Part shown: one piece after another, positions 1 through 64,000 of the stretch | Layout: each line of letters begins with the position of its first letter | How positions within the stretch are numbered: the stretch's first letter is position 1 | IMG/VR virus record: IMGVR_UViG_3300042542_003555 | Coordinates: 62,001-126,000 of that record | Strand: one strand, 5' to 3' | Source of the DNA: a virus | Length of the DNA: 64,000 nucleotides | Notes under the pieces: model-generated | Databases searched by the model: none | Told to the model about the DNA's origin: nothing | Seen by the model: the letters and a program-made list of their open reading frames with translations, nothing else | Program-made: the position numbers and the translations under genes

Positions 1-165
1 TAGTCTTGGCTGAAAAGGTCTTTCATAAAAATTTGTAAGCAATAGATTTCTGACGGAACGAAGCACAGCTTGTTCATCGTAACTGATAGCTACATCTCCA
101 GTAGCAGGATTTCGATTGAAAGTCAAATCCAGGTCAGAATATATTTTTTTAAGTGTTTTTGCCAT
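1..165 (-). CDS. 25: Baseplate wedge subunit gp25 (partial, N-terminus only)
   Basis: Only the first 55 codons are inside the window; the rest runs off the left edge. The visible N-terminus has the opening of the T4 gp25 (lysozyme-like fold) wedge family: KIYSDLDLTF, then the NPATGDV turn, then VRNLLLTNFYERPFQP. In T4, gp25 sits in the baseplate wedge core beside gp6 and gp53. It is the last visible gene of the leftward baseplate operon, 7 bases after the preceding stop, which agrees with this assignment. The ATG at 165 starts the conserved sequence directly. Confidence 0.88.
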   Translation of the reverse strand, partial: MAKTLKKIYSDLDLTFNRNPATGDVAISYDEQAVLRSVRNLLLTNFYERPFQPRL

Positions 166-172
166 CTACTAT

Positions 173-1057
173 TTATGTTGCTATTTTAGACTTTAAGTAG
201 TCGGTTCCTACTAAATTATTAATTAGATAGTTTTGTGTATTGCTTATATTTGAAAATCTACTTAAAAATGCGTAATCTCTGTTTACTTGTATGGTAGCTT
301 GATAAAACGTCCAATCATCATCAATTCTGCGATATACTTGATTATAAAGTCCTCTAAATGAGACATTCATTGTTTGCATTTGAGATGCAGACAGTGTGCA
401 AGTATTTGACCATCCTAATATAGGAGAATACACTCTTGTTGTATTTGTATTGATTAAGTTTGTATAATAATTAAATGTAGTCACATTTCCTGAAAGTTCG
501 TCGCCAATAAACAAACTAGTCATTGCACCTAGACCACCAATGGCATTAGCAATACCATTAGTCTTATTTAACATGAAAGTATTCTCATTACCATATGTCA
601 TAACAGAATCAAAAGTTGGGGATAATTCAGTTGCAGTATTTGCAGAGACACCCGAAACATTGTTTGTATGAGAAATAAAGTTACTCAATAACAAAGTCAC
701 CGCTACTATATTATTTGCATTTGACAGATATGAAATATTGTTTCCATCAGCACCAAGAATTGAATTCACTACATCCTGTGCACCAGATGAAGTAAAGGTT
801 ACATTAATCATGGTACTACCAAATGAGTTAATAGTGCTTATTAAATTGCTAGTTACGTTTTTTACAGGATTTTTATAATATGTTGACCTACTAATTGGTC
901 CGTTTTGCAAATCTGTTTTTTGCCAAGAACTAAATGTGATACTGTTTGAACTCGCATTTAGCATGTTCTTTGCATCGTCACTTATGTTAATTGCATCGCC
1001 AAATTTACTCGAATCAAACGTATATTCATATCTCTCAAAGACACTATTTGCTGACAT
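173..1057 (-). CDS. Unknown protein in baseplate operon
   Basis: 294 residues, rich in Asn, Ser and Thr, with no membrane segment and no motif I recognise. It lies between the spike gene and gp25 in a tightly packed leftward operon, so a structural or assembly role in the baseplate is likely by position only. A ribosome binding site (AGGAT) precedes the ATG. The composition fits a beta-rich virion protein. No function is assigned. Confidence 0.6.
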   Translation of the reverse strand: MSANSVFERYEYTFDSSKFGDAINISDDAKNMLNASSNSITFSSWQKTDLQNGPISRSTYYKNPVKNVTSNLISTINSFGSTMINVTFTSSGAQDVVNSILGADGNNISYLSNANNIVAVTLLLSNFISHTNNVSGVSANTATELSPTFDSVMTYGNENTFMLNKTNGIANAIGGLGAMTSLFIGDELSGNVTTFNYYTNLINTNTTRVYSPILGWSNTCTLSASQMQTMNVSFRGLYNQVYRRIDDDWTFYQATIQVNRDYAFLSRFSNISNTQNYLINNLVGTDYLKSKIAT

Positions 1058-1066
1058 AATCTATCC

Positions 1067-1969
1067 TCATGCTGAAATTAATGGTGGTGTAAATCCTGGT
1101 TTCGTTGCTGCTGGTCCTTCTCCTGCATCTGGAACAATTGGAAGTCCTGTAGCTCCTTCTGGATGTGGATGAAAGTGAGTATTATATGTTACTCTTAGTT
1201 TTGATAGTGACCCAAATATATCTCTTGTGTAGATAGTATTCATGATTCCTATGTTTCCAAATAATCCATTGAATGTTGGTGCAGAAACGGACGTTAGTGC
1301 TATGACAACTCCTGTAGGTAATACTGGTCCAGGTAAAGTAAACCCCACGTTCAATCCGCCCAAAGTTTCAATGCCACCATAGGCAAACAATTTATAACCC
1401 GCAGATATGTTTTCTCCTGCTGTAATACTGTTACCAACTCTGAGTGCACCCGCAACCGTCAAGTCTCCATTCACAACAACACTATTACCTGTATTTAGGT
1501 AAATATTTGGTGCTGTAATAGGATTAATGGAATCTAATCCAGTGCCTGCTGTGATGTTTATATCGCCACCCGAAGTAACTTCTAGGTCTCCATCTGCAAC
1601 AATTGTTCCTGTGCCTTTTACAATTGCATTTAAATTTTCATTTATCTGTGCAAATACGCTTCCTCTTACTTCAAGCTTTGCATCAGCGTATACTTGAATA
1701 TTACAAACACCTTCAATTACAATATTGTTATTGTTGACAACAACTGTAAAATTGTTTCCTGCTATGGTAGTTTGCATTGAACCATCTGGCTCTATCCAAA
1801 CTTGAGTATTACTTTTGGCATGTTGCAATATGATTTGTTCATTATCTGGTGTATCATCCAAAATAAACATGTGACCCGCTTCTGTTTGCTGCCCATGTAT
1901 ATATGGATATGTTCCGGGGTTAGGAGAAGTTGCTACACCTACACTACCTAATGGAAGATTATATGCCAT
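1067..1969 (-). CDS. Central baseplate spike, gp5 C-terminal/gpV-like beta-helix
   Basis: 300 residues. Residues about 60-215 are short repeating beta-strands with many V-x-G-D/N turns (for example VVNGDLTVAGALRVGNSITA), as in triple-stranded beta-helix membrane-piercing spikes. Near the C-terminus is an H-x-H-x-H cluster (H265, H267, H269, in THFHPHPEG), the kind of motif that binds iron at the spike tip of P2 gpV and related proteins. In T4 the beta-helix is the C-terminal part of gp5; here it is a separate gene, two genes downstream of the gp5 OB-fold gene. Start has AAGGA seven bases upstream. Confidence 0.75.
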   Translation of the reverse strand: MAYNLPLGSVGVATSPNPGTYPYIHGQQTEAGHMFILDDTPDNEQIILQHAKSNTQVWIEPDGSMQTTIAGNNFTVVVNNNNIVIEGVCNIQVYADAKLEVRGSVFAQINENLNAIVKGTGTIVADGDLEVTSGGDINITAGTGLDSINPITAPNIYLNTGNSVVVNGDLTVAGALRVGNSITAGENISAGYKLFAYGGIETLGGLNVGFTLPGPVLPTGVVIALTSVSAPTFNGLFGNIGIMNTIYTRDIFGSLSKLRVTYNTHFHPHPEGATGLPIVPDAGEGPAATKPGFTPPLISA

Positions 1970-1978
1970 TATTTTTCC

Positions 1979-2845
1979 TTAAAATATCGTCACGTTCACA
2001 ATTGGTTTTGCTGGTTTGTTCACAGCATTTTTTATAACATTCAACATATTATTTACTGAGGAATCTACTGTCTCTGAAAAATTATCAAGAGATTGACCAA
2101 TAGCTTCAGCACCTGCAACCACAGCCTGCGTTGCCTGCTCTGCTAGAGTTATGTTTCTTTGCAGTGCTTGAATTTCACCTAATAGTCCACCTGTATCTAA
2201 TCCTAACGTCACTGAGAGTGCAGAAGCAATAGCATTTTTTATAGCAGTAATACATTCTGCTAAAGCTTGACCAATTAGAGCAGGTAAATTGGCAACAAAA
2301 TTAATTAATGCTGCAATGTATCTTTCAACTTGCGCCAACAGTAAAGCACCAACAACATATGTTTCTATCAGTTTGTTGATATATCTTAATTTCTCTGCTA
2401 TATATCTTGCTATTTCAGTTATAGATGTTGCAAGTGGACCACTGATACCTAGTGCATTAAGTGCTGATTGAACAATTGCTCTGATTGTCTGCACAATTTG
2501 TTGAAATTTTGAACTCTTTATGAAAGCTTCTAGCTGTAAAACAGGATTACCTAATGCTAAGTTTGGAACTTTAAGTCCACTTCTACCTAATACCATTTGA
2601 GTATTTTTTGGTAACGGTGAACTGAAAGGTTCGCAGAAATGAAAACCTGGTCTATTGTTGGGCGATAGCGCACCATTAAACACACCTCTGAATGTGTTTG
2701 CTGTCTTTTGAATTCCTTCAATCTGTGCATCAGTAAAGAAACCTGTAGATGGTGGATTTTTTTCTATGATATAAATTTGACCATTATTTGCAAGTTCATA
2801 GGTCTCACCAACTCTAACTCCACTGAGATTAATGTTTACTGTCAT
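1979..2845 (-). CDS. Unknown hub-region protein, helical
   Basis: 288 residues. The N-terminal 90 residues look globular; residues about 105-270 are a long run of Ala/Leu/Ile-rich amphipathic helix (for example ITEIARYIAEKLRYINKLIE) without charges arranged as a clear transmembrane helix. It sits between the gp5 OB-fold gene and the spike gene, so it may connect or chaperone those two hub parts. I do not recognise a family. Confidence 0.6.
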   Translation of the reverse strand: MTVNINLSGVRVGETYELANNGQIYIIEKNPPSTGFFTDAQIEGIQKTANTFRGVFNGALSPNNRPGFHFCEPFSSPLPKNTQMVLGRSGLKVPNLALGNPVLQLEAFIKSSKFQQIVQTIRAIVQSALNALGISGPLATSITEIARYIAEKLRYINKLIETYVVGALLLAQVERYIAALINFVANLPALIGQALAECITAIKNAIASALSVTLGLDTGGLLGEIQALQRNITLAEQATQAVVAGAEAIGQSLDNFSETVDSSVNNMLNVIKNAVNKPAKPIVNVTIF

Positions 2846-2855
2846 TTTTCATTTC

Positions 2856-3227
2856 CTATGTTGATATAAACTGTGGAGGAACTTTAGTATCATTTCCAAC
2901 ACCAGTTGTCACATTATTAAATGCTGAGAAAGTTCCAAACATCACAGGCGCCTGACCAGATTCGCCATCCAAAAAGAAACCTATAACCCAATCACCAACT
3001 CTCAGTTGATGCATTGTGGTAGATGCAGGTGAAGTTATTGGGTATATTGGCTGTGCCCACGGTAAATCTTGAACAGGTACTTTAGCATCCATTTCTGGTG
3101 AACCATCACCATGCCAACCAAAAATTCTTACCTTGCATCTACCAAGACCTAGTGGATCCATTCTATCTTGAATCACTCCTATCCACCATATAAACCCATT
3201 TTTTCCTATAAAATGTGGTTCATACAT
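2856..3227 (-). CDS. 5: Baseplate hub gp5, OB-fold domain only
   Basis: 123 residues that match the N-terminal OB-fold of T4 gp5: the opening WWIGVIQDRMDPLGLGRCKV closely follows T4 (FVGVVEDRMDPLKLGR), then the PW-x-x-PI-x-P-ITS block and the VGDW-x-x-GFFLDG strand. T4 gp5 continues into a lysozyme domain and a beta-helix; this protein stops after the OB-fold. The start overlaps the gp27 stop (TAATG), implying translational coupling. It should trimerise on gp27 at the hub. The split is discussed in the findings. Confidence 0.85.
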   Translation of the reverse strand: MYEPHFIGKNGFIWWIGVIQDRMDPLGLGRCKVRIFGWHGDGSPEMDAKVPVQDLPWAQPIYPITSPASTTMHQLRVGDWVIGFFLDGESGQAPVMFGTFSAFNNVTTGVGNDTKVPPQFIST

Positions 3228-4600
3228 TATGACATCCTCGCTCTTTGAATATTGCCGCTGCTATTATCAGTCAATTGATTTTGATACGATAAACTATCTG
3301 TTACTGCTTCAACAACACACAAATATTGTCCTCTGAAGTTGAGTATGTGTCTAATTGCTGAAACTAGATAGTAACCTGAGTAATATTTATTGATTGCTTT
3401 TTTTCCCGTATCATCTTCAAGTGATAATGAGGGAACATTTAATTTTACTTTAGACCCCACCTTCAAGTTTGCATCTCCATAGATTGTAAACTCTACGATA
3501 GCTGATCTTGATAGACCAATCTGTGCGGTTCTATTGGGTAAGTATGTCTCAATATCAATACTTGGTGCTACTGTTGCTAGAGAATCTCTATTTTTTATAA
3601 GTGGATTTTCTCTTTCCTTTGCGTTTGTGGTCATCACTTTAAATGCAGCATTTGTCATTTGACTTGCAGTTTTACCTTTTCTATTTTCATACCCATTTGT
3701 CAAAGGATGTTGATTTAATGTTGTGGCATTTGGAAAATACTCGTCATACTTAAACTCTGTAACTTGATATGTTTGTAACAGAGGATCTATTGTTAATAAC
3801 TTATTGGCATATAATCCTATTTGTGTGGCTTGTAGAGAATCGAAGTGCTTTTTGATATTGAATGATAGCATATTTCTTATACCATATTCAAGATATTCTC
3901 TATCGGTTGGAGAATAAACGCTTATAGGACTAAAGAAATATTCAGCATAGGTTGGATTACTTGAATCGCTGTATAGAGATTGTAGAGATTTGAACTTGTA
4001 ACCATCTACAGTGTCAAAGAAAATCATATCTGCACCAGGTTTGTTGCTTTGTACCTTTGCTGGTTTAGCATAGCCACATAACCACTGTATTGCTTCTAAT
4101 GGGTTTTTGTTTGATATAATAAAACTATAGGCTCCTTCAGTTTCATCAATGTCACGAACTCTTCCTGAGTTTAATTCAGTATCTAGGATATCATTTATAA
4201 TTTCACTTATTCTTTTCTCTTTGTATGACTTAACAACTTTGGTCTGTTGATTCAGAAAAACATCTTCTGATACAAAATTTATTGTGAATTCTTCATTACC
4301 TCTTGTTACTGGGTTATTATTTGCAATTTTATGAATTCTAAAATATGCATCATTCAATGAATTCTGATCACCAAATCTTGAAAAACTTATTTTTAAAAAA
4401 TTAAATCCATTAATATTGAATATTTCAATGAAACCTTGTGAGTCCGTCAAAGATACATGACCAGAAACCACGCCAGAGTACATGTCTTCATAAATCGACA
4501 ACTCAATGATAGATGGTTTTAAATTAATTATTTGTCCGCTTGATGTTATGAGGTCAACATTTGAAATAATAAATTCTTGCGGATTGGTAATATTTGTCAT
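3227..4600 (-). CDS. 27: Baseplate hub subunit gp27
   Basis: 457 residues, somewhat longer than T4 gp27 (391). It opens with EFIISNVDLITSSGQIINLK and a segment on symmetric beta-barrel topology, followed by KIANNNPVTRGNEEFTINFVSED, typical for the gp27/gpD hub family. It forms the trimeric hub that carries gp5. It is coupled by TAATG overlaps to gp53 upstream and to the gp5 OB-fold gene downstream, the order seen in other T4-like phages of aquatic hosts. Confidence 0.8.
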   Translation of the reverse strand: MTNITNPQEFIISNVDLITSSGQIINLKPSIIELSIYEDMYSGVVSGHVSLTDSQGFIEIFNINGFNFLKISFSRFGDQNSLNDAYFRIHKIANNNPVTRGNEEFTINFVSEDVFLNQQTKVVKSYKEKRISEIINDILDTELNSGRVRDIDETEGAYSFIISNKNPLEAIQWLCGYAKPAKVQSNKPGADMIFFDTVDGYKFKSLQSLYSDSSNPTYAEYFFSPISVYSPTDREYLEYGIRNMLSFNIKKHFDSLQATQIGLYANKLLTIDPLLQTYQVTEFKYDEYFPNATTLNQHPLTNGYENRKGKTASQMTNAAFKVMTTNAKERENPLIKNRDSLATVAPSIDIETYLPNRTAQIGLSRSAIVEFTIYGDANLKVGSKVKLNVPSLSLEDDTGKKAINKYYSGYYLVSAIRHILNFRGQYLCVVEAVTDSLSYQNQLTDNSSGNIQRARMS

Positions 4601-5211
4601 TATGTTCTATAAAGCTTTCTAAACTGATCTTCAATATTTGAAACATAATCTTTATCGATTATACCAATGTCTCTTTTAGATTCGTTTAAGTTATATTCAT
4701 AATCATATGCATTAACTTCAGCTTTACTAATTGTTTGTTTGACTTGAGAATTGTCTGGTAAAATATATGTGGTTATTCCTACCTGCGTATTTGCATATTC
4801 ATATTGATCAATGATCGTAATAAATTCTGTTGTTTCTCCAGACAAAGGATCCTCATTTATCATCTTTTTTTCGTAGTGATGAATTTCTAGGACTGCATTA
4901 CTTACAGACCCATACTTATCATTCAAATATAGTATGAAGTTTTGAGGTGTCAGTGGCCAATCATACTGAAGGTCTTGTAGTTTATTTTGGTTTGAAAGAG
5001 AAAGTAACCAAAACTGTTCTGGTGCACCATAATACTTATCTGCTATGACTTCTGGTAAATCACTATCCGTTATACTGTAATCATAGAATAAAAGAGGTTC
5101 TTTTGTCAATTGATTAATGAGATAGGTTCTTGTCATTACATTCTTCATAATGACTGTACTTCCATCTTTTTGAGGATAGTTAATGTATGGTAATTGTGAA
5201 AAGTATTTCAT
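4600..5211 (-). CDS. 53: Baseplate wedge subunit gp53
   Basis: 203 residues, T4 gp53 family. Conserved features are the YFSQLPYINYP opening, FYDYSITDSDLPEVIADKYYG (a LysM-like stretch) and the PEQFWLLSLSNQ block. In T4, gp53 clamps neighbouring wedges together during baseplate assembly. Both ends overlap the neighbouring genes by a shared TAATG. Confidence 0.82.
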   Translation of the reverse strand: MKYFSQLPYINYPQKDGSTVIMKNVMTRTYLINQLTKEPLLFYDYSITDSDLPEVIADKYYGAPEQFWLLSLSNQNKLQDLQYDWPLTPQNFILYLNDKYGSVSNAVLEIHHYEKKMINEDPLSGETTEFITIIDQYEYANTQVGITTYILPDNSQVKQTISKAEVNAYDYEYNLNESKRDIGIIDKDYVSNIEDQFRKLYRT

Positions 5212-6200
5212 TAATATTTACCGTCTTGTATTTTCTTTTTGTCTATAATATTCAATTCTTTGAATGATAGTGTAAGTCTGGTTTGAAGTGGATAACCTTC
5301 TGGACCAATAGCAGCCCAACCCGCACCAGACGCAGCATAGTCAACGTCAACACGTTCTAAAACACACTCATCTATTTTATGTAATTGTTTATTTACTCCA
5401 GTAGAGTTACGAAATTCAATGTTGAAAGTGTCTGGCATCTTAAAGAATAGATCATTGTTTATCGCTCCACCACCAATTTCTGGAGCTGAATAATATTTAA
5501 ATTTGTATATAATTTCTCTAATTGATTCTGCTTCTTTTTGAGTTTTTGGGGTAAGTAAAAAATTAAATTGAAATGTTCTTAATGCTGTTGCTTTAAATAA
5601 TAATTGTACTTGTGGATTAATTGCTAAACCTTGCGCTTTCAATAATGCATCAACAGGAAGAAGATCCGAACTAAATTTTCTCACTAATGCTAGTACACCA
5701 GGATTTGAAGTTACTGTGTTGAGAGGATGTCTTACTGCTTGTCCTCCTAATCTTCCTTCTCCATCAAACAATGCTCCAGCTGCTTTACCATAATATACAA
5801 GAGTATAGTCACTTAAATCATCTTCCTGATATGCATTTGTATATTCTGCCGTAAGAGTATCGGGCATATATAACAGCATATGATCTTTTGCGATTGTAGT
5901 TGACGGTTTAATTCTTATACCTAGAGGATTAAATCCTGGGACATTAGTTATTACTGGCGTAACTCCCGAAGAAGTTATATTTCCACCTGTAAGAGTAGAA
6001 TTATTTCTGGTTAGACCATCAACTTGTTGCACATTCGGATTGCTTATTATTGCGTCATATGAAGGCGTTTGAATCTCATTTACTGAAAAATAAATATAGT
6101 GACTTCTAGTTTCTGAACCTAAATCATCAGGAAACGCTGTAATAGTGCCACCTTTAAAATTGGCAGAATTTTGAATTAATTCTTGTAGAGGTCTAGGCAT
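5211..6200 (-). CDS. 48: Baseplate tail-tube cap gp48
   Basis: 329 residues. The MPRPLQELIQNSANFKGGTITAFPDDLGS opening region, the LLYMPDTLTAEYTNAYQEDD block and the C-terminal LSFKELNIIDKKKI match the gp48 tube-cap family, which together with gp54 closes the hub and nucleates the tail tube. First gene of the leftward baseplate operon; a late-promoter-like TATAAATA lies about 30 bases upstream. gp54 would be the main alternative, but length and ends favour gp48. Confidence 0.72.
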   Translation of the reverse strand: MPRPLQELIQNSANFKGGTITAFPDDLGSETRSHYIYFSVNEIQTPSYDAIISNPNVQQVDGLTRNNSTLTGGNITSSGVTPVITNVPGFNPLGIRIKPSTTIAKDHMLLYMPDTLTAEYTNAYQEDDLSDYTLVYYGKAAGALFDGEGRLGGQAVRHPLNTVTSNPGVLALVRKFSSDLLPVDALLKAQGLAINPQVQLLFKATALRTFQFNFLLTPKTQKEAESIREIIYKFKYYSAPEIGGGAINNDLFFKMPDTFNIEFRNSTGVNKQLHKIDECVLERVDVDYAASGAGWAAIGPEGYPLQTRLTLSFKELNIIDKKKIQDGKY

Positions 6201-6230
6201 TTTAACATAAATTAATTGGTGAGATAAGTA

Positions 6231-6238
6231 TATTTATA
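6231..6238 (-). promoter_or_regulatory. Late-promoter-like box TATAAATA
   Basis: Reading leftward the sequence is an exact TATAAATA, the T4 late promoter -10 element recognised by gp55 with the gp33 coactivator (gp33 is encoded at 13655). It is 31 bases upstream of gp48, the first gene of the leftward baseplate operon. Confidence 0.55.
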
Positions 6239-6657
6239 TGGCATACTCAGGAAGATTCAAACCCACAAACCCGCAAAAATACATAGGCGACCACAAAAAT
6301 ATCATTTATAGGTCCTCATGGGAATGTCGTGTTATGTCGTGGTTAGACAAGAATCCTGACATTATAAGTTGGGGTTCAGAAGAACTTATCATTCCATACA
6401 AATCTCCTGTTGATGGTAAATACCATAGATACTTTCCAGACTTCATAGTAAAGACAAAAAACAAAACAATGATCATTGAAGTCAAGCCAGACAGAGAAAC
6501 TAGAGAACCCAAACCCAAAAAACGAATCACAAAACAATACCTACAGGAAGTCATGACCTATGGTGTCAATCAATCTAAGTGGAAAGCGGCACAGGAATAC
6601 TGCTTAGATCGAGGTTGGGAGTTCAAAGTAATCACAGAGAAACACCTAGGAATCTAA
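6238..6657 (+). CDS. 4: Head completion nuclease gp4
   Basis: 139 residues. The order Y-x-G-x-F-x-P-x-NP-x-KY, then the WE(C)RV-x-x-W-x-D-x-N-P box, then HRYFPDFIV and IIEVKP matches T4 gp4 head-completion protein, which has a TnsA/PD-(D/E)XK-like nuclease fold: the catalytic D and E-x-K are in PDF and IEVK. It acts on filled heads before tail joining. First gene of the rightward operon. Confidence 0.85.
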   Translation: MAYSGRFKPTNPQKYIGDHKNIIYRSSWECRVMSWLDKNPDIISWGSEELIIPYKSPVDGKYHRYFPDFIVKTKNKTMIIEVKPDRETREPKPKKRITKQYLQEVMTYGVNQSKWKAAQEYCLDRGWEFKVITEKHLGI

Positions 6658-6669
6658 CATAAATACCAC

Positions 6670-7278
6670 ATGGAATCCAAACTAACAAACCTAGCAAAAC
6701 AACGGTCTGAACTAGAATACAATCTTCTTTCGAGAGATAGTATCAACTGGTTTCAGCAAAAGGTCAGAGATGTCAGAAATCCTACTAATGAGATTATGGC
6801 CATTGCTAGAGAAAGACAAAGAAGAACCACTTTTCCAGTCTTAGGCAAATTATACTTTTTTAATTATGACCCAAAGTTTGCAGATGTTTTACCATACTAT
6901 GATATTTTTCCTTTGGTATTGATACTTAGAAGATATAATGATGGTTTTCTTGGCTTGAATTTGCATTATTTGCCAATACTCTATCGTGCCGCATTTTTGG
7001 ATAGATTGATGAATTTGGCAGTATTGGATGATAATGATCATCCTGAGAGGGTTAAAATATCCTATAGTATTCTCGACACATCTAGGAGATATAAAGCGTT
7101 TGAGCCCTGTCTGAAGCGTTATCTGTACGGTCAAATGGGGTCAAGACTGCTCAAAGTTGAGCCAAATGAGTGGGAAACAGCACTATTTTTGCCAGTGGAA
7201 AAGTTTAGGTCTGGTAATAAAGCTATCAGTAAAAATAAAGTGTTTAAAGAATCCATCCAAAAGATAAGGAAGAAGTAG
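6670..7278 (+). CDS. Putative DNA end protector gp2-like
   Basis: 202 residues. The central block (KLYFFNYDPKFADVLPYYD, then GFLGLNLHYLP and RAAFLDRLM) is one I associate with proteins annotated as the T4 gp2 DNA end protector in T4-like cyano- and pelagiphages; the adjacency to gp4 fits, since both finish the packaged head. T4 gp2 itself is longer (274), so the family call is tentative. The C-terminus is Lys-rich, consistent with DNA contact. Ends one base before the next start. Confidence 0.5.
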   Translation: MESKLTNLAKQRSELEYNLLSRDSINWFQQKVRDVRNPTNEIMAIARERQRRTTFPVLGKLYFFNYDPKFADVLPYYDIFPLVLILRRYNDGFLGLNLHYLPILYRAAFLDRLMNLAVLDDNDHPERVKISYSILDTSRRYKAFEPCLKRYLYGQMGSRLLKVEPNEWETALFLPVEKFRSGNKAISKNKVFKESIQKIRKK

Positions 7279-7279
7279 G

Positions 7280-7798
7280 ATGCCAAAAAGTATATCAGAA
7301 ATTCTTGGTGAATTTCAGAAAAAAGGATTTGCTAGACAAGCAAGATTCGAGGTTACATTTGCATCGCCCAATTTATTCGATGAAGTCGATGTGCAAAGAA
7401 AAAATGAATTACAATTTAGATGTGAAACTGCTCAGTTACCAAGTAGAACTATCATGACAACTGAACAAAAAATTTATGGTTACGCTGAAAAATATCCATA
7501 TGCAACATCATATGATGATATAACCCTTAATTTTTTTGTTTCTGAAAATATGGGAGAAAAGAAACTTTTTGATAACTGGTTGAATTATGTACATCCAAAA
7601 TCTACTTATAATATGAGATTTAAAAATCAATACGAAACTACCATAACAATAAAGCAGTATGACATGGAAAATGTAAACACACATACTGTTAAATTATTGG
7701 AAGCATATCCTATAGCCGTAGGTGAGTTGGAGTTAAACTGGGCGTCAGAGTCAATTCATATTTTGCCAGTAGTTTTTGCTTATAGTAGATGGGAATAA
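7280..7798 (+). CDS. Tail tube protein, gp19 family
   Basis: 172 residues. RQARFEVTFASPN, then LQFRCETAQLPSRTI, then YDDITLNFFVSENMGEKKLF and the C-terminal ELNWASESIHILPVVFAYSRW follow the T4 gp19 / tail-tube fold. It could be the main tube subunit, but its place next to gp26 and gp51, far from sheath and portal genes, is also what is seen for a second gp19-like paralogue (gp54-like initiator) in related phages. Confidence 0.75.
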   Translation: MPKSISEILGEFQKKGFARQARFEVTFASPNLFDEVDVQRKNELQFRCETAQLPSRTIMTTEQKIYGYAEKYPYATSYDDITLNFFVSENMGEKKLFDNWLNYVHPKSTYNMRFKNQYETTITIKQYDMENVNTHTVKLLEAYPIAVGELELNWASESIHILPVVFAYSRWE

Positions 7799-7836
7799 AA
7801 TTTGTTTAATTTAAAATGTTTAAGTAGGAGATTATA

Positions 7837-8565
7837 ATGCCTTTACCAAAAGTTGATGTGGTGACATATGACTTGAAATTACCAATATCAAATAAAACAA
7901 TTAGATATCGTCCGTTTCTTGTAAAAGAACAGAAAATTCTTTTGATGTCAGCAGAATCAGAAAATGCTGAAGTGATTGAAAGAGGAATGAGACAAATATT
8001 ACAGAATTGTTGTTTAGATAATATTGATGTAGAAAATCTAAGTTTGCTTGATGTTGAATATTTTTTCATGAACGTTCGTGCTGTTTCTGTTGGAGAAATA
8101 GTAGAGAATAAATTTAGATGTAAAAATTTAGTCGAAGGTGAAGTGTGTGATAACCTAATGACTGTTGATATTAATTTAAATGAAATAAAAGTCGAAGGAT
8201 TAGAAACATATAAAGATATCATTCCAATTACAGACAAAATTGGAGTGAAGATGACTTTACCAAAGTATTCTTTGATTGGAAAAGCAGTTACATATGATAA
8301 TGAATTTGGTACCGACTTTATTTTTGACTTGTTTGTTGATTGTATTGAATACATTTATGATGGCGAACAAATATTTTATACCAAAGAAGTTGATAGAAAA
8401 GAAGTTGTAGAATTTTTAGAAAACTTAAACTCTGAACAATTTGAAAAAGTTCAAGGTTATTTTAGTAATATTCCAAAGCTAGACAAGACAAAAGAAGTAG
8501 ATTGTAGTAAGTGTGGTTTTCATCATAAAATTGAATTTGATGGAATTGAAAGTTTTTTCGAATGA
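7837..8565 (+). CDS. 26: Baseplate hub assembly protein gp26-like
   Basis: 242 residues of the T4 baseplate-protein family (PF12322 type): LPKVDVVTYDLKLPISNKTIRYRPFLVKEQKILLMA-like opening, then acidic helices, and a C-terminal pair C-x-x-C-type cysteines (CSKCGFHH) that could hold zinc. A further cysteine pair (CKNLVEGEVC) precedes it. It helps form the central hub. Its stop overlaps the gp51-like start by 4 bases. Confidence 0.75.
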   Translation: MPLPKVDVVTYDLKLPISNKTIRYRPFLVKEQKILLMSAESENAEVIERGMRQILQNCCLDNIDVENLSLLDVEYFFMNVRAVSVGEIVENKFRCKNLVEGEVCDNLMTVDINLNEIKVEGLETYKDIIPITDKIGVKMTLPKYSLIGKAVTYDNEFGTDFIFDLFVDCIEYIYDGEQIFYTKEVDRKEVVEFLENLNSEQFEKVQGYFSNIPKLDKTKEVDCSKCGFHHKIEFDGIESFFE

Positions 8566-8753
8566 TTTTTAGTCATGATACTTTGGAAAACTATTTCACA
8601 ATGAATTTTAGTTTGATGCAGCACCATAAGTATAGCCTAACGGAAATTGAGAACATGATTCCGTGGGAAAGAGATGTATATGTGGGAATGTTGATTAGTT
8701 ATATTAGAGAAGAAAACGAAAGAATTAGAGATAAAAACAAAGCGAGATCATAA
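8562..8753 (+). CDS. 51: Baseplate hub assembly chaperone gp51-like
   Basis: 63 residues, starting inside the end of gp26 (ATGA overlap). The sequence LTEIENMIPWERDVYVGMLISYI resembles the short acidic assembly proteins that follow gp26 in T4-like genomes and that are called gp51 (hub assembly catalyst). The size and gp26-gp51-tape order support it; T4 gp51 is longer, so this is a moderate call. Confidence 0.6.
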   Translation: MIFSHDTLENYFTMNFSLMQHHKYSLTEIENMIPWERDVYVGMLISYIREENERIRDKNKARS

Positions 8754-8755
8754 AA

Positions 8756-10933
8756 ATGGCACAACAAATAGCAGCCGATCCTGTCGAAGCAGCAGCGAAC
8801 GTAATGAAACGCCAAAGAGCTGGTGTTCGATCACAGAGTTCAGGACAATTAGATGAACTCAATAAAACACTGAAGGCTCAAAATGCCAGCCAAAAACTAA
8901 AAAGAACACCATCTGTTCAGGATAAAGTTAGAGCAAACGATTCTGTTGCAATGATTCTTGCTAAAGTTTATGCTATTGTAAAAAAAGAACAAGAAACAAA
9001 TAAGGTCTATCAAAAACAACAAACTTCGGCTATCAAAAACTTAGCTAAAGATTTTACTGATGTAATCAAAAAGACCAGTGATAATATTAAAAAAGCCATA
9101 GAAAAATCAGTAAAAGTTAATGAAGAACTGTTAAAGGAAAACAAAAAGGTTCGTCAAGAAAATAAACTATTTCAAGAAGAAACACAACAAGAAACTGTTT
9201 CTAAGGAATCAAAGAGACAGAAAGAAATGTTGTCTGCTGAAGATAAAAGACACAAAGAATTAATTTCTATATTGAAAAAAATAGAAAAGAAAACTGCGCC
9301 TATAACAGAAGAAGATGAGGATGAAGAATCTTCTTCATCTAAAGGTAAAGGCAAAAAAAGAAAAAAATCACTTAAAATTGGTGACATTAAAGATCAATTA
9401 AAAGAAAAACTTCTAAGTGTCGTGTTAGATCCAAAAGCAATTGCCGCCGCAGCTACCGGAGCATTAATAATAGCAGCAGGTGAAGCTGCTCGGGAAGATA
9501 TTCAAAGCAGTGAACGCTCCGCACAATCTGCTGCACAGAGAGGTGATCTTGCAGGATTAGATAGAGAAATAAGAGAAGCAAATGAGAGAACTGTAAGACA
9601 ATCTGTAACGGATCCTAGAGATGAGGAAGGTGTACAAGCAGCACTCAAAACAATGAATACCCCAAAAAAATTATTATATGAAAAAAGAAAAAGATTGAAA
9701 GAGGCAAACACACCAGAATCAAAACGTGCTTTAGACGTATTGGATGCACAAGAAGAAAAACGTGTATTGATGGAATCTAGACCAAAAGATTCTGCTGCCG
9801 CAAAAAAATTCGATGAAGATAATAAGGCAAAAATAGAAGCAATTGATAAAAGAATCAAACAACCTATTTTAGTTAGTTCATCTACAGGTTATTCTTTACC
9901 GGTAGAAAACACAGAATTTGGTAGTGGTTATGGAACAAGAACCCGAGGGGGAAAAATAGAAAGTCATCAAGGTGTTGATCTAAAAATGCCAGTTGATACA
10001 CCGATTCTTGCAGCAAATTCAGGAGAAGTTATTTTTGTTGGAGAAGGATCCGGCGGCGCTGGTGAAACCATAAAGATAAAACATGACGATGGGAAATATA
10101 CTTCTTATTCACATTTAAGCAAGTCTAATGTGAAGGTTGAACAAAGAGTAACAAAAGGACAAGAAATTGGTCGCTCTGGAGGAAAAAAAGGGGCACCTGG
10201 CGCAGGAAATTCTGAAGGACCACATTTACATTTTGCTGCCTATGATGAAAAAGGAAAATTCATAGATCCAAAAACTTTAATTCCAGAATTGTCTGGTGCA
10301 AAAAAAGGTGATAATGTTATAAGATCAAAAGATTCAGCAACCACATCCAGTGATTCTACAGCTACGCAAACACAAGCAACAAATAAGAATGCAGAAGCAG
10401 TACCTGGTTACACATATAAAAGAGGACCAAATGGTGGTAGAATGATCCTCAACGACAAAGGTGAGTTTGTAGAGGAACCTACTGCTGCAATGGATGAATC
10501 GAAAACGTATAAAGGTGCGTTAAGAGAATTTGAGAAAGAATTGAATTCAGATCCAAATGCGCCTAAACTCAATAGGTCGGCAGCAGAAGCAGCAAAATAT
10601 GAATCTTACGAAAAAGAAGCGGCTAAAAAATTCATACAGAAAAAAGGCCTTGATCTTAAAAAAGCAAAACAATATGGATTTCCAGTTAGCAGTATTACAC
10701 CAGTTGATTCAAACAATGACAGAAAAATATCATCTCTAATTGATGCTGAAAGAATGTCTAGAGACCTAGCCTCAATGGGTCAAGGAATGACAAACAATTT
10801 CATAAATCAAACTCAAATTGCAAGCGGTGGTGGAGGTGGTGGCGGATCTTCAGTTCCACCAGCAAGCGTAAGAGATAATAATGTTACGATTATGGCAGCA
10901 CTGTATGGTCAACATAATGTTCGTATGAGTTAA
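8756..10933 (+). CDS. Long tail/hub protein with M23 peptidase domain (tape-measure candidate)
   Basis: 725 residues. Residues about 25-190 and 270-380 are highly charged coiled coil; residues 224-245 are a short Ala-rich hydrophobic segment. Residues about 385-520 are a complete M23/LytM zinc endopeptidase: H404-QGV-D408 and H490-L-H492, with the GYGTR opening and the YSHL strand. The last 200 residues are low-complexity and then a short glycine run. M23 enzymes cut peptidoglycan cross-links. The gene follows gp51 as gp29 (tape measure) genes do, so it may set tail length and also open the wall, which would fit the absence of a lysozyme domain in gp5. The exact structural role is inferred. 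Confidence 0.75.
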   Translation: MAQQIAADPVEAAANVMKRQRAGVRSQSSGQLDELNKTLKAQNASQKLKRTPSVQDKVRANDSVAMILAKVYAIVKKEQETNKVYQKQQTSAIKNLAKDFTDVIKKTSDNIKKAIEKSVKVNEELLKENKKVRQENKLFQEETQQETVSKESKRQKEMLSAEDKRHKELISILKKIEKKTAPITEEDEDEESSSSKGKGKKRKKSLKIGDIKDQLKEKLLSVVLDPKAIAAAATGALIIAAGEAAREDIQSSERSAQSAAQRGDLAGLDREIREANERTVRQSVTDPRDEEGVQAALKTMNTPKKLLYEKRKRLKEANTPESKRALDVLDAQEEKRVLMESRPKDSAAAKKFDEDNKAKIEAIDKRIKQPILVSSSTGYSLPVENTEFGSGYGTRTRGGKIESHQGVDLKMPVDTPILAANSGEVIFVGEGSGGAGETIKIKHDDGKYTSYSHLSKSNVKVEQRVTKGQEIGRSGGKKGAPGAGNSEGPHLHFAAYDEKGKFIDPKTLIPELSGAKKGDNVIRSKDSATTSSDSTATQTQATNKNAEAVPGYTYKRGPNGGRMILNDKGEFVEEPTAAMDESKTYKGALREFEKELNSDPNAPKLNRSAAEAAKYESYEKEAAKKFIQKKGLDLKKAKQYGFPVSSITPVDSNNDRKISSLIDAERMSRDLASMGQGMTNNFINQTQIASGGGGGGGSSVPPASVRDNNVTIMAALYGQHNVRMS

Positions 10934-10960
10934 AACAAAAACCCCGCACTAGGCGGGGCT
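10932..10960 (-). terminator. Rho-independent terminator of gp32 (leftward)
   Basis: CCCCGC/GCGGGG 6-bp stem (10942-10947 with 10953-10958, 5-base loop) followed, reading leftward, by TTTTTGTTTT. It lies between two convergent genes, and the U-tract is only on the leftward side, so it terminates the gp32 transcript. Confidence 0.85.
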
Positions 10961-10981
10961 AAACAAGACCGTCTAGTCTGT

Positions 10982-11860
10982 TTAATCTTCTGCTGCCAAC
11001 TTAGAGAAATAACTCATGTCATCATCTTCATCCAAGTCTGGTGAAGTTTTAGGAACAACTTTTGCTTTAGGCTTTTCATCAAAAGATGCATCCTCTACAG
11101 TAGTTGTTGGTGCAGCACCAGCATTACCTAGAACTTTATCTAGTCTTGCTTTGATAGCATCATAAGACTTAAACTTACTTGAATCAATAAGTTCTTTCAA
11201 AGAGTATTCACGCTTCCACACTTTTTCAAGTTCATCGTCATCATCAAGTAGTGCAGCAGGTGCTTCAAACTCACACTTATCATAGTTTTGATAACCATCA
11301 ACCTTACGAATCTTGACTTTGAAGTTAGCACCTTTCCACAAGTCAAATGGATTCAATGGCTTCTCATCTTCAAACTCTGGGTTCATTGCACCGTTGATTT
11401 TATCAAAGATGCTCTTGCCATATTTGAACAAGAATACTTTACCGTTGTTCTCTGGATGTTTTGGATCCTCAACAACATAGATGTTGGAAACATAAGTGAG
11501 TTTACGTTTCTGGTCACGGGCAATTTTTTTATTTGCTTCAATGCCTGAGTTCCAAAGTTGTGTATTGTATTCACATACAGGACACTTTTCATTCAAGGTA
11601 GTACGACAGTCATCAATCAGCCAACCACCTGGACCTTGAAAGCCATGACGGAACATTTTGACCCATGGGAGTCCATCTTCATCTTGTGGTGGTTCGGGAA
11701 GAAAACGAATGACTGCATAACCGTTACCAGATTTATCGATCTCTGGTTTCCAATAACGATCATCATCGGAACTTGCTTCGGTGTTTGTATTGATTGATTC
11801 TAGTGCTTTGGATAGTTTGTCTAGGTTAGACGAACTCTTTTTCAATTTGGAAAAATCCAT
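10982..11860 (-). CDS. 32: Single-stranded DNA-binding protein gp32
   Basis: 292 residues (T4: 301). Residues 1-20 are a basic, Ser/Lys-rich cooperative-binding arm; the core contains the zinc site H72, C85, C93, C96 (in C-P-V-C), matching the H-C-C-C site of T4 gp32; the C-terminus is an acidic tail (PDLDEDDDMS) used to recruit partners. It coats ssDNA during replication and recombination. gp59 and gp33 lie upstream on the same strand, as in T4. Strong start with AAGGAG; strong terminator downstream. Confidence 0.93.
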   Translation of the reverse strand: MDFSKLKKSSSNLDKLSKALESINTNTEASSDDDRYWKPEIDKSGNGYAVIRFLPEPPQDEDGLPWVKMFRHGFQGPGGWLIDDCRTTLNEKCPVCEYNTQLWNSGIEANKKIARDQKRKLTYVSNIYVVEDPKHPENNGKVFLFKYGKSIFDKINGAMNPEFEDEKPLNPFDLWKGANFKVKIRKVDGYQNYDKCEFEAPAALLDDDDELEKVWKREYSLKELIDSSKFKSYDAIKARLDKVLGNAGAAPTTTVEDASFDEKPKAKVVPKTSPDLDEDDDMSYFSKLAAED

Positions 11861-11942
11861 TATTATCTCCTTGTATTAAACGTAGTATAAACGATATATT
11901 AAACGACTTGTCCACATACATCACATGATATCATAGTATTTA

Positions 11943-12431
11943 TCATACTGCAAGAGCGTCAATAATTAATTGCTTAGTATTGCCTAAATCTCTATGTAGA
12001 ATACCAATGCCACCTTTTTTAATGAAAGCATCAATTACATAGTCGGTATCATCTACAAGAATGGTATCTGAACCTATAGCGTATTTGGATTTTAATCCAC
12101 TACCAGGTACGATATTCTGCTTATATTTGATACCATGGTCTTGCAACCATTTTTGTTTTTGTTCTGTGACTTCTTTGTGGTACTTTGCACCACCACTAGA
12201 ACTGAGAATCTCTATATTGATGTTTGGAATATTGTCAACAAATTCTAATAGTTCTTGTCCACCTGGCCACCACTCAAGTGTAGCAAAGTTACTGCCTTCA
12301 ATAAATGTTGACCAATCTGTAGTAAACTCTTTGTTATGTCTAGATTCACCTGGTGTCTTGTTGAATAGTTCTTCAAAACGTTTCTCAAAGTTAGCTAGTA
12401 CACCGTCCATATCCAAAAATAACGTTTTCAT
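11943..12431 (-). CDS. HAD-family phosphatase (5'-nucleotidase-like)
   Basis: 162 residues from the ATG at 12431, which has GGAGA seven bases upstream; a longer reading is possible but less likely. HAD motif I is L-F-L-D7-M-D9-G-V-L, motif II is EILSSSG, and ILVDDTDY is motif IV. The W-x-G-G-x-E-L-L-E-F block is typical of the NT5C-type small nucleotidases found in phages, which dephosphorylate deoxynucleotides. Substrate is not shown by sequence. Confidence 0.75.
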   Translation of the reverse strand: MKTLFLDMDGVLANFEKRFEELFNKTPGESRHNKEFTTDWSTFIEGSNFATLEWWPGGQELLEFVDNIPNINIEILSSSGGAKYHKEVTEQKQKWLQDHGIKYKQNIVPGSGLKSKYAIGSDTILVDDTDYVIDAFIKKGGIGILHRDLGNTKQLIIDALAV

Positions 12432-12445
12432 CAAATTCTCCATTG

Positions 12446-12453
12446 TATAAATA
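12446..12453 (+). promoter_or_regulatory. Late-promoter-like box TATAAATA
   Basis: Exact TATAAATA on the plus strand, 60 bases upstream of the plus-strand GIY-YIG endonuclease, which otherwise lies in a leftward gene block and would need its own promoter. Confidence 0.5.
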
Positions 12454-12512
12454 GGTGTATGTCGCCGGTGGTCAGACCGCACATACTCTAACATTGAAAA
12501 GGAATGTCAGCT

Positions 12513-13061
12513 ATGATTATATATTCAATCTACAAATGTGTCAATAAAATAAACGGCAAAGTTTACATTGGGTTTGATTCCAATTGGCCTAAAAGAAAAA
12601 CCTCACATAACTACATATCATCTTCAAATAAATCAAAACATTCAAGTTTCCACCAAGCCATTAGAAAATACGGATGGAATAATTTTGAATGGGAAATTTT
12701 ATATCAATCGAAAGATAGAAACCACACATTAAAAATTATGGAACCATATTTCATACAAGAATACAACTCATATAAATGTGGATACAATAGAACTAAAGGT
12801 GGTGAAGGAACTTTTGGTAAAACTCAATCTATCAAAAATAAAAAAAATCTATCGGAAAGACAAAAAATTAAAAATAAAGAAAGTAGATGGTATAATAACG
12901 GAACAAAAAATACATTTTCAACCATTCATCCTGGTGAAGGTTGGGTTTTTGGAAGACTCAATCAAAAACCAACAACAAAAGGAAGAAAGTGGTATAATAA
13001 TGGAACAAAACAAATATTATCAGAAACTCAACCAGAAGGTTGGATATTAGGCATGTTGTGA
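12513..13061 (+). CDS. GIY-YIG homing endonuclease
   Basis: 182 residues from the ATG at 12513, which has AAGGA nine bases upstream (an ATG at 12504 is too close to that site). The opening IYSIYKCVNKINGKVYIGF is the GIY-YIG signature, followed by R-x-x-x-H and a H-x-x-x-F/I-x-K-YG block and EPYFIQEYNSY (catalytic Glu region). The C-terminus holds two copies of a W-Y-N-N-G-T-K...EGW-x-x-G repeat, probably DNA-binding. It is the only plus-strand gene in this block and overlaps the gp59 3' end by 15 bases: a free-standing homing gene inserted between gp59 and the HAD gene. Confidence 0.82.
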   Translation: MIIYSIYKCVNKINGKVYIGFDSNWPKRKTSHNYISSSNKSKHSSFHQAIRKYGWNNFEWEILYQSKDRNHTLKIMEPYFIQEYNSYKCGYNRTKGGEGTFGKTQSIKNKKNLSERQKIKNKESRWYNNGTKNTFSTIHPGEGWVFGRLNQKPTTKGRKWYNNGTKQILSETQPEGWILGML

Positions 13062-13658
13062 GTTTTCATATAGTTCCTTCAATTTATTCTTATACTTCAT
13101 TTTATCATAAACAACAAATGGTGCATACTTCTTTATTTTTCTTTGCCACATTGGCCACACAATATCATCATCAATTTTCTTCTCCCACATTGGTAAAAAG
13201 TTCATCAAGTTATTCATTATGACTAGTGTTTCTAATGTAACCTTCTTTCGCATTATCTGCATCAGTAGAACAGGAAAAGAGCCGTCTACGGGTTTAATTA
13301 TATCATGTGCATCGTAATTGTCAAGTAAATATTGTGTGTCAGATTCAAACTGGTAGAATAGTGATTGATTTCTTTTCTTCCAGTCTGTATATACTTCTTC
13401 TGCTTCCTCTGTTAACAATTCACCAACCCACTTCGTATCACTTTCAAGAAAGTTAGCCACAAAAAAATCTCTAGCATCTTCTAGTGTGTGTTTTCTTGAT
13501 AGACGATAAAAAGCGTATTTGTTTTTGTGTGTGAGGAAAGATTCTTTGGTAGTATTAGTCTTGCCGTTATACTTGAAGTAGTCATAACTATCTGTGGTAA
13601 AATGCAACCTCAAAGCATTGTACATCATATAAACGGCTAGGCCGCTGTTTTCACTCAT
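13047..13658 (-). CDS. 59: Helicase loader gp59
   Basis: 203 residues (T4: 217). Aligns in my reading to T4 gp59 along its length: Y-x-x-Y-x-K-x-H opening, the K-Y-A-F-Y-R-L-S-R-K-H-x-L-E-D-A-R-D-F-F-V-A-N-F block, W-V-G-E-L, and Y-D-AHDI/ LETLVIMNNLMNF near the C-terminus. gp59 loads the gp41 helicase onto gp32-coated forks. The order gp32-gp59-gp33 in one leftward block is that of T4, apart from the inserted HAD and endonuclease genes. Confidence 0.82.
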   Translation of the reverse strand: MSENSGLAVYMMYNALRLHFTTDSYDYFKYNGKTNTTKESFLTHKNKYAFYRLSRKHTLEDARDFFVANFLESDTKWVGELLTEEAEEVYTDWKKRNQSLFYQFESDTQYLLDNYDAHDIIKPVDGSFPVLLMQIMRKKVTLETLVIMNNLMNFLPMWEKKIDDDIVWPMWQRKIKKYAPFVVYDKMKYKNKLKELYENSQHA

Positions 13659-13876
13659 AAAGGTAATCTACTAGTTTTCTTTAGTTGATTGTTCTTCTCG
13701 GCTTGTTCTCTGATTTTTGATTTAAGTGCTGATGATATAAGAGAGGATGCAACCTCTAACTCTAAACCTGTTTGTTCACAATGATAGAGTATTGCATCCA
13801 ACAAATCACACTTCTTCTCACCAGCCATTGCTTCAATCATCAGGCTGAATGATTTCATTTCTTCTCTTGTAGGCAT
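13655..13876 (-). CDS. 33: Late transcription coactivator gp33
   Basis: 73 residues (T4: 112). The MPTREEMKSFSLMIE opening, the central DLLDAILYHCEQTGLELEVASSLI and the C-terminal LKKTSRLPL are what I expect of the short gp33 proteins of T4-like aquatic phages. gp33 ties the sliding clamp to RNA polymerase at late promoters. It overlaps gp59 by 4 bases (ATGA) and shares TAATG with the upstream gene, as part of the gp32-59-33 group. Confidence 0.78.
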   Translation of the reverse strand: MPTREEMKSFSLMIEAMAGEKKCDLLDAILYHCEQTGLELEVASSLISSALKSKIREQAEKNNQLKKTSRLPL

Positions 13877-14415
13877 TATGTCCGTGTATAAAAAATATGA
13901 TTACCAATTCTCATGACAACACCTTTTTTGTTCCAGCCAGGATTGATATATGTTGCATGATAAAACATTACATTATGTGCTGCAATTTTAGCATGAGCAA
14001 TAGGTTCTGTCAATGCTTTTTTGGCAATGTATTGTGCTTCTTCCCATAGGTATTGGCTTCTTGGACGAATAACTTTTTCACATGTCCAACTAAATTGACA
14101 TACAGTCATTCCTCTGTATAAGGTTCTCTGATAAACTACACCACAAATGGTGTTTGGATAGTTACCTGATTTTGTTCTATTGATAGTAACTTGTGCCACA
14201 GCAAGTTTTCCTTCAAATGATTCACTTGCTGCTTCATAATAGATATTTTTGGCAAGACATTCAACATCTTTTGCCATGACTTGTTTAGTTTCTTGTTCAA
14301 TTTCATCTGCAACTTGTGGTGGTATTGTATATGCAAATACAGATACAGATAACAAGGCTGCTACAATTAAAAAACTAATACCACTGAAAATGTTAGTGAA
14401 TTTATCTCTAAGCAT
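13876..14415 (-). CDS. SleB-type cell wall hydrolase with N-terminal membrane anchor
   Basis: 179 residues. Residues about 13-29 form one hydrophobic helix ending FAYTIPP, a signal peptide or signal-anchor. Residues 50-179 match the Hydrolase_2 (SleB/CwlJ) family: CLAKNIYYEAASES with the family's conserved Glu (E61/E65), VAQVTINR, the CGVVYQ block, CQFSWTC and a C-terminal GNHIFYTR. These enzymes cut peptidoglycan glycan strands. It is probably an exported lysin; the window also encodes a GH19 endolysin at the right edge and an M23 domain in the tail. Confidence 0.82.
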   Translation of the reverse strand: MLRDKFTNIFSGISFLIVAALLSVSVFAYTIPPQVADEIEQETKQVMAKDVECLAKNIYYEAASESFEGKLAVAQVTINRTKSGNYPNTICGVVYQRTLYRGMTVCQFSWTCEKVIRPRSQYLWEEAQYIAKKALTEPIAHAKIAAHNVMFYHATYINPGWNKKGVVMRIGNHIFYTRT

Positions 14416-14436
14416 TGTTTCTCCTTAGTAGTTAGG

Positions 14437-14454
14437 GAGAGGCCAAAGCCTCTC
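14437..14454. other. Intergenic hairpin GAGAGGC/GCCTCTC
   Basis: A perfect 7-bp stem (GAGAGGC 14437-14443, GCCTCTC 14448-14454) with a 4-base loop between two leftward genes. It lacks a T-tract on either side, so it is at best a weak terminator or an RNA processing site. Confidence 0.45.
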
Positions 14455-14463
14455 TTGTCCCGA

Positions 14464-14736
14464 TCAGGTAGACTTTTTGCTAGTAGTCTTTTCTGGTGTG
14501 ATGTTTGAAACGAAACCATTCAAAGACTGTGCTTTGGTGATGATATCGTTTTCTGTGGGATAGGTTGGGTAGGCAGGATGTTCAGGTATTGGTTGTCCGT
14601 TTAGTTTAGCAGACTCTACCTTTACGTGCCATTCATTGGTTAGGCGATCTTTGTTAGAGTGATATTCTTCTAACAAAAGTCCTTGCGCCATTTTTAAAAG
14701 TTCAAGACGAATTTCAAAAGGTGTGAGATTACTCAT
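14464..14736 (-). CDS. Conserved T4-like phage protein, unknown function
   Basis: 90 residues from the ATG at 14736, which has AAGGAGAA six bases upstream. The opening NLTPFEIRLELLKMAQGLLLEEY is a helical motif I associate with a small protein conserved in T4-like phages of aquatic bacteria. A W-x-V-K-V-E stretch and a Pro/Tyr-rich middle follow; the tail is Lys/Thr/Ser-rich. No catalytic motif. A late-promoter box lies 85 bases upstream. Confidence 0.65.
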   Translation of the reverse strand: MSNLTPFEIRLELLKMAQGLLLEEYHSNKDRLTNEWHVKVESAKLNGQPIPEHPAYPTYPTENDIITKAQSLNGFVSNITPEKTTSKKST

Positions 14737-14821
14737 ATACTTCTCCTTGTGTTGTGTGTAAGTGTAGTAGTGAGTTTGGATCAGGCACTCACAAGACCTG
14801 TAATACTGCAACCAGTATTAT

Positions 14822-14829
14822 TATTTATA
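14822..14829 (-). promoter_or_regulatory. Late-promoter-like box TATAAATA
   Basis: Exact TATAAATA reading leftward, overlapping the last codons of the rubrerythrin gene and 86 bases upstream of the gene starting at 14736. It would separate late expression of that gene from the pqqA-rubrerythrin unit. Confidence 0.45.
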
Positions 14830-15259
14830 GTTGTCCTGCTTTGTAAGCATCAAGAGTTTTCTTGAACTTACCTGCATGAGAACGTTCTGCTTTCGCTAAT
14901 GTTTCAAACCAATCTGCAATTTCATCAAAGCCTTCTTCACGGGCTGTCTTAGCCATACCTGGATACATATCGGTGTATTCGTGAGTCTCACCTTCAATGG
15001 CAGATTCAAGTGCCTCTGCAACATTACTTACTTGCATACCTGTTGCAGGATCGCCAGCGGAACCATTCAACAAATATTCCATATGACCGTGTGCATGTCC
15101 AGTTTCACCTTCTGCTGTGTGACGAAATACCGCAGCAACTTCTGGTGAACCTTCAATGTCAGCCATGTTTGCAAAATATAGATAACGGCGATTTGCTTGT
15201 GATTCACCTGCAAATGCTTCTTTCAAATTCAATTCAGTTTTAGTTCCTTTGACGCTCAT
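14825..15259 (-). CDS. Rubrerythrin, ferritin-like diiron domain only
   Basis: 144 residues. All diiron ligands of rubrerythrin are present: E19 (in [12 protein letters not shown]), E52-x-x-H55, E91/E94 and E125-x-x-H128. The C-terminal rubredoxin domain of classical rubrerythrins (two C-x-x-C pairs) is absent, so it is a 'short' sulerythrin-like form. Family members reduce peroxide or protect against oxidative stress. The gene starts 12 bases after the pqqA stop and uses the same unusual ribosome site TAGGAGAC, so the two are almost certainly one operon from the promoter at 15393-15422. In a phage this is auxiliary metabolic cargo. Confidence 0.9.
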
Positions 15260-15271
15260 AGTGTCTCCTAA

Positions 15272-15346
15272 TTAACGATTCGCAATATACATTGTGATTT
15301 CAAAACCAAAACGCATATCGTTTGCTTGTGGTGTCATCCAGGTCAT
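15272..15346 (-). CDS. pqqA: PQQ precursor peptide PqqA
   Basis: A 24-codon gene read directly from the minus strand, ATG at 15346 and TAA at 15272-15274. The peptide begins MTWMTPQANDMRFG and ends FEITMYIANR. It has the PqqA pattern: an N-terminal W near residue 3, P6, R12-x-G14-F15-E16-x-x-x-Y20 and the closing NR. E16 and Y20 are the two residues that the radical SAM enzyme PqqE cross-links to make pyrroloquinoline quinone. TAGGAGAC lies 5 bases before the ATG, and a consensus promoter lies 47 bases upstream. No other pqq gene is in the window, so host PqqB-E would be needed. Length (24) equals typical PqqA (23-29). Confidence 0.9.
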   Translation of the reverse strand: MTWMTPQANDMRFGFEITMYIANR

Positions 15347-15370
15347 AGTAGTCTCCTAAAATTAAAAGTC

Positions 15371-15385
15371 GTAGCAACATGCTAC
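15371..15385 (-). promoter_or_regulatory. Leader hairpin upstream of pqqA
   Basis: GTAGC-AACAT-GCTAC, a perfect 5-bp stem with 5-base loop, lies at the 5' end of the predicted pqqA leader, just after the promoter -10 box. It may stabilise the short mRNA; no riboswitch is claimed. Confidence 0.45.
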
Positions 15386-15392
15386 AACTGAA

Positions 15393-15422
15393 ATTATATA
15401 TCGACTTGATGGGATTTGTCAA
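15393..15422 (-). promoter_or_regulatory. Consensus sigma70 promoter for pqqA-rubrerythrin
   Basis: Reading leftward: TTGACA (15422-15417), 18-base spacer, TATAAT (15398-15393); both hexamers are perfect consensus. The start point would lie about 40 bases upstream of the pqqA ATG. Confidence 0.8.
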
Positions 15423-15444
15423 GTAGTGAAAATCATGATTATAA

Positions 15445-15835
15445 GCTAGTTGATTCTGTTGCCAAGTTCAACTAGCAAAACTCCGGTCAGTGTTTAAGCT
15501 GCCAGTGCGAACTTTTCATCGTTTGCATTTATGGATTTGCTTGATTTACGGTCATCGCCTACCGTGTTGTCCATATCCTTACTCATTGCCCTGTCGAAAC
15601 CAGGTCAGCCCCATCAGAAGCACATTAGGGTGTAGCAGCCCCACCAGGATCCCTACTGTAGTGGTTAATGTGCTTTTGGTGGAGCTGGGCGGAATCGAAC
15701 CGCCGTCCAGAACACCTTTCATTCTACTTCATACAACAATAAGGTACACACTATGTAGGATTCCCACCTACGTTACCGACCAGCGGTATCTTAGTTTATC
15801 CGTCGCCTTTGCCACTTCTAGATGAATAGTGTGTA
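15445..15835 (-). ncRNA. ssrA: Permuted two-piece tmRNA (tag ANDEKFALAA)
   Basis: On the minus strand the acceptor part comes first. It ends in a T-arm (GGCGG-TTCGATT-CCGCC) and CAGCTCCACCA with CCA at 15679-15677. Next is a 64-base spacer, whose ends form a perfect 10-bp stem (15618-15627 with 15666-15675). The coding part then starts GGGGCTGACCTGGTTTCGACAGG at 15612 (split here as GGGGCTG, which pairs with CAGCTCC: 7 bp, one G-U). The tag reading frame 15526-15494 encodes ANDEKFALAA and a stop. A 10-bp inverted repeat (15745-15754 with 15826-15835) closes the acceptor piece, and a 9-bp stem (15445-15453 with 15468-15476) ends the coding piece. This order is the circularly permuted tmRNA type. 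Exact mature ends are inferred. Confidence 0.92.
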
Positions 15836-15837
15836 TT

Positions 15838-16002
15838 TTATTTAGATTTTTCAACTAAAACACATCTTGCAGTGACATTATTTCTACTTCCTACTAATAA
15901 TGTTGCTGCTTCCCAACATTCTTCAAATCGTTCATACGTTTTCATTTGAACTTCATGTACTTCACCTGAGATGACGAATGTTAAGAACAATGCGTAGAAC
16001 AT
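15838..16002 (-). CDS. Small exported protein, phage family A
   Basis: 54 residues; hydrophobic N-terminus MFYALFLTFVISG like a signal peptide, then a short Q-M-K-T-Y-E-R-F-E-E-C-W segment and a second cysteine near the C-terminus. The layout (short signal, a single EC motif, a later Cys) recurs in the small genes at 23469, 28895 and 43104. TAGGAAC lies upstream of the ATG, and the stop abuts the tmRNA 5' end, so tmRNA may be processed from this transcript. Confidence 0.7.
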   Translation of the reverse strand: MFYALFLTFVISGEVHEVQMKTYERFEECWEAATLLVGSRNNVTARCVLVEKSK

Positions 16003-16010
16003 TTTAGTTC

Positions 16011-16145
16011 CTATTTAAATGGCCAATTGTTTATAGAAATAACAATTATAAAAATCAACCAACCAACTCTTAGAACATTATCAAATATTCGTTCGTATGT
16101 GTCAATTAATCTTTTTTTTCTTCTCTCATTATGTATTTCGCTCAT
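16011..16145 (-). CDS. Small membrane protein, unknown
   Basis: 44 residues: a charged N-terminal half (NERRKKRLIDTYER) and a C-terminal transmembrane helix (VGWLIFIIVISI). It begins inside the end of the preceding 29-codon gene, suggesting coupling. Function unknown. Confidence 0.55.
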   Translation of the reverse strand: MSEIHNERRKKRLIDTYERIFDNVLRVGWLIFIIVISINNWPFK

Positions 16146-16218
16146 TGATAGCCTTTTCAACAAAATAGATATTTACTGCATTACCAAAAGTAAGCAGAAA
16201 AAACATTACTAGTCCCAT
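16129..16218 (-). CDS. Micro-protein, one membrane helix
   Basis: 29 residues, MGLVMFFLLTFG start, mostly one hydrophobic helix. The ribosome site TAGGAGACC seven bases before the ATG is strong and resembles those of pqqA and rubrerythrin, which is the main support for a real gene. Confidence 0.55.
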   Translation of the reverse strand: MGLVMFFLLTFGNAVNIYFVEKAINERNT

Positions 16219-16227
16219 AGTGGTCTC

Positions 16228-16311
16228 CTATTCATCTATTAACATCCAAATGCAAAAACATATTAAACAACCAACTATTAGACCTACGTGGAAGCCTAAA
16301 ATATATTGCAT
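16228..16311 (-). CDS. Micro-protein, one membrane helix (candidate)
   Basis: 27 residues, nearly all hydrophobic (VGLIVGCLICFCIWM). The stop overlaps the ribosome site of the next gene. No clear ribosome site of its own, so this is a weaker call. Confidence 0.4.
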   Translation of the reverse strand: MQYILGFHVGLIVGCLICFCIWMLIDE

Positions 16312-16334
16312 TGTAACATTATTCTATTGGAAAG

Positions 16335-16997
16335 TCAATATTTATTCTGGTGATAATACTTAATAGCTTCTGCTAAACCGTTTAGATGATCTTCGGTTTT
16401 CTCTTTGAAGATAATTGGTGGTGAGTCTTTGACTGCCATAATAATAATAAGATTGTTAATTGGGGTGCCAATTAGTTCTTCATACATCAAAGAGTATGCA
16501 GTAGTTTGCCAAAAGTATTCAAGAATATCATCACGTTTCTTTGCTCTACTGGCAGTCTTAAAGTCAATGATAGATAGTTCACCTTCATATTCTGCTATAC
16601 AGTCTACTCTGCCAGCCATACCTATCGTTGTAGACCAAAGTGCTTGCTCTTGATAGTGTATGTTGTTTATATAGTTCAGATAAGGCTTGATTGAGAGGAA
16701 ATACTCAACAGCATCAGGCATGACACCTTTCATATAATCCTGTTTGTTGTTAAGATAAGCCTCGCAGATAGTGTGTACATTAGTGCCACGTGAGGTTGCT
16801 TGTTTGGAGATACGATTGGCTTCTTCTTCACCAACTCTTGCTCTCCATTCCATAATGGCTTTCTTTTTCTTGGCACCAACAACAGTAGTTACAGATGGTA
16901 GCTTAGTACCATCTGGCAACTTGTAATATCTTTTACCGTCAGGAAAAGTTTCTGATTGAAGGTCTTGTATTTCTTTAGGTGGGCAATAGTTAAACAT
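16335..16997 (-). CDS. PD-(D/E)XK exonuclease, RecB/Cas4-like
   Basis: 220 residues. Catalytic core of the RecB-nuclease type: ATSRGTNVHTICEAYL (His motif), then GRVDCIAEYEGELSIIDFKTA, in which D and the D-x-K pair bind metal, then a Q-x-x-A-Y block (WQTTAYSLMYEELIG). The N-terminus KLPSVTTVVG matches the phage Cas4-like exonucleases. There is no cluster of four cysteines, so it lacks the Cas4 iron-sulfur site. Probable role: host DNA breakdown or recombination. It shares a TAATG-type junction with the oxygenase gene upstream. Confidence 0.78.
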   Translation of the reverse strand: MFNYCPPKEIQDLQSETFPDGKRYYKLPDGTKLPSVTTVVGAKKKKAIMEWRARVGEEEANRISKQATSRGTNVHTICEAYLNNKQDYMKGVMPDAVEYFLSIKPYLNYINNIHYQEQALWSTTIGMAGRVDCIAEYEGELSIIDFKTASRAKKRDDILEYFWQTTAYSLMYEELIGTPINNLIIIMAVKDSPPIIFKEKTEDHLNGLAEAIKYYHQNKY

Positions 16998-17653
16998 TAT
17001 TTAAATCCAGGACCACCAACCCAAAGTACCAATGAACGACGAATACCTTTAGTGACTGGTGTAACACGATGTAATGTCCATGATGGGAAGAACCATGCAC
17101 GGCCTTTTTTCTGTTCTAAGTTTCTCACTTCATCATTACCTGTTTTAACATGTAATTCACCACCTTCAAATTCAGATGGGTCGCTTAGTAACAATGACAT
17201 GGACAACTTACGATATGGTGAGTTACCACCAGCAAGAGAGGTATCGGTGTGCCAATCATAGTGACCTTGATCATGCTGTGTGTAAGAACCAAGTTGTGCT
17301 AGTTCATAACAACCAGTCAAATCAAACTGAAAGAATTGTCTATTGGCAGACCAAACCGCATTGGTTATCTTTTGCCAAATATGGTCATTCTTACTATCAA
17401 CACCCATCCATGCAATGTTTGTTCGACGGAATTTTGGATTTACTTCTCCATTAGAACCATATCCTACTTGTGCTGCTGTCTGATCGTGCCATTCTGGTCG
17501 TGATAAAACATAATTAATGTCATCATCAGAAAGAAAACCTTCCCACCAGCACAAGTCATCTTTACCTGGTGCACTAAAAGGTGCAATTGGGTATACCAAC
17601 CCATGTAGAATTACATCACGTTTCACTTTTATCTCACTTTCTATACATGTCAA
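16997..17653 (-). CDS. 2-oxoglutarate/Fe(II) oxygenase, PKHD (PiuC-like) type
   Basis: 218 residues. Iron ligands H135-x-D137 (YDWHTDTS) and H195 (WTLHRVTPV), with R205/R206 for 2-oxoglutarate (GIRRSLVLWVGG). The EGGELHV strand and WFFPSW block are typical of prolyl-4-hydroxylase-like PKHD enzymes. These hydroxylate proteins or small molecules; the substrate here is unknown. First of four adjacent oxygenase genes (16997-19520). Confidence 0.85.
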   Translation of the reverse strand: MTCIESEIKVKRDVILHGLVYPIAPFSAPGKDDLCWWEGFLSDDDINYVLSRPEWHDQTAAQVGYGSNGEVNPKFRRTNIAWMGVDSKNDHIWQKITNAVWSANRQFFQFDLTGCYELAQLGSYTQHDQGHYDWHTDTSLAGGNSPYRKLSMSLLLSDPSEFEGGELHVKTGNDEVRNLEQKKGRAWFFPSWTLHRVTPVTKGIRRSLVLWVGGPGFK

Positions 17654-18227
17654 TCATACGGTTTCTAACAAATGGATGTTGTCTTTCCCATCTTTTATCA
17701 CCAGCGAATTCTGCAAAAGGTCCACTCGCACGAACAAAATGACAGAATACTTGTCCAGAATAATAATCTTCGGGACCATCACATGGTTTTCTCCAGTGCA
17801 ACAAATCACATCCTTTATACACAACACCATCACCTTCAGCTAAATCAAAACGATGTCCTGCCATATATATGGGCCACGAATAGTGATGAGAACGACCTAG
17901 TTGTATTGTAACAGATATCTCACATGAAGGTCTATCAGAATGTATCTTCAGTTCATCACCATTGCCATATAATCTAGCATAAGAATAGGTAGGAATGAGT
18001 TCTTCTTCAAGAGCATCTTCAAGTCTTGGCCATACTTGTTCTAGGATTGTTTCGCAGGCAAATTCACCATGACCCGCTGCTTTTGAATTTGGTATCTGTG
18101 GATCACCACCTACTCCAAATGCACCTTTAACTGAGAGTAGGTGGGTTAGAAACTTAGATACATCAGGACTGACGAGTCCTCTGAAGTGTAAGACACCTTT
18201 ACTATTAAAATATTCACGGGAACTCAT
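17634..18227 (-). CDS. 2-oxoglutarate/Fe(II) oxygenase
   Basis: 197 residues. H96-x-D98 (LKIHSDRPSCEISVTIQL) and H144 (DLLHWRKPC), a W-P-I strand and EGDGVVYKG. Architecture is that of P4Hc-like phage oxygenases, with H163 near the 2-oxoglutarate side; the usual Arg is less clear. Overlaps the next oxygenase by 20 bases. Confidence 0.78.
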   Translation of the reverse strand: MSSREYFNSKGVLHFRGLVSPDVSKFLTHLLSVKGAFGVGGDPQIPNSKAAGHGEFACETILEQVWPRLEDALEEELIPTYSYARLYGNGDELKIHSDRPSCEISVTIQLGRSHHYSWPIYMAGHRFDLAEGDGVVYKGCDLLHWRKPCDGPEDYYSGQVFCHFVRASGPFAEFAGDKRWERQHPFVRNRMIDMYRK

Positions 18228-18255
18228 AAAATTTCCTTTCTATTAATTATTTTTT

Positions 18256-18927
18256 TCATGATGTAACTCTACGAACTCGACCAACAGGAGAATTATTTAC
18301 AAATAATTTATTTACAAAGAAAACAAGCGTAAGTCTTGAATCTTGACCTTCGCCAAAGAAGTCTTGTGCTGCGTGATGTAGATGTGAGTCAAAAGCAATT
18401 AAGCGATTATATATGTTCGAAATACGTATCGTTTCTTCAAACTGCGAATTATGTTCTTTTTTATATTGCTTTGCGTTTTCAATACTCATCTTGTTTAGAT
18501 AACTATCTTCTTTATATTGAGTGTTTCGATGAGCATGTTGAAGCACATTTGCTTTCTGACGATAAATTGATGTGCCCCCATTTAAATTAGAATTTGGGGT
18601 GAGATAAATGATACCCGTTACTTGTGATGTTTCTTGATCTGAATGAATCCAACCAGAATCGTAACCTTCATGTACGATTTGAAAATTCATCGAAACATTC
18701 CATTCTATTTGTTCTTCACGAAGTTCATAAAACTGCGAAAAAAACTTTCTGCACGTTAGTTGAAAAAAAGAATCATCAAGTTCATGAATATAATTTGACC
18801 TTAATCCTGGCCAGCGCCCCTTAGAATCAGGTAAATATTCTTGTTGTAAAGCCCATCTGCGTACTTTATCTGGTTCATCGAAGAAATTATCTAGAACAGT
18901 AACAGGAATTGTTTGCATGTATTGCAT
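18256..18927 (-). CDS. 2-oxoglutarate/Fe(II) oxygenase (DUF6445-like)
   Basis: 223 residues. H95-x-D97 (GWIHSDQ), GIIYLTPN, GGTSIYR, then NRLIAFDSHLHHAA with the second His, and R198 in SRLTLVFFV. This is the pattern of a phage oxygenase family with a long insertion (residues 128-170). Substrate unknown. Confidence 0.75.
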   Translation of the reverse strand: MQYMQTIPVTVLDNFFDEPDKVRRWALQQEYLPDSKGRWPGLRSNYIHELDDSFFQLTCRKFFSQFYELREEQIEWNVSMNFQIVHEGYDSGWIHSDQETSQVTGIIYLTPNSNLNGGTSIYRQKANVLQHAHRNTQYKEDSYLNKMSIENAKQYKKEHNSQFEETIRISNIYNRLIAFDSHLHHAAQDFFGEGQDSRLTLVFFVNKLFVNNSPVGRVRRVTS

Positions 18928-18929
18928 AA

Positions 18930-19520
18930 TTATTTTTGTGTGAAATTAACGTCAAATGCGATTGAGATTCTATCTTGATCGGTCAAATTAGGTAAAACAT
19001 AATGTTTAATCCACGAGGGCATAATAATCAACTTACACGGTTCTGGTTTATAATAGACGTTTGACATCGAGCGTTCAATTGATGCTTCTTTAAACGGTTG
19101 TTCAGCGTAGTGATATGAGAATTGTTGAGAAGGATGTTCTAATACGAGATCGCCACAATTTTCATGTCCAGTCACATAGTATACACCAGAAAAGGTCCAA
19201 CCTCTATGGGTATGCGGATTATTTGTGTGACCTTTACCATTAATGTTTACCCAGCAATTATCGATGTTTAATTTTATATCATCTCTAAAATTAAAACCTT
19301 TATGAAGTGTTTCAAGCCGTTGATTGACATTATAAAACAATTCATTTAAAGCTGGAATATAACCAGTTAACTGTGTGCTATGCCATCCACCATAGTTTGA
19401 AAAATGTGATGTTTCACCTTGTTGTTGACGAAGATCGTAACAGAATTTTTTGATCGATTCGTTATCAATTTCAAGCATATCAACAGCAACGGTTGACACA
19501 AAAATATTTTCAACTAGCAT
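18930..19520 (-). CDS. 2OG-Fe(II) oxygenase, TIGR02466-like
   Basis: 196 residues. H103-x-H105 (NPHTHRGWTFSGVYYV) takes the place of H-x-D, followed by H173 (SWIKHYVLP) and R184. This H-x-H arrangement with W-x-F-S-G-V-Y-Y and G-D-L-V-L is that of the TIGR02466 putative oxygenases common in T4-like aquatic phages. Two bases separate it from the next gene. Confidence 0.75.
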   Translation of the reverse strand: MLVENIFVSTVAVDMLEIDNESIKKFCYDLRQQQGETSHFSNYGGWHSTQLTGYIPALNELFYNVNQRLETLHKGFNFRDDIKLNIDNCWVNINGKGHTNNPHTHRGWTFSGVYYVTGHENCGDLVLEHPSQQFSYHYAEQPFKEASIERSMSNVYYKPEPCKLIIMPSWIKHYVLPNLTDQDRISIAFDVNFTQK

Positions 19521-19560
19521 TGATAATAATTGTTGAAGTTTTCATAATATAATAGTTTGT

Positions 19561-20100
19561 CTAATGTTTATACCAATACCATATATTTTCAGATATATGA
19601 ATTTCATGCATCATATTGTTTTCTCTTTTAAACTTAAAGAGAGCGTCATTCACACCATCAATACTAAAATCGTCGCCAGAAAATAGTCCGCCAATTTTTA
19701 CTTTAGGATACCAAGTAACAATATCATTATATACAGATTCAAAAGAATGGTTACCATCAATAAAAACAAAATCTAAACTTTCGTCTTCAAAACTGTCAGA
19801 AGCTTCTAAAGATGTTTTTATGATTAATTCTACATTATCTAAATTTGATACATTATCTTGCGCTTGTTTTTTAGCGGGTTCTAACGAATCTATATCAACA
19901 AATCTTTTCCAATTACCATAAGGTTGATATGGGTCGATTCCATATATTTTTTTTATATTAGGACATTCGATAGCGAGTCTTTTTAAATTTTCGCCTTCCC
20001 AAACACCAATCTCAACACCTACAATATCAGTAGTTGAATTTTTTATGAGATTTATTAATGTGTTTTTACTTTTCGATGATCCAACATTAATACTCGACAA
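19561..20100 (-). CDS. Class I SAM-dependent methyltransferase (Methyltransf_24 type)
   Basis: About 179 residues from a TTG at 20100, chosen because GGGAG lies just upstream; no ATG is available near the start of the conserved region. VGVEIGVWEGENL is motif I, KKIYGIDPYQPYG the acidic motif II, LDFVFIDGNHSFESVYNDI the motif IV/V region, and a final GGLFSGDDF block is typical of small-molecule or glycan methyltransferases. It begins 14 bases inside the end of the glycine-rich gene. Substrate unknown. Confidence 0.7.
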   Translation of the reverse strand: MSSINVGSSKSKNTLINLIKNSTTDIVGVEIGVWEGENLKRLAIECPNIKKIYGIDPYQPYGNWKRFVDIDSLEPAKKQAQDNVSNLDNVELIIKTSLEASDSFEDESLDFVFIDGNHSFESVYNDIVTWYPKVKIGGLFSGDDFSIDGVNDALFKFKRENNMMHEIHISENIWYWYKH

Positions 20101-20797
20101 CAATAACTCCCGCAAATCCAGTTTGACCAGCACTTGGACTAGGACTACCCGCTCCACCTCTACCATATGAACCCAAAATACTTTGACCTCCACCTGCAGC
20201 ACTGAGGTCACCAAAAGCAACGGTTGGGCCAGCTACGCCGGAAATTGCATCACCTAGACTGCCTGTAAAATTTAAATCACCATTCGTTCCCGATCCACCA
20301 TTCCCACCTGTAGATCCGCCAGTAGCACTTACCGTAACTGTTGGTGCTGGAGACGCTGGATTATATGGTCCAAAAGAAGATGTCCCACCAGAACCGCCTA
20401 CCGTAAGAGGAACTGTCGTTCCACCGGTTACTGAGAAAATTTTAATAGCACCTCCACCACCCCCGCCCCCACGACCGGAGTAACACGCTGTAAAAGATAG
20501 GGGTGGCTCACCACCTTGTGACGCCGACGCACTTGCACCAGTTCCTCCTTGTCCACCACCACCGACAACCGTTACCTTAGCCTTTGTTGTACTTGGTGGT
20601 GCTTGCCATGATGATGGACCCGGAGATGTAAATGCTGAAATATTTGTGAAACCACCCGATGGAATTACACCTGGTGCAATCTGTGGTGCTGTAATAGTTC
20701 CAGTGATATTAGCAGCAGCAACGGCTCCAGTAAATCCAAAACGTTGCGTGGAATTATCGTTAAATATTAAAGTCGTTCCGTTTGCAGTAATTGCCAT
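20087..20797 (-). CDS. Glycine-rich adhesin-like tail fibre protein
   Basis: 236 residues. The N-terminal 60 residues open AITANGTTLIFNDNSTQRFGF, typical of proteins that follow phage fibres. W64-x-x-P then TTKAKVTVVGGGGQGG starts a glycine-rich domain with many G-G-x-G runs and ends in GFAGVIVVEY, as in phage receptor-binding glycine-rich adhesins. Probably at a fibre tip. It is distant from other structural genes, as seen for movable adhesins. Confidence 0.7.
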   Translation of the reverse strand: MAITANGTTLIFNDNSTQRFGFTGAVAAANITGTITAPQIAPGVIPSGGFTNISAFTSPGPSSWQAPPSTTKAKVTVVGGGGQGGTGASASASQGGEPPLSFTACYSGRGGGGGGGAIKIFSVTGGTTVPLTVGGSGGTSSFGPYNPASPAPTVTVSATGGSTGGNGGSGTNGDLNFTGSLGDAISGVAGPTVAFGDLSAAGGGQSILGSYGRGGAGSPSPSAGQTGFAGVIVVEY

Positions 20798-20810
20798 TTT
20801 AACCTCTTAA

Positions 20811-21533
20811 TCAGTTGTTTTGTAACAATTGTTCTTTGATTTTTAAGTATTCTTTGACGAAACCACTACGAACAATGTCTTCTAACCCAAATTTGATGTG
20901 GTGAACGTCATCCATCTTGTCCAGTATATTTATAATGTCAGGGAATCCGCTTTTCTCTTTCTTCAGGTTCAAGTCATTTTGATTATAATCGCCACACAAT
21001 ACAAACCTACAGTTCTCACCTATACGAGTCAAAACGGTATCTATCTCATGGAAAGTTGCTGACTGAAACTCATCAAATATAATAATGCAATCCCTAAATG
21101 TCAACCCACGCAGAAAGCTGGTAGTCTGAAACTCAATGATTTCTTTGTTCATCAAAAAGTGCCATGCGTCACCACGACCTATCAATTCATTGACAATATT
21201 CTGATACGGCTCCTGATATATCTTTGCTTTTTCCTCAAGCGTACCTGGTACAAATCCCAAATCTCTTGATGGTACCGCAGAACGAATTATAATGATCCGA
21301 TTGTAATGAGAACTATCTTCCAACAAATCTTTTAATCCAAGATACATGGCAAGAAAAGACTTACCTGATCCTGCTGATCCCGATAAAACTAAATGATTAC
21401 CTGCTTCATATGCTTCAAATGTTCTTTCTTGATTCTCCGTTAATGGTTTGATTTTTTTAAGTGAAAAATGTTGTGATTTGGCTTCTGCTGATGCTGTTCT
21501 TTTTCTTGGCGCCAATTGTTTCTCCTTTACCAT
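20811..21533 (-). CDS. phoH: PhoH-like ATPase
   Basis: 240 residues. Walker A GSAGSGKS at 52-58, SAVPSRDLGFVPGTLEEK (a PhoH signature), Walker B IIFDEFQ, and LCGDYNQ. PhoH is frequent in phages of aquatic bacteria; its function (RNA metabolism or phosphate-starvation response) is not settled. ATG has GGAGAA upstream and overlaps the previous gene by 7 bases. Confidence 0.9.
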   Translation of the reverse strand: MVKEKQLAPRKRTASAEAKSQHFSLKKIKPLTENQERTFEAYEAGNHLVLSGSAGSGKSFLAMYLGLKDLLEDSSHYNRIIIIRSAVPSRDLGFVPGTLEEKAKIYQEPYQNIVNELIGRGDAWHFLMNKEIIEFQTTSFLRGLTFRDCIIIFDEFQSATFHEIDTVLTRIGENCRFVLCGDYNQNDLNLKKEKSGFPDIINILDKMDDVHHIKFGLEDIVRSGFVKEYLKIKEQLLQNN

Positions 21534-21802
21534 TCTCTGGGCATTTTAGTTTTATGTCCTGCCTTTACCGTATTGTGTGGAACTTTCTCTTTGATGCGGC
21601 CTATAATCTCCCTTTCGAATCGTGCATCGGGTTGACCAATACCTGGTACAGACATACGCATACCATCTCCAAGAATAGGAGACTCTATAATATGTCTTTC
21701 TAGGTGGGGATTGTTTGCTTTGAATTCATCATACTGAGATATTCTCATAGTATATTCTTCAATTTCATCCGTGTTTCTGTTCAAGAATTCGTAAGTTGGC
21801 AT
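21527..21802 (-). CDS. Conserved small T4-like phage protein
   Basis: 91 residues: MPTYEFLNRNTDEIEEYTMRIS opening, E-x-x-x-N-N-P-x-L, and a C-terminal basic stretch. The opening resembles FmdB-type small regulators, but the zinc cysteines are missing. I know it only as a conserved neighbour of phoH in related phages. Confidence 0.65.
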   Translation of the reverse strand: MPTYEFLNRNTDEIEEYTMRISQYDEFKANNPHLERHIIESPILGDGMRMSVPGIGQPDARFEREIIGRIKEKVPHNTVKAGHKTKMPREW

Positions 21803-22050
21803 AGTGTCATATCAGCAGGTTTATCATTAATAATTGCAGTAGATGTTATCTTATTTATTTCAAGATACCCATGACATACAATGTTCCAATGTTGGCCATC
21901 ATCATCTACTAGTCCTTTTGATGGTACATTTATCTCAACAGATTTACATATGTATTCTCTACCATTCTCAAAGACACGCCATGCATGGTCAACGGTACCT
22001 CTACCTGGCTGTCCTCTTGTTTGATTGAATCTGATTTTATATTCGTTCAT
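21781..22050 (-). CDS. Conserved hypothetical phage protein
   Basis: 89 residues, beta-rich: KIRFNQTRGQPGRGTVDHAW, WRVFENGREYICKSVEINVPS and HWNIVCHGYLEI. It overlaps both neighbours (22 and 4 bases). No catalytic motif seen. Confidence 0.65.
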   Translation of the reverse strand: MNEYKIRFNQTRGQPGRGTVDHAWRVFENGREYICKSVEINVPSKGLVDDDGQHWNIVCHGYLEINKITSTAIINDKPADMTLCQLTNS

Positions 22051-22685
22051 ATGATAATTGGTTCTGGTTGAGGTTGATAGTTAGTATTTCTACCCACACC
22101 TAAATTGAAATGAATAAAGCGGAATGGATTATCATTTGCATTTCTTGTGAAGCCATGAGGCAACCATGAATTAGTAAAGTATAACATACCCGGTTGCATT
22201 TGAAAATAGACAGATTGATTGGCTTCAGTTAATGTATTCATATCTTTAGCCCACATACTAATCTGTCGTTTAGCTGGTCTAGGATCATGCACAATGAACT
22301 GACAACTATTTTCTGGTACATCAAGACAATATATGCCCGTCAATTGATTACCAAAACCATGTACGTGTTCATCATGCCCAGAATATTTTTCATGTTCTTG
22401 ACACCAAAACTCTTTGCAGATAACTGTCCAACCATCCATGTTGTAGCCTTGTGATGCAAGAATGTTCCATCCTGTGCCACATAGGTATTCAATCATAGGA
22501 TACAATCTAGCATCATCCATATATTCTGTCATATGAACAGGATATACAGGGTTGGATGTTGTGTCTTTTCTTGTTTTTGCTAAGTAGGCGTAGGATACTT
22601 CTCTTGCCACATCTAGATATTCTGGTCGTTCTATCCAATACACGTTGGATGGAAACAAACTTTGCGTAGACATTTCATTATTCAT
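22047..22685 (-). CDS. 2OG-Fe(II) oxygenase, TIGR02466-like (fifth)
   Basis: 212 residues. H107-x-H109 (DEHVHGFGNQLTGIYCLD), IVHDPRP, the W-x-P-H177-G-F-T-R block and R189-F-I-H-F-N. The H-x-H iron site and the TGIYCLD strand match the family of the gene at 18930. First gene behind the promoter at 22714-22742. Confidence 0.75.
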   Translation of the reverse strand: MNNEMSTQSLFPSNVYWIERPEYLDVAREVSYAYLAKTRKDTTSNPVYPVHMTEYMDDARLYPMIEYLCGTGWNILASQGYNMDGWTVICKEFWCQEHEKYSGHDEHVHGFGNQLTGIYCLDVPENSCQFIVHDPRPAKRQISMWAKDMNTLTEANQSVYFQMQPGMLYFTNSWLPHGFTRNANDNPFRFIHFNLGVGRNTNYQPQPEPIII

Positions 22686-22713
22686 AGTTCAATCTCTCAT
22701 AAAACACAGGCTA

Positions 22714-22742
22714 ATTATATATTATTATTTAACAGTAATCAA
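22714..22742 (-). promoter_or_regulatory. Sigma70-type promoter (leftward)
   Basis: TTGATT (22742-22737), 17-base spacer, TATAAT (22719-22714), 29 bases upstream of the oxygenase at 22685. Confidence 0.6.
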
Positions 22743-22767
22743 GTTATTTTTTAACTTACTCCAGTAT

Positions 22768-23484
22768 TTAGTTCCAATAGTTAGAGTAGTTGAGATTTTT
22801 CCAATAGTTCTCATCATTCCGATACCAAAAGTTTTTAATTAGATACCGAGCCATTCCAAAGTAACCCATCTTTCTGAATCGTCTGCTATCTTGACCAAAA
22901 TAATGATTGACTATTTTAAATTTCTTAGTATCATATTTCTTGGATAAGAAAAAATCTTCACTTGTACCATACTTTTCACCAAACCCACCATATTCCCAAA
23001 ATCTATCTGTTCTGGTCAACATAAAAGCACCAACAGCAAAAGGTGACCAGTGTTTCAAAATATTGTTAATCATATTGAATACCATAAAACCAATTTGCGT
23101 TCTGATATCATCATCATAACATTTGATATTTAATCCAATCAAATCTAAATTCTCTTTTTCTATCGCATTAACGCAATCTACTATAACTGAATGATTGAAA
23201 AATCTAACGTCACTATCTATAAACAAGACATAAGGTGTATTGACAAGCCTAGCGCCATTGTTTTTTGCTGTAGATACAGGTCCGCCATCTATGATCTCAA
23301 CATTCAAATCACCTTTTCTATCATTTATAACATTTCTTGTATTGTCTGTAGATGCATCTGCAATGATAACTTTAGTGTTGCCTATATTCTGCATTTGTAA
23401 GTGTTCAAGCAAATACGAAATATAGTCTTCCTCATTTTTACAAGGAACAACTATAGTAATTTTATCTTTTAGATTTTCTGACAT
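22768..23484 (-). CDS. Family 2 glycosyltransferase
   Basis: 238 residues. ITIVVPCKNEEDYISYLLEHL is the GT-A nucleotide-sugar opening; ADASTDNT, then FIDSD at 88-92 (the D-x-D metal site), and FGEKYGTSEDFFLSKK with the acceptor-side E-D. The C-terminus has aromatic, basic residues suited to membrane contact. Most likely adds a sugar to a host surface glycan or to a virion component; near the LpxH-like gene, which favours envelope work. Confidence 0.8.
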   Translation of the reverse strand: MSENLKDKITIVVPCKNEEDYISYLLEHLQMQNIGNTKVIIADASTDNTRNVINDRKGDLNVEIIDGGPVSTAKNNGARLVNTPYVLFIDSDVRFFNHSVIVDCVNAIEKENLDLIGLNIKCYDDDIRTQIGFMVFNMINNILKHWSPFAVGAFMLTRTDRFWEYGGFGEKYGTSEDFFLSKKYDTKKFKIVNHYFGQDSRRFRKMGYFGMARYLIKNFWYRNDENYWKNLNYSNYWN

Positions 23485-23639
23485 TTACCTTCAACCTTAA
23501 AATTATCAAACTTTAATTTGTAAGTCATGGTACTCAACACCTGTTCACATTCGGTTTGAGTTTGGAATTGTAAATTAATTTTTCCCGGTATGTCTTTTGG
23601 ATCGGTCACGTGGACCGCTATCAATATCATCAACCACAT
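23469..23639 (-). CDS. Small exported protein, overlapping the lpxH-like 3' end
   Basis: 56 residues, ATG at 23639 with AGGAG seven bases upstream. Opens MWLMILIAVHV (signal-like), then INLQFQTQTECEQVLSTM and two later cysteine or hydrophobic positions ending KVEGKCQKI. The first 65 bases lie inside the lpxH-like gene in another frame, and the last 16 overlap the glycosyltransferase start. The EC-x-x-x-L/M motif and final Cys match the other small exported proteins at 15838, 28895 and 43104. Confidence 0.7.
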   Translation of the reverse strand: MWLMILIAVHVTDPKDIPGKINLQFQTQTECEQVLSTMTYKLKFDNFKVEGKCQKI

Positions 23640-24390
23640 TATCGCTCTCCTGTGTCCATGTGACTATTTCCCATCTGCCATCATGATGTTCAACAAGTGC
23701 AGTCAACGATTCAACCCAATCGCCGTCATTCATATAGGTAACACCGTCAATTTCTTTTATCTCCGCATGATGAATATGCCCACATATAACACCATCATAA
23801 CCTTTCTTTTTACAATATGTTGCAAGATTTTTCTCAAACTGAAAAATAAAATCTATAGCTTTTTTTACTTTACGCTTAAGGAAACTAGAAAGGCTCCAAT
23901 AATTAAGACCAATTCTATGTAAGAACCAATTATATCTATTATTAATTGATAGGATAAAGTCATATGCTTTGTCTCCAAGAAATGACAACCAAGGTGCTAA
24001 CCGTGTGATGCCATCAAATAAATCACCGTGAACTACAAGATAATGTTTCCCATCGGCACCGATGTGTTCACACTGATTAGTAATTTCAACCATTCCAAAC
24101 CCAAGGCCATACTGAAGGTAAGGTCTTAAAAATTCATCGTGGTTCCCTATAACGTAAACTACTTTTGTACCACGTTTTGCATGGCCTAGTATTCTACGAA
24201 CAACGTTGGTGTGTGATTGTTTCCAACGCCATTTGTTTTGTTTTATTTTCCATGCGTCAATTATATCACCAACCAGATATAATGTTTCGCAGGTATTATG
24301 TTTGAGAAAATTATTGAGTGCTTCAGCCTTGCAGTCTTTAGTACCAAGGTGAACGTCTGAGATAAAAATACTACGGTAAGTTTTGTCCAT
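23575..24390 (-). CDS. LpxH-like UDP-2,3-diacylglucosamine pyrophosphatase family
   Basis: 271 residues. Calcineurin-like metal motifs in order: D12-V-H14 (SDVHLGTKD), GD42 (YLVGDIIDAW), G-N83-H84-D, H121-GD, and CGHIHHAE. The size, the WRWKQSHTNVVRRIL segment and the C-terminal N-D-G-D-W match the LpxH-like family that cleaves the pyrophosphate of a lipid A intermediate. It could instead act on another phosphoester. Fits with GT2, HldE and GalE genes elsewhere in this window. Confidence 0.75.
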   Translation of the reverse strand: MDKTYRSIFISDVHLGTKDCKAEALNNFLKHNTCETLYLVGDIIDAWKIKQNKWRWKQSHTNVVRRILGHAKRGTKVVYVIGNHDEFLRPYLQYGLGFGMVEITNQCEHIGADGKHYLVVHGDLFDGITRLAPWLSFLGDKAYDFILSINNRYNWFLHRIGLNYWSLSSFLKRKVKKAIDFIFQFEKNLATYCKKKGYDGVICGHIHHAEIKEIDGVTYMNDGDWVESLTALVEHHDGRWEIVTWTQESDNVVDDIDSGPRDRSKRHTGKN

Positions 24391-24443
24391 CTATACACCT
24401 AAAAAATTTATCGTAACGGAATTGTCACAATAAAGAATTTTTT

Positions 24444-25052
24444 TTAAGCGTATAGACCTAACTCTTGATTGATATCGACCATCTTCTGGAGACAACCTTC
24501 AGTATACCATTTAGGTATAGGTCTTGAATTCACTTTACCTTTCCATGATGCAAGATGCGTCTTATTATTTATATAATAATTTCTGTAAGAAGCAATAGAA
24601 TTACCAGAAATTTTTACGTCATCAGGCATGGCAGGTGTAGGTTCAGTAAATACTCTATCATTAGGAATATTCTTAGGATGAATTCTCAATGCTTGTACTA
24701 GGCCTATCTGCTCACACTTATGTACCTTACCGTAACGATAAGTGTATTCTTTACAGAGAGCCATCAACAAGTGAACAAGCCAATCATAGTTTGCTGCTGA
24801 TTGTCTTGCCCAAACAGCAGATGGGTGACTGATATGAGTAGCAGAGTAGTAGATATTCTCCATCTCATTGTTCAGTACCCAACGCTTAACATTACGGCCA
24901 GTTTTTGACTTGGCTTGAGTTTCTGTACCATCTAGAATACGGTGAGCCGTAGAGAGTAACTGACAGTATTCTAGAATCATTTTTATAGTGTGCTTGTCGT
25001 TATGCATTTCGGCACACTTCACGGGATCATTATGTAGGTAAAAGATATTCAT
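24444..25052 (-). CDS. Conserved phage protein, unknown function
   Basis: 202 residues: NIFYLHNDPVKCAEMHNDKH opening (paired His, D-K-H-x-x-K-M), W-A-R-Q-S-A-A-N-Y-D-W-L, and S-x-x-S-Y-R-N-Y-Y. It is a protein I know as widespread in phages of aquatic bacteria without an agreed role; the conserved His/Asp hints at an enzyme. No membrane segment. Confidence 0.65.
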   Translation of the reverse strand: MNIFYLHNDPVKCAEMHNDKHTIKMILEYCQLLSTAHRILDGTETQAKSKTGRNVKRWVLNNEMENIYYSATHISHPSAVWARQSAANYDWLVHLLMALCKEYTYRYGKVHKCEQIGLVQALRIHPKNIPNDRVFTEPTPAMPDDVKISGNSIASYRNYYINNKTHLASWKGKVNSRPIPKWYTEGCLQKMVDINQELGLYA

Positions 25053-25054
25053 AA

Positions 25055-25327
25055 TTAGAGTTTAGGAATCTCCAGTTTTTCATTCTTATCTTTTTTGGGA
25101 AAACGTGCAGCAATAGATTCTGCCGTTACTGTTTGCATTGCAAATTGTTTGAACTGTTCATAACTATCTTTTACGGGATAAGCTGATTTACCATTAACAG
25201 CAGCAGAATCAGCAAAGAACAATACGCAACCACCAGCAGCAAGTGGAGCAATCTCAATGATATCATCAAGATTGATGATTACTTTACAGCCTTTTTCTAC
25301 GGAATCAACTTCAACGAATGTAGCCAT
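25055..25327 (-). CDS. Hypothetical protein
   Basis: 90 residues with a beta-rich first half (VDSVEKGCKVIINLDDIIEI) and a Lys/Pro-rich tail. Shares TAATG with the upstream 57-codon gene. Not recognised. Confidence 0.6.
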   Translation of the reverse strand: MATFVEVDSVEKGCKVIINLDDIIEIAPLAAGGCVLFFADSAAVNGKSAYPVKDSYEQFKQFAMQTVTAESIAARFPKKDKNEKLEIPKL

Positions 25328-25500
25328 TATGCCTCCAAATCGGGTTTAGAATTATCTTTAATCTTTGCTTGTTTTGCTTTCGCCTGAGCAATTTCAGCTT
25401 CAATCATTTTTTCTTTCATGAAGTGAATTTTTTCTATTGGCGTTACCATTAGCATTCTTTTTGTTTCTTTTGACATTTTATAACTAGAATTAAGTTTCAC
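25327..25500 (-). CDS. Small basic coiled-coil protein (GTG start)
   Basis: 57 residues from a GTG at 25500 with AAGGAG six bases upstream. Lys/Glu/Ala-rich helix (MKEKMIEAEIAQAKAKQAKI). Its stop shares bases with the next start (TAATG), so translation is coupled. Confidence 0.65.
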   Translation of the reverse strand: MKLNSSYKMSKETKRMLMVTPIEKIHFMKEKMIEAEIAQAKAKQAKIKDNSKPDLEA

Positions 25501-25509
25501 ATTTTCTCC

Positions 25510-25767
25510 TTAACGAACTTTGTTACAATCGGGTACAGCAACAAGATAGTTGGTATATTCATTGTGTGGACGCACAAAGTAACAGTTACCGTTGACATCC
25601 CACACTAAATGATTTTGAACACCTTTTACCTCAGAGAGTGCAGGTGGGTTCTTTAATTCTTCAAAATTTTTTCTGGCAGACAAATATAAAACGCTTGCCA
25701 TACCAATCAAAACAAATGCCATCATAATATAACTAAGGTGATTCTTCAAATACTGAATTACTTTCAT
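25510..25767 (-). CDS. Small membrane protein
   Basis: 85 residues, one transmembrane helix at about 12-30 (LSYIMMAFVLIGMASVLYLS), then a soluble part with two Cys (GNCYFVRPHNEY and VAVPDC). Not recognised. Confidence 0.6.
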   Translation of the reverse strand: MKVIQYLKNHLSYIMMAFVLIGMASVLYLSARKNFEELKNPPALSEVKGVQNHLVWDVNGNCYFVRPHNEYTNYLVAVPDCNKVR

Positions 25768-25769
25768 AA

Positions 25770-26015
25770 TTAAAATACTCCAATTACATTTTTAATAAAC
25801 GGATATGTAGTATAACATAAAAGACTTAGAATAGCAACAACAATTGTATAGAATACCACTTTCTTTGCTCTCTCTTGGTAATATTCCATTTCAAAATTAA
25901 TCATATCTCTTTGTGCCCGCATCATAGGAGATACATCACCATCTAACATGGCATATGTTTTGTCTGCTTCTTCTAATCTACGTTTGGCACTAATGTAATG
26001 AATAATGGATATCAT
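25770..26015 (-). CDS. Small membrane protein
   Basis: 81 residues from the ATG at 26015 (ATGA overlap with the upstream stop). Charged helix EEADKTYAMLDGDVSPMMRA, then a C-terminal transmembrane helix (VVFYTIVVAILSLLCYTTY). A TTG start further upstream is less likely. Confidence 0.58.
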   Translation of the reverse strand: MISIIHYISAKRRLEEADKTYAMLDGDVSPMMRAQRDMINFEMEYYQERAKKVVFYTIVVAILSLLCYTTYPFIKNVIGVF

Positions 26016-26251
26016 GCTATACAATCCTTCATCTCTCTCCAATAGTTTCGTTCAGCCCAATGAGTAATGCACCAATCATGTATGCACCACTCTGAAGTGA
26101 GTTTCTCAATAGGTTGATTGTTTTCAACCATTCTTACATACCAATAGGTCCAGTAATCATCAAGAATTTCTTTTTCTGATAGTGTTTCCCAATGTGTATA
26201 CTCTTGCCCTAATGTATTTTCGTCGGGATAGCAGATAGTGTAATACCTCAT
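26012..26251 (-). CDS. Conserved hypothetical phage protein
   Basis: 79 residues from the ATG at 26251; RYYTICYPDENTLGQEYTHW, then W-T-Y-W and Trp-rich C-terminus (WCIHDWCITHWAERNYW). The number of Trp and His residues is striking. I recall similar small proteins in T4-like cyanophages. No function known. Confidence 0.62.
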   Translation of the reverse strand: MRYYTICYPDENTLGQEYTHWETLSEKEILDDYWTYWYVRMVENNQPIEKLTSEWCIHDWCITHWAERNYWREMKDCIA

Positions 26252-26253
26252 TG

Positions 26254-26988
26254 TCAATCCCACAGCCCACTATAGTATTTACCAAACAGTCTTAGGCCAT
26301 TCTGTACACGGTCCTCTACTTTCTGCATACCTTCATAGTCACACACATAGGTATGTTTTGGTCCATGACCCATCTGATAGAATGAGTGTTCACCTTTAGC
26401 TACTTCATTACCATCTTTATCAACAGGAATCCAAGTCATATCAATTTCACCAGAACTGAATGATTCTTTCCATGTATCATCTACAATATGCTCAAAAGCA
26501 AAAATCATTTCATTTAGCACCCAATCCCATCGTTTATGGATATCATATCCATCAGACACATCTTCATTGTAAAAATCAAATACTTTTTGTGAGTCCCAAT
26601 CTTCAGTTGTGGTTGTTCGCATGTATTCTGGCACATCTTCAATGTCAACCATAGGTGAACCATGTTTAGTATCACGCAGTTGTTTCAACATAGGAAGAAT
26701 GATATGGGCAAGAGTATGATCCATGCTCCATGTATCCCAACGGTCAATCTTTACATACTTAATTGGGGGATGTATCTTATCTAAGATGGTTTGAATACCA
26801 CGGGAGATGGGTGCAAGAAAGTCGGTAACCTTGTCTACCCATTCAGGATGTTCAATGTATTTCTCATCGTTAATGATAGCATGGCGATTACGGCTACATT
26901 TAGACCAATCAGTCCAAAAGAAGGCATAATCAATCCATGTGTATGGTGAATACCAGTGATTACGATAATTGGAAATATATACCTTCAT
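26254..26988 (-). CDS. Conserved hypothetical phage protein
   Basis: 244 residues, Trp/His/Asp-rich: VYISNYRNHWYSPYTWIDYA, WDTWSMDHTLAHIILPMLKQL, DVPEYMRTT, and HKRWDWVLNEMIFAFE. This is a widely spread phage protein without a known role. The regular His/Asp positions suggest a metal site, but I cannot name one. Confidence 0.7.
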   Translation of the reverse strand: MKVYISNYRNHWYSPYTWIDYAFFWTDWSKCSRNRHAIINDEKYIEHPEWVDKVTDFLAPISRGIQTILDKIHPPIKYVKIDRWDTWSMDHTLAHIILPMLKQLRDTKHGSPMVDIEDVPEYMRTTTTEDWDSQKVFDFYNEDVSDGYDIHKRWDWVLNEMIFAFEHIVDDTWKESFSSGEIDMTWIPVDKDGNEVAKGEHSFYQMGHGPKHTYVCDYEGMQKVEDRVQNGLRLFGKYYSGLWD

Positions 26989-26989
26989 C

Positions 26990-27097
26990 TCAACTCCACA
27001 AATACTTTATCATACATAACATGGCTAGAATGTAAGTGATGCCTTTACCAATAGCAAATATACTGTGCCATACTTTTATCATTTGAATTTCAGTCAC
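26990..27097 (-). CDS. Micro-protein (GTG start)
   Basis: 35 residues from GTG at 27097 with GGAGA seven bases upstream; one hydrophobic helix (ITYILAMLCMI). It fills the gap exactly to the next start and overlaps its upstream neighbour by 8 bases, which supports a real coupled gene. Confidence 0.5.
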   Translation of the reverse strand: MTEIQMIKVWHSIFAIGKGITYILAMLCMIKYLWS

Positions 27098-27227
27098 TAT
27101 CTTTCTCCATAATATACATCATAACAAACAAACCAATTAATGTCAATACAAAACCAAAAGGATCACCAAGACGAATGGTAAAAAAGAGAAAAAGAAAAAA
27201 GATGAAGTAGATTAAACTATTTTCCAT
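27090..27227 (-). CDS. Small two-helix membrane protein
   Basis: 45 residues: two hydrophobic helices (IYFIFFLFLFFTI and FGFVLTLIGLFVMMYI) joined by R-L-G-D-P. The ATG overlaps the upstream stop (ATGGAAAATAG). Confidence 0.55.
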   Translation of the reverse strand: MENSLIYFIFFLFLFFTIRLGDPFGFVLTLIGLFVMMYIMEKDSD

Positions 27228-27429
27228 TTATGGTGGCATTGATTTGTTGAGCAGGAATGCCAATATCATAAGCCATACAATGATGTGTCAATAGTCTAAT
27301 GATAATAGCAGCCTTATTTATGAGTATACCACGCTCATGCTCACCGAATTGATTTTGAAGCATAGCATACTCACTTAATTGTTCAATGAACTTATCAACG
27401 ACCAAAGAGTCCTTGACTATCTCGCTCAT
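27217..27429 (-). CDS. Hypothetical protein
   Basis: 70 residues, all-alpha appearance (VVDKFIEQLSEYAMLQNQFG). Four-base overlap with the SGNH gene. Not recognised. Confidence 0.58.
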   Translation of the reverse strand: MSEIVKDSLVVDKFIEQLSEYAMLQNQFGEHERGILINKAAIIIRLLTHHCMAYDIGIPAQQINATINGK

Positions 27430-27830
27430 TTGGTTAAGTCTCCCAATTCCTTGTAGCCTTTATATGTAGGATGCACTCCGTCTGCACTTATATTATTCTC
27501 TGGTCTAGGAATAAAAACATCATCAAAATCAAACGCAACACGAATTACTGCCTCAACTTGTTTAGGTTTTAATTTCTGACTAGGTAATAACCAGAACACT
27601 CTATCTGCTTTTACTTTACTTCTTAAAGTTCGAATGTTTTCTTCAGTATTTACACCTAGATCATTAGCACCCAAACTAATAATTACAGTTTTTGCTGGTT
27701 GCAGTTTATTGAGATATTTTTTATTCCAGTCTCTTGAGTTAATACCGCTTTTGGCATAAGCCACGCATTCTTTACGAACCTGACTGACACCAACAGCAAT
27801 ACTATCACCAACAATCAGACACTCAATCAT
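27426..27830 (-). CDS. SGNH/GDSL-type hydrolase
   Basis: 134 residues. Block I GDS10 (VGDSIAVG), block III G54-A-N56-D, block V D117-G-V-H120-P: the complete Ser-Asp-His catalytic set of a minimal SGNH esterase. Family members deacylate lipids or deacetylate glycans. It lacks a signal peptide, so it works in the cytoplasm or on a virion glycan. Short compared with usual (about 180-200). Confidence 0.8.
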   Translation of the reverse strand: MIECLIVGDSIAVGVSQVRKECVAYAKSGINSRDWNKKYLNKLQPAKTVIISLGANDLGVNTEENIRTLRSKVKADRVFWLLPSQKLKPKQVEAVIRVAFDFDDVFIPRPENNISADGVHPTYKGYKELGDLTK

Positions 27831-28042
27831 TTTTCATCTCCATATATAGGAAACAGTTTCAATGCCTCTAGCTTATCTTGATATTCTGCAATGTATGCTA
27901 ATTCTTTTTCAATTGCATCCATCAGATCGGTATGTTCAGGCAATGCTGTGGGATTCTGTAACATCACCTCAACATTTACCCGATGTTTTTGAATATGGCT
28001 TTGAAAATGAATCATACTAGCTTTGAGAATTTCGTTACGCAT
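27827..28042 (-). CDS. Hypothetical helical protein
   Basis: 71 residues, helical, with L-P-E-H-T-D-L-M-D-A-I-E-K-E-L. Coupled to the SGNH gene by a 4-base overlap. Not recognised. Confidence 0.58.
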   Translation of the reverse strand: MRNEILKASMIHFQSHIQKHRVNVEVMLQNPTALPEHTDLMDAIEKELAYIAEYQDKLEALKLFPIYGDEK

Positions 28043-28044
28043 AA

Positions 28045-28875
28045 TTATACCTCCACATATTTGAGTTTAAAGTTATCTGCACGATCCTCATACCCATCAT
28101 AGCCACGAGGATTACAAACGACACGGGTAGTACCTACCATGTAATCAAAGTCATCATGGGTATGACCGTGCGTCCACAGTTTGATATTACGATGGTCAAG
28201 AATAAATTGTACCAAATCACTAGAATATGCACCATTCATATGGTGTTCTTTCTTATATTTTGGTTTGACACTTTCTTTTGTTGGTGCATGATGGCCAACA
28301 ACCACAAACTTGGTTTCTGGATTCAACGACAAGCAAGTTTTCAATTTAGCCAAAAATTGTTTATGGTCTTCTATCGCATCTTGTGGGAGAAACCAACAGT
28401 TCTCACCCACCTGTTTATTTGTAACTATACGAAAATCATTCATGCTTAACTGCACACGGTTGATGGTATATGGATCCCCACTATTCATATCTGTCCACAA
28501 AGTACCACCAAAGAAAATCGTATCATCTATACGAATGCTTTCTTTATCTAAGATGATTAGATTTTCAAATTTAAGATGCTTACGAATCAGAGGTAAAGTC
28601 TCACCAAAGTCACCATTGTAGTGTTCGTGGTTACCTGCAATGTAAAGAACTACCTTGAATTCTTTGCAACAATTTTCCACAAAAGTATAATATCTTTCGG
28701 CCTCTCCCACTAGGCTAGGTGCGGTATCAGCATCACGTAGGATAGGATCCAGATATTTCAAAATTGGAGCAACCAAAATATCACCACCCAGAATGAGTAC
28801 ATCAGCACCTTCAGTATTCTTTAGGTGCAGATCACCAAATTCTAGATGCAGGTCACTACAAACTGCGATTTTCAT
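28045..28875 (-). CDS. Calcineurin-like metallophosphoesterase
   Basis: 276 residues. D8-L-H10 (CSDLHLEFG), GGD at 30-32, G-N-H-E-H-Y, G-H-H-A-P and the final H-G-H-T-H-D: all metal motifs of the family present. Resembles the phage phosphoesterases common near replication or accessory genes of T4-like aquatic phages; substrate unknown. Distinct from the LpxH-like gene at 23575. Confidence 0.82.
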   Translation of the reverse strand: MKIAVCSDLHLEFGDLHLKNTEGADVLILGGDILVAPILKYLDPILRDADTAPSLVGEAERYYTFVENCCKEFKVVLYIAGNHEHYNGDFGETLPLIRKHLKFENLIILDKESIRIDDTIFFGGTLWTDMNSGDPYTINRVQLSMNDFRIVTNKQVGENCWFLPQDAIEDHKQFLAKLKTCLSLNPETKFVVVGHHAPTKESVKPKYKKEHHMNGAYSSDLVQFILDHRNIKLWTHGHTHDDFDYMVGTTRVVCNPRGYDGYEDRADNFKLKYVEV

Positions 28876-28894
28876 TGTTTACCTCACAGATATT

Positions 28895-29071
28895 TTATGA
28901 TTTTGTTTTTGAGTATATGCAATATAAACTTGCGTTGGGATCAATATCTTGTTTCTTAAATTCTAAAAGAAGTTTGGAACACTCTGCCATTGTTTTAGTA
29001 GCAGTATATTGTGTAAATTCAAATTTAGGCGGACTAACATTTACCATGGTAACAAAGACTAATACCCACAT
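28895..29071 (-). CDS. Small exported protein, phage family A
   Basis: 58 residues from the ATG at 29071; MWVLVFVTMVNVS is a short signal-like helix; then FEFTQYTATKTMAECSKLLL and a late Cys. Same layout as the genes at 15838, 23469 and 43104. A GTG four codons upstream is an alternative start. Confidence 0.6.
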   Translation of the reverse strand: MWVLVFVTMVNVSPPKFEFTQYTATKTMAECSKLLLEFKKQDIDPNASLYCIYSKTKS

Positions 29072-29083
29072 ATTAATGCACAC

Positions 29084-29323
29084 CTATAGATATCTATATA
29101 TCTCTAACCTAGCTTCTCTTAATGAAGAAAACTTTTTACCTTTTACATAAATGGATCGTGGTGACATAACACGACACTCACCAAGTTTTGTATCAAATGA
29201 ATAGTATGTGGTTTTGCCATCTACCACTTTTGTTTTGCAATGGTAATCATTGACTAGACCAGCAAACATTAGGAATTCACGAAACTCATCCGACACTAGT
29301 TTACGAAGATATGCATTATTCAT
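29084..29323 (-). CDS. Hypothetical protein
   Basis: 79 residues; ends ...KGKKFSSLREARLEIYRYL, a small basic helix that resembles DNA- or RNA-binding tails. First gene behind the consensus promoter at 29354-29382. Not recognised. Confidence 0.58.
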   Translation of the reverse strand: MNNAYLRKLVSDEFREFLMFAGLVNDYHCKTKVVDGKTTYYSFDTKLGECRVMSPRSIYVKGKKFSSLREARLEIYRYL

Positions 29324-29353
29324 TTGACAACACCTTTTTTCACTTGATAAGAC

Positions 29354-29382
29354 ATTATAACATAGTTGGTGTCAATTGTCAA
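29354..29382 (-). promoter_or_regulatory. Consensus sigma70 promoter (leftward)
   Basis: TTGACA (29382-29377), 17-base spacer, TATAAT (29359-29354), both perfect. Drives the gene at 29323 and those downstream. Confidence 0.8.
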
Positions 29383-29718
29383 CTACTTTATTATCCCGCT
29401 GGTTCTTAGCAATTGTGTAACATCTCCAGGTGTCACAAAGACCCTAGCACGAAATACTGTTCTTTGTTCATTGATCAATTCTAGTCTGGTGAATTCAATA
29501 TATTTTCCACTTTCATACATTGCCTCTGCTAGTTTTTGTACTAGGCCATGTTTTATTTTTGTTTCCGGCTCCTGCAACCATTCCAACTCAGATTCATTTA
29601 GGGCAAGTTCAACGACAACAGGTTCACCTCTGATTACAGTGGGAGATACTGTAACTGTGCATACATCATCCACCAATATATGGGGAATATCAGAGATTGG
29701 TATATTAGTAATTGTCAT
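29383..29718 (-). CDS. Hypothetical protein
   Basis: 111 residues, beta-rich N-terminus and a helical C-terminus (KHGLVQKLAEAMYESGKYIE); no motif recognised. Its stop abuts the promoter at 29354-29382. Confidence 0.6.
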   Translation of the reverse strand: MTITNIPISDIPHILVDDVCTVTVSPTVIRGEPVVVELALNESELEWLQEPETKIKHGLVQKLAEAMYESGKYIEFTRLELINEQRTVFRARVFVTPGDVTQLLRTSGIIK

Positions 29719-29731
29719 ATTTTATAATTTA

Positions 29732-29992
29732 TCATTTGATTGATTGATCGGGATGTGGAAAATATCCTTCAGCTATCCCATTGAGTTGAAGCGTTGGTGT
29801 AAAACAATAAATCATTTTCTCACGGTTTATTGTTTCTACATGACAAATAGCATCATGCCAAGGTGAGGGATTCATAGGATTTTTTTGAATGGCCGTTTGG
29901 GGTATTGGCTCACCAGGTACAGAACCTATGGGTGTTGCAATCATAGGCAGAATGGCACATAGTGCATGTGTGCATATCATAGAGACAGGCAT
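29732..29992 (-). CDS. Small exported protein, unknown
   Basis: 86 residues; hydrophobic opening MPVSMICTHALCAILPMIA like a signal peptide, then Pro-rich and a W-H-D-A-I-C-H-V-E-T motif. Function unknown. Confidence 0.55.
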   Translation of the reverse strand: MPVSMICTHALCAILPMIATPIGSVPGEPIPQTAIQKNPMNPSPWHDAICHVETINREKMIYCFTPTLQLNGIAEGYFPHPDQSIK

Positions 29993-29994
29993 AA

Positions 29995-30129
29995 TTATTC
30001 ACCATTCACTTGTTGTTTCACAACCTCATGCCTAAATGAGGTTACACTCTTATCTACCCATTTAGCCACAGTGGTAAGACCAATAGTAGAAATAATAATA
30101 CCAAAAATTATACCAGTAATGAAGTTCAC
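29995..30129 (-). CDS. Small membrane protein (GTG start)
   Basis: 44 residues from GTG at 30129, with GAGGAGA upstream; N-terminal transmembrane helix (FITGIIFGIIISTIGL) then a charged tail. Overlaps the upstream stop (GTGA). A typical single-helix phage membrane peptide. Confidence 0.6.
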   Translation of the reverse strand: MNFITGIIFGIIISTIGLTTVAKWVDKSVTSFRHEVVKQQVNGE

Positions 30130-30341
30130 GATTTCTCCTCTTTAGGTTTTTTCACAGGTTTAGGATACTTTGCACACCATATACATTTTGTTGATGGTGT
30201 ATCATAAAAATAAAGACCCATATCAAAACGTTCAGCACCACAAGAAACGCAAGTGAACTTTTTCATTTCAATATCTGGTTCACTTGCTGCCTTTCGTTTT
30301 TTTGTTTGTTTCTTTTCTTCCATAAAATCAAGAATACTCAT
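30126..30341 (-). CDS. Zinc-ribbon protein
   Basis: 71 residues: Lys-rich N-terminus, then C-x-x-C (CVSC) and C-x-x-C (CIWC) separated by about 20 residues, a zinc ribbon. Basic ends suggest nucleic acid contact. Function unknown. Confidence 0.65.
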   Translation of the reverse strand: MSILDFMEEKKQTKKRKAASEPDIEMKKFTCVSCGAERFDMGLYFYDTPSTKCIWCAKYPKPVKKPKEEKS

Positions 30342-30520
30342 ACTTGTAAATAACTCAAAACATAATCAATTACATCTTGTCGGTCTATCTCAAATACTTC
30401 CAATGGTGTCTTACCTTCAAAGGCAAGATTGGGACTTTCCCACCATTTATTTACCAGTTCATCACTACCTAACATGGCAAATAGACAAGTGTTCAAATCT
30501 TGTTTAGTATTATCTTCCAT
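30338..30520 (-). CDS. Small protein resembling MbcA/ParS/Xre antitoxin C-terminal domain
   Basis: 60 residues. LGSDELVNKWWESPNLAFEG, then K-T-P-L-E-V-F-E-I-D-R-Q-D-V-I-D-Y-V-L-S-Y-L follow the DUF2384 pattern (W-x-x-x-x-N-x-A-x-x-G-x-T-P-L-E). The HTH half and a RES toxin partner are absent. The call is by pattern only. It might block a host toxin, or the domain may serve another use. Confidence 0.55.
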   Translation of the reverse strand: MEDNTKQDLNTCLFAMLGSDELVNKWWESPNLAFEGKTPLEVFEIDRQDVIDYVLSYLQV

Positions 30521-30737
30521 TGTAATAACTCAAAAGACCCGTCATATAGATAGCCACAATGATACATTGCACGGTCATCAGGCTCCACTTACGCCAATAA
30601 TAGCCTAAAGCAAACCACATTACATTACCCACTACTTGCACGATTAGATAATAAGGATATAAATTGAAGGCAGCCATCGCCACGCCAATCAATAGAATGA
30701 CGGTGGCTGACCATTCAAATATAAATTCTTTACTCAC
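30510..30737 (-). CDS. Three-helix small membrane protein
   Basis: 75 residues with three hydrophobic helices (ATVILLIGVAMAAFNLYP, YYLIVQVVGNVMWFALGYYW and VQCIIVAIYMTGLLSYY). I recall a similar conserved membrane protein in T4-like cyanophages. Function unknown. Confidence 0.65.
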   Translation of the reverse strand: MSKEFIFEWSATVILLIGVAMAAFNLYPYYLIVQVVGNVMWFALGYYWRKWSLMTVQCIIVAIYMTGLLSYYNGR

Positions 30738-31063
30738 GCAGCAACAGGCTCAGGTTGTACTACAGGTGCAGCAGGCTTGCTAGTGCTACCAACATAGCAA
30801 CCATTCTTGTCAAAATCTTTGAAGTTTACAAGTTGGTAAGAGGTCACTTTGCGGCCATCTTTGATGACCTTGATTACGCCATTGTCATACTTGCGGATGT
30901 CATACACAAAGGTAGACAGGCGATACATGAGACTGGACATCTTAGCATCGGCAGCAAAGGATGCTTTGATATCTTCAACACTCATTACCTTACCGCTCAG
31001 GAGAACCTGTGCAACTTTGTTGTGAGGACGAATCTTGGGGGTTTTAGTAGTAGTTTTTGCCAT
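30734..31063 (-). CDS. Conserved phage protein, winged-helix-like
   Basis: 109 residues from the ATG at 31063 (GGAGA eight bases upstream). Thr/Lys-rich N-terminus, then KVAQVLLSGKVMSVEDIKAS and Y-D-I-R-K-Y-D-N-G-V-I-K-V, a helix-turn-helix-wing appearance, and a Pro/Ala tail. Possible DNA-binding regulator; not proved. Confidence 0.6.
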   Translation of the reverse strand: MAKTTTKTPKIRPHNKVAQVLLSGKVMSVEDIKASFAADAKMSSLMYRLSTFVYDIRKYDNGVIKVIKDGRKVTSYQLVNFKDFDKNGCYVGSTSKPAAPVVQPEPVAA

Positions 31064-31096
31064 AATATAAATCTCCAATCAAGTTAATAGAACTAC

Positions 31097-31125
31097 AATA
31101 TAACACACTCTGGATGGTATGTCAA
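31097..31125 (-). promoter_or_regulatory. Sigma70-type promoter (leftward)
   Basis: TTGACA (31125-31120), 17-base spacer, TATATT (31102-31097), 34 bases upstream of the gene starting at 31063. Confidence 0.72.
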
Positions 31126-31128
31126 GGG

Positions 31129-32280
31129 TTAGAATGGAACTTCGCCAGTCTGTGGTGGCACAGATACTGGTTCTGGTTCATTCGCTTTTGCATCAATCTT
31201 GGTATACAAATCCAAGAATGACATTTTGGTTTCTGCATCAAAGCGGGCAACACACAATTCAATCGCTCTCATACGGTCACCAAAAATCGTATATGCCATA
31301 GCAATGTGAACAAGACGGCGAGTAGAAATAATTTCATCTACGGCATTCTCATCAAACGATTTACGAATAACATCTGCCCATTGCACAAGCAATTCAACAA
31401 ATTCTTTATCTTCAATAAGAGGAGTAAGAATCTTCTTCTCTGTTTTGATATCAGGATATTCCTGTTCAACAGTAATTGGGAAACGCTCAAGGAAGGCATC
31501 ATCAAGAATTTGTGACAGATACTTACCTTCATCAGAGCCACGACCTTTGGTGTTTGCAGTAGCAACCACATTGAAGCCATTTGCAGGATAAACCATTTCG
31601 CCATTCTTTTTATTGAAGTATGGCTTACCTTCTAGAATACCTTGAAGGCACATAAGTTTATTAGAACCACGGTCTACCTCATCAATCAATAAAACAGCAC
31701 CTCGTTTCATTGCAAGAATAACAGGACCGTCACGGTTAACCACATTACCATCAACAAGTGTAGGACCACCAAGCAGATCAGATTCATCCGTTTCAATAGA
31801 AATATTAACACGGATACATTCACGTTTAAGAGTAGCACACACTTGCTCAACCATCAAGGTCTTGCCGTTACCAGATAGACCAGTAACGAACACAGGATAG
31901 AATTTTTTTGAGCCAATGATTTTATTCAGGTCTTTGTAAAAACCAAACGGAACATAATCGGGAAAGATATCGGGAATTGATGGTTCTGATTCATCAATCA
32001 ATTTGGGTTGCTTGAAAGCCAGTACCTGAGCCGCTAGTTCAACGGTTTCGGTTTCTGCTACCTCAATGGGTGCGGGAGAGTTTACCTGAGGTTTTACCTC
32101 AGTCATAGGAAGTTTGTATTGACCACGACCTGCACGATAAGCAGGACGGGAAACAAACCAATAAGGATAGGAAAGACCTTTTTCATTTACTACCTTGTCA
32201 ATTTGGTCACGGTTGATAATTGCACCTGCACCAAACACCTCTGTGGCGGCTTCAACAAAAGCCATAGCATTACGATTCAT
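31129..32280 (-). CDS. MoxR/CobS-type AAA+ ATPase
   Basis: 383 residues from the ATG at 32280, with AGGTG upstream. N-terminal 60 residues resemble a small DNA-binding or recruitment domain; Walker A GLSGNGKT at 134-141; Walker B VLLIDEVDR; sensor-1 N in NVVATANTKGRG; arginine finger region LERFPI. MoxR/CobS-like ATPases work with vWA partners (CobT, or similar) as chaperones for protein or metal-centre assembly. The partner candidate here is the vWA/metallopeptidase protein at 49293-51416. Confidence 0.82.
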   Translation of the reverse strand: MNRNAMAFVEAATEVFGAGAIINRDQIDKVVNEKGLSYPYWFVSRPAYRAGRGQYKLPMTEVKPQVNSPAPIEVAETETVELAAQVLAFKQPKLIDESEPSIPDIFPDYVPFGFYKDLNKIIGSKKFYPVFVTGLSGNGKTLMVEQVCATLKRECIRVNISIETDESDLLGGPTLVDGNVVNRDGPVILAMKRGAVLLIDEVDRGSNKLMCLQGILEGKPYFNKKNGEMVYPANGFNVVATANTKGRGSDEGKYLSQILDDAFLERFPITVEQEYPDIKTEKKILTPLIEDKEFVELLVQWADVIRKSFDENAVDEIISTRRLVHIAMAYTIFGDRMRAIELCVARFDAETKMSFLDLYTKIDAKANEPEPVSVPPQTGEVPF

Positions 32281-32290
32281 TTTCACCTCA

Positions 32291-32461
32291 TCAAGTTTGT
32301 TCATAATAATTAAATCCATCAGGATAGCCAACACCCATGGCTTCCATGATTTTTATTACCTCATCAATCGACATACTCATATATAATGCAACCTGCCTAG
32401 GTGTCATACCATCTTCAATCAATTCCATGACACCAAGAACCTGATTTTTCATCTTACCCAT
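32291..32461 (-). CDS. Small helix-turn-helix-like protein
   Basis: 56 residues from the ATG at 32461 with GAGGT seven bases upstream. MELIEDGMTPRQVALYMSMS looks like a sigma-region-4/HTH helix pair. It ends 10 bases before the MoxR ATPase gene and is the first gene behind the promoter at 32492. Confidence 0.6.
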   Translation of the reverse strand: MGKMKNQVLGVMELIEDGMTPRQVALYMSMSIDEVIKIMEAMGVGYPDGFNYYEQT

Positions 32462-32491
32462 TTGTTTACCTCAATGTTACCAACATCATTA

Positions 32492-32520
32492 ATTATAATG
32501 GTTATCGGACGAATTGTCAA
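32492..32520 (-). promoter_or_regulatory. Consensus sigma70 promoter (leftward)
   Basis: TTGACA (32520-32515), 17-base spacer, TATAAT (32497-32492). Drives the HTH-like gene and MoxR ATPase. Confidence 0.8.
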
Positions 32521-32528
32521 CAAGTTTA

Positions 32529-32557
32529 CCTGACTGTTGCAAAAAAGCAACATCAGG
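32529..32557 (-). terminator. Hairpin, probable terminator after the 32553 gene
   Basis: CCTGACTGTTGC (32529-32540) pairs with GCAACATCAGG (32547-32557) with one bulge; the loop is six A on plus (six T reading leftward). There is no trailing U-run, so it is an imperfect terminator or a processing site between two leftward units. Confidence 0.5.
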
Positions 32558-32891
32558 CTCCTGTCCAACTTACATTCCCATAATTAAAGCACAGGACGTT
32601 ACCTCTGGCAAAGTTGGTAGCAGGTGCATTCCAACTGGCAGCCTTCAATATATCGCCTTTCTTAAATTTAGGACCATCTTCTTTTACGATAAAAGAATGA
32701 ACCGATGATCCCTGTATAACCTTGATATATTTGCTGCCTTCCTTGTACCGGAGTTTATTTGCAAACTCCTCGGTCATTTTTTCACGGACCTGACGGGAAA
32801 CCTCATCAAGTGCATCCTCGGGACGGCTCCAGGTTTTATAGTTTTCAAGGAGATAACGGAGATAGGAATTCATTTCATTTTGAAAATTCAT
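32553..32891 (-). CDS. Conserved hypothetical phage protein
   Basis: 112 residues. Acidic/basic helix SRPEDALDEVSRQVREKMTE then a beta-rich part ending in N-x-A-P-A-T-N-F-A-R-G-N-V. No motif. I recall similar proteins in T4-like cyanophages. Confidence 0.62.
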   Translation of the reverse strand: MNFQNEMNSYLRYLLENYKTWSRPEDALDEVSRQVREKMTEEFANKLRYKEGSKYIKVIQGSSVHSFIVKEDGPKFKKGDILKAASWNAPATNFARGNVLCFNYGNVSWTGA

Positions 32892-32895
32892 ATTC

Positions 32896-33123
32896 TTAAC
32901 CTCTTACAAAATTTTTAACAGTGGTAGAACGAATAATTTCCATTGTATTTTTGAAAACTTCCTCGCTTACATTTTCTGCAAGTGTATTCAATAGCATTTG
33001 ATTAATATACCCCAGGGTATAGGAATCAGACTTGTATTTTTCATAATTAACAGCCATGAAACTTTTGAGAACCGCTTCGGCTTCGGCACGACGGCGATTC
33101 ATTTTATATAACGATTTTGCCAT
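32896..33123 (-). CDS. Hypothetical helical protein
   Basis: 75 residues from the ATG at 33123 (GGAG 7 bases upstream). An open reading frame extends 14 codons further up, but that part is promoter DNA, not protein. Basic N-terminus (KSLYKMNRRRAEAEAVLKS). Not recognised. Confidence 0.6.
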   Translation of the reverse strand: MAKSLYKMNRRRAEAEAVLKSFMAVNYEKYKSDSYTLGYINQMLLNTLAENVSEEVFKNTMEIIRSTTVKNFVRG

Positions 33124-33153
33124 TGTTTTCTCCTCATCAATCAATATGGATAC

Positions 33154-33182
33154 ATTATGGGGCATCCATGCCGAATTGTCAA
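33154..33182 (-). promoter_or_regulatory. Early promoter, repeated family
   Basis: TTGACA (33182-33177), 17-base spacer, CATAAT (33159-33154), followed leftward by GTATCCATATTGATTGAT. The downstream block is shared with the promoters at 35086, 36803, 37763, 38818, 39282, 40100 and 40374. Confidence 0.8.
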
Positions 33183-33313
33183 GGGCTATTTTTGTTGCAT
33201 TTTTGATAACATGCCTGCTGGACCGTCTAGGACCTAGTGGCTATGCGGTCCAACGGGAGGCTAGGAAGGGCTATAGGAGGTTTTCTGATAGTGGTCCATA
33301 TGGAGATATAGAC
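33183..33313. other. Untranslated segment with inverted repeat
   Basis: No supported ORF on either strand. Contains GGACCG...CGGTCC (about 33221 to 33252) around a nested TAGGACCTA, and GC content is above the surroundings. It lies between a promoter and a terminator that both point left, so it should be little transcribed. Confidence 0.5.
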
Positions 33314-33343
33314 CAAAAAAAGAGCCTCCTATGCGGAGGCTCT
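33314..33343 (-). terminator. Rho-independent terminator (leftward)
   Basis: AGAGCCTCC (33321-33329) pairs perfectly with GGAGGCTCT (33335-33343) over a 5-base loop; reading leftward a run of six or more T follows. Ends the transcript of the gene at 33375-33770. Confidence 0.85.
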
Positions 33344-33374
33344 GGAAATTATCAAAAAAACAATTGTTGGATTG

Positions 33375-33770
33375 TCAACCCCAGGTGCGGTGGCTTTCGG
33401 CAATATGCTCCATGCCATCATATTCTTTTATTACCCATGTAATATCATCGGGAATATCCACGATTTTCAATTCAGAATAATCACCATTGGCCGCTTTACC
33501 CATTTCCTTTACGGTCTGAATCAATGCGGGGTCATTCCTTTCCACATCATATAATGATAGGTACACCGAATTGATTTTTTTGTAGTCTCCTGTTTCCTCG
33601 GCTTCCTTTTCTAAGGCATCATATTCATCCTCAGGAACGGTTGAATATGACCAAAGGTGGTATTTGTCTTTGAAAGGATACACTTTGATGCCTTTCAATT
33701 CATAGTAACGCATCATGCCTTCATGCGATAGGTTGAAACCACCATAACAGGTATTGATTACTACTTTCAT
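33375..33770 (-). CDS. Conserved hypothetical phage protein
   Basis: 131 residues. KVVINTCYGGFNLSHEGMMR opening and acidic middle (EDEYDALEKEAEETGDY) and V-K-E-M-G-x-x-A-N-G are typical of a protein seen across many unrelated large phages. Function unknown; it carries no known catalytic motif. Followed by a strong terminator. Confidence 0.68.
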   Translation of the reverse strand: MKVVINTCYGGFNLSHEGMMRYYELKGIKVYPFKDKYHLWSYSTVPEDEYDALEKEAEETGDYKKINSVYLSLYDVERNDPALIQTVKEMGKAANGDYSELKIVDIPDDITWVIKEYDGMEHIAESHRTWG

Positions 33771-33778
33771 TTTTACTC

Positions 33779-34024
33779 CTATCCAAAAATAGCCTGATTC
33801 ATTTCATACACTTTTATTTCCTTGTCCGTGTATTCTACGGCATGCCACTCACCGTCAGGTGTCTGGGCACGGATAATATCAAAAGAATACACGGATCCCA
33901 TTTCAGTAAAAAAGCCTTCAACCTCTGCAAAGCGGGTTGTGGACTTTTTATTATCCATCATGGTTCCAAACCATCCATTACGGAGTTGGAAACGCATTCC
34001 TTTTTTAATTTCAGCGGTTTTCAT
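33779..34024 (-). CDS. Hypothetical small protein, OB/SH3-like
   Basis: 81 residues from the ATG at 34024 (GAGGAGG nine bases upstream): TAEIKKGMRFQLRNGWFGTM then short beta strands. Looks like a small beta-barrel. Overlaps the upstream gene by 14 bases. Confidence 0.6.
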   Translation of the reverse strand: MKTAEIKKGMRFQLRNGWFGTMMDNKKSTTRFAEVEGFFTEMGSVYSFDIIRAQTPDGEWHAVEYTDKEIKVYEMNQAIFG

Positions 34025-34187
34025 TTTGTTCCTCCTCAATATAATCAATTTGCCAATCTGGCTCAAAGGTGGTATCCAATCCGCCTCCTAATTTTTCTGC
34101 CATTCGTTCCGCTTCCTCTTCCGATTCGGCTTCAACAACCACAGAATCATACACTTTAGCAGAAAAATATACTCGGTATTCTTTCAT
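34011..34187 (-). CDS. Small acidic protein
   Basis: 58 residues from the ATG at 34187 (GGAGATT upstream). EYRVYFSAKVYDSVVVEAES then EEEAERMAEKLGG, a beta-strand plus acidic helix; resembles the DpnD/PcfM-like small domain seen in phages. Function unknown. Confidence 0.58.
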   Translation of the reverse strand: MKEYRVYFSAKVYDSVVVEAESEEEAERMAEKLGGGLDTTFEPDWQIDYIEEEQNENR

Positions 34188-34198
34188 ATAATCTCCTA

Positions 34199-35041
34199 TT
34201 AGCCACAGATAGTATACTCGGCAAGTGATTTCCAATTGCCGTTGGGGTTTGCTTTGCGAATCTTGGTCACTTGGATCAAGGTACGCAGGCTCAATTCCTT
34301 GACATTATCACGCAGGGAATCGATAAGGTTAAGGGCATCACGCTTCATGGCACGTGGGTACTCAGGCATGAATTCATCAGAATCAAGGATGAATTGCATA
34401 CGCTCGATTTTTTGTTGCGAGGTCATCGATAGGTCAACGGCCATTGATCGGGTGATGATGGCTTGGTCAATCTGATTGGATGACAGGTTGCTGATAAAAA
34501 TCACACGGCCTTTAAACTCAAAGGTCGTAGGCAGGTCATCATCACGGAGGTCGGCTCTCCATGAAATGATACGGCGAGAATAGGAATCCAATGCACCTTT
34601 GAGCAGGTTAAGGGATACAGGGTCTTTGAGGACAGAATCACAATCGTCAAAAACAATCACGCCGTTACGGTTTTCATATAGTGTACGGTACAGACCTTTA
34701 GGGGTCGAATAACCTTTGATAACACGGTATGAATTTTTGCTCAAGGTCTCGCCGACTTCAAAATCTTCGGTCAATGAAACATCGGTCAGGCCAGACTGGC
34801 GCAAGGCTTGGGTTACAGTAAAGGACTTGCCAAGACCGCCAGGACCAGTGACAATGACGGAAGCCTGATCGCCAAGTGATAACATGGTAACCATGTCAGA
34901 TACAAAGCCGAATCGCTCATTAATGGAAAAACGTGATTCCACAACAGGAGCAGGCTCTGAATTAAACTTGGTGACGGTAACGGGACCATTTACTTGGTTT
35001 TTAGTGCGGCGAAAGCCGGCTTTTGGGACGCCTCTTGGCAT
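34199..35041 (-). CDS. AAA+ ATPase, phage family
   Basis: 280 residues. Basic start (MPRGVPKAGFRRTKNQ), Walker A GPGGLGKS at 66-73, Walker B GVIVFDDCDS, sensor-1 N in VIFISNLSS. T-I-L-K-type lid at the C-terminus. Conserved in T4-like aquatic phages without a known partner. Residues 20-26, PVTVTKF, are repeated exactly near the end of the Lys/Ala-rich protein at 39766, hinting at a shared partner site. Confidence 0.75.
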   Translation of the reverse strand: MPRGVPKAGFRRTKNQVNGPVTVTKFNSEPAPVVESRFSINERFGFVSDMVTMLSLGDQASVIVTGPGGLGKSFTVTQALRQSGLTDVSLTEDFEVGETLSKNSYRVIKGYSTPKGLYRTLYENRNGVIVFDDCDSVLKDPVSLNLLKGALDSYSRRIISWRADLRDDDLPTTFEFKGRVIFISNLSSNQIDQAIITRSMAVDLSMTSQQKIERMQFILDSDEFMPEYPRAMKRDALNLIDSLRDNVKELSLRTLIQVTKIRKANPNGNWKSLAEYTICG

Positions 35042-35085
35042 AATAGCTCCTTATCAATAAACTACATTCATCACAATATGGATAC

Positions 35086-35114
35086 AGTATAGGGCTATTG
35101 GTGCAAATTGTCAA
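35086..35114 (-). promoter_or_regulatory. Early promoter, repeated family
   Basis: TTGACA (35114-35109), 17-base spacer, TATACT (35091-35086), then the shared GTATCCATATTG block. Drives the AAA ATPase at 34199-35041. Confidence 0.82.
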
Positions 35115-35119
35115 GGGTT

Positions 35120-35209
35120 TTATCCTCTTATTCCTATTAAAAATAAGAGAACCGTTGCTATAAATGCAACAATTCCTGAAGATAGCAGAATAGCAAGGTC
35201 CTCTTTCAT
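35120..35209 (-). CDS. Micro-protein, one membrane helix (candidate)
   Basis: 29 residues, acidic start then a hydrophobic helix (GIVAFIATVLLFLIGI). It starts 4 bases after the upstream stop; no strong ribosome site, so confidence is modest. Confidence 0.45.
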   Translation of the reverse strand: MKEDLAILLSSGIVAFIATVLLFLIGIRG

Positions 35210-35213
35210 GTTA

Positions 35214-35393
35214 TCAGGCTGTAAACGGTACTCTGCCCGCCATTGCAGGTTCAAAGGCAAAGTATAGATTCAGGATGGCTAAGGCTAGACTAGTGCCCCA
35301 TACCTTCCATCCGTTGCCGATTCTATAATCAACCAAAGCCATCATAGCCATGCCAAGTCCGGCAATCATACAAAAAACATTCATTGCACCCAT
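35214..35393 (-). CDS. Small membrane protein
   Basis: 59 residues from the ATG at 35393 with GGAG six bases upstream; two hydrophobic helices (MNVFCMIAGLGMAMMALV and GTSLALAILNLYFAFEPA). Coupled to the upstream stop. Confidence 0.55.
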   Translation of the reverse strand: MGAMNVFCMIAGLGMAMMALVDYRIGNGWKVWGTSLALAILNLYFAFEPAMAGRVPFTA

Positions 35394-35394
35394 G

Positions 35395-35577
35395 TTATAC
35401 TCCATTCCTATATTTTTCAAGTTTATAGTTCCAAAATTCTAAGGTGCTGGCTAATTGCATACCCGCAGCCTCAACCCCAATAAGCTTACCCTGGGGTGAC
35501 GGATTATTCATTACCGCTTCCAATCGGTGTATTAGGTCAATGATAGAATTATTCATTTCAATTTCCAACTCGGTCAT
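35395..35577 (-). CDS. Hypothetical helical protein
   Basis: 60 residues, acidic helix at the start (ELEIEMNNSIIDLIHRLEAV). Overlaps the upstream gene by 4 bases. Not recognised. Confidence 0.58.
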   Translation of the reverse strand: MTELEIEMNNSIIDLIHRLEAVMNNPSPQGKLIGVEAAGMQLASTLEFWNYKLEKYRNGV

Positions 35578-36017
35578 ACAGTTTCCTCCTTCAATACTTC
35601 ATTCAGGTTTTTAAATTCATGACCATAGGCAGATACTAGCCATTCGCCCTGGTCGTACAGGTAAAAATACTCTGCTCCTGTAGGATCATAGTATTCCACA
35701 AAGGCATCAAAATTTTCAAAGGTTTTGTATTCGGTGCCTTTTTCACCACGGTCACGACCATAATAAGTGGTCATTTCCTTATAATTTTGTTTTTCTATTT
35801 CATCAAGGTTATAGGTATCGAATGGGTGTTTCACACCAATTTCAGGACCCAGGCTTGATATATCGCCTAGACTGATTAAGGCTTTGATTGTTTCGGGGTC
35901 GGTGTAGTTTTCTGCTAGAATAGCACCATTGTGGGAAGGATAGCCATCCCAATGACAATAGACTGCCATGATATCACCATTTTCCAATTTGATGCCGATA
36001 GCGGAACGAGTAGCCAT
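35574..36017 (-). CDS. Conserved phage protein (MATRSAIG family)
   Basis: 147 residues. The opening ATRSAIGIKLENGDIMAVYC and YCHWDGYP block are shared by many large phages. The fold seems globular, beta-rich, with a late YYDPTGAEYFYLYDQGEW. Function unknown. Shares TAATG with the upstream 46-codon gene. Confidence 0.72.
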   Translation of the reverse strand: MATRSAIGIKLENGDIMAVYCHWDGYPSHNGAILAENYTDPETIKALISLGDISSLGPEIGVKHPFDTYNLDEIEKQNYKEMTTYYGRDRGEKGTEYKTFENFDAFVEYYDPTGAEYFYLYDQGEWLVSAYGHEFKNLNEVLKEETV

Positions 36018-36157
36018 TATTTTTTCTCCATAATAAATTTGATTATTTCCTTGGCGTCCTTCATTGAGGAAGTTTCCACTGCCGCTTCAATGTAGTCCCA
36101 ATAGGTTTCTTCGAGGTCATTCAGTAAATGATCCAATATTTGTCGTTTTCGGTTCAT
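36017..36157 (-). CDS. Small helical protein
   Basis: 46 residues, charged helices (NRKRQILDHLLNDLEETYW...). ATGA overlap with the gene upstream and TAATG with the one downstream, so it is translated in a chain. Not recognised. Confidence 0.6.
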   Translation of the reverse strand: MNRKRQILDHLLNDLEETYWDYIEAAVETSSMKDAKEIIKFIMEKK

Positions 36158-36324
36158 AGAATGTCCGAATTCAAAAGGTCAATCAGGTTGTCCCAAATTT
36201 TTTGTTTTTCAGAATCATTAGCGGTTGCCCATTGATTCCAAAATTCTGCCTGTGGACGGAAGCCAGTGGCATCCTTGTGGAGGTCAGATACCTCCAATTC
36301 CTTGAAGGTATATTGATTAGGCAT
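36154..36324 (-). CDS. Hypothetical protein
   Basis: 56 residues from the ATG at 36324, which lies over the end of the upstream gene; W-N-Q-W-A-T-A-N-D-S-E-K-Q-K-I-W helical middle. Not recognised. Confidence 0.55.
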   Translation of the reverse strand: MPNQYTFKELEVSDLHKDATGFRPQAEFWNQWATANDSEKQKIWDNLIDLLNSDIL

Positions 36325-36556
36325 TTTCACGGTCCATAACATAAGTAAAGATTACCCACTTGGCACGGTTCAATAATTGGCGCTGGGCTTCAATTGTATG
36401 AAAATCTGGTTGCTCATAAGCCATCATTTCCTGGGCATCGGATAACATGGATGCGGCTATCATTCCAGGACCAGATAATTTGAAGGTGATGCTAGATTCT
36501 ACACTTTCACGCAATTGGGCTTCGGTGCAGCCATACATGGAAATTTCCTGATTCAT
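36317..36556 (-). CDS. Conserved hypothetical protein
   Basis: 79 residues: L-R-E-S-V-E-S-S-I-T-F-K-L-S-G-P-G, then helices with paired Met. I recall similar small proteins in T4-like cyanophages (SGPxMxAxxxLSDAQE). Function unknown. Confidence 0.6.
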   Translation of the reverse strand: MNQEISMYGCTEAQLRESVESSITFKLSGPGMIAASMLSDAQEMMAYEQPDFHTIEAQRQLLNRAKWVIFTYVMDRENA

Positions 36557-36571
36557 TTTAATCTCCTAATC

Positions 36572-36772
36572 TCACAGGTTCATATAATCGGAGCCACCGA
36601 AGGCGTACTCCATGCGGGTAACGTACAGGTATTCCTCGGCTTCGGCTTCAGAATAAAAACTTTTGAGTTTGGTGCCTACACGGCCAGTGGCAGTGGGTGC
36701 CCATTCAACCACGCACCACTCAGGCAGGCGGTCGTCATCGCCATCATAAAAATCCACAGAGAATCGTTCCAT
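36572..36772 (-). CDS. Hypothetical small protein
   Basis: 66 residues from the ATG at 36772 (the upstream 14 codons are promoter DNA). F-S-V-D-F-Y-D-G-D-D-D opening and F-Y-S-E-A-E-A-E-E-Y-L helix. Possibly binds basic partners. First gene behind promoter 36803-36831. Confidence 0.58.
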   Translation of the reverse strand: MERFSVDFYDGDDDRLPEWCVVEWAPTATGRVGTKLKSFYSEAEAEEYLYVTRMEYAFGGSDYMNL

Positions 36773-36802
36773 TACAGTCTCCTTATCAATCAATATGGAT
36801 AC

Positions 36803-36831
36803 AGTATAGGGCACCTATGCCGAATTGTCAA
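36803..36831 (-). promoter_or_regulatory. Early promoter, repeated family
   Basis: TTGACA (36831-36826), 17-base spacer, TATACT (36808-36803), then the shared GTATCCATATTGATTGAT block. Confidence 0.85.
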
Positions 36832-36971
36832 GGGTTATTCAATTCCCATAGCCAATCTTCCAGATTGTCATATTGATAATCTGCCCATTCCCAAAAAGGT
36901 CTTAATAATAGCAGAGGCAATAGCATTGTCAATCTGACAACCCAGGTTAGTACCCACTTACACACTTTCAC
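36828..36971 (-). CDS. Small membrane protein (GTG start, candidate)
   Basis: 47 residues from GTG at 36971, starting inside the end of the preceding gene; hydrophobic helix (WVVRLTMLLPLLLL) then a Trp/Asp-rich tail. Without a clear ribosome site, so its translation would depend on coupling. Confidence 0.42.
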   Translation of the reverse strand: MKVCKWVLTWVVRLTMLLPLLLLRPFWEWADYQYDNLEDWLWELNNP

Positions 36972-37179
36972 AATTGATAATATTAGCATTTGGAAAATAT
37001 TGTCTAAAAAACAATTCCGCATTAGTTTCATTATTGACACCATTCACCGTGACCTCATAAGGGGTCTCTAGGTCGTGGACCGTATAGGTGATGGTATACT
37101 TGCCTCGGCCTTCGGAGCCTCCTGTAGCCTTGATTTTAGGCTCCTTGGGCTTGTTTTTACTGCCCTTGGGTCTACCCAT
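36958..37179 (-). CDS. Small protein with AT-hook-like N-terminus
   Basis: 73 residues: MGRPKGSKNKPKEPKIK, an R-P-K-G-S-K AT-hook-like basic patch, then a beta-rich half. Could bind AT-rich DNA. Two bases separate it from the preceding gene in the chain. Confidence 0.62.
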   Translation of the reverse strand: MGRPKGSKNKPKEPKIKATGGSEGRGKYTITYTVHDLETPYEVTVNGVNNETNAELFFRQYFPNANIINCESV

Positions 37180-37180
37180 G

Positions 37181-37354
37181 CTATACTCCTAGGCTGGTAG
37201 GCAGGTCTGCCACGGTAAAGCGGCTAGCATACAGGTTCAGCCGTTGCCAGGCCCATAGGTCTGTTATCTTATTGAAAACAGGACCAAACAGGTAGCCTGA
37301 GGTTTCAATGCAGGTCTGCCAGCCGCCTGCTACATTCTTACATGTAATTTTCAT
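37181..37354 (-). CDS. Hypothetical protein
   Basis: 57 residues from the ATG at 37354 with AAGGAGA upstream. Two Cys (KITCKNVAGGWQTC) and an aromatic, beta-rich remainder. Starts by ATGA overlap with the 48-codon gene. Not recognised. Confidence 0.62.
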   Translation of the reverse strand: MKITCKNVAGGWQTCIETSGYLFGPVFNKITDLWAWQRLNLYASRFTVADLPTSLGV

Positions 37355-37497
37355 TTTTTCTCCTTGAATACTTTTTTCACTTCGGCAATGGATACTTGCA
37401 ATTCCATCGATATAAAATCCAGGGTATCGAATTCCTTGCCTTTAGGATCGCCTACTTGTTTGGCTAATTCCAAAACTTTTGTTTTAAAGGTTTTCAT
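37351..37497 (-). CDS. Small HTH-like protein
   Basis: 48 residues; K-V-L-E-L-A-K-Q-V-G-D-P, then F-D-T-L-D-F-I-S-M-E-L-Q-V-S-I-A-E-V-K, an HTH-like pattern. Coupled to both neighbours. Confidence 0.6.
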   Translation of the reverse strand: MKTFKTKVLELAKQVGDPKGKEFDTLDFISMELQVSIAEVKKVFKEKK

Positions 37498-37731
37498 TTA
37501 AAACTCCTCGCCATAATATCCATAATCCTCATCGGTGCCGTAGCCAGCTGAGGCCATAGCGGAATCAAAATCGCCGTCCATAGATTCATCATAAGCCTCG
37601 GCCATTTGATCCATCATTTCCTCAAAAATCAATTCTACGTCCCAAATGGACATGTTAAACTTTTCGGCAATTTGCGCCCAGGTCAGGTCACCAGCGGAAA
37701 TTTCATCTTGCACTTTTGATACGATATTCAT
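37498..37731 (-). CDS. Small HTH-like acidic protein
   Basis: 77 residues. DEISAGDLTWAQIAEKFNMS is a helix-turn-helix of the AsnC or sigma-like kind; the C-terminus is very acidic (DESMDGDFDS...). I recall similar HTH proteins in T4-like cyanophages. It may regulate transcription or act as a DNA mimic. Behind promoter 37763. Confidence 0.62.
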   Translation of the reverse strand: MNIVSKVQDEISAGDLTWAQIAEKFNMSIWDVELIFEEMMDQMAEAYDESMDGDFDSAMASAGYGTDEDYGYYGEEF

Positions 37732-37762
37732 TTGATATCTCCTTTGTTCACGTTATGGATAC

Positions 37763-37791
37763 AGTATAGGGTAAGTGGTGCGAATTGTCAA
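37763..37791 (-). promoter_or_regulatory. Early promoter, repeated family
   Basis: TTGACA (37791-37786), 17-base spacer, TATACT (37768-37763), then GTATCCATAAC: the shared block, shorter here. Confidence 0.83.
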
Positions 37792-37794
37792 GGG

Positions 37795-38001
37795 TTATTC
37801 CTCATCCTCATCCTGTGATTCTATAATACCTCGTTCTAGCATTTCCGACAACAATTCGGCGTCGGACAGGTCACGCCATCCCTTGACACCAAATTCTAGT
37901 ATATTTGACAAGTATTCAAAATCACGGTTGGCAATACATTCCGTTACGGTATTGATATCATCGGCCAGCAGGTCCTGAATGGCTTTTTCACGGTTAAACA
38001 T
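37795..38001 (-). CDS. Small acidic protein
   Basis: 68 residues, helical and acidic (C-terminus ESQDEDEE): KAIQDLLADDINTVTECIAN, then L-S-D-A-E-L-L-S-E-M. Its acidity suggests a DNA-mimic or protein-inhibitor role, which is inference. Confidence 0.6.
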   Translation of the reverse strand: MFNREKAIQDLLADDINTVTECIANRDFEYLSNILEFGVKGWRDLSDAELLSEMLERGIIESQDEDEE

Positions 38002-38029
38002 AATTTACCTTTCTTTGGTTAGTGGCCAC

Positions 38030-38779
38030 TTAGGCAGCCATCATCATAACAGTAGGATACTTGACAAAGCCGCTGGTATCTTTTTTTGCTTTGCCTTTTG
38101 CATACAGGCCAACAATAACACCTTTAGGATCAAGGAATCGCAGGTCGGAATCGTCACCATTGAATACAGGACGGCCATTGTAGAATTCAGGCATAGGCAT
38201 TGTTTTCTTGATACCAAACACCGTTGCTACATTGTAACCTTGCTCAATGGCTTTGGCCACGTCGGAATCGTTACCATCAGCGGCAGAGAATGTCAAGTGG
38301 TAGTTAGGAATATGCTTGATTTTACGACCTAGAATCTTGGTGTAATCATAGAATTGTACCTCAGGGAATGCAAAGAAAATATTGTCATATTGCACACCGT
38401 TACGGATAACAGAGTATTTTTCAAAGGCAAGGTCAGAGGTGCCGTTCAGGCGGAATACAGGAATCAGATTAAGCCTTGCGGATTGTTTAATTGCTTTTTC
38501 AATATCAGCAACCAGCCACTCCATGAAACCTGCTCGTTCCTCAAAGAAAAATTGGGTCTTGCGGATTCTTGCTTTTTGGATAACGTTAGTGGTCTCGCCT
38601 TTTTTAAACATGCCGCCACGTCCTGCGGTATTGAGGCAGGCTTCCGCACAACCAGGAGTGGCTTTAGGGCAGGTCTGATAGCCGCTGAGGTTAGCAGGTG
38701 CGAGGTGCAGGATATAGGTGTTATAGCCTTGCTTAGTGCCTTTGAGAATCTTAGGATTACCTGTGGATAGCAATTTCAT
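38030..38779 (-). CDS. GP88-family protein
   Basis: 249 residues. KLLSTGNPKILKGTKQGYNT, LHLAPANLSGYQTC, then C37, C44, C48 (CPKATPGCAEAC) and LNTAGRGGMFKKGE, RKTQFFFEERAGF and F-R-L-N-G-T-S-D are the signature of the phage GP88 domain family. Three Cys could bind a metal or iron-sulfur cluster. Function unknown despite wide spread. Single gene behind its own early promoter. Confidence 0.82.
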   Translation of the reverse strand: MKLLSTGNPKILKGTKQGYNTYILHLAPANLSGYQTCPKATPGCAEACLNTAGRGGMFKKGETTNVIQKARIRKTQFFFEERAGFMEWLVADIEKAIKQSARLNLIPVFRLNGTSDLAFEKYSVIRNGVQYDNIFFAFPEVQFYDYTKILGRKIKHIPNYHLTFSAADGNDSDVAKAIEQGYNVATVFGIKKTMPMPEFYNGRPVFNGDDSDLRFLDPKGVIVGLYAKGKAKKDTSGFVKYPTVMMMAA

Positions 38780-38817
38780 AATTTTTCCTTTTTCTTATAA
38801 TCAATCAATATGGATAC

Positions 38818-38846
38818 AGTATAGTGGCATCCATGCCAATTGTCAA
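38818..38846 (-). promoter_or_regulatory. Early promoter, repeated family
   Basis: TTGACA (38846-38841), 17-base spacer, TATACT (38823-38818), then GTATCCATATTGATTGAT. Drives the GP88 gene. Confidence 0.84.
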
Positions 38847-38865
38847 TAGGCCAGCAAGGAATATT

Positions 38866-39045
38866 TCAATCCCCAAAGGTGTATGATAATTGATAACCTT
38901 CTGCCTCATACTGATCCCCAATGGAGATTAGCATTTCCGTAATAACCGCATCGGTAGCGGAAGGATGCTTTTCTTGCAACACCGCTGTGGAGGTTATCAT
39001 AAAATCACCATTATCCTTACGGGCACACAAATTAATAAAAAACAT
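38866..39045 (-). CDS. Hypothetical small protein
   Basis: 59 residues from ATG at 39045 with GAGGAA upstream. HPSATDAVITEMLISIGDQY helix; a mixed alpha/beta remainder. Not recognised. Confidence 0.6.
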   Translation of the reverse strand: MFFINLCARKDNGDFMITSTAVLQEKHPSATDAVITEMLISIGDQYEAEGYQLSYTFGD

Positions 39046-39059
39046 ATAATTCCTCTCAA

Positions 39060-39251
39060 TTAACCTATTGATAAAATTTCAGATTGTTTCAAAATAACAC
39101 TATTCCTTACACCGCTATAGACTGTTATCGGTTTGATAAGGTCCACATAATAGATTAATTCATTCCTACGCATACGGTATTCACGGATTGTACCTTTGAC
39201 AAGATATTCATTTAGATAATTTCCAGTAATTGTCATTCCGTTAAGGTTCAT
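39060..39251 (-). CDS. Hypothetical small protein
   Basis: 63 residues from the ATG at 39251 (GGAGATT upstream). Beta-rich: MTITGNYLNEYLVKGTIREY..., basic middle (RMRRNE). Behind promoter 39282. Confidence 0.6.
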   Translation of the reverse strand: MNLNGMTITGNYLNEYLVKGTIREYRMRRNELIYYVDLIKPITVYSGVRNSVILKQSEILSIG

Positions 39252-39281
39252 ATAATCTCCGTTCAATCAATCAATGGATAC

Positions 39282-39310
39282 AGTATAGAGGAAAGTGGCT
39301 GAATTGTCAA
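39282..39310 (-). promoter_or_regulatory. Early promoter, repeated family
   Basis: TTGACA (39310-39305), 17-base spacer, TATACT (39287-39282), then GTATCCATTGATTGAT. Confidence 0.83.
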
Positions 39311-39670
39311 TAGTCTATAGTGGATCCGCAGAAAATACTGTTATCCAAAAGATAACCGCAGAATATATCAGAGGAATACTATGACCCAGTGGTTCCTGAT
39401 AGATTTTGGCTATTGGTGCGCTTAGTAGGTCGCTGGTGCCTCTGGGTATTGGGTCTTTATGCGAGCCACCGAGTAATCCTTTCAGATTGGACAGGCTGAG
39501 AGGGTCGGAGAGAGGTTATTTAAGGGTCTCTGATCCATCCATAGTAGCCTGAAAATACCCTCGGAGAACCCTTAAGGGCACGGAGGTTGTTATACGGACA
39601 ATCAATTGCAATAATGATAACATCTAGTGCAGGAGTGGATTAGGATACCAGATTTTGCTGCATCTCCAAT
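39311..39670 (-). other. ORF-less, promoter-led segment: candidate phage ncRNA
   Basis: About 360 bases with no supported protein gene on either strand, GC-richer than most of the window, lying just downstream of a good promoter (39677-39705) that points into it. It contains complementary stretches around CCCTTAAGGG (near 39570) and GGGTCTCTGATCC. The transcript would run into the next promoter and gene at 39251. It may be a non-coding RNA or a long leader. The only short ORFs are 7 and 14 codons. Confidence 0.4.
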
Positions 39671-39676
39671 AGTGTA

Positions 39677-39705
39677 ATATTACAGTGGACTGGCTGAATT
39701 GTCAA
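39677..39705 (-). promoter_or_regulatory. Early promoter (variant -10)
   Basis: TTGACA (39705-39700), 17-base spacer, TAATAT (39682-39677). Same upstream half as the repeated family (CCTTGACAATTCAGCC) but without the shared GTATCCAT block. Confidence 0.75.
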
Positions 39706-39714
39706 GGCTTATAC

Positions 39715-39747
39715 CAAAAAAATCCTCTAGTTTTTATACTAGAGGAT
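39715..39747 (-). terminator. Rho-independent terminator (leftward)
   Basis: ATCCTCTAGT (39722-39731) pairs perfectly with ACTAGAGGAT (39738-39747), loop of six; reading leftward TTTTTTT follows. Ends the gene at 39766-40065. Confidence 0.88.
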
Positions 39748-39765
39748 CTTATCATATTACTAAGC

Positions 39766-40065
39766 TTAGGCTGTTGCAAACTTAGTAACGGTTACAGGGC
39801 TAGGCTTTTTGGCTGCCTTTTTTGCTTTGATGCCCACTTTGGGGGTTTCGAGGGCTAGGAGTTTCGCTTTGAGTTTTTCAATACGGGCAGCCTTTTTGGC
39901 TTCACGGTCTTGGGCTTTGAGTGCCTTCAGCATGGCTTTAGTGGCCTTCTGGGTTGCACGGAATTCCTTGTCGTCCTCTCGGGCAGCCTTGTACTGGGCA
40001 CGGAGGGACTTGAGGTTAGCGGCAGCGGAGGCAATATCAGCCTTCAGGAGTTGGAGCTTGGTCAT
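39766..40065 (-). CDS. Lys/Ala-rich coiled-coil protein
   Basis: 99 residues, almost a single basic helix (LRAQYKAAREDDKEFRATQK and so on) ending PSPVTVTKFATA. The composition is histone-like or that of a DNA-condensing protein. Residues 90-96 PVTVTKF repeat the N-terminal motif of the AAA ATPase at 34199. Own promoter and own terminator: a monocistronic early unit. Confidence 0.7.
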   Translation of the reverse strand: MTKLQLLKADIASAAANLKSLRAQYKAAREDDKEFRATQKATKAMLKALKAQDREAKKAARIEKLKAKLLALETPKVGIKAKKAAKKPSPVTVTKFATA

Positions 40066-40099
40066 GGTGTTTCCTTTCGTTTTTAATCAGTATGGATAC

Positions 40100-40128
40100 A
40101 GTATAGGGTACCTGGTGCGAATTGTCAA
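40100..40128 (-). promoter_or_regulatory. Early promoter, repeated family
   Basis: TTGACA (40128-40123), 17-base spacer, TATACT (40105-40100), then GTATCCATACTGAT. Drives the Lys/Ala-rich protein. Confidence 0.84.
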
Positions 40129-40146
40129 GGGTTTACCTCAGGACTA

Positions 40147-40341
40147 TTAGCAGTCCTCTACCTCAAAATCATCCATGAGGCTGTCGATATAGTCATTCAG
40201 ATAACAATTGTAGGCGATCGGATCGCATTCCTTGAGGATGGTCGAGCGGTTGAATTGTATACCTGCTACCTCGACGGTACCTTCACAATCCAAGGCATCC
40301 TCGAACATCTCCACAGCGGTGGCGTAGGATATTGATTCCAT
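40147..40341 (-). CDS. Small acidic protein
   Basis: 64 residues, acidic (DALDCEGTVEVAG, DSLMDDFEVEDC), three Cys. Own early promoter (40374). Acidity and early expression fit a host-takeover inhibitor, but that is inference. Confidence 0.62.
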   Translation of the reverse strand: MESISYATAVEMFEDALDCEGTVEVAGIQFNRSTILKECDPIAYNCYLNDYIDSLMDDFEVEDC

Positions 40342-40373
40342 TATTTTCTCCTTTAATTAATCACTATGGATAC

Positions 40374-40402
40374 AGTATAGCGGCATTCCTGCCAATTGTC
40401 AA
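40374..40402 (-). promoter_or_regulatory. Early promoter, repeated family
   Basis: TTGACA (40402-40397), 17-base spacer, TATACT (40379-40374), then GTATCCATAGTGATTAAT. Confidence 0.84.
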
Positions 40403-40405
40403 GGG

Positions 40406-40498
40406 TTATTTGGTCTTGCGGTCTTGATAAGCATCCCAGATAAGATAAGGACCTACAAGGACTGTCAGTATTGCAAAGATGATATCGATGGTTTCCAT
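40406..40498 (-). CDS. Micro-protein, one membrane helix
   Basis: 30 residues: METIDIIFAILTVLVGPYL is a membrane helix, then a short charged tail. It starts 5 bases after the upstream stop. Similar single-helix peptides are typical of T4-like early regions. Confidence 0.5.
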   Translation of the reverse strand: METIDIIFAILTVLVGPYLIWDAYQDRKTK

Positions 40499-40503
40499 GA
40501 TGT

Positions 40504-40635
40504 TTATTTGATAAGGTTGATGATTGTCAGGATTGTATCTTGTCCGTTTTGCAACAGAACGCTTGCAATTGCGATAACAGTAGCAGAAAAGTAAGCGCCG
40601 ACAAGGAGGCTTGCTGCAATAATAATACTTTGCAT
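40504..40635 (-). CDS. Small membrane protein
   Basis: 43 residues, long hydrophobic helix (IIIAASLLVGAYFSATVIAI) and a second short amphipathic helix. First gene after the promoter 40670-40698. Confidence 0.52.
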   Translation of the reverse strand: MQSIIIAASLLVGAYFSATVIAIASVLLQNGQDTILTIINLIK

Positions 40636-40669
40636 TTATATAACTCTCATTTATTGTTTCAGTCTGTAC

Positions 40670-40698
40670 AGTATAGCGGCGAGGGGTCTAATTGTCAA
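40670..40698 (-). promoter_or_regulatory. Early promoter, repeated family
   Basis: TTGACA (40698-40693), 17-base spacer, TATACT (40675-40670); the downstream block is diverged (GTACAGACTG). Back to back with the plus-strand promoter at 40742. Confidence 0.82.
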
Positions 40699-40741
40699 GG
40701 GTTAATGCGACAGGTTTTGTCGTTTTACCTACCTCGACCTG

Positions 40742-40770
40742 TTGACAATTTACCTCACTTGCCCCATAAT
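40742..40770 (+). promoter_or_regulatory. Sigma70-type promoter (rightward)
   Basis: TTGACA (40742-40747), 17-base spacer, CATAAT (40765-40770), 36 bases before the plus-strand gene at 40807. Shares TTGACAATT with the leftward early promoters. Confidence 0.75.
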
Positions 40771-40806
40771 GTATACATTGATTAAACAAAACGAAGGAGA
40801 AAAAAA

Positions 40807-41046
40807 ATGAATTATTCTTTTAACATCAAATCCACGTACACTGGCATGATGTCCGACCACTATGAGGTTTGTTCTTTTGACAACAAATTGATGGGCACTA
40901 TTTGCCGTAGTGATGTGGAGACTGATGACATTTTCACATATGATGCATTTTTTGCAATGCTCCCTGGGGATGATGATTGGCATGATACTGAATTTGCAAC
41001 ATTCGGCGAGGCTCTTGATTTTTTGATAAGAGAATTCAAATCGTAG
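40807..41046 (+). CDS. Isolated plus-strand early protein, unknown
   Basis: 79 residues, acidic: SFNIKSTYTGMMSDHYEVCS, then a D-x-x-x-D-D-I-F-T-Y-D-A-F-F-A-M-L-P-G-D-D-D-W-H-D stretch. GAAGGAGA lies eight bases upstream. It has its own promoter and terminator and is the only plus-strand gene right of 13.1 kb, which suggests a moveable or recently acquired early gene. Function unknown. Confidence 0.72.
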   Translation: MNYSFNIKSTYTGMMSDHYEVCSFDNKLMGTICRSDVETDDIFTYDAFFAMLPGDDDWHDTEFATFGEALDFLIREFKS

Positions 41047-41055
41047 TATTTTGAC

Positions 41056-41077
41056 AAGTCCTTCGGGACTTTTTTTG
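41056..41077 (+). terminator. Rho-independent terminator with TTCG loop (rightward)
   Basis: AAGTCC-TTCG-GGACTT followed by TTTTTT; an extra-stable UUCG tetraloop in a 6-bp stem, just after the gene at 40807-41046. Confidence 0.88.
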
Positions 41078-41219
41078 TGCCCTGGGTGTTGTCAAAAGGA
41101 TAAGGCTTTGGGAGGGCTTAGTGAAATTAAAAAAAATGCAATATTCTCAAACCCCTAGACCCGTAACTGGAAATCTGGAAGTGGAACCCACAGAAACCAA
41201 AATTTTTTCCGGAGCGGAA

Positions 41220-42053
41220 TCAGAGGATTTTCGAGGTTTTCTTATAGCTCTTTCCTTTTTTACTTGTGCTGTAACCAGTTTTACCTTTATTCCATGGTAC
41301 CCAACCACTCTCAAGTTTTTTCTTCATGGCAGCTTTCATATTCTCTTTAGCTTCTTCAGACATTTTTTTACCTTTATGAGCCTCAGAAATTTTCTTTTTT
41401 GTTTCTTCTGTTGGATTCAGAGTACCATTTTTTCTTTTAGTCTCAGTAATTTTAGCACGACTTTCGGGAGACAGAGTATTGTTTCTTGTTTCAATTCCTT
41501 TCAGATATTTCTCACGAACTTCTGGTCTCCACATGGCTTCTTTGGTTTTCTTTGAGATATACTCTTTGTCCATGTTTTCGACCATCTTTTTTCTACTCTG
41601 ACGATATATCTGTTGATACTCTGAATCTTGATGTTTCTTCAGCATGATTTGACGGATTCGTTCCTTAGTCTCGTCTGTCATATTCTTACTGGGATTACCA
41701 TCAGACTTCCACAGTTCACTCAGATGTACCATGAGTTCTTTTCTCAGTTTCTCGTAGGTTTTAGAGTTTATCTTATAGTCTCTGTTGGAAGGTGTCTGTG
41801 TGAACTTATTAGCCATAGCATTATAGGCATGAAGCATCTGTATGTGTTTCTTTTTGGATAGATGCATCTTGGCTAGGAGGGCGTGAGCCATGTAATGTTC
41901 ACGGGCGGTTAAAACAACAAGATTATCAGAATCATCTGACCCACCAAAGCACTTAGGAATAACATGATGAGTCTCTGTGTATCCAGATAGAGATTCTCTT
42001 TGTCTAGATTTCTCCATAAGAGAATCGTACCAGTTCTTATATTTGTCACTCAT
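41220..42053 (-). CDS. HNH homing endonuclease with NUMOD3-like repeats
   Basis: 277 residues. HNH core: TETHHVIPKCFGGSDDSDNL, then NLVVLTAREHYMAHALL. The C-terminal half carries several short basic repeats of the NUMOD3 kind (TEETKKKISEAHKGKKMSEE, and three similar ones) that bind DNA, ending Lys-rich. A free-standing homing gene convergent with the plus-strand unit and starting 3 bases after the 42056 gene. Confidence 0.86.
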   Translation of the reverse strand: MSDKYKNWYDSLMEKSRQRESLSGYTETHHVIPKCFGGSDDSDNLVVLTAREHYMAHALLAKMHLSKKKHIQMLHAYNAMANKFTQTPSNRDYKINSKTYEKLRKELMVHLSELWKSDGNPSKNMTDETKERIRQIMLKKHQDSEYQQIYRQSRKKMVENMDKEYISKKTKEAMWRPEVREKYLKGIETRNNTLSPESRAKITETKRKNGTLNPTEETKKKISEAHKGKKMSEEAKENMKAAMKKKLESGWVPWNKGKTGYSTSKKGKSYKKTSKIL

Positions 42054-42055
42054 AA

Positions 42056-42241
42056 TTAAACGTATACATCAACTTTACTTGCAGATACCACAGACTCATG
42101 TTGTTTCTGCTGATGTTCTTCTAGCTTCTCTTGCTTGATAGCATTCTCTAAGCGGTCTATACGTTCTCTGTAATCTTCTATACGCAAATCTCGTCTAACT
42201 GCTAGAAGATTAAGATAATAAGCATTATGGATTCTATTCAT
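42056..42241 (-). CDS. Small coiled-coil protein
   Basis: 61 residues from the ATG at 42241, overlapping the upstream stop. RDLRIEDYRERIDRLENAIK is a charged coiled coil. Not recognised. Confidence 0.58.
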   Translation of the reverse strand: MNRIHNAYYLNLLAVRRDLRIEDYRERIDRLENAIKQEKLEEHQQKQHESVVSASKVDVYV

Positions 42242-42746
42242 CTTTTTGTTCCCATTTCTTCCGGCGTTCTTCAGCTTCTTTTTCTTCTTGTATACCATGC
42301 TCTGTTAATTCTACATCACTTTCACAGTATGGACAAATATGTCGTGGGTCTTCAAGTTCATTACCTTCTTTGTCTGCCCAAGCCCACTCAGCATCATAGC
42401 TTTGACCAGTCCACTTACAGTTTGTACACTTGTGAGTAGGCTCTGGTTCTTTCTCTGGTGCTACCCAACTATTCGCATCACCTAACTCATAGGTAATATC
42501 ATAGCCACCTTTACGAGAAGTCCAGCAGTCAGAATACTGATGCTCCCATTCTATCTCTACATCATTGTTCCAGGCGTCTTGCATCAATTCTTCAACGTCT
42601 ACTTCACCATTCTCTATGCGTACTAGCAGAGAAACGATCTGATCTTCATCGAGGTCTGGATAGATATCACTGAGTGTTTCTTCATCTAGATAAAATGCAT
42701 ACTGCTCGTCTACTTGATGCCATTCGTGTTTGACTATGGTTACCAT
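42234..42746 (-). CDS. Conserved phage protein with zinc ribbon
   Basis: 170 residues. Acidic N-terminal half (DEETLSDIYPDLDEDQIVSL), then C-x-x-C (CTNC) and C-x-x-C (CPYC) 33 residues apart, and a charged C-terminal helix. Similar proteins occur in T4-like cyanophages. Function unknown. Confidence 0.65.
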   Translation of the reverse strand: MVTIVKHEWHQVDEQYAFYLDEETLSDIYPDLDEDQIVSLLVRIENGEVDVEELMQDAWNNDVEIEWEHQYSDCWTSRKGGYDITYELGDANSWVAPEKEPEPTHKCTNCKWTGQSYDAEWAWADKEGNELEDPRHICPYCESDVELTEHGIQEEKEAEERRKKWEQKDE

Positions 42747-42907
42747 GATTGCTCCTTCTCTCGTAGTTTCTCAATCTCATCAGCAGCTTCTTCTAGCAGG
42801 TCAGCTATTCTGTCAGGCTGTCCTTCTTGTACCGATTTTCTAGAAGGTATCTGACGGCGTATCTCTGCTCTCTTACGAAGTCTGTACACTAAGTCATTTT
42901 CGTTCAT
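42740..42907 (-). CDS. Small coiled-coil protein
   Basis: 55 residues; basic start RLRKRAEIRRQIPSRKS then acidic helix ADLLEEAADEIEKLREKEQS, the A-D-x-L-E-x-A-A-D-x-I motif seen in small phage proteins. ATGA/TAATG-type overlaps on both sides. Confidence 0.65.
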   Translation of the reverse strand: MNENDLVYRLRKRAEIRRQIPSRKSVQEGQPDRIADLLEEAADEIEKLREKEQSW

Positions 42908-43107
42908 TGATTTACTCCGAAATACTTTAGAATTTTATCAGCACAATAATGACCATCCATTCCTTTATCACCTAGTTCTTCACATATACTTAAACATTCA
43001 TAGATAATCAACTCGGCGAACTTTTGAAATAATATTGAATTACTTCCCATATAATTTACTGGATTGAATCCAGCATCTTCAGCAAGTTCTTTTATTCGGT
43101 CGTTCAT
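42904..43107 (-). CDS. Small paralogue family B (MNDRIKELAEDAG)
   Basis: 67 residues. NDRIKELAEDAGF, then FAELIIYECLSICEE and a C-terminal I-L-K-Y-F-G. The same plan is seen at 43525 (KRLKEIMLQSG... AELIIRECL... EHFG), 44188 and 44872: four divergent copies within 2.2 kb. Function unknown. Confidence 0.68.
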   Translation of the reverse strand: MNDRIKELAEDAGFNPVNYMGSNSILFQKFAELIIYECLSICEELGDKGMDGHYCADKILKYFGVNQ

Positions 43108-43328
43108 ACAGAATACTCCATCTTCACTTCAATACAGGTACCTTCTAGTGTTTTGATATTACCTTTGTTACCTTTGCCAGCTTTCTTCACTAATTCTTTC
43201 ATGTGCTGCTTTTGCAGTTCTACATTGTCTCGGCATTGTTTCTCTGACCGATAGGTTTGTGTTGACTGCATGAACTCACAATTGCTATTGATACAAATGA
43301 ATAATACGGGTATAAAAATAAACATCAC
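43104..43328 (-). CDS. Small exported protein, phage family A
   Basis: 74 residues; signal-like MMFIFIPVLFICINSNC, then QTYRSEKQCRDNVELQKQHM and a late Cys (GTCIEVKMEYS). Same plan as at 15838, 23469 and 28895: signal, EC/QC helix, final Cys. Possibly a disulfide-bonded periplasmic peptide. Confidence 0.65.
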   Translation of the reverse strand: MMFIFIPVLFICINSNCEFMQSTQTYRSEKQCRDNVELQKQHMKELVKKAGKGNKGNIKTLEGTCIEVKMEYSV

Positions 43329-43528
43329 ATATTCACCTTAATAGCGCATTTCTCACAGAGTTGTCTGTGCATATAGACAGCTTGTTCAAAGGTAGAAGAT
43401 ACTGACCATTTCTCAGTATATCCACCACCGTGATTGTATAGATGAGTCTCATAGCAATCAACATCAAATCCAAGATATGCTGTAATTATTGATTGTGCAT
43501 GGTTGTTAGATACAAACAGAATCTTCAT
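43325..43528 (-). CDS. Hypothetical protein
   Basis: 67 residues, KILFVSNNHAQSIITAYLGF opening (Rossmann-like strand), G-G-G-Y-T-E-K-W-S-V-S-S-T-F-E-Q-A. Not recognised. Coupled by 4-base overlaps. Confidence 0.58.
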   Translation of the reverse strand: MKILFVSNNHAQSIITAYLGFDVDCYETHLYNHGGGYTEKWSVSSTFEQAVYMHRQLCEKCAIKVNM

Positions 43529-43734
43529 TCTTTCATTCCAAAGTGTTCTTCAATATACCCTGCGGCTTTTAACTGACCAGCATACAGTTCATCATTCATA
43601 CCACGATTGTAGCACTGATCTAAGCATTCTCTGATAATCAACTCAGCGATAACTTCAATTCTGTGTTGGCAATCCTCAGAGATATATTTGTGAGTACCAG
43701 ACTGAAGCATGATTTCTTTGAGTCTTTTATTCAT
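43525..43734 (-). CDS. Small paralogue family B
   Basis: 69 residues from the ATG at 43734. KRLKEIMLQSGTHKYISED, then IEVIAELIIRECLDQC and EEHFGMKE. Close in plan to the 42904 gene. Confidence 0.62.
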   Translation of the reverse strand: MNKRLKEIMLQSGTHKYISEDCQHRIEVIAELIIRECLDQCYNRGMNDELYAGQLKAAGYIEEHFGMKE

Positions 43735-43735
43735 T

Positions 43736-43846
43736 CTATATTTCTTGGAGGGCGTACTTATGGGCGGTCCCAACTATCATACCAGTGTCAGTATCATAGT
43801 AATACCACTTAGCGTTTCTCTCACGCCATTCATAGGTTTTGTTCAT
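43736..43846 (-). CDS. Micro-protein, unknown
   Basis: 36 residues: TYEWRERNAKWYYYDTDTGM, then I-V-G-T-A-H-K. The Y-Y-Y-D-x-D-T-x-x-I-V-G pattern is one I recall in small cyanophage proteins. Overlaps the lipoprotein gene by 17 bases. Confidence 0.5.
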   Translation of the reverse strand: MNKTYEWRERNAKWYYYDTDTGMIVGTAHKYALQEI

Positions 43847-43991
43847 TAACTTCTTTCTTTAGAAAAACTCTGGAGAATTCTGATTTGAATCCATTAACTT
43901 CTCGTTTAAATTCATTGTGAGCATCTATAGTTGCTTTTTGTACTGTGGAGCATCCAGATAACAACAAACAGATTAAAAGTAGTGTTTTCAT
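43830..43991 (-). CDS. Small lipoprotein
   Basis: 53 residues. MKTLLLICLLLSGC with lipobox L-L-S-G-C14 for lipid attachment, then a charged helix (AHNEFKREVNGFKSEFSRVF). Could be a spanin-like or superinfection-related outer membrane peptide. Shares TAATG with the upstream gene. Confidence 0.68.
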   Translation of the reverse strand: MKTLLLICLLLSGCSTVQKATIDAHNEFKREVNGFKSEFSRVFLKKEVNEQNL

Positions 43992-44191
43992 TACCAATCC
44001 GTTTCATCAACAAGGGATGCAGTAACTTTCAAAGGAGTACCATGAATTTCTGTTTCCCATTGCATCTCTAGTGTATAACCAATACCAGAATGGTTGTTAT
44101 AGATTAAATCAAAACCTTGTTTGATATCGTGCTTCTCCACAAGTTCATTAATAATCTTGAGGTCAGCAATGTTCACGGATAGTTTAGTCAT
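43991..44191 (-). CDS. Conserved hypothetical small protein
   Basis: 66 residues: SVNIADLKIINELVEKHDIK, then a strand region (GIGYTLEMQWETEIHGTPLK). I recall similar proteins in T4-like cyanophages. Function unknown. Confidence 0.6.
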   Translation of the reverse strand: MTKLSVNIADLKIINELVEKHDIKQGFDLIYNNHSGIGYTLEMQWETEIHGTPLKVTASLVDETDW

Positions 44192-44409
44192 TTGAGATTC
44201 CTATCAATTAAAAAACGAACATAATCAATATCACCTTCTGCTTCTTGTATATAGGTTTCTATTTCTTTTATAAACAAATCAACAAACTTCTGTAGTTCAT
44301 AGTCATAGTTGGATGACCAGTCAATGGTTGCACCATCTGGCTTCCATGGTTCATCTTCCCACATAGCGAAGCCAGCATCTTCTGCCAATTTTAAAATTAT
44401 TGGATTCAC
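44188..44409 (-). CDS. Small paralogue family B
   Basis: 73 residues; IILKLAEDAGFAMWEDE opening and FVDLFIKEIETYIQEAE follow the family plan (K-L-A-E-D-A-G-F, then a short acidic helix). 4-base overlaps at both ends. Confidence 0.6.
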   Translation of the reverse strand: MNPIILKLAEDAGFAMWEDEPWKPDGATIDWSSNYDYELQKFVDLFIKEIETYIQEAEGDIDYVRFLIDRNLK

Positions 44410-44675
44410 AGGTTACTCCACTTTTTTAGTTTGTCACGTTTTTGATCTTTATAAAATTCCAAATCAGCTTCTTTGAGAATATTATTCTTAATGCAGATAT
44501 CAATCATACAGAGCAAGTCACCAACTTCTTTATTGAGTAATTGATCATTGTATTCTGCCGTGATAGGATTATAACCCCGTAGACCAAAACGATGCATCTT
44601 TGAGATAACTTGAATAACTTCTGCACATTCTTCTTGCAGAATCACCAAAGCTTCATCACATTGCAACACACTCAT
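44406..44675 (-). CDS. MazG-like nucleotide pyrophosphohydrolase
   Basis: 89 residues. L-Q-E-E-C-A-E-V-I-Q-V-I-S-K and later L-N-K-E-V-G-D-L-L-C-M-I-D give the E-x-x-E...E-x-x-D metal site of the all-alpha NTP pyrophosphatases. Phage MazG-like enzymes cleave (d)NTPs or alarmones such as ppGpp. Short single-domain form. Confidence 0.78.
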   Translation of the reverse strand: MSVLQCDEALVILQEECAEVIQVISKMHRFGLRGYNPITAEYNDQLLNKEVGDLLCMIDICIKNNILKEADLEFYKDQKRDKLKKWSNL

Positions 44676-44872
44676 TTCAGTACACTCTTGTCAATGCAAT
44701 GAAAGCTTTCCATTCCTTTTACCATAATACCATTTTTAGTTTTACAGTCATCTGCTTGGTTTCTTGTCGATTCTCCCACAAGCCAAGAAACACCAAGAAT
44801 CATTGCCATTGCAACACCAAAGACAACAAGAATGTGTAACCAAGGTCTAGATTCGTATTGAAAATCAGTCAT
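44672..44872 (-). CDS. Small membrane protein
   Basis: 66 residues, one transmembrane helix at about 13-32 (ILVVFGVAMAMILGVSWLVG), then a soluble tail with two Cys (DDCKTKNG, FHCIDK). Function unknown. Confidence 0.6.
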   Translation of the reverse strand: MTDFQYESRPWLHILVVFGVAMAMILGVSWLVGESTRNQADDCKTKNGIMVKGMESFHCIDKSVLK

Positions 44873-45120
44873 TATAATATCCCAAATTCGTTTTTAATCG
44901 CACTCACGTAAACTCCTGCACTTTTGCCATAATGGAAGCCTGCAGGAATTTTCTCTTGCTCTTGCATGATTCTGAATACTTCTTGTAGAATCTTTCTACC
45001 ATAATCTTCAACTTCATCAACGTCCGCCCAACTTGCAACAAAGCACTCTCTAGGCGTTTCATTATCAATATAATTCAAAAGGCCAGCATCAAGAGCAAGT
45101 TTTTCAAACTTCTCGTTCAT
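44872..45120 (-). CDS. Small paralogue family B
   Basis: 82 residues: EKFEKLALDAGLLNYID opening, then KILQEVFRIMQEQE and a C-terminal I-K-N-E-F-G-I-L matching the E-H-F-G end of the family. ATGA overlap upstream. Confidence 0.62.
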   Translation of the reverse strand: MNEKFEKLALDAGLLNYIDNETPRECFVASWADVDEVEDYGRKILQEVFRIMQEQEKIPAGFHYGKSAGVYVSAIKNEFGIL

Positions 45121-45287
45121 GATCTACACACAACTTGAATTTCGGATGCGTTCATACCTTTTTCAATCGCTTTTAGTCTACATTCATGAATAAGTGAATT
45201 TGAAATTATAGATGCAGCAAACATTAATCCAAAAAAGACTAAAATGCCAACAACGAAAACTAAAGATTCTTTAATACTGTCAGTCAT
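45117..45287 (-). CDS. Small membrane protein
   Basis: 56 residues; transmembrane helix LVFVVGILVFFGLMFAASII, then a soluble tail with two Cys (HECRLKAIEKG, VVCRS). Like the 44672 gene in plan. Coupled at both ends. Confidence 0.62.
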   Translation of the reverse strand: MTDSIKESLVFVVGILVFFGLMFAASIISNSLIHECRLKAIEKGMNASEIQVVCRS

Positions 45288-45441
45288 GATTCACTCCTTG
45301 TAATGTTTTCTCTTTAAATGCTCTATGCATTGCTTTACGCCATTTTACTTTCTGTCTCTTGGGAAGAGCATTGTAAATGGTATGAAGCTGCTTAGATTCT
45401 TTTTCATCTGTAACAAACTTAAAAAACTTAGGACTTGCCAT
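45280..45441 (-). CDS. Small basic protein
   Basis: 53 residues from the ATG at 45441 (AAGGAGAAAGAGG upstream). LPKRQKVKWRKAMHRAFKEK is strongly basic and may bind nucleic acid. Not recognised. Confidence 0.6.
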   Translation of the reverse strand: MASPKFFKFVTDEKESKQLHTIYNALPKRQKVKWRKAMHRAFKEKTLQGVNHD

Positions 45442-45574
45442 CCTCTTTCTCCTTTGCTGCTTGCTTATAAGCTTCAAGTATTTCAAATAACGAAACTTTT
45501 TCTTCCCAATAATCAGAATAGATTACTGGTTCTGTATTTGCTTCTGGTTTCTTAAACGGGATGATGTTGGACAT
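45428..45574 (-). CDS. Small acidic/helical protein
   Basis: 48 residues from the ATG at 45574: NIIPFKKPEANTEPVIYSDY, then SLFEILEAYKQAAKEKED. Starts inside the end of the 45552 gene; overlaps the next by 14 bases. Coupled translation is likely. Confidence 0.52.
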   Translation of the reverse strand: MSNIIPFKKPEANTEPVIYSDYWEEKVSLFEILEAYKQAAKEKEDGKS

Positions 45575-45926
45575 AATGATCATCACACAATGTTCTGACC
45601 CATGAAGCATCTCGGCGCTTACCAGGATTACCACAAACTTCACATACATGAATAGATATTTTTTCTGCCATGTCAATAAGACCATTCATGTATTCATCTG
45701 TGTTATCGGCATAGAATCGTAGACCACCAAACTTCTCTTTGATTTGTGCTACTCTAGGATAATCAACGTTTGATTGTTTAGCAGCATCATATATCTTTTT
45801 TGATAGTATGTCTACAAGGTCAAACCATCCTTTGTCTATGTAAATACCACAATAGACATTTTCATACATCTCAGGATAATTTTCTTTGAGATGTTTTTCA
45901 AATTCATCTAGGTTATTAATGTGCAT
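45552..45926 (-). CDS. Conserved phage protein with Cys pair
   Basis: 124 residues. NVYCGIYIDKGWFDLVDILS, AQIKEKFGGLRFYADNTDEY and the pattern C-x-x-C-G-N-P-G (HVCEVCGNPG) plus a late C-x-x-H. The K-F-G-G-L-R-F-Y block is typical of a protein widespread in phages. Function unknown; possible zinc site. Confidence 0.68.
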   Translation of the reverse strand: MHINNLDEFEKHLKENYPEMYENVYCGIYIDKGWFDLVDILSKKIYDAAKQSNVDYPRVAQIKEKFGGLRFYADNTDEYMNGLIDMAEKISIHVCEVCGNPGKRRDASWVRTLCDDHYVQHHPV

Positions 45927-46128
45927 AGTCTAAAGTTCTCCGTGATACTTCTATCCACTCTGGTCTTGGTGCGCCTGCTGCATCAAGAGTCATCATATAT
46001 TCTTCTGTTACTTGCCAAGTTTCTAACCAAACTATATACTCACCAACAATAGTAGGAAGTAATGCAAATTCTTTTAAATGACGAATATCGCCTATCTTCG
46101 GTTCAGGATTTTTTAGTTTCCATCTCAT
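45916..46128 (-). CDS. Hypothetical protein
   Basis: 70 residues; RWKLKNPEPKIGDIRHLKEF, beta-rich with many Trp. Not recognised. Overlaps both neighbours. Confidence 0.58.
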   Translation of the reverse strand: MRWKLKNPEPKIGDIRHLKEFALLPTIVGEYIVWLETWQVTEEYMMTLDAAGAPRPEWIEVSRRTLDYAH

Positions 46129-46370
46129 GCTGATTCATCTCCATCATATGGATTCAAATACGCATTTATCTTCCTGTTAGCTTCTTCAAGTGATATAGCA
46201 TAGACAGTAAATGTCATCACACCTTTAGCATTGATAGAAATGTTAAAAGGTACAGGACCACCACGAAATTCAAAGTCATCGGGCACAGGTCGCATAATAC
46301 GAAACTGCTGCGACTGCTTCATTCGATCAATGATTTCGCTAGTTAGCTGGCTGGGAGTTTTATCGTTCAT
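46125..46370 (-). CDS. Conserved hypothetical protein
   Basis: 81 residues: P-S-Q-L-T-S-E-I-I-D-R-M, RPVPDDFEFRGGPVPFNISI then short strands and E-E-A-N-R-K-I-N-A-Y-L. First gene of the leftward run under promoter 46377. Confidence 0.6.
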   Translation of the reverse strand: MNDKTPSQLTSEIIDRMKQSQQFRIMRPVPDDFEFRGGPVPFNISINAKGVMTFTVYAISLEEANRKINAYLNPYDGDESA

Positions 46371-46376
46371 AGTGAT

Positions 46377-46405
46377 ATCATATCAAAGAAGAAGTGAATT
46401 GTCAA
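46377..46405 (-). promoter_or_regulatory. Sigma70-type promoter (leftward)
   Basis: TTGACA (46405-46400), 17-base spacer, TATGAT (46382-46377), overlapping the end of the cupin gene; drives the tiny-gene chain 46370 to about 41.2 kb. Confidence 0.72.
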
Positions 46406-46764
46406 GACTGTTTTTGTGAATCTCCTGGCATAATTCTATAGTTGTCTTCCACAGAATCTGGTGTTGATACTTCAATAATCGCACCTTCTTCAAAACATAC
46501 CAATTGATGAGGCACTAGAGGAGGATTATGCCAAGTTGATCCTTTAGTTAGTCTTGTGTGTTTCATTACTGAATCTTTTGTATCTATCCAGTTTACTTGA
46601 AAATCACCAGATAACACATACCAAGTTTCATCTTTCTGTGCATGAAAGTGCATACTGAATTTAGCACCTTTGTTGAAGTGCATCATCTTACCACAATACT
46701 TATCGTTGGTTGCCCAGATTTCTTCGTGACCCCAACCTTTTTCTACTTTACCCGATAGCCTCAT
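46402..46764 (-). CDS. Cupin, mannose-6-phosphate isomerase-like
   Basis: 120 residues from the ATG at 46764 (GAGGAA upstream). Opening KVEKGWGHEEIWATNDKYCG, then HFHAQKDETWYVLSGDF (metal H-x-H-x(n)-E) and W-H-N-P-P-L-V-P-H-Q-L: a single type II phosphomannose isomerase cupin domain. It lies next to HldE genes, so it probably acts on sugar phosphate or nucleotide-sugar intermediates for surface glycans. Confidence 0.78.
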   Translation of the reverse strand: MRLSGKVEKGWGHEEIWATNDKYCGKMMHFNKGAKFSMHFHAQKDETWYVLSGDFQVNWIDTKDSVMKHTRLTKGSTWHNPPLVPHQLVCFEEGAIIEVSTPDSVEDNYRIMPGDSQKQS

Positions 46765-47515
46765 ATATTTCCTCTTTTGTTGGTGCATATACTCCAAGGT
46801 GTTGCACAGTTAATGATGCTGCTATGTTTGCATAGTTGATTGCAATTTGCATATCTTTTGATTCACAGTAGTATACTGCAAGTGCTGCTAAAAATGTATC
46901 ACCCGCACCACAAGCATCAGCAACATTTACTTGTGGACAAGGATAATGATTTCCTTTATATCTTGCTCCATTCTTACCATCTGTAACTATTACATTTCTG
47001 TGAAATGAAGTTACCTTTTTACTTTCGGGTGAGTTGATTTTGATAAAAACATTGACTGGAGGAAATATTTGATCAAATTTTTCAAGATCCGTTTTCTTCG
47101 TATCTATGAATATTGGCAGAGAACTATACGCATTAATAATATGTTTTATATTCTTATAATCCAAACTTCCTTTACCATAATCAGAGATGACAATACAATC
47201 ATATTCTTTATGAGGAATATCATTTATTGAAATAGGATCAGAAATTGCATCTTCATCTAGTCTAAGAAGTTGATGCCCACTCTTTTCATCAATGAATCTA
47301 GTTTTAACAGAAACTTTATTTCCTACGACTTCGGTGATATTAACACCAAGTGACTGTAAGTTCTTAGAAACATTTGCTGCCATACCAGCAAGTTTTTTGG
47401 TGTGGGTGAGTTCCAGAACAGGTACGGGAGCTTCTGGACTTATTCGGTTTACATTACCATAATGATAAACATCATCACAGATATCACCGACTAGTAATAC
47501 GTTTAATCGTTTCAC
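46748..47515 (-). CDS. Heptose 7-phosphate kinase (HldE N-terminal half, RfaE1)
   Basis: 255 residues (E. coli HldE kinase half about 318). LLVGDICDDVYHYGNVNRIS and SPEAPVPVLEL, G-M-A-A-N-V-S-K-N-L, VISDYGKGSL, and D-A-C-G-A-G-D-T-F-L-A (the ribokinase/PfkB catalytic site) mark D-glycero-D-manno-heptose 7-phosphate kinase. Phosphorylates C1 in the ADP-heptose pathway for lipopolysaccharide core. Overlaps the adenylyltransferase gene by 32 bases and the cupin by 17. Confidence 0.85.
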   Translation of the reverse strand: MKRLNVLLVGDICDDVYHYGNVNRISPEAPVPVLELTHTKKLAGMAANVSKNLQSLGVNITEVVGNKVSVKTRFIDEKSGHQLLRLDEDAISDPISINDIPHKEYDCIVISDYGKGSLDYKNIKHIINAYSSLPIFIDTKKTDLEKFDQIFPPVNVFIKINSPESKKVTSFHRNVIVTDGKNGARYKGNHYPCPQVNVADACGAGDTFLAALAVYYCESKDMQIAINYANIAASLTVQHLGVYAPTKEEIYEAIG

Positions 47516-47876
47516 TTGTTGAATATCCTTCTACCAAATCAAAAAATATAATCTCTTTACATACTTCTTGTCCTACAATATCTTTACCTATGTAGTCACT
47601 ACCTTTAACCATTGCATCATGTTTTGATATTAATTCAATAAGTTCTTCATCAGTATCAAAACAAACAACAGCGTTTACACTTCTTAGGTGCATCAACATT
47701 AACATTCTGTTAACGCAAGAATTAACCGGTCTTGTATGACCCTTTAATCGTTTTACTCTTGTATCAGTATCTACTGCCACAGTTAGGAAGTCTCCCTGTT
47801 CACGGGCAAATAATAATAATTCAAGATGACCTCTATGTAATATATCAAAGGTACCATTGACGAATATTTTTCTCAT
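47484..47876 (-). CDS. Heptose 1-phosphate adenylyltransferase (HldE C-terminal half, RfaE2)
   Basis: 130 residues. NGTFDILHRGHLELLLFARE with the intact H-x-G-H nucleotidyl-transfer motif, the L-K-G-x-x-R-P-V-N block, and V-K-G-S-D-Y. Corresponds to the C-terminal half of HldE. With the kinase gene it would make ADP-glycero-manno-heptose. The separate genes equal bacterial rfaE1/rfaE2 splits. Confidence 0.85.
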   Translation of the reverse strand: MRKIFVNGTFDILHRGHLELLLFAREQGDFLTVAVDTDTRVKRLKGHTRPVNSCVNRMLMLMHLRSVNAVVCFDTDEELIELISKHDAMVKGSDYIGKDIVGQEVCKEIIFFDLVEGYSTSETIKRITSR

Positions 47877-48151
47877 TCTTCGTGTAATTTCCTTTGCTTG
47901 TGGCTTTTTTCTTGCATGGTTTCTTCTTCGAATACTTTTCTTGGATTAGCACACATATGACACTTTGGATCACCGCAGTTGAAAATATGTTTCTTATGAT
48001 TTCTATGAGGCTGCAAAAGATAACGCCAGTTGTGCATTGTGCTGCTTAGTTTGTGATAACCATAGTCTTTTGCCAATTGTACTTGTTTTTTAATCTTTGT
48101 TTCTTTTTGATGAATTCTTTTGGAGTGTTTCTCTTTTGTTTCTTGGTCCAT
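47873..48151 (-). CDS. Conserved phage protein, Cys/His-rich
   Basis: 92 residues; basic. HRNHKKHIFNCGDPKCHMCAN then P-R-K: C-x-x-x-x-C-x-x-C with nearby His, a possible zinc finger known from many T4-like phages. Function unknown. Confidence 0.68.
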   Translation of the reverse strand: MDQETKEKHSKRIHQKETKIKKQVQLAKDYGYHKLSSTMHNWRYLLQPHRNHKKHIFNCGDPKCHMCANPRKVFEEETMQEKSHKQRKLHEE

Positions 48152-48155
48152 TTTT

Positions 48156-48347
48156 TTACTCGGCTAAGAAAACGGGTGTTGTTCCTTCATGTACAAAATC
48201 TTCAGCTATTTGTTCTGCATCATTTATTCTTGTCTTGTTGATTCTTTGTATATGTTTTCCATCAACAAAAAAATCAATCATATAAGTATCTGAAAATTTT
48301 GATACAGTTGCTTTTCTATTATCAACCTGATATTCCGACAGTAGCAT
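48156..48347 (-). CDS. Hypothetical protein
   Basis: 63 residues, beta-rich opening (VDNRKATVSKFSDTYMIDFF) and an acidic helix (NDAEQIAEDFVHEG). Starts inside the end of galE (26-base overlap). Not recognised. Confidence 0.58.
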   Translation of the reverse strand: MLLSEYQVDNRKATVSKFSDTYMIDFFVDGKHIQRINKTRINDAEQIAEDFVHEGTTPVFLAE

Positions 48348-49296
48348 TTGATGTTCTCCTTTGTATTGCTTCCCACTGATAGGCAGTGGTGATTATATCT
48401 TTTAGTCCATATTTAGGTTTAAAACCTAAGACTTTTTCTGTATAGTTGGTGTTAGTGTTTACCAATTTAGCAGGATCACCTGGTCTGCGGTCACTATAGA
48501 AAATTTCAAAATTAATTCCTGTTACTTCTTCTACCATTGTAATAACATCCAGAACAGAATAACCTGTACCAGAACCGAGATTAAAAATGCTAGAAGTTTT
48601 ATTTTCATTTAGAAACTGTGCTGCCTTTACATGAGCCTCTGCTAAGTCAGATACATGTATATAGTCTCTTATACAGGTACCATCAGGAGTAGGAAAATCA
48701 TTACCATAGACAGTGAAATCATTCCTAGTGAGAATACGGGGAATGAGATGAGTTTCTGGATCATGATTTTCGCCAAACTCCCCATCAGGATCAGCACCAG
48801 CAACATTGAAGTACCTAAGAATAGCACTATTGACTCCTTCTTTCTTTGCATCTCCTAAAATGATTTCACACATTCGTTTTGTCTGTCCGTAAACAGATTG
48901 TGGTTCTTCTGCTGCACAAGAAGACGAGAAAACAATGTTCTTACATCCATAATCTTTCATTAATCTTAGAATATTGATTGTACCGGAAACATTGTTCTCG
49001 TAGTAATAGGTGGGCATTTCTTCGCTTTCTCCTACCTCTATAGAACCGGCAAGATGAAAGACAATATCAAAGCTGAACTTATCATCATCAAACATTTTAC
49101 CATACTCTATCTCATCAAGAATATGATCATAATTTCTTATGTCTGTCCGAATATATTCATCACAATATTTCGTTGCCATAAGTTGTGATGGATGTTTGCG
49201 ATCCATCACAATCACGTAATAGCCATTTTTCTTCAATTCTTTTTGAAGATGATGACCAATGTAGCCAGCACCTCCAGTCACTAATGCTTTCTTCAT
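48322..49296 (-). CDS. galE: UDP-glucose 4-epimerase
   Basis: 324 residues, normal length. NAD-binding T-G-G-A-G-Y-I-G at 7-14, a SSS/C strand (VFSSSCA), catalytic Y-x-x-x-K (SVYGQTKRMCE), R-Y-F-N-V-A-G-A-D-P-D-G and GTCIRDYIHVSDLAEAH are GalE signatures. Converts UDP-glucose and UDP-galactose for glycans. Overlaps vWA gene stop by 4 bases. Confidence 0.9.
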   Translation of the reverse strand: MKKALVTGGAGYIGHHLQKELKKNGYYVIVMDRKHPSQLMATKYCDEYIRTDIRNYDHILDEIEYGKMFDDDKFSFDIVFHLAGSIEVGESEEMPTYYYENNVSGTINILRLMKDYGCKNIVFSSSCAAEEPQSVYGQTKRMCEIILGDAKKEGVNSAILRYFNVAGADPDGEFGENHDPETHLIPRILTRNDFTVYGNDFPTPDGTCIRDYIHVSDLAEAHVKAAQFLNENKTSSIFNLGSGTGYSVLDVITMVEEVTGINFEIFYSDRRPGDPAKLVNTNTNYTEKVLGFKPKYGLKDIITTAYQWEAIQRRTSNATVGISG

Positions 49297-51416
49297 GTAA
49301 TCATTCCAATAAAACGGTTGAGTACAACACGATTGATAACTTTGTTTGTATTGTACTTAGTAAAGGCGTTTACGAGGCCTCGGGTAGTGTTTGATTTTAC
49401 TTCAAGTTCACTGTCGGCGTCAACATCAGTTTCGGCACGAATGATGTAATATTCATCATAGCCAGATGTTGTGCAAGTTACATTCTTTTCTTTCATGAAC
49501 TTTTCACGAACGTCATCTATGTTTGCAGTCTTAGGAAACAGTCGTTGAGCGTTTGGTCTAAATTCACGGCTGCTTACAAGATAGAAACCAATAACATTTG
49601 TTTTTGTGACTTGTTTGAAAATTTTCAATGCAGCAGCAGTAAAATGTTCACAACTATAACTTTGAATCTTTTCTGAAATACCTGTGCTTTGATGACGTAG
49701 AACAGCAACATTGGATCCATTTGTTGAAAATGGAAGATCGTTATACATATTTCCAAGTTCTGCTTTTTTTCTAGCTAGTATGTGACCTTCACCATCAGTA
49801 AGAAATACAGTATTGACTACTTGCAGCTTATATTGCTTCTGAAACATCGGAACAATTTTCATTGCTGCAAAGATTGTTTCATTGAGTGGAGTATATTGCA
49901 TACCCATCCATTCTGGAAAACCATGAATACGATCTACCAGTCGTGGGTTGTTTGGATATATACTTGATGATCCATGCAGCAGAACAGATGCCATATAAGA
50001 AAGTTCACTTGCATTCATTTTGCTTGAAAGCAGATTTAGCAAATTGAATGTTTTTAGCATAACATCATTTTCTTGATATTCTACTTGAATACCATACTCT
50101 TTTGGTTTTTCATAATAATCGTGGTAGAACCTATTTGAGAATGCGTACACTTCAAACGGAATGTTTACTTTCTTACAGAACAGAACAAGATTTAAGAGTT
50201 GCTTAATGGTTGCATTCAAGTAGTTTGTCATAGATCCAGACCAGTCTAGGAAGATGACAAGACCATGAGATTTACCACCAGGAACAACAGTCAATCGTTT
50301 GAAAATATCGTCATTAAACTTGTATGAATAAATTTTACTCATATTAAGTTCACCAGTTTTTGCAACACTGGCTCGCTTCATCTGATCCGCATTTTTACGG
50401 AGTTCAAATTCTTTCACAAGATAAGAAACAACCTTTGACGATTTTGTTTTAAAGTTGTTGAATGTGGTTGTGCTTACTTGACTGTTGTAGTAAGATTCTT
50501 TCTTATAACGATTGATTATGTATTTGTATGGAATTACAATATTCTCAAGTTTGATATTTTCTGGAACATTACCATAATTGTAATCAAGAGAATCTTCACT
50601 CAAAAGTTGTTTTTCGTGTTTGCGAAATGCATCATCGGTGTGTGATTCTACTTTATCATCATCATTGAAACTTTCCATTTGATCTTCGTTATCAATCTCA
50701 TCTGAGATTTCAGAAGGTTTTTGTTTTTCTTGTTCTTTGTCATCTTCATCTTCTTCTTCACCATCATCAAAATCCATGGTCTCTGATGAATACTCAGTAT
50801 CTTCATTCCACTCCTCTGTGTGAGCTTCTTCTTGACGTTTTTCTTTTTGCTTTTGTTTTTGTTCACGATAGAGTGCTTGAATCTTTACAGAAAGTTTGAT
50901 AACATCAACAAAAGTTTCCAATTCATTCATTTCATCAACAATTGCAAGTTCTTCTTCATTGAACTTGATGCCGAGGTGTGCGCCAATCTTGAAATGAATA
51001 TTCAAACGGTCTAGAATATTCATACCATTGAGATCAACACCTTCAGTTGCAAAAAAATTATCGTTATAAAGTTGACGATATGCTTTTGAGAATGAGGAAC
51101 GCAGGCCAGGATACTTGCGTTTGATAAGTTTCTCAATTCTTGCATCTTCTACAATATTGAGAATAACTTTAGGAATTTTCAAATCAATAACTGAATCGTG
51201 CCAACCTTCAGTGGGAGTATTCAATGCATGACCAACTTCATGACCAACAAACAGGTCATACATTTCGGGAGTAAGAGTATCTTTAAGAATAGGAATTACC
51301 AGCTTACGCTCTTTTGTATTGAAATAAGCGGTAGGAACTTTCTTGTGTTCAACAATCAGGTTTTCCGTCGCCATCAACTTGGCGAGTTGTGATTTGGATT
51401 CTTGTGTCGTTTGCAT
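49293..51416 (-). CDS. vWA-domain protein with zinc metallopeptidase-like motif (CobT-like)
   Basis: 707 residues. N-terminal M-like peptidase motif H59-E60-V-G-H63-A; acidic linker about 190-265; vWA domain starting F-L-D391-W-S-G-S-M396 with the MIDAS D-x-S-x-S, and T and D residues further on. This layout (H-E-x-x-H plus vWA) resembles CobT-like partners of MoxR/CobS ATPases, and an ATPase of that type is encoded at 31129-32280. In related phages such pairs are conserved, with no proven role. Promoter at 51445. Confidence 0.8.
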   Translation of the reverse strand: MQTTQESKSQLAKLMATENLIVEHKKVPTAYFNTKERKLVIPILKDTLTPEMYDLFVGHEVGHALNTPTEGWHDSVIDLKIPKVILNIVEDARIEKLIKRKYPGLRSSFSKAYRQLYNDNFFATEGVDLNGMNILDRLNIHFKIGAHLGIKFNEEELAIVDEMNELETFVDVIKLSVKIQALYREQKQKQKEKRQEEAHTEEWNEDTEYSSETMDFDDGEEEDEDDKEQEKQKPSEISDEIDNEDQMESFNDDDKVESHTDDAFRKHEKQLLSEDSLDYNYGNVPENIKLENIVIPYKYIINRYKKESYYNSQVSTTTFNNFKTKSSKVVSYLVKEFELRKNADQMKRASVAKTGELNMSKIYSYKFNDDIFKRLTVVPGGKSHGLVIFLDWSGSMTNYLNATIKQLLNLVLFCKKVNIPFEVYAFSNRFYHDYYEKPKEYGIQVEYQENDVMLKTFNLLNLLSSKMNASELSYMASVLLHGSSSIYPNNPRLVDRIHGFPEWMGMQYTPLNETIFAAMKIVPMFQKQYKLQVVNTVFLTDGEGHILARKKAELGNMYNDLPFSTNGSNVAVLRHQSTGISEKIQSYSCEHFTAAALKIFKQVTKTNVIGFYLVSSREFRPNAQRLFPKTANIDDVREKFMKEKNVTCTTSGYDEYYIIRAETDVDADSELEVKSNTTRGLVNAFTKYNTNKVINRVVLNRFIGMIT

Positions 51417-51444
51417 TTTGATATCTCTCTATTGAAGATGATAC

Positions 51445-51473
51445 ATTATCTCATGGATCCAATCATTTGTCAA
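51445..51473 (-). promoter_or_regulatory. Sigma70-type promoter (leftward)
   Basis: TTGACA (51473-51468), 17-base spacer, GATAAT (51450-51445), 29 bases upstream of the vWA gene. Confidence 0.75.
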
Positions 51474-51494
51474 CAAAAAACCCGATTGTTGTAT

Positions 51495-51671
51495 TTACGC
51501 AACACTTGTCAAGATGATAACATTTCCTTCTGGTTCTTGTTTTATATCAAGATTTAAGGTTTGACCTTCTTTCCAGCCTAGGTCTGCCAACATTTCATCT
51601 GGAAGTTCAATATAAACATCTCCAGAACCATCTTCACACTCTTTAACTACTGAGGTATATATTTTAGACAT
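51495..51671 (-). CDS. SpoVT/AbrB-like small protein
   Basis: 58 residues. GSGDVYIELPDEMLADLGWK then E-G-Q-T-L-N-L-D-I: the swapped-hairpin pattern of AbrB/MazE-type DNA-binding proteins and antitoxins. No toxin partner is adjacent. Could regulate phage or host transcription. Confidence 0.65.
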   Translation of the reverse strand: MSKIYTSVVKECEDGSGDVYIELPDEMLADLGWKEGQTLNLDIKQEPEGNVIILTSVA

Positions 51672-51674
51672 AAT

Positions 51675-51824
51675 TTACCCATACATGAATTGTTTTCTCA
51701 AATCTTCATAATGATCTAAATCTTCTTGCCATCGTCTTTTAATAACCCACTGCTTGATAATCTGTTCAACTTCATCTAGTGCTTCCTTTTGTTGTTGCAA
51801 TTTTGCTATATCTTCAGTTTTCAT
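51675..51824 (-). CDS. Small coiled-coil protein
   Basis: 49 residues from the ATG at 51824 (GGGGTG upstream). KTEDIAKLQQQKEALDEVEQ coiled coil, then W-V-I-K-R-R-W. Not recognised. Confidence 0.58.
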   Translation of the reverse strand: MKTEDIAKLQQQKEALDEVEQIIKQWVIKRRWQEDLDHYEDLRKQFMYG

Positions 51825-51834
51825 GTTCACCCCT

Positions 51835-52029
51835 TTAATGATAAAAAGAACTGCTATCCATAAGTAAAAAATTACTATTCTTTTTTGCTTCTCCCATAAC
51901 TTCAACCATCTTAATAAAATCTTCCACTTCATCGGAAGTCATATCGTCCAACATTTCACTCATTTCCTCCAATAAGACGATTTCTTCATCTGTAAAATGA
52001 TCCAGTTCACTCAAATTTAAGTCCGACAT
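51835..52029 (-). CDS. Small acidic protein
   Basis: 64 residues from the ATG at 52029, GGAGTG upstream. Very acidic helices (HFTDEEIVLLEEMSEMLDDM). Overlaps the methyltransferase end by 23 bases. Function unknown. Confidence 0.58.
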   Translation of the reverse strand: MSDLNLSELDHFTDEEIVLLEEMSEMLDDMTSDEVEDFIKMVEVMGEAKKNSNFLLMDSSSFYH

Positions 52030-52705
52030 AGCCAACACTCCTTTCATCATAAATTTTTTCTAAACGATTAACTGCAAGTTGATAAACTTCGGGAACTATT
52101 TCTGTTCCTATCCATTTTCTATCAGAATATATGCAGGCAGCAGCGGTACTACCTGATCCCATGAATGGATCAAAGACAATTTCATTTGGATTTGTATAAA
52201 CATCGAGGAATTGTGAAATCAAGTCTGTCGGATAATTGTCTATATACGTTCCTATAGGCTTAACTATATGCTCAAGTACATCAGGAATAGACAGATCACT
52301 AAAACCTTCCCGAGAAAACTGTTTTCCGGGTCTTTTAAAGGTTAAAATAAAAGAATAGTTAAAGCGATATAGGTTTGCATTCATTGAACGCACCCAAATC
52401 CTTTGACTTTTATGAATCCAACCTAACTCTTCCATTAAATTTGTGATAAAAGTGTGTTTTTTTACCACTTTCCCGCCCGATTTGCGGTCACGCAGAACAA
52501 TTGTTATGACATTATTGACTGGATGAACTTGAGAGAAAGTATCTCTCATCAAACTTTCCCACTTTTTCACAGATTCATCAGGATTTTCCCCAATTTCATC
52601 AAAATCCGGTGGGGAGGTGATGACATAGTGATAGTTTAAGTTCCACTTTAGAACTTCCAAACAATCTGTATTGTATAGAATACAATTATCCAAAGGTGCG
52701 TACAT
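52007..52705 (-). CDS. DNA methyltransferase, N4/N6 amino type
   Basis: 232 residues. Motif IV is T-S-P-P-D34-F-D (ITSPPDFDEIGE), followed by a target-recognition part and, at the C-terminal end, motif I D-P-F-M-G-S-G-S-T-A-A-A-C. The IV-before-I order is that of beta-class enzymes. The usual Y/F/W after S-P-P is replaced by D then F, which may affect specificity or activity. Probably protects or marks phage DNA; no restriction gene nearby. Confidence 0.82.
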   Translation of the reverse strand: MYAPLDNCILYNTDCLEVLKWNLNYHYVITSPPDFDEIGENPDESVKKWESLMRDTFSQVHPVNNVITIVLRDRKSGGKVVKKHTFITNLMEELGWIHKSQRIWVRSMNANLYRFNYSFILTFKRPGKQFSREGFSDLSIPDVLEHIVKPIGTYIDNYPTDLISQFLDVYTNPNEIVFDPFMGSGSTAAACIYSDRKWIGTEIVPEVYQLAVNRLEKIYDERSVGYVGLKFE

Positions 52706-52820
52706 TAATTTTCTCCTTATGCTTCACTTTACGTGTATATCTTACATCAATTTTGTGTTTTTGTGGGGCAGGAATAGGTGTGCGACATACAGGTTTTGGT
52801 ATTTTCACAATTATCTTCAT
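52686..52820 (-). CDS. Small basic protein
   Basis: 44 residues, Lys/Arg/Pro-rich (KIIVKIPKPVCRTPIPAPQK), overlapping the methyltransferase start by 20 bases. Starts one base after the next gene's stop. A candidate gene supported mainly by packing. Confidence 0.48.
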   Translation of the reverse strand: MKIIVKIPKPVCRTPIPAPQKHKIDVRYTRKVKHKEKINVRTFG

Positions 52821-52821
52821 T

Positions 52822-53175
52822 TTATCGCCTCATTTTGGCCATATCTTTTGCTTCAGTATCATTAAAAACAGGTACTGCATTAGATTTGTGTAGAGTTCCG
52901 ATACCGATCATCTTATCACCCGTATAGGTGACTTTTTCTTTCTTATTCCAATTAGCTACTTGTACACCGGTATCTATTGATTTGAATTTTTTATGATCAC
53001 GTTCAGCAGGAATAACAAGTTTGGGAAATTTACCAGTTGACTTGAAAGTTGACGGAGTTATCTTTTTAGAAACGACGCCGATACCAACTTTACGGCACCA
53101 TGCATCATATTCTGCTTGTTGCACCTTTGTCAACTTCTTCGGTTTTGATTTGCGAATGTGTCCGTAAATTATCAT
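52822..53175 (-). CDS. Conserved hypothetical phage protein
   Basis: 117 residues, basic. YDAWCRKVGIG and the ending GTLHKSNAVPVFNDTEAKDM followed by A-K-M-R-R are conserved in many T4-like phages. Function unknown. Own promoter at 53204. Confidence 0.7.
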   Translation of the reverse strand: MIIYGHIRKSKPKKLTKVQQAEYDAWCRKVGIGVVSKKITPSTFKSTGKFPKLVIPAERDHKKFKSIDTGVQVANWNKKEKVTYTGDKMIGIGTLHKSNAVPVFNDTEAKDMAKMRR

Positions 53176-53203
53176 AATGTAAATCTCTAATGAATGAGAC
53201 TAC

Positions 53204-53232
53204 ATTATAGCAATGAACAAACAAATTGTCAA
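53204..53232 (-). promoter_or_regulatory. Consensus sigma70 promoter (leftward)
   Basis: TTGACA (53232-53227), 17-base spacer, TATAAT (53209-53204), 29 bases upstream of the 53175 gene. Confidence 0.8.
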
Positions 53233-53245
53233 CTACTATTTTGTT

Positions 53246-53428
53246 TCAATATTTGAAACGTCTAAATTCTTCATCCTCTCCATGGCGATTCTCATATTCC
53301 CATTGTTTTAACTTTTTCTTAACTTCGCCATGTTCTTTGAATTTTCTTTTCTTTTTTGAAGATTTCGTAAATTCATAATCATCACCGTAATCATCATTTT
53401 TACGGAATTTACCAGCAAATTTACTCAT
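53246..53428 (-). CDS. Small basic protein
   Basis: 60 residues, strongly charged (KSSKKKRKFKEHGEVKKKLK) and likely disordered; DNA or RNA contact plausible. Not recognised. Confidence 0.55.
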   Translation of the reverse strand: MSKFAGKFRKNDDYGDDYEFTKSSKKKRKFKEHGEVKKKLKQWEYENRHGEDEEFRRFKY

Positions 53429-53446
53429 TTGGTTTTCTAGACTCCA

Positions 53447-53824
53447 TTATTTCATTAGTAGGAACTTGATGCCTTTCATTTTACCTTCAGGCGAGGTTTC
53501 TTTATCTCCATTTCTGGAAATAAAAAATATATCGGAGTGAGGATAGCACATTTGTACTATTTTGAGAAGTTGACATGCGGTACCGTCAGTATCATTATAC
53601 ATAAAAACTTCATCAACGTATTTGATACTTCTGACGATATCCGATCTTGAGTTGTAGTTTTGAACAAAACCTTTTTCATACTTTGTTAGGTAAATATCGG
53701 AGTGTACACCGACAATTAGCCAATCACCTTTTTTTCTAGCCTTTTTGAGAAATTCAATATCTGATAATTCTATAGGATCAAAAGTGCCAATCGTTACAAT
53801 TATTTTTTCTTTTCTTGTTTTCAT
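53447..53824 (-). CDS. Cytidylyltransferase-like protein with degenerate active site
   Basis: 125 residues from the ATG at 53824 (ATGA overlap upstream). Fold cues of the nucleotidyltransferase family: IIVTIGTFDP, L-I-V-G-V-H-S-D-I-Y, then a R-S-D-I-V-R and V-D-E-V-F-M block. But the catalytic H-x-G-H is missing: after G-T-F-D-P-I comes E19-L-S-D22. Probably inactive as a transferase and kept for another role, for example binding. Confidence 0.7.
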   Translation of the reverse strand: MKTRKEKIIVTIGTFDPIELSDIEFLKKARKKGDWLIVGVHSDIYLTKYEKGFVQNYNSRSDIVRSIKYVDEVFMYNDTDGTACQLLKIVQMCYPHSDIFFISRNGDKETSPEGKMKGIKFLLMK

Positions 53825-54243
53825 GGTAACATGTTGGGAAAACACTCCTTGACAAAATTATATGTCAATCCTTTTACACCTAAATCTTTCTTAAATATTC
53901 CAATAATCACTTCTGCTTCTCTTGGTTCTAAAGATTCTAAAAGTTGAATTAGAAGTTCATTCTTTCTCTGTTCTGTTAAATTTTGAGAAGTAGGATGTCC
54001 TTCTTGAAACAAATAAATTCTTCTTAGTTCTGTTCCTAGATGAGCAAAAGAAACACCAGGTAAGGTATCAGGAATTTTATAATTATCAGGAATTTCTTTC
54101 ACAGTCCATTTGTAATTTGGATGAAAGGTGTATTCCAAAACTTTAACAAGGGTTGGAGAAAGATTGTTTTGTATTACGAGTTTTCTATCTGCCTTTGTCT
54201 TTACTTCTTCAAATTCATCCAATATTTCATAAATGTTTCTCAT
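53821..54243 (-). CDS. Conserved phage protein, DUF6433-like
   Basis: 140 residues, all-alpha. IYEILDEFEEVKTKADRKLV, P-N-Y-K-W-T-V-K-E-I-P and L-L-E-S-L-E-P-R-E-A-E-V match a family conserved in T4-like phages that sits between RNase H and other replication genes. Function unknown. Confidence 0.72.
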   Translation of the reverse strand: MRNIYEILDEFEEVKTKADRKLVIQNNLSPTLVKVLEYTFHPNYKWTVKEIPDNYKIPDTLPGVSFAHLGTELRRIYLFQEGHPTSQNLTEQRKNELLIQLLESLEPREAEVIIGIFKKDLGVKGLTYNFVKECFPNMLP

Positions 54244-55100
54244 TAAAATTCCTCAATAACGTCCATCAGGTTCTTCAGTCGGTTCTCAATAAAGTAATTC
54301 AACAACTTACTTCTAGGAGCAGGTTTTGTTTCTTCATAAGTATTTATGATTTTCTCCTTTATATCACCTGGTATTAAAGACAGGTCAATTAGGAGTTGAT
54401 TACGGGTAAAGCCAGTATTTGCTATAGATTCATAGTTACTGTAATGCTCAGATAGAAATTTATCTAGTTTTCCTTTTGTAATAGGAGTCTGACGTTTATC
54501 TAGAACAAAACAATCTGAAGAAGATAAGATATTTGGTATACCATCACCTTTGTCACCTTTGATGATTTTTTCTTTCAGGTCTTTTTGTGGATTCTCTGAA
54601 ATGACAAACTTCTTCAAAGCAGGATTATATTGCTTTACACTAAATTCACTTCTACTGTTATATGCTTGAAGTTGTAAGAAATCACCATCACTGGAAAGAA
54701 TCAAGATATTTTCGTGCATGATATGACGAGGAACTAATGTGCCTATAATATCATCAGCTTCGGCCCCTTCAACATCAATTACTTTGTATGGAAAATTTTC
54801 CTTGAGTTCGCTTTTTAGTTTGGCGAGAATATCAAAGATTAGGTGCCAATCAAGATCAGATTTCTCTCTGGCTTTTTTGCGGCCTGCTTTGTAGAAAGGA
54901 AATACAGATTTACGCCAATAGTTACGATTGTCGCAACACAGCACAATTTCACCATATTCACGAAATTTATTGGTGTGGGTGCGAATGACATTGAGCACCA
55001 TATGGCGAACTAGTCCTTCTTCCAGTTTCACATTTTTTTGGGATGCAATCTGAGCCATGATGCCAGAAAGCAGGACTTGATTTAGGTCAATTAATATCAT
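54243..55100 (-). CDS. rnh: RNase H, FEN-1-type 5'-3' nuclease
   Basis: 285 residues (T4 RNase H 305). ILIDLNQVLLSGIM opening (metal D), C-C-D-N-R-N-Y-W-R, E-G-A-E-A-D-D-I-I-G, S-S-D-G-D-F-L-Q-L and G-D-K-G-D-G-I-P-N: the acidic metal sites of the FEN/T4 RNase H family. Removes RNA primers from Okazaki fragments with gp32. Shares TAATG with the next gene. Confidence 0.88.
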   Translation of the reverse strand: MILIDLNQVLLSGIMAQIASQKNVKLEEGLVRHMVLNVIRTHTNKFREYGEIVLCCDNRNYWRKSVFPFYKAGRKKAREKSDLDWHLIFDILAKLKSELKENFPYKVIDVEGAEADDIIGTLVPRHIMHENILILSSDGDFLQLQAYNSRSEFSVKQYNPALKKFVISENPQKDLKEKIIKGDKGDGIPNILSSSDCFVLDKRQTPITKGKLDKFLSEHYSNYESIANTGFTRNQLLIDLSLIPGDIKEKIINTYEETKPAPRSKLLNYFIENRLKNLMDVIEEF

Positions 55101-55127
55101 GATAACACTCTTTGTTCAGGAAACTCT

Positions 55128-55156
55128 ATATTACACTAGTTCATTTACTTTGTCAA
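55128..55156 (-). promoter_or_regulatory. Sigma70-type promoter inside the 55131 gene
   Basis: TTGACA (55156-55151), 17-base spacer, TAATAT (55133-55128), positioned 28 bases upstream of RNase H. Confidence 0.65.
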
Positions 55157-55475
55157 ATATATTTGTAACAAAGCTACCAGATGTTGTTGTTTTTTTAGCA
55201 ACGAAGCCATAAAAATCACAGGTTATCATTCTGGAAACATATTCTAGAGGTTCTATTAAAATTGCTTCAAATAAATCCGGATCTATAGGATTACCTTCAT
55301 CATCTCTTTTGAATACCATAATATGATACATATTTCCCAATTCACTCATATCAAGACTTTCACCTGGATCTCTATATTTTGCTCCTTCAACACTTACAGA
55401 ATCTTCTTCTGGTCCAGGAACAAAGAAGAAAGCATCAAAATTGTCATTCTTCATTTCTTTGAGAAACTCTAGCAT
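55131..55475 (-). CDS. Hypothetical protein
   Basis: 114 residues, acidic. NDNFDAFFFVPGPEEDSVS, then a strand-rich centre. Overlaps the 55444 gene by 32 bases. Not recognised. Confidence 0.6.
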   Translation of the reverse strand: MLEFLKEMKNDNFDAFFFVPGPEEDSVSVEGAKYRDPGESLDMSELGNMYHIMVFKRDDEGNPIDPDLFEAILIEPLEYVSRMITCDFYGFVAKKTTTSGSFVTNIFDKVNELV

Positions 55476-55881
55476 TATAGTCCTTAATATGTGATTTTCT
55501 AACTCTTACCATTATCCAAACGTTGTAGTAATCTTCACTTTCCATCACACCACGAACGAACTGTTCCTTCGCTTCAAGATATCCACATTCACCTTTTGTT
55601 TTGCATAGATGTAGAATCTCTCTAGAAAAGTTTTCTTCTCCGTGTAGTTTAACATCATTTACAAGTTCTGTGTTGGAACCATAGTAAGTTTGCCAATCAC
55701 TTGCTACTTTCACTTTTTTCTTTTTACCTTTGACTTGTTTGGTTTTGGCAGAATAAAAAAATTTCTTACCTATGTATTTTCTTTTATTCGTGAGATTAGT
55801 AATCTCGTAAACGAATCCGTAGTTATCACCAATCAAGTCTTCCGTAAAATCAATATTATTATATGTCCAATTTAGTCCCAT
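55444..55881 (-). CDS. GIY-YIG-like putative endonuclease
   Basis: 145 residues. G-F-V-Y at 22-25 and K-Y-I-G-K-K at 35-40 form the GIY-YIG pair; then W-Q-T-Y-Y-G-S-N, and E-N-F-S-R-E-I-L with a late Glu. Unlike the 12513 protein it lacks C-terminal repeats. Conserved in T4-like aquatic phages at a similar position, so it may be a fixed repair or recombination nuclease and not a mobile one. Confidence 0.72.
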   Translation of the reverse strand: MGLNWTYNNIDFTEDLIGDNYGFVYEITNLTNKRKYIGKKFFYSAKTKQVKGKKKKVKVASDWQTYYGSNTELVNDVKLHGEENFSREILHLCKTKGECGYLEAKEQFVRGVMESEDYYNVWIMVRVRKSHIKDYNARVSQRNEE

Positions 55882-56057
55882 TCTTCATCATCTTCAGAGT
55901 CCTCATCTTCTATATATTCTTCTTGAATTTCTTCGATGGGCTCTCCGCAAAATGGACAATGTTCTGGATATTCTTGAGACACAAATTCCTCAGTATAGTT
56001 AATTTGATAAGATGATTCGCAGTTGTGACATTCTGCTGTTATTATTTTGTCGTTCAT
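55872..56057 (-). CDS. Small zinc-ribbon protein
   Basis: 61 residues: C-x-x-C (CHNC) and C-x-x-C (CPFC) zinc ribbon followed by a very acidic tail (EEIQEEYIEDEDSEDDEEWD). Overlaps the endonuclease by 10 bases. Possible glutaredoxin-like partner of the reductase genes upstream, which I cannot show. Confidence 0.62.
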   Translation of the reverse strand: MNDKIITAECHNCESSYQINYTEEFVSQEYPEHCPFCGEPIEEIQEEYIEDEDSEDDEEWD

Positions 56058-56066
56058 TTTGTTTCC

Positions 56067-57053
56067 TTAGTGTGCCCATACATCCGCCCAATCTCCAGAC
56101 AAAGCACCTTTCGCATAATCAGTTGCTCTATTCTCAAAGAAGTTGGTGTGTGTTGGTGCATTAATCATTTCTTCTACCCAAGGTAGAGGATTTCTTTTTA
56201 CTTTAAAGATTCCTTTTAGTCCTAGACTAATCAATCTTCTATCTGCAATATAACGAATATATTTTTTCACTTCCTCAGCAGTCAGTCCTTCCATTTCATT
56301 TACACTAAATGCCAAGTCAATAAACTTATCTTCAAGTTCAACCATTCTTTCAGCAATAGTATAAATTCTGCTTTTCAAATCGTCGTTCCAAATTTCCTTA
56401 TTTTCTTCAACATAAGTTCTAAACAACTTAATCATAGATTCGCAATGTTGTGTCTCATCTACAATTGACCACGTTACAATCTGACCCATACCCTTCATCT
56501 TACCGGTGCGTGGGAAGTTAAGTAACATGATAAAGGAACTGAATAGTTGCATTCCTTCGGTGAAAGCAGAGAATACTGCAATATGAGTAGCAGTAGAAGT
56601 CCTATCGCCATTCTGTGAGCTAAGATTAAGAATATAATCGTGCTTCTCACGCATCTCTGCATATTCCAAGAATTCATTGTAGGTTGTCTCCGGTAATCCT
56701 AGTGTCTCAATAAGATGTGAGTATGCTGCGATGTGTAGTGCTTCTCTTGCTGCAAAACCAAGAAGCATCATTCTCACTTCAGGTTGAGCAAAGTATGGTA
56801 GATAGTTTTTAACATAACCACCAGCAACATCAATATCGCCTTGAGTGAAGAATCTAAAAATATGTGTTAGGAATTTCTTTTCTGAGTCTGTGAGTTTTTT
56901 CTTCCAATCTTTTACATCTTCTAACATTGGAACTTCTGTGTGAAGCCAGTGAGACTGCTCATGTTTCAACCATGAATCATATGCCCACGGATAGTTAAAT
57001 GGTTTAAACGATGTTCTATCTTCTGTTAAATCTGATTGTTGCTTCTTGATCAT
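56067..57053 (-). CDS. nrdB: Ribonucleotide reductase small subunit NrdB
   Basis: 328 residues (E. coli 376). Diiron ligands: D in GDIDVAGGY, E-x-x-H in REALHIAAY, where Y (four after His) is the radical tyrosine position, then E in F-T-E-G-M-Q-L and E-x-x-H in I-V-D-E-T-Q-H. Class Ia type. Forms the active enzyme with NrdA (58479). Both reductase genes, ThyX and the primase lie in one leftward block. Confidence 0.93.
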   Translation of the reverse strand: MIKKQQSDLTEDRTSFKPFNYPWAYDSWLKHEQSHWLHTEVPMLEDVKDWKKKLTDSEKKFLTHIFRFFTQGDIDVAGGYVKNYLPYFAQPEVRMMLLGFAAREALHIAAYSHLIETLGLPETTYNEFLEYAEMREKHDYILNLSSQNGDRTSTATHIAVFSAFTEGMQLFSSFIMLLNFPRTGKMKGMGQIVTWSIVDETQHCESMIKLFRTYVEENKEIWNDDLKSRIYTIAERMVELEDKFIDLAFSVNEMEGLTAEEVKKYIRYIADRRLISLGLKGIFKVKRNPLPWVEEMINAPTHTNFFENRATDYAKGALSGDWADVWAH

Positions 57054-57070
57054 TCTTCTTCTTCTCCTGT

Positions 57071-57709
57071 TTATTCTTCATACATTACGGTATTAGTATC
57101 ACCTAATGTCCATTTTGGTTTTTGTTCTACAACATATTTCTTTGTACATACCTTAAAATCTGGAAACTTCATTTCTTTTGGATTGCTTGCTGCATCTAAA
57201 AATAAACAACGATTATTTGGTTGTGCTGCGAACTGTCCATTATCTAGTTGCATAAAGTTAAAGCTCTTATGGTCTTCTGGCCATTCTGCATAACTTGTAT
57301 CAATAATATTCAAGTCGGGTGCAGAATGGTCTACTGTAAATAGATATTCGCCCTCATAGAAGTTTTTATCTTTTGCATAAAACTTGCAAGTCAAGTTGCG
57401 TAGAAATGCTTTTTGTATGACTGCAAAATCATAACTAAAACAATCCCAGATTTGTAATGTGTCTAGAGGTAAAAACTTCTTAGGGTCAAGATTCTCTGTG
57501 CGTGATACATACGCATGTAAAGGTAATTTGTCATAAACTGCGCCATAGTTTGGTAAGTATGCCTCTATTCTAAATGCTTGACCACGAATGCTTTTGATTG
57601 ATACCCATATACACGGTTCATATTCACCATGCCCCTTTTCAAAGTCATATAAAAACTCTTTGCGTATATAACAATGAACTGGTGGTATGTTAGCTACAAG
57701 ATGTGCCAT
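57071..57709 (-). CDS. Conserved hypothetical phage protein
   Basis: 212 residues from the ATG at 57709. AHLVANIPPVHCYIRKEFLY, I-W-V-S-I-K-S-I-R-G-Q-A-F, then a Y-A-E-W-P-E-D-H and R-C-L-F-L-D near the end. Well conserved between NrdA and NrdB genes in T4-like aquatic phages. No function known. Overlaps the 48-codon gene by 20 bases. Confidence 0.7.
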   Translation of the reverse strand: MAHLVANIPPVHCYIRKEFLYDFEKGHGEYEPCIWVSIKSIRGQAFRIEAYLPNYGAVYDKLPLHAYVSRTENLDPKKFLPLDTLQIWDCFSYDFAVIQKAFLRNLTCKFYAKDKNFYEGEYLFTVDHSAPDLNIIDTSYAEWPEDHKSFNFMQLDNGQFAAQPNNRCLFLDAASNPKEMKFPDFKVCTKKYVVEQKPKWTLGDTNTVMYEE

Positions 57710-57836
57710 TTTTCTTCTCTTCCTCTTTTTTACATTCAATAGGTGGCTTTTCTGGCCATACTTTTTCTTTAATGTATGTTGCACCAAACCAACCCCATGC
57801 GGAAAAGAAACCCCACATAATGATTTCGCCTATCAT
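57690..57836 (-). CDS. Small membrane protein
   Basis: 48 residues: MWGFFSAWGWFGATYIKEKV, one short membrane helix rich in Trp and Phe, then a charged tail with two Cys. GGAGAAATA before the ATG. I recall nearly the same peptide near nrd genes in T4-like cyanophages. Confidence 0.65.
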   Translation of the reverse strand: MIGEIIMWGFFSAWGWFGATYIKEKVWPEKPPIECKKEEEKKNGTSCS

Positions 57837-57837
57837 A

Positions 57838-58479
57838 TTATTTCTCCATTAATCTATTGACAAAATTCAACAACAGATGATGCTTATTTCCATTCCAGTG
57901 TTTTTTCATCCATGAATAACTATCATACCAATGTTTTTCTGCTTCAAGATGACATGCAATTAGTCCTATGTTATTTTGTATAATAGCCATAGGATCACCA
58001 TTCATGTATCTTGCTATCGTTTCAAATTTTGTTTCATCTCCTGTAACTGCAAATCCATCGTAAAAGTACATTCTTTCCCGCTGATGGTTCCAGTCAACTT
58101 CCAAATATTTGGCGTGTGGTCTTTTTGTGTCTGTGTTTGGTCTTTTAATATACTGCGTGGTGGTAACGTCATCAGATAGAACATCAAGATAATAGTGGTT
58201 GGCCCAATAACCACCCATACAGATTCCGAGATACTTACCACCATCTTGTACAAATCTACGGATTCTGTCGCCATTATTGGCAAAGCACATATCAAACTTA
58301 CTAGCATCACCAAAGCCGCCTGGGATGCATACAATATCAACGTCATCAAAGAAGTCATCTTCAAGTTCATGTTTAGTGAATATCTTAAACCTATAGTTCG
58401 GTGTCAATGCATTAATGATACCATTGCCTGATTGCACCGAACAATACGGCTGGTGCATAAACATTGCAATCGTTTTCAT
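57838..58479 (-). CDS. Glutamine amidotransferase-like (biotin ligase N-terminal family)
   Basis: 213 residues. IVCIPGGFGDA, then YLGICMGGYWAN with the nucleophile Cys in G-I-C-M-G-G, and H-L-E near residue 178. This is the BPL_N glutamine-amidotransferase-like domain. It directly follows nrdA, TAATG-coupled, as in related phages. Role unknown; perhaps a proteolytic or amidase function. Confidence 0.75.
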   Translation of the reverse strand: MKTIAMFMHQPYCSVQSGNGIINALTPNYRFKIFTKHELEDDFFDDVDIVCIPGGFGDASKFDMCFANNGDRIRRFVQDGGKYLGICMGGYWANHYYLDVLSDDVTTTQYIKRPNTDTKRPHAKYLEVDWNHQRERMYFYDGFAVTGDETKFETIARYMNGDPMAIIQNNIGLIACHLEAEKHWYDSYSWMKKHWNGNKHHLLLNFVNRLMEK

Positions 58480-60263
58480 TAACCCTCACATGCAATACAA
58501 TCATTTCCTTGTGCAATTTGTGTCATATCAAGTTCTTTAATTACTTGGCGTTCAATTCTCTTTGATACTTTATCTGCTTTACCGATCTTTTCACTTCTGC
58601 AATAGTACAGCGACTTCAAACCTTTCTTCCACGCCATGAAATGAATAGCATGTATGTATTTGATATTTGCATCAGGTCTAAAGAATAGATTCAAAGACTG
58701 TGCTTGATCAATATATTGTTGTCTATCTGCTGCTAGGTCAATTACCCAACGCTGATCAATTTCCATTGATGTTTTAAATACAGCCTTTTCATTTTCATCA
58801 AGAATGTCTAGGTGTTGTACTGAACCATCGTTTGCAATAATACTAGACCAAATATCATTATACTCTTGTTCATCGGGTACTTTCTTTTTGATGATTGCAT
58901 CTAGCCATCTATTCTTGTTTAAATAGGCTCCAGAAAGAGTATCTTGTCTATAGGCATTGGCACGATAAGGCTCAACAGAAGGGCTAGTATTCCCCATGAT
59001 AATAGAGCTAGAAGCATTAGGAGCAATGGCCATAAGATGACTGAAACGATATCCGGTCCCTCCAGCATCTGGCGCTTCACCACGTTCACTCCCCAATTCA
59101 AGATTCGCTTCATTTAATTTTTCTCTGATGTGTTTAAAGATTTTGTTGTTGGCGACTTTTGCCATGACACCCTCAAAAGCAATACCATTACGCTGTAGAT
59201 AAGCGTGGAAACCGAGAGCACCAATCCCAATGCTACGCTCACGGGATGCAGAATATTTTGCACGGCTGATTGTGTCAGGAGCATTATCAATAAAATACTG
59301 TAACACGTTATCAAGCATCTCAGCAACATCTCTGAGGAATAATGGTTCGTTCTTCCATTCATCATAAGTCTCCAGATTCAATGATGATAAACAACATACT
59401 GCGGTTCGTTCTTCATTGGTGGGTAACACAATTTCACTGCAAAGGTTAGATTGATGAATTTTCAATCCTTTATTTTTCAACCATTGAGGCATTTGTTTGT
59501 TACTTGTATCAATAAAGTGAATGTATGGTTCACCAGTATGCATTCTCAATTCTAGAATCATCTGCCACAAATGTCTTGCTGATACTACTTCTCTTACTTC
59601 TCCACTATGCGGATCTTTTAGTTCCCAATCATCGTTTGCTTGTGGATCTAACATGCAGTTTTCAATGATGGACATAAAGTCATCTGTGATATTGATACCG
59701 TGATGTAGATTTAAACATCTGACGTTTGGATCTCCCGTTGGCTTTCGCATCTCCAAGAACGGAATAACGTCAGGATGAGATATGTCAAGATAAGCGGCAT
59801 AAGAACCACGGCGAGTGCGGCCTTGACGATAAGCCAAAGAGCTTGAATCATAAATTTTAAGATGAGGCATAACGCCAGTAGACTTATCATCAGCAGAGCG
59901 GATGCCAAAGCCAATACCCACTCCACCTCCGAGCATACTGAGCCAATTAGTTTCTGATAAGTTGTCAACTAGTCCTTCCGCAGTATCTTCAATATAGTTG
60001 AGAAAACAAGATATAGGCATTCCACGCTTAGAACGACCAAAAGAAAGAATAGGCGTAGAATAAGATAGCCAATGTCTACTACTATATTCATACAACCTTT
60101 GAGCATGTTCTGGATTACTTCCGAAACTCTTTGATACAAATGCAAATCTGTGTTGCGGAGATTCTTCATCTTCTCGCATATATGATTCTTTAAGTCTTTT
60201 GATTCCAAGTTCATCAAATAATTTATCTCTCTCTAAGTCTATCTTGATTCCTAAATATTCCAT
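58479..60263 (-). CDS. nrdA: Ribonucleotide reductase large subunit NrdA (short form)
   Basis: 594 residues against 761 in E. coli; the N-terminal ATP-cone is missing, so dATP feedback is probably absent. STPILSFGR, G-G-G-V-G-I-G-F-G, N-L-C-S-E-I (catalytic Cys with N and E), P-N-A-S-S-S, and the C-terminal C-x-x-C (DCIACEG) are intact. Feeds deoxynucleotides to replication. Loss of allosteric control is common in lytic phages. Confidence 0.93.
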   Translation of the reverse strand: MEYLGIKIDLERDKLFDELGIKRLKESYMREDEESPQHRFAFVSKSFGSNPEHAQRLYEYSSRHWLSYSTPILSFGRSKRGMPISCFLNYIEDTAEGLVDNLSETNWLSMLGGGVGIGFGIRSADDKSTGVMPHLKIYDSSSLAYRQGRTRRGSYAAYLDISHPDVIPFLEMRKPTGDPNVRCLNLHHGINITDDFMSIIENCMLDPQANDDWELKDPHSGEVREVVSARHLWQMILELRMHTGEPYIHFIDTSNKQMPQWLKNKGLKIHQSNLCSEIVLPTNEERTAVCCLSSLNLETYDEWKNEPLFLRDVAEMLDNVLQYFIDNAPDTISRAKYSASRERSIGIGALGFHAYLQRNGIAFEGVMAKVANNKIFKHIREKLNEANLELGSERGEAPDAGGTGYRFSHLMAIAPNASSSIIMGNTSPSVEPYRANAYRQDTLSGAYLNKNRWLDAIIKKKVPDEQEYNDIWSSIIANDGSVQHLDILDENEKAVFKTSMEIDQRWVIDLAADRQQYIDQAQSLNLFFRPDANIKYIHAIHFMAWKKGLKSLYYCRSEKIGKADKVSKRIERQVIKELDMTQIAQGNDCIACEG

Positions 60264-60276
60264 TTCTTCTGCCTTA

Positions 60277-60921
60277 TTATTGTTGTACGAATTCTTCTAT
60301 CATCGGGAAAATAGGTTCAATAGCCTTTGCACATGCTATAGCAATTTCTTGATGTTCTTTTTGTGTACCATTTGCACTCCTGAGTTGTATATAGTGTACC
60401 CAAGAACGTAAAGTTCCGTTCATATACAGGCGAGAAGGGGTCATACCCTCAGGTAATACTACTCTCGCTTGTTCTTTAGCAATCCCGTTTTTTATTGCCC
60501 AATCGTAGACCTGTTGTACTTTAAATGCTACTGCTGCTTGGTGTTCTTGCCATCTTTCTTTAGTATATTCATCATCAGTTTCAATACTCTTTTGGCGATT
60601 TTTATAATCCTGTAGTCTTGCTTCACGGTATTCAAATTCATTTTCCACAACCGCATAACGTTGACTAAATTCTTGAAAAGAGAATGACCTATGGCGTAAT
60701 ATTTGCCTGGCTATGTCTCTTGTGGTATTGATTTCTAAACATACATTGACCATTTCAAGTGGTGACCAATGTTGATGTTTAATTAGGTAACGAACCAGCT
60801 TTTCTGCTGTATCGTTATTATCTTGGTTTGCTGGATTAGAAACTCTAGCAACAAAGGCTACTTGTTCCAAGAGGTTTCTTCCATCAGTTCCTTGAGAGTG
60901 AGACACTAGTTTTACATTCAT
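60277..60921 (-). CDS. thyX: Flavin-dependent thymidylate synthase ThyX
   Basis: 214 residues. R76-H-R-S-F-S-F-Q-E-F-S-Q-R-Y89 is the ThyX motif; the flavin-site H-x-S-P-L-E (HQHWSPLEM) and R in PEGMTPSRLYM are present. Makes dTMP from dUMP with FAD and methylenetetrahydrofolate. Confidence 0.95.
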   Translation of the reverse strand: MNVKLVSHSQGTDGRNLLEQVAFVARVSNPANQDNNDTAEKLVRYLIKHQHWSPLEMVNVCLEINTTRDIARQILRHRSFSFQEFSQRYAVVENEFEYREARLQDYKNRQKSIETDDEYTKERWQEHQAAVAFKVQQVYDWAIKNGIAKEQARVVLPEGMTPSRLYMNGTLRSWVHYIQLRSANGTQKEHQEIAIACAKAIEPIFPMIEEFVQQ

Positions 60922-60936
60922 TATAAAATCTCCATA

Positions 60937-61974
60937 CTAAACTTTTTTCCATTTGGAAAACTCAAGATTAGCTCTCAAATTACTGAAAGTAAATTTATCT
61001 ATAATATCCAATATTTCATCAGGCGAAATTCCTGCTAAAATCATGTCATTTATATCTTTTTGCTTGATGTTTTCCGGCAGTAATGTTACATTATATCCAG
61101 AAGCAATTGCTTTGCCGATTTGCTTTACAATATCTTTGTTTCTTGGTTCATTATCATACACTAAAACAAAATCAGTTAGCTCTAACTTCGCTGCTCTTGT
61201 TAGGTCCGCATCAGCAGTTGCAATTGCGTTTGGTAAAAACATTGAATCAATTGGTCCTTCAACAACATAAACTTTTTTATTTCTATTTAATTTATTCAAC
61301 CCATAAAACTTCATGTGTCCTTGAAGTAATTCATTCTCCACCAAGGTGATTGTGATGTAACGGATCTTTGATTCCGATAGCGCCCTACCCTGTATGGCAA
61401 AGAGTTCATTATTTTCGTCGTAGAACGGTATGATAAGCCTAGGGTCTTCCGATTTAAGATTTTCCTTTTCAACACCGAGAGATTGTACCAACATCTTGAA
61501 ATCAGGCGCAAAGAATAATTCCGAGAAATATTTCTCAGGAATCTTCCTCGCTTTAACATATGCTTTCGCATAATGCGATTCTGGTAAGGACTCAATTGTA
61601 TCCAACTCGATCTTCTTTTGCGTTGCCTTTTCATTGAACGCAGGTTGACTCTTGAATTCCTCAAAGGTTGGTTTCGGATAATTATGATTCCCGGTCTCCC
61701 CGTTAGTGAACCTTTCATAGGTATACTCTTTCAGTAAGGATGGATCTACAAACTTTAGAAAATTGTAAAAGGTATGACTGGCACCACAATTATGGCACCT
61801 GAAAAAGTAGTCATTACTTTTCTTGTAAACAAAACCTCTGGCTTTGGATTTATTCTTTTGTGAATCGCCACAAATAGGACACCTAAAGTTATACAGGTCT
61901 TGCTTTTTTTGAGCAAAACGTTCTAACTTTGGTGAAACTAGGTGTAGGAATTTTCTGTCAATATAGATGCTCAT
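60937..61974 (-). CDS. 61: DNA primase gp61
   Basis: 345 residues (T4: 342). Zinc site C32-P-I-C35 and C60-H-N-C63, then a TOPRIM domain (VYVVEGPIDSMFLPN, D-L-T-R-A, V-L-V-Y-D-N-E-P-R). DnaG-type primase making RNA primers with helicase gp41. Behind promoter 61981. Confidence 0.9.
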   Translation of the reverse strand: MSIYIDRKFLHLVSPKLERFAQKKQDLYNFRCPICGDSQKNKSKARGFVYKKSNDYFFRCHNCGASHTFYNFLKFVDPSLLKEYTYERFTNGETGNHNYPKPTFEEFKSQPAFNEKATQKKIELDTIESLPESHYAKAYVKARKIPEKYFSELFFAPDFKMLVQSLGVEKENLKSEDPRLIIPFYDENNELFAIQGRALSESKIRYITITLVENELLQGHMKFYGLNKLNRNKKVYVVEGPIDSMFLPNAIATADADLTRAAKLELTDFVLVYDNEPRNKDIVKQIGKAIASGYNVTLLPENIKQKDINDMILAGISPDEILDIIDKFTFSNLRANLEFSKWKKV

Positions 61975-61980
61975 GTTGTA

Positions 61981-62009
61981 ATGATATCACAAATTTGACA
62001 GATTGTAAA
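61981..62009 (-). promoter_or_regulatory. Sigma70-type promoter (leftward)
   Basis: TTTACA (62009-62004), 17-base spacer, TATCAT (61986-61981), only 7 bases before the primase ATG at 61974; the mRNA would start near or at the ATG (leaderless or nearly so). The hexamers deviate by one or two bases. Confidence 0.5.
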
Positions 62010-62020
62010 GTGGTAAAAAG

Positions 62021-62449
62021 TTATTTACCGATAAGACTGGAAAAAGTTTCTAAATTAATATTTGATATTAACCAAGATATGGCAATAACACCACCAACTA
62101 CCATCCACTTCCATTGCAGAAGTTTATCTAAAGATTCTTTTTCTTTGGAATTATGATCCTGCATATCTTTACGCATGGCTTTCAATTCATCCATGAGTCT
62201 CAACTCAGAATCTTGCAGCTTATCAAGAACCGTGTCTATTCTAACATGGATTTCTTTGATATCTGTCTCTGTTTCTAATCTTCTATTGTCCATGTCTGTA
62301 TATATTTTAGCAATATGTCTGTCGTGCTGATCGACCAGTTTCTCCATCACCTTATCCATTTTGTCGCAAAGAGTACATAGGGTGCTGACTTGTTGTTTCA
62401 GCACCCCTACGTCAATTTGCAGATTCACTACTTCTTTATCGTCAGACAT
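62021..62449 (-). CDS. Coiled-coil protein with C-terminal membrane anchor
   Basis: 142 residues from the ATG at 62449. Residues 5-110 form a long charged coiled coil (QIDVGVLKQQVSTLC...), then a transmembrane helix near the end (WMVVGGVIAISWLIS). Could be an i-spanin-like lysis protein or a membrane organiser; it sits beside the probable lysis genes. Confidence 0.65.
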   Translation of the reverse strand: MSDDKEVVNLQIDVGVLKQQVSTLCTLCDKMDKVMEKLVDQHDRHIAKIYTDMDNRRLETETDIKEIHVRIDTVLDKLQDSELRLMDELKAMRKDMQDHNSKEKESLDKLLQWKWMVVGGVIAISWLISNINLETFSSLIGK

Positions 62450-62459
62450 TTCTATTTCT

Positions 62460-62639
62460 TTACTTTTTTTCTGGAATTTTTGTACCATCTAATTTCTTAT
62501 GTACTTTAATTGTTTTACATACTTCTTTTTCTTTTTTAGTTTTGTTATCATATTCTTTGACACATACTTTTTTTTCTTCTGCGGCATACACTGATGTTAC
62601 AAGAAATAATGCAATTGCTAAGGCAAATATGTAGTTCAT
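62460..62639 (-). CDS. Small exported protein
   Basis: 59 residues; MNYIFALAIALFLVTSVYAA is a clear signal peptide (cleavage after A-A), then a short Lys-rich peptide with two Cys (VCVKEYDN, EVCKTI). ATGA-coupled to the upstream holin-like gene. Function unknown. Confidence 0.65.
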   Translation of the reverse strand: MNYIFALAIALFLVTSVYAAEEKKVCVKEYDNKTKKEKEVCKTIKVHKKLDGTKIPEKK

Positions 62640-62863
62640 TTTTCTTCCTTTTTAGTAAATTTTTCAGATGCAGTAAATCCTAATCCTGCGATAACAATAT
62701 ACATCATTGAATCAAAGGCTTCTTTTGATACATGATATTCGGTAAATAGCTCTGTCATAAAAGCAACAGAACACATTAAAAATGCTGCTAAAGTAATAAA
62801 GCGTTTGCTGCTGACAGTCTTATTAGTTCCATCAGCAAGCAAACTATTAAACCACATTCTCAT
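62636..62863 (-). CDS. Holin-like small membrane protein
   Basis: 75 residues: MRMWFNSLLADGTNKTVSSK then two hydrophobic helices (FITLAAFLMCSVAFMTELF and MMYIVIAGLGFTASEKF) and a basic tail. The S-S-K-R-F-I start and two-helix plan are typical of phage holin-like proteins in this position next to an endolysin. Confidence 0.6.
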   Translation of the reverse strand: MRMWFNSLLADGTNKTVSSKRFITLAAFLMCSVAFMTELFTEYHVSKEAFDSMMYIVIAGLGFTASEKFTKKEEK

Positions 62864-63376
62864 TTACTTCTCCGGATGAGGAGGTTGTTCTGGTGCTTCT
62901 TTACCCCCAAACCCAGAAACTACTTCAGCCTTTACTGGCATAATACCACCACTCATCATGCCTGAAGGTGCTGATACAACTGGTGCTGGTGGTGGAACGT
63001 CATGCATGACTTTTTTGGTTGCTTCAAAGTTATCATTGGCCATCTTTTGTGCCTGAAGCATTGCCTCTTTATCTTCTTTAGATGTTCCTGCTAACATGAT
63101 ACCTGATAGAGTACCCGTTAAGAATGTAGCAATGGGAACAATCAACTCAAAGAACTTTTGGTCAATTGGAGAAATTGCATTGAGAGGTTGCGTTACAAAA
63201 ATAAGAGAATATAACACAACAAAGACGATTCCAGTTAATGTTAATGCTAAACATATGCCAATAAAAAACTTCAATCTAGACATCAACTGTTCATCTGTAT
63301 ATAGGAATGGTTGATTATTTTCCACAGTTTGCTCCTTGTGAAACAGGCGGTGTATTAATTGTTTGAGTTGGTTCAT
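62864..63376 (-). CDS. Two-helix membrane protein, probable lysis or membrane role
   Basis: 170 residues. Two transmembrane helices (KFFIGICLALTLTGIVFVVL, then VPIATFLTGTLSGIMLAG), then a cytoplasmic or periplasmic Pro/Ala-rich tail. Overlaps the preceding exported gene by 62 bases. Holin is one option; the tail is longer than usual. Confidence 0.58.
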   Translation of the reverse strand: MNQLKQLIHRLFHKEQTVENNQPFLYTDEQLMSRLKFFIGICLALTLTGIVFVVLYSLIFVTQPLNAISPIDQKFFELIVPIATFLTGTLSGIMLAGTSKEDKEAMLQAQKMANDNFEATKKVMHDVPPPAPVVSAPSGMMSGGIMPVKAEVVSGFGGKEAPEQPPHPEK

Positions 63377-63590
63377 CTTTTGGAGGTCCTAATCTAGGGT
63401 CACGTTGTCCTTTAAATACATGTTCTGGACAAGTTCTTGTCACATCACATATAGGTGCTTTGCAAATATCCTTATCCCAATTAGCAGGATCCTGACAAGG
63501 ATATCTGAATCTATCTCCACTACACATTGCCATACCTATCGGCAGCAATAACAACACAAGCATAAACTTTGCTAGTTTTGCATCTGTCAT
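63315..63590 (-). CDS. Small exported Cys-rich protein or lipoprotein
   Basis: 91 residues; hydrophobic KFMLVLLLLPIGMAMC with a possible lipobox Cys at 22, then D-R-F-R-Y-P-C-Q-D-P-A-N-W, C-x-x-x-x-C and C-P-E-H motifs and a Pro-rich tail. Well known to me as a conserved small protein in T4-like cyanophages, next to a lysin. Overlaps the two-helix gene, as spanin pairs do, but order is opposite. Function unproven. Confidence 0.62.
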   Translation of the reverse strand: MTDAKLAKFMLVLLLLPIGMAMCSGDRFRYPCQDPANWDKDICKAPICDVTRTCPEHVFKGQRDPRLGPPKDEPTQTINTPPVSQGANCGK

Positions 63591-63591
63591 C

Positions 63592-64000
63592 TTATGCTCC
63601 TAATACGTGCAATGCATGTTCGTAGTGTTTTATTCTATCATCGAGTCCTATTGTTCCACCATTGATTCTCTTTGTCATGGTAACAATATCACCACTATCT
63701 GCGTATTGATTTAGTTTGTTTGTTTCCCAGAACCAACATGCTGATTGTGCAGCACCTTCAAACGTTTGAGTATACTCTGCTGCTTCTTCTGGAGAGATTT
63801 CTAGTGATGCAGCAAACCAAGTATAGTTTGTTTTGCCTGTCAGTTGAATTAATCCACGACCACGATATTTCCATCCGTCACCAGATGCTTCGTTACCGTT
63901 ACCCATACGGTCTGCGTAGACACGATTCGCAATCTTTTGTGGATTTCTTTCGTATGCTTTTGCTGTGGCCATATCTGGAAAATATTTTTTGAAAGTCTTC
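63592..64000 (-). CDS. GH19 chitinase-like endolysin (partial)
   Basis: 136 residues visible; the N-terminus is beyond the right edge (the reading frame is open at 64000, with F-K-K-Y-F-P-D before M-A-T). A-Y-E-R-N-P-Q-K-I-A-N-R-V-Y-A-D-R-M-G-N-G, then G-D-G-W-x-Y-R-G-R-G-L-I-Q-L-T-G and N-Y are diagnostic for GH19/lysozyme-type phage endolysins. Cuts peptidoglycan glycan strands at lysis. First gene of the probable lysis group. Confidence 0.85.
   Translation of the reverse strand, partial: KTFKKYFPDMATAKAYERNPQKIANRVYADRMGNGNEASGDGWKYRGRGLIQLTGKTNYTWFAASLEISPEEAAEYTQTFEGAAQSACWFWETNKLNQYADSGDIVTMTKRINGGTIGLDDRIKHYEHALHVLGA

What the first reader, a model, noticed from the sequence alone, without database searches (positions are those of the whole stretch)
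15272..15346. Phage-encoded PqqA, the precursor peptide of the cofactor PQQ
A 24-codon gene on the minus strand encodes a peptide with the PqqA pattern: W3, R12-x-G-F-E16-x-x-x-Y20 and final NR. E16 and Y20 are the residues that are joined to form pyrroloquinoline quinone. It has a strong ribosome site (TAGGAGAC) and a perfect -35/-10 promoter, and it is too short for normal gene callers. PQQ is the cofactor of methanol dehydrogenases and some glucose dehydrogenases. The precursor peptide is consumed stoichiometrically, so a phage that only supplies PqqA could raise PQQ supply using host PqqB-E. That is an economical way for a phage to act on central metabolism.
Basis: partly seen in the sequence, partly recalled or inferred. 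Interest (0 to 1): 0.96.

Follow-up and report, generated by a model that had tools for sequence, protein, structure and literature searches.

The report
Phage-borne PQQ precursor under host operator

Summary
The 24-codon ORF at 15346..15272 (-) scores 35 bits against both PqqA models (cut-offs 20-21, E=1e-8), with W3, R12, G14, E16 and Y20 and a good ribosome site. It is not a one-off. E16 and Y20 are invariant even in a scan that did not ask for them. The phage lacks PqqD, radical-SAM enzymes and PQQ dehydrogenases; only 1 of the roughly 90 related viral records examined has a methanol dehydrogenase. Hosts (Methylophilaceae) themselves carry 1-12 scattered pqqA copies. New here: a palindromic operator, CT[AC]ATGATTTTCATTAG-like, lies upstream of most host and phage pqqA genes. 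In the window it abuts the -35 box and is the best match in 64 kb. pqqA also sits in a recurring tmRNA-pqqA-rubrerythrin neighbourhood. Phage PqqA as such was reported once before (Lake Baikal, 2020, with methanol dehydrogenase). The breadth, the stand-alone form and the shared operator are, as far as I could search, new. That PQQ rises during infection is inferred, not shown.

The parts
15272..15346 (-). pqqA, 24 codons, MTWMTPQANDMRFGFEITMYIANR
   Evidence: PF08042 35.4 bits, TIGR02107 35.0 bits; E16/Y20 invariant in viral relatives
15353..15357 (-). Shine-Dalgarno AGGAG of pqqA
   Evidence: sequence; SD-like motif in 116 of 120 EITMYIANR-type viral copies
15423..15439 (-). putative operator ATCATGATTTTCACTAC, shared with host pqqA genes
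   Evidence: 19.3 bits, best site in the whole window; same motif upstream of 83% of viral and 83% of Methylophilaceae pqqA, 4.4% of other genes
15393..15422 (-). promoter TTGACA-18-TATAAT, -35 abutting the operator
   Evidence: 12/12 consensus; in viral copies that have an operator and a -10, the -10 is mostly 20-25 nt after the operator
15367..15389 (-). hairpin at the expected 5' end of the pqqA mRNA (AGTTGTAGCATGTTGCTACGACT)
   Evidence: 97% of cells paired in 9 relatives with two pairs changed on both sides, shuffles 21/500
14825..15259 (-). rubrerythrin-like di-iron protein, 12 nt downstream of pqqA
   Evidence: PF02915 E=4e-27; next to pqqA, in either order, in about ten viral loci
15403..15790 (-). 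permuted (two-piece) tmRNA, betaproteobacterial type, tag ANDEKFALAA (outer limits; 3' end uncertain)
   Evidence: ARAGORN 15403-15769; RF01850 153.9 bits, RF04321 156.3 bits
14464..14733 (-). 89-aa conserved phage protein of unknown function, next gene after rubrerythrin
   Evidence: homologues near pqqA in 38 viral loci, directly downstream in 22; no Pfam or PHROG match

Best explanation
The gene is a genuine phage-borne pqqA in a T4-like phage of Methylophilaceae-type methylotrophs. It makes the precursor peptide that host PqqD presents to host PqqE, which joins Glu16 to Tyr20; host PqqB, PqqC and a protease finish PQQ. PqqA is consumed one per PQQ molecule, and the hosts already multiply pqqA but keep one pqqBCDE, so adding a strongly expressed copy is a cheap way to sustain PQQ for the host methanol dehydrogenase (XoxF/MxaF) and hence energy during infection. 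The phage copy sits next to an operator shared with host pqqA genes, so it is probably switched on by the same host regulator, helped by a stronger -10. The neighbouring rubrerythrin may remove the peroxide that PQQ synthesis makes. Shown: the gene, family, conservation, distribution, missing partner enzymes, shared operator. Inferred: expression, processing by host enzymes, PQQ increase, benefit, role of rubrerythrin.
For: Profile scores. More than 200 viral contigs against 0 for the reversed pattern. Methylophilales phage isolates Melnitz (four strains), P19250A, MEP301, MEP401, MEP402 and Venkman. Mean pS 0.61 versus pN 0.12. E16/Y20 invariant where not required. No PqqD or radical SAM in the phage, PqqE over cut-off in 0 of 50 records, PQQ dehydrogenase in one of the records. 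Hosts carry multiple pqqA copies (PMC4109929). Operator shared by host and phage and also upstream of host pqqB. T4-like genes in the window. XoxF is the top transcript in an OM43 isolate (PMC5120137).
Against: No expression or PQQ data. It is unknown whether PqqA limits PQQ in these hosts: in Acetobacter pqqAB raised PQQ 29%, the whole operon eightfold (PMC7936290), so the enzymes may limit instead. The host of this contig is inferred. The virus record may be incomplete, so the absence of other pqq genes is not absolute. Isolates Venkman, MEP401 and MEP402 lack a clear operator.
Confidence: 0.76

Rival explanations
1. Phage PqqA is an inhibitor or decoy: a flood of peptide ties up PqqD/PqqE or SAM, or slows PQQ production, shutting down or re-timing host methanol oxidation.
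For: The phage has the substrate without any enzyme, so an excess could titrate PqqD/E; phages often shut off host functions.
Against: E16 and Y20 are invariant in all 206 occurrences, including the 120 contigs of a scan that did not require them; a decoy would not need the cross-linked pair. One related virus pairs pqqA with its own methanol dehydrogenase, as does the Baikal phage, which points to promotion.
Confidence: 0.09
2. The peptide feeds a phage-specific RiPP rather than PQQ, with a phage or host radical SAM enzyme making another product.
For: PqqA is a RiPP-type precursor; a few related viruses have other radical SAM proteins below the PqqE cut-off.
Against: This phage has no radical SAM or PqqD/RRE-type protein, and the peptide keeps the whole PqqA motif.
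Confidence: 0.03
3. Passive capture: pqqA is a short host fragment carried along near recombination-prone RNA genes (tmRNA, tRNAs), with little benefit.
For: The gene often lies beside tmRNA or tRNA genes, typical capture sites; hosts have many scattered copies.
Against: Low pN/pS, SD in 116/120 copies, operator kept while its flanks diverge, over 90 different neighbour families on each side, and an EITMYIANR-type peptide hardly found in the host genomes sampled: all point to selection for function.
Confidence: 0.05
4. The operator is ancestral baggage or a site for an unrelated regulator, and phage pqqA is driven only by its strong sigma-70 promoter (compatible with precursor supply).
For: The phage -10 and -35 are near-perfect without help; some phage isolates lack the operator.
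Against: The operator is the most conserved upstream element and is phased with the -10 box in most viral copies where both were found.
Confidence: 0.25

Closest known systems
Bacterial PqqA (PF08042 / TIGR02107), Methylophilaceae type MWT[TK]PAATEMRFGFEVTMYVMNK
   Same: length, W3, P6, R12, G14-F-E16-x-T18-x-Y20, C-terminal N-[KR]; orphan copies with their own SD; shared upstream operator
   Different: the window type ends EITMYIANR; best host match in 187 Methylophilaceae genomes is 65-67% identical; EITMYIANR found in 1 of 369 genomes of the class sampled
PqqA plus methanol dehydrogenase in Lake Baikal Methylophilaceae phages VP_266/VP_139 (PMC7678222)
   Same: T4-like phages of Methylophilaceae, pqqA as auxiliary metabolic gene
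   Different: that virus also encodes methanol dehydrogenase; the window phage and most relatives carry pqqA alone; no operator, tmRNA or rubrerythrin link was described in the passages read
Methylophilales phages Melnitz, Venkman, MEP301, MEP401, MEP402 and P19250A
   Same: carry the pqqA ORF with SD; Melnitz also has a two-piece tmRNA
   Different: pqqA is unannotated or overwritten by an opposite-strand ORF; the Melnitz paper mentions PQQ only as a medium ingredient and a later OM43 phage paper not at all
Auxiliary metabolic genes such as cyanophage psbA/D1 (from general knowledge)
   Different: here the component is a 24-residue precursor consumed to make a cofactor, not an enzyme or structural subunit

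Membership tests
PqqA (PF08042 / TIGR02107) | profile score above the curated cut-off | tested here: met
   35.4 vs 21.1 and 35.0 vs 20 bits
PqqA (PF08042 / TIGR02107) | Glu16 and Tyr20, cross-linked by PqqE | tested here: met
   present; invariant in viral relatives; residue roles in PMC10906245
PqqA (PF08042 / TIGR02107) | short ORF of about 22-24 codons with ribosome site | tested here: met
PqqA (PF08042 / TIGR02107) | adjacent pqqBCDE operon (common, not required) | tested here: not met
   no PqqD or radical SAM in the 161-kb record. Not required: host orphan copies are normal (PMC4109929)
PqqA (PF08042 / TIGR02107) | bound by PqqD, cross-linked by PqqE, converted to PQQ | not testable with these tools
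   needs biochemistry
Phage auxiliary metabolic gene | host-type metabolic gene inside a phage genome with phage genes on both sides | tested here: met
   T4-like gp59, gp33-type coactivator, gp32; baseplate, RNR, PhoH
Phage auxiliary metabolic gene | expressed in infection and alters host metabolism | not testable with these tools
   no transcriptomes or infection data
Shared host/phage pqq operator | motif learned on viral pqqA also found upstream of host pqqA, not of other genes | tested here: met
   83% of 72 host sites vs 4.4% of 297 other host genes; also upstream of pqqB
Shared host/phage pqq operator | bound by a host regulator | not testable with these tools
   regulator not identified

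The most novel reading that the evidence does not exclude
Phages of Methylophilaceae have repeatedly taken up pqqA with, or placed it under, the host's PQQ operator. An unknown host regulator that senses methylotrophic or redox state would then drive a phage-supplied, consumable cofactor precursor, while a linked rubrerythrin deals with the peroxide by-product. This would be a widespread 'precursor-feeding' class of phage metabolic genes that gene callers have missed, plus a previously undescribed host PQQ regulon.
Probability: 0.5. Interest if true: 0.85.

Novelty: new variant of a known kind. Interest (0 to 1): 0.74.

Why it matters
Methanol oxidation by Methylophilaceae (OM43, LD28/Methylopumilus) is a major one-carbon sink in coastal sea and lakes, and its key enzyme depends on PQQ. 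If hundreds of phages raise PQQ by adding only a 24-residue precursor, viruses act on this flux through a gene that annotation pipelines miss. The shared operator gives a direct handle on how hosts regulate PQQ, and the isolates Melnitz, MEP301 and P19250A make the idea testable in culture.

Tried and rejected
A first viral-contig pattern scan had a spacing error and found nothing; it was repeated correctly. The search for related loci refuses a 24-aa query. PDB sequence search: no hit. PHROGs has no PqqA family match. 'Acinetobacter phage MD-2021a' as a phage homologue was rejected: it is bacterial DNA with polyphosphate kinase and a complete pqq operon. Rhodococcus phage ReqiDocB7 was rejected (E=5). 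The idea that the operator is only the 3' end of the tmRNA was rejected: it is also upstream of pqqA in hosts and in phages without a nearby tmRNA, and the Rfam alignment is poor there. The hairpin as a plain terminator is possible but unsettled. The first automatic start choice for MTWMTP-type peptides began at the second Met and was corrected. Single-linkage context clustering merged most loci through common phage domains, so immediate-neighbour families were counted instead.

Full report
Observation. The minus-strand ORF 15346..15272 encodes MTWMTPQANDMRFGFEITMYIANR, has AGGAG a few bases upstream of its ATG, and is preceded by a 12/12 sigma-70 match, TTGACA-18-TATAAT, at 15422..15393. It passes both curated PqqA models: Pfam PF08042 35.4 bits (cut-off 21.1) and NCBIfam TIGR02107 35.0 bits (cut-off 20). 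The peptide pattern is unique in the window and absent from 100 shuffles.

Setting. The window is bases 62001-126000 of a 160,983-base virus record. It is T4-like: gp32, gp59, the late-transcription coactivator, T4 baseplate, RNR, PhoH and Thy1 proteins are present. On the same strand the order is permuted tmRNA (15769..15403, tag ANDEKFALAA; RF01850 beta_tmRNA 153.9 bits), operator, promoter, hairpin, pqqA, 12-nt gap, rubrerythrin, a conserved 89-aa protein, a cell wall hydrolase, the coactivator and gp59. The record has no PQQ dehydrogenase (TIGR03075, PF13360), no radical SAM protein (PF04055) and no PqqD (PF05402). It may be incomplete.

Distribution. tblastn against 50,697 phage records finds the peptide in Methylophilales phages Melnitz (4 strains), P19250A, MEP301, MEP401, MEP402 and Venkman. 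No annotated gene covers it, or an opposite-strand 'hypothetical protein' does. A second scan for the window's EITMYIANR type also stopped at the limit, with contigs up to 364 kb. The same pattern read as a reversed peptide gave 0. In all I worked with 231 viral loci, including the window's own.

Selection. This pN is helped by residues fixed in the search pattern. The pair that PqqE joins (PMC10906245) is therefore required, which argues against a decoy.

Hosts. The general pattern in bacterial genomes returns almost only methylotrophs (the codon choices in that pattern favoured AT-rich genomes), and Methylophilaceae PqqA reads MWT[TK]PAATEMRFGFEVTMYVMNK. Of 187 Methylophilaceae genomes, 185 have PqqA, usually several copies; in 26 methylotroph genomes looked at in detail there are 1-12. 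The literature agrees: 3-12 pqqA copies but one pqqBCDE set (PMC4109929). So these hosts already raise the dose of the consumable precursor, and the phage adds another copy. The window peptide is at most 65-67% identical to any host copy listed in that family, and EITMYIANR occurs in 1 of 369 genomes of the class. The window type is thus largely a phage lineage of its own.

Substrate without enzymes. Among 50 viral records with pqqA, none has PqqE above its cut-off and one has a PQQ dehydrogenase domain. In 44 records, mostly others, the same single record has a full methanol dehydrogenase. PqqD is absent from all 36 records tested. Supplying the precursor alone is the rule.

Shared operator. 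Comparing upstream regions showed a palindromic motif close to CT[AC]ATGATTTTCATTAG. A weight matrix trained on viral sites, tested on host sequence, finds it upstream of 83% of 72 Methylophilaceae pqqA genes, against 4.4% of 297 other genes in the same loci and about 2% of shuffles. It is upstream of 83% of 208 viral pqqA genes, against 4.4% of 1352 other viral genes. The viral figure is partly fitted; the host figure is not. Methylococcaceae pqqA genes lack it (6%). A matrix built from host sites only still picks out 36% of viral pqqA genes versus 1.6% of other viral genes. The motif is conserved while its flanks are not. In viruses the -10 box, where one was found (100 of 169 operator-bearing sites), mostly lies 20-25 nt after the motif; in hosts no -10 is usually recognisable there (54 of 59). 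In the window the motif (15439..15423) abuts the -35 and is the best match in 64 kb (19.3 bits; next 15.6). That geometry is what an activator contacting RNA polymerase would need, but the regulator is unknown. In ten host genomes, ten of 23 near-perfect matches lie upstream of pqqA, one upstream of pqqB (TIGR02108 383 bits) and three upstream of a glycine-zipper envelope protein. I found no paper that describes this operator, but much of the methylotrophy literature is not in the library.

Neighbourhood. A tmRNA lies within about 1.2 kb of pqqA in roughly 35 of 120 EITMYIANR-type loci, mostly directly upstream. Rubrerythrin lies within 3 kb in 20 loci and is next to pqqA in about ten, in both gene orders. 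Over 90 different gene families occur as immediate neighbours on each side, so the gene has entered phage genomes in many places. A possible reason for the rubrerythrin link is that the last step of PQQ synthesis (PqqC) releases hydrogen peroxide (general knowledge) and rubrerythrins reduce peroxide; this is inference. The hairpin at the expected mRNA start is conserved in close relatives with modest covariation (97% paired, two pairs changed on both sides, 21/500 shuffles); it may stabilise the mRNA or end tmRNA transcription.

Mechanism and limits. The most likely role is precursor supply: phage PqqA goes through host PqqD/E/B/C to PQQ and keeps methanol dehydrogenase, the top transcript in an OM43 isolate (PMC5120137), loaded during infection. 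Against a simple reading, raising pqqAB alone in Acetobacter gave only 29% more PQQ and the whole operon eightfold (PMC7936290), so enzymes may limit. Expression, processing and benefit remain untested.

Known and new. Coutinho et al. 2020 (PMC7678222) reported PqqA with methanol dehydrogenase in a Methylophilaceae phage, so phage PqqA itself is known. The breadth, the stand-alone form, the presence in cultured phages, the shared operator and the tmRNA-pqqA-rubrerythrin neighbourhood were not found in the papers searched.

Noticed in passing
window 33182..40698 (-): About eight near-identical phage promoters, TTGACA-17-TATACT followed by GTATCCAT, drive small genes; the pqqA promoter does not share the GTATCCAT tail.
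   Followed up: no
window 15403..15790 (-): Permuted tmRNA of betaproteobacterial type, whereas the published Melnitz tmRNA groups with Alphaproteobacteria. Related phages show very varied tag peptides, some long or unusual.
   Followed up: partly
window 12504..13061 (+): Plus-strand ORF that by eye resembles a GIY-YIG homing endonuclease, inserted in a minus-strand block between gp32 and gp59.
   Followed up: no
window 16997..19520 (-): Run of 2OG-Fe(II) oxygenase-like genes (PF13640 in one; two other window proteins match PF13759).
   Followed up: no
L395, L409, L412: In three Methylophilaceae genomes the pqq-type operator lies upstream of a glycine-zipper envelope protein, hinting at a regulon beyond PQQ.
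   Followed up: partly
L006 (CAKLQF020000010.1): Deposited as Acinetobacter phage MD-2021a, but the stretch is bacterial: polyphosphate kinase and a complete pqqABCDE operon.
   Followed up: yes
L002 (Melnitz-1) 3967-4062: Annotated opposite-strand hypothetical protein QZI94433.1 overlies the real pqqA; probably a false gene call.
   Followed up: yes
L035 and L290: Jumbo viral contigs of 356 kb and 364 kb also carry pqqA.
   Followed up: no
L050 record (IMGVR 3300025120_009955, 72 kb): The only surveyed pqqA virus with a full methanol dehydrogenase (TIGR03075, 608 bits summed over its frame), resembling the Lake Baikal case.
   Followed up: partly
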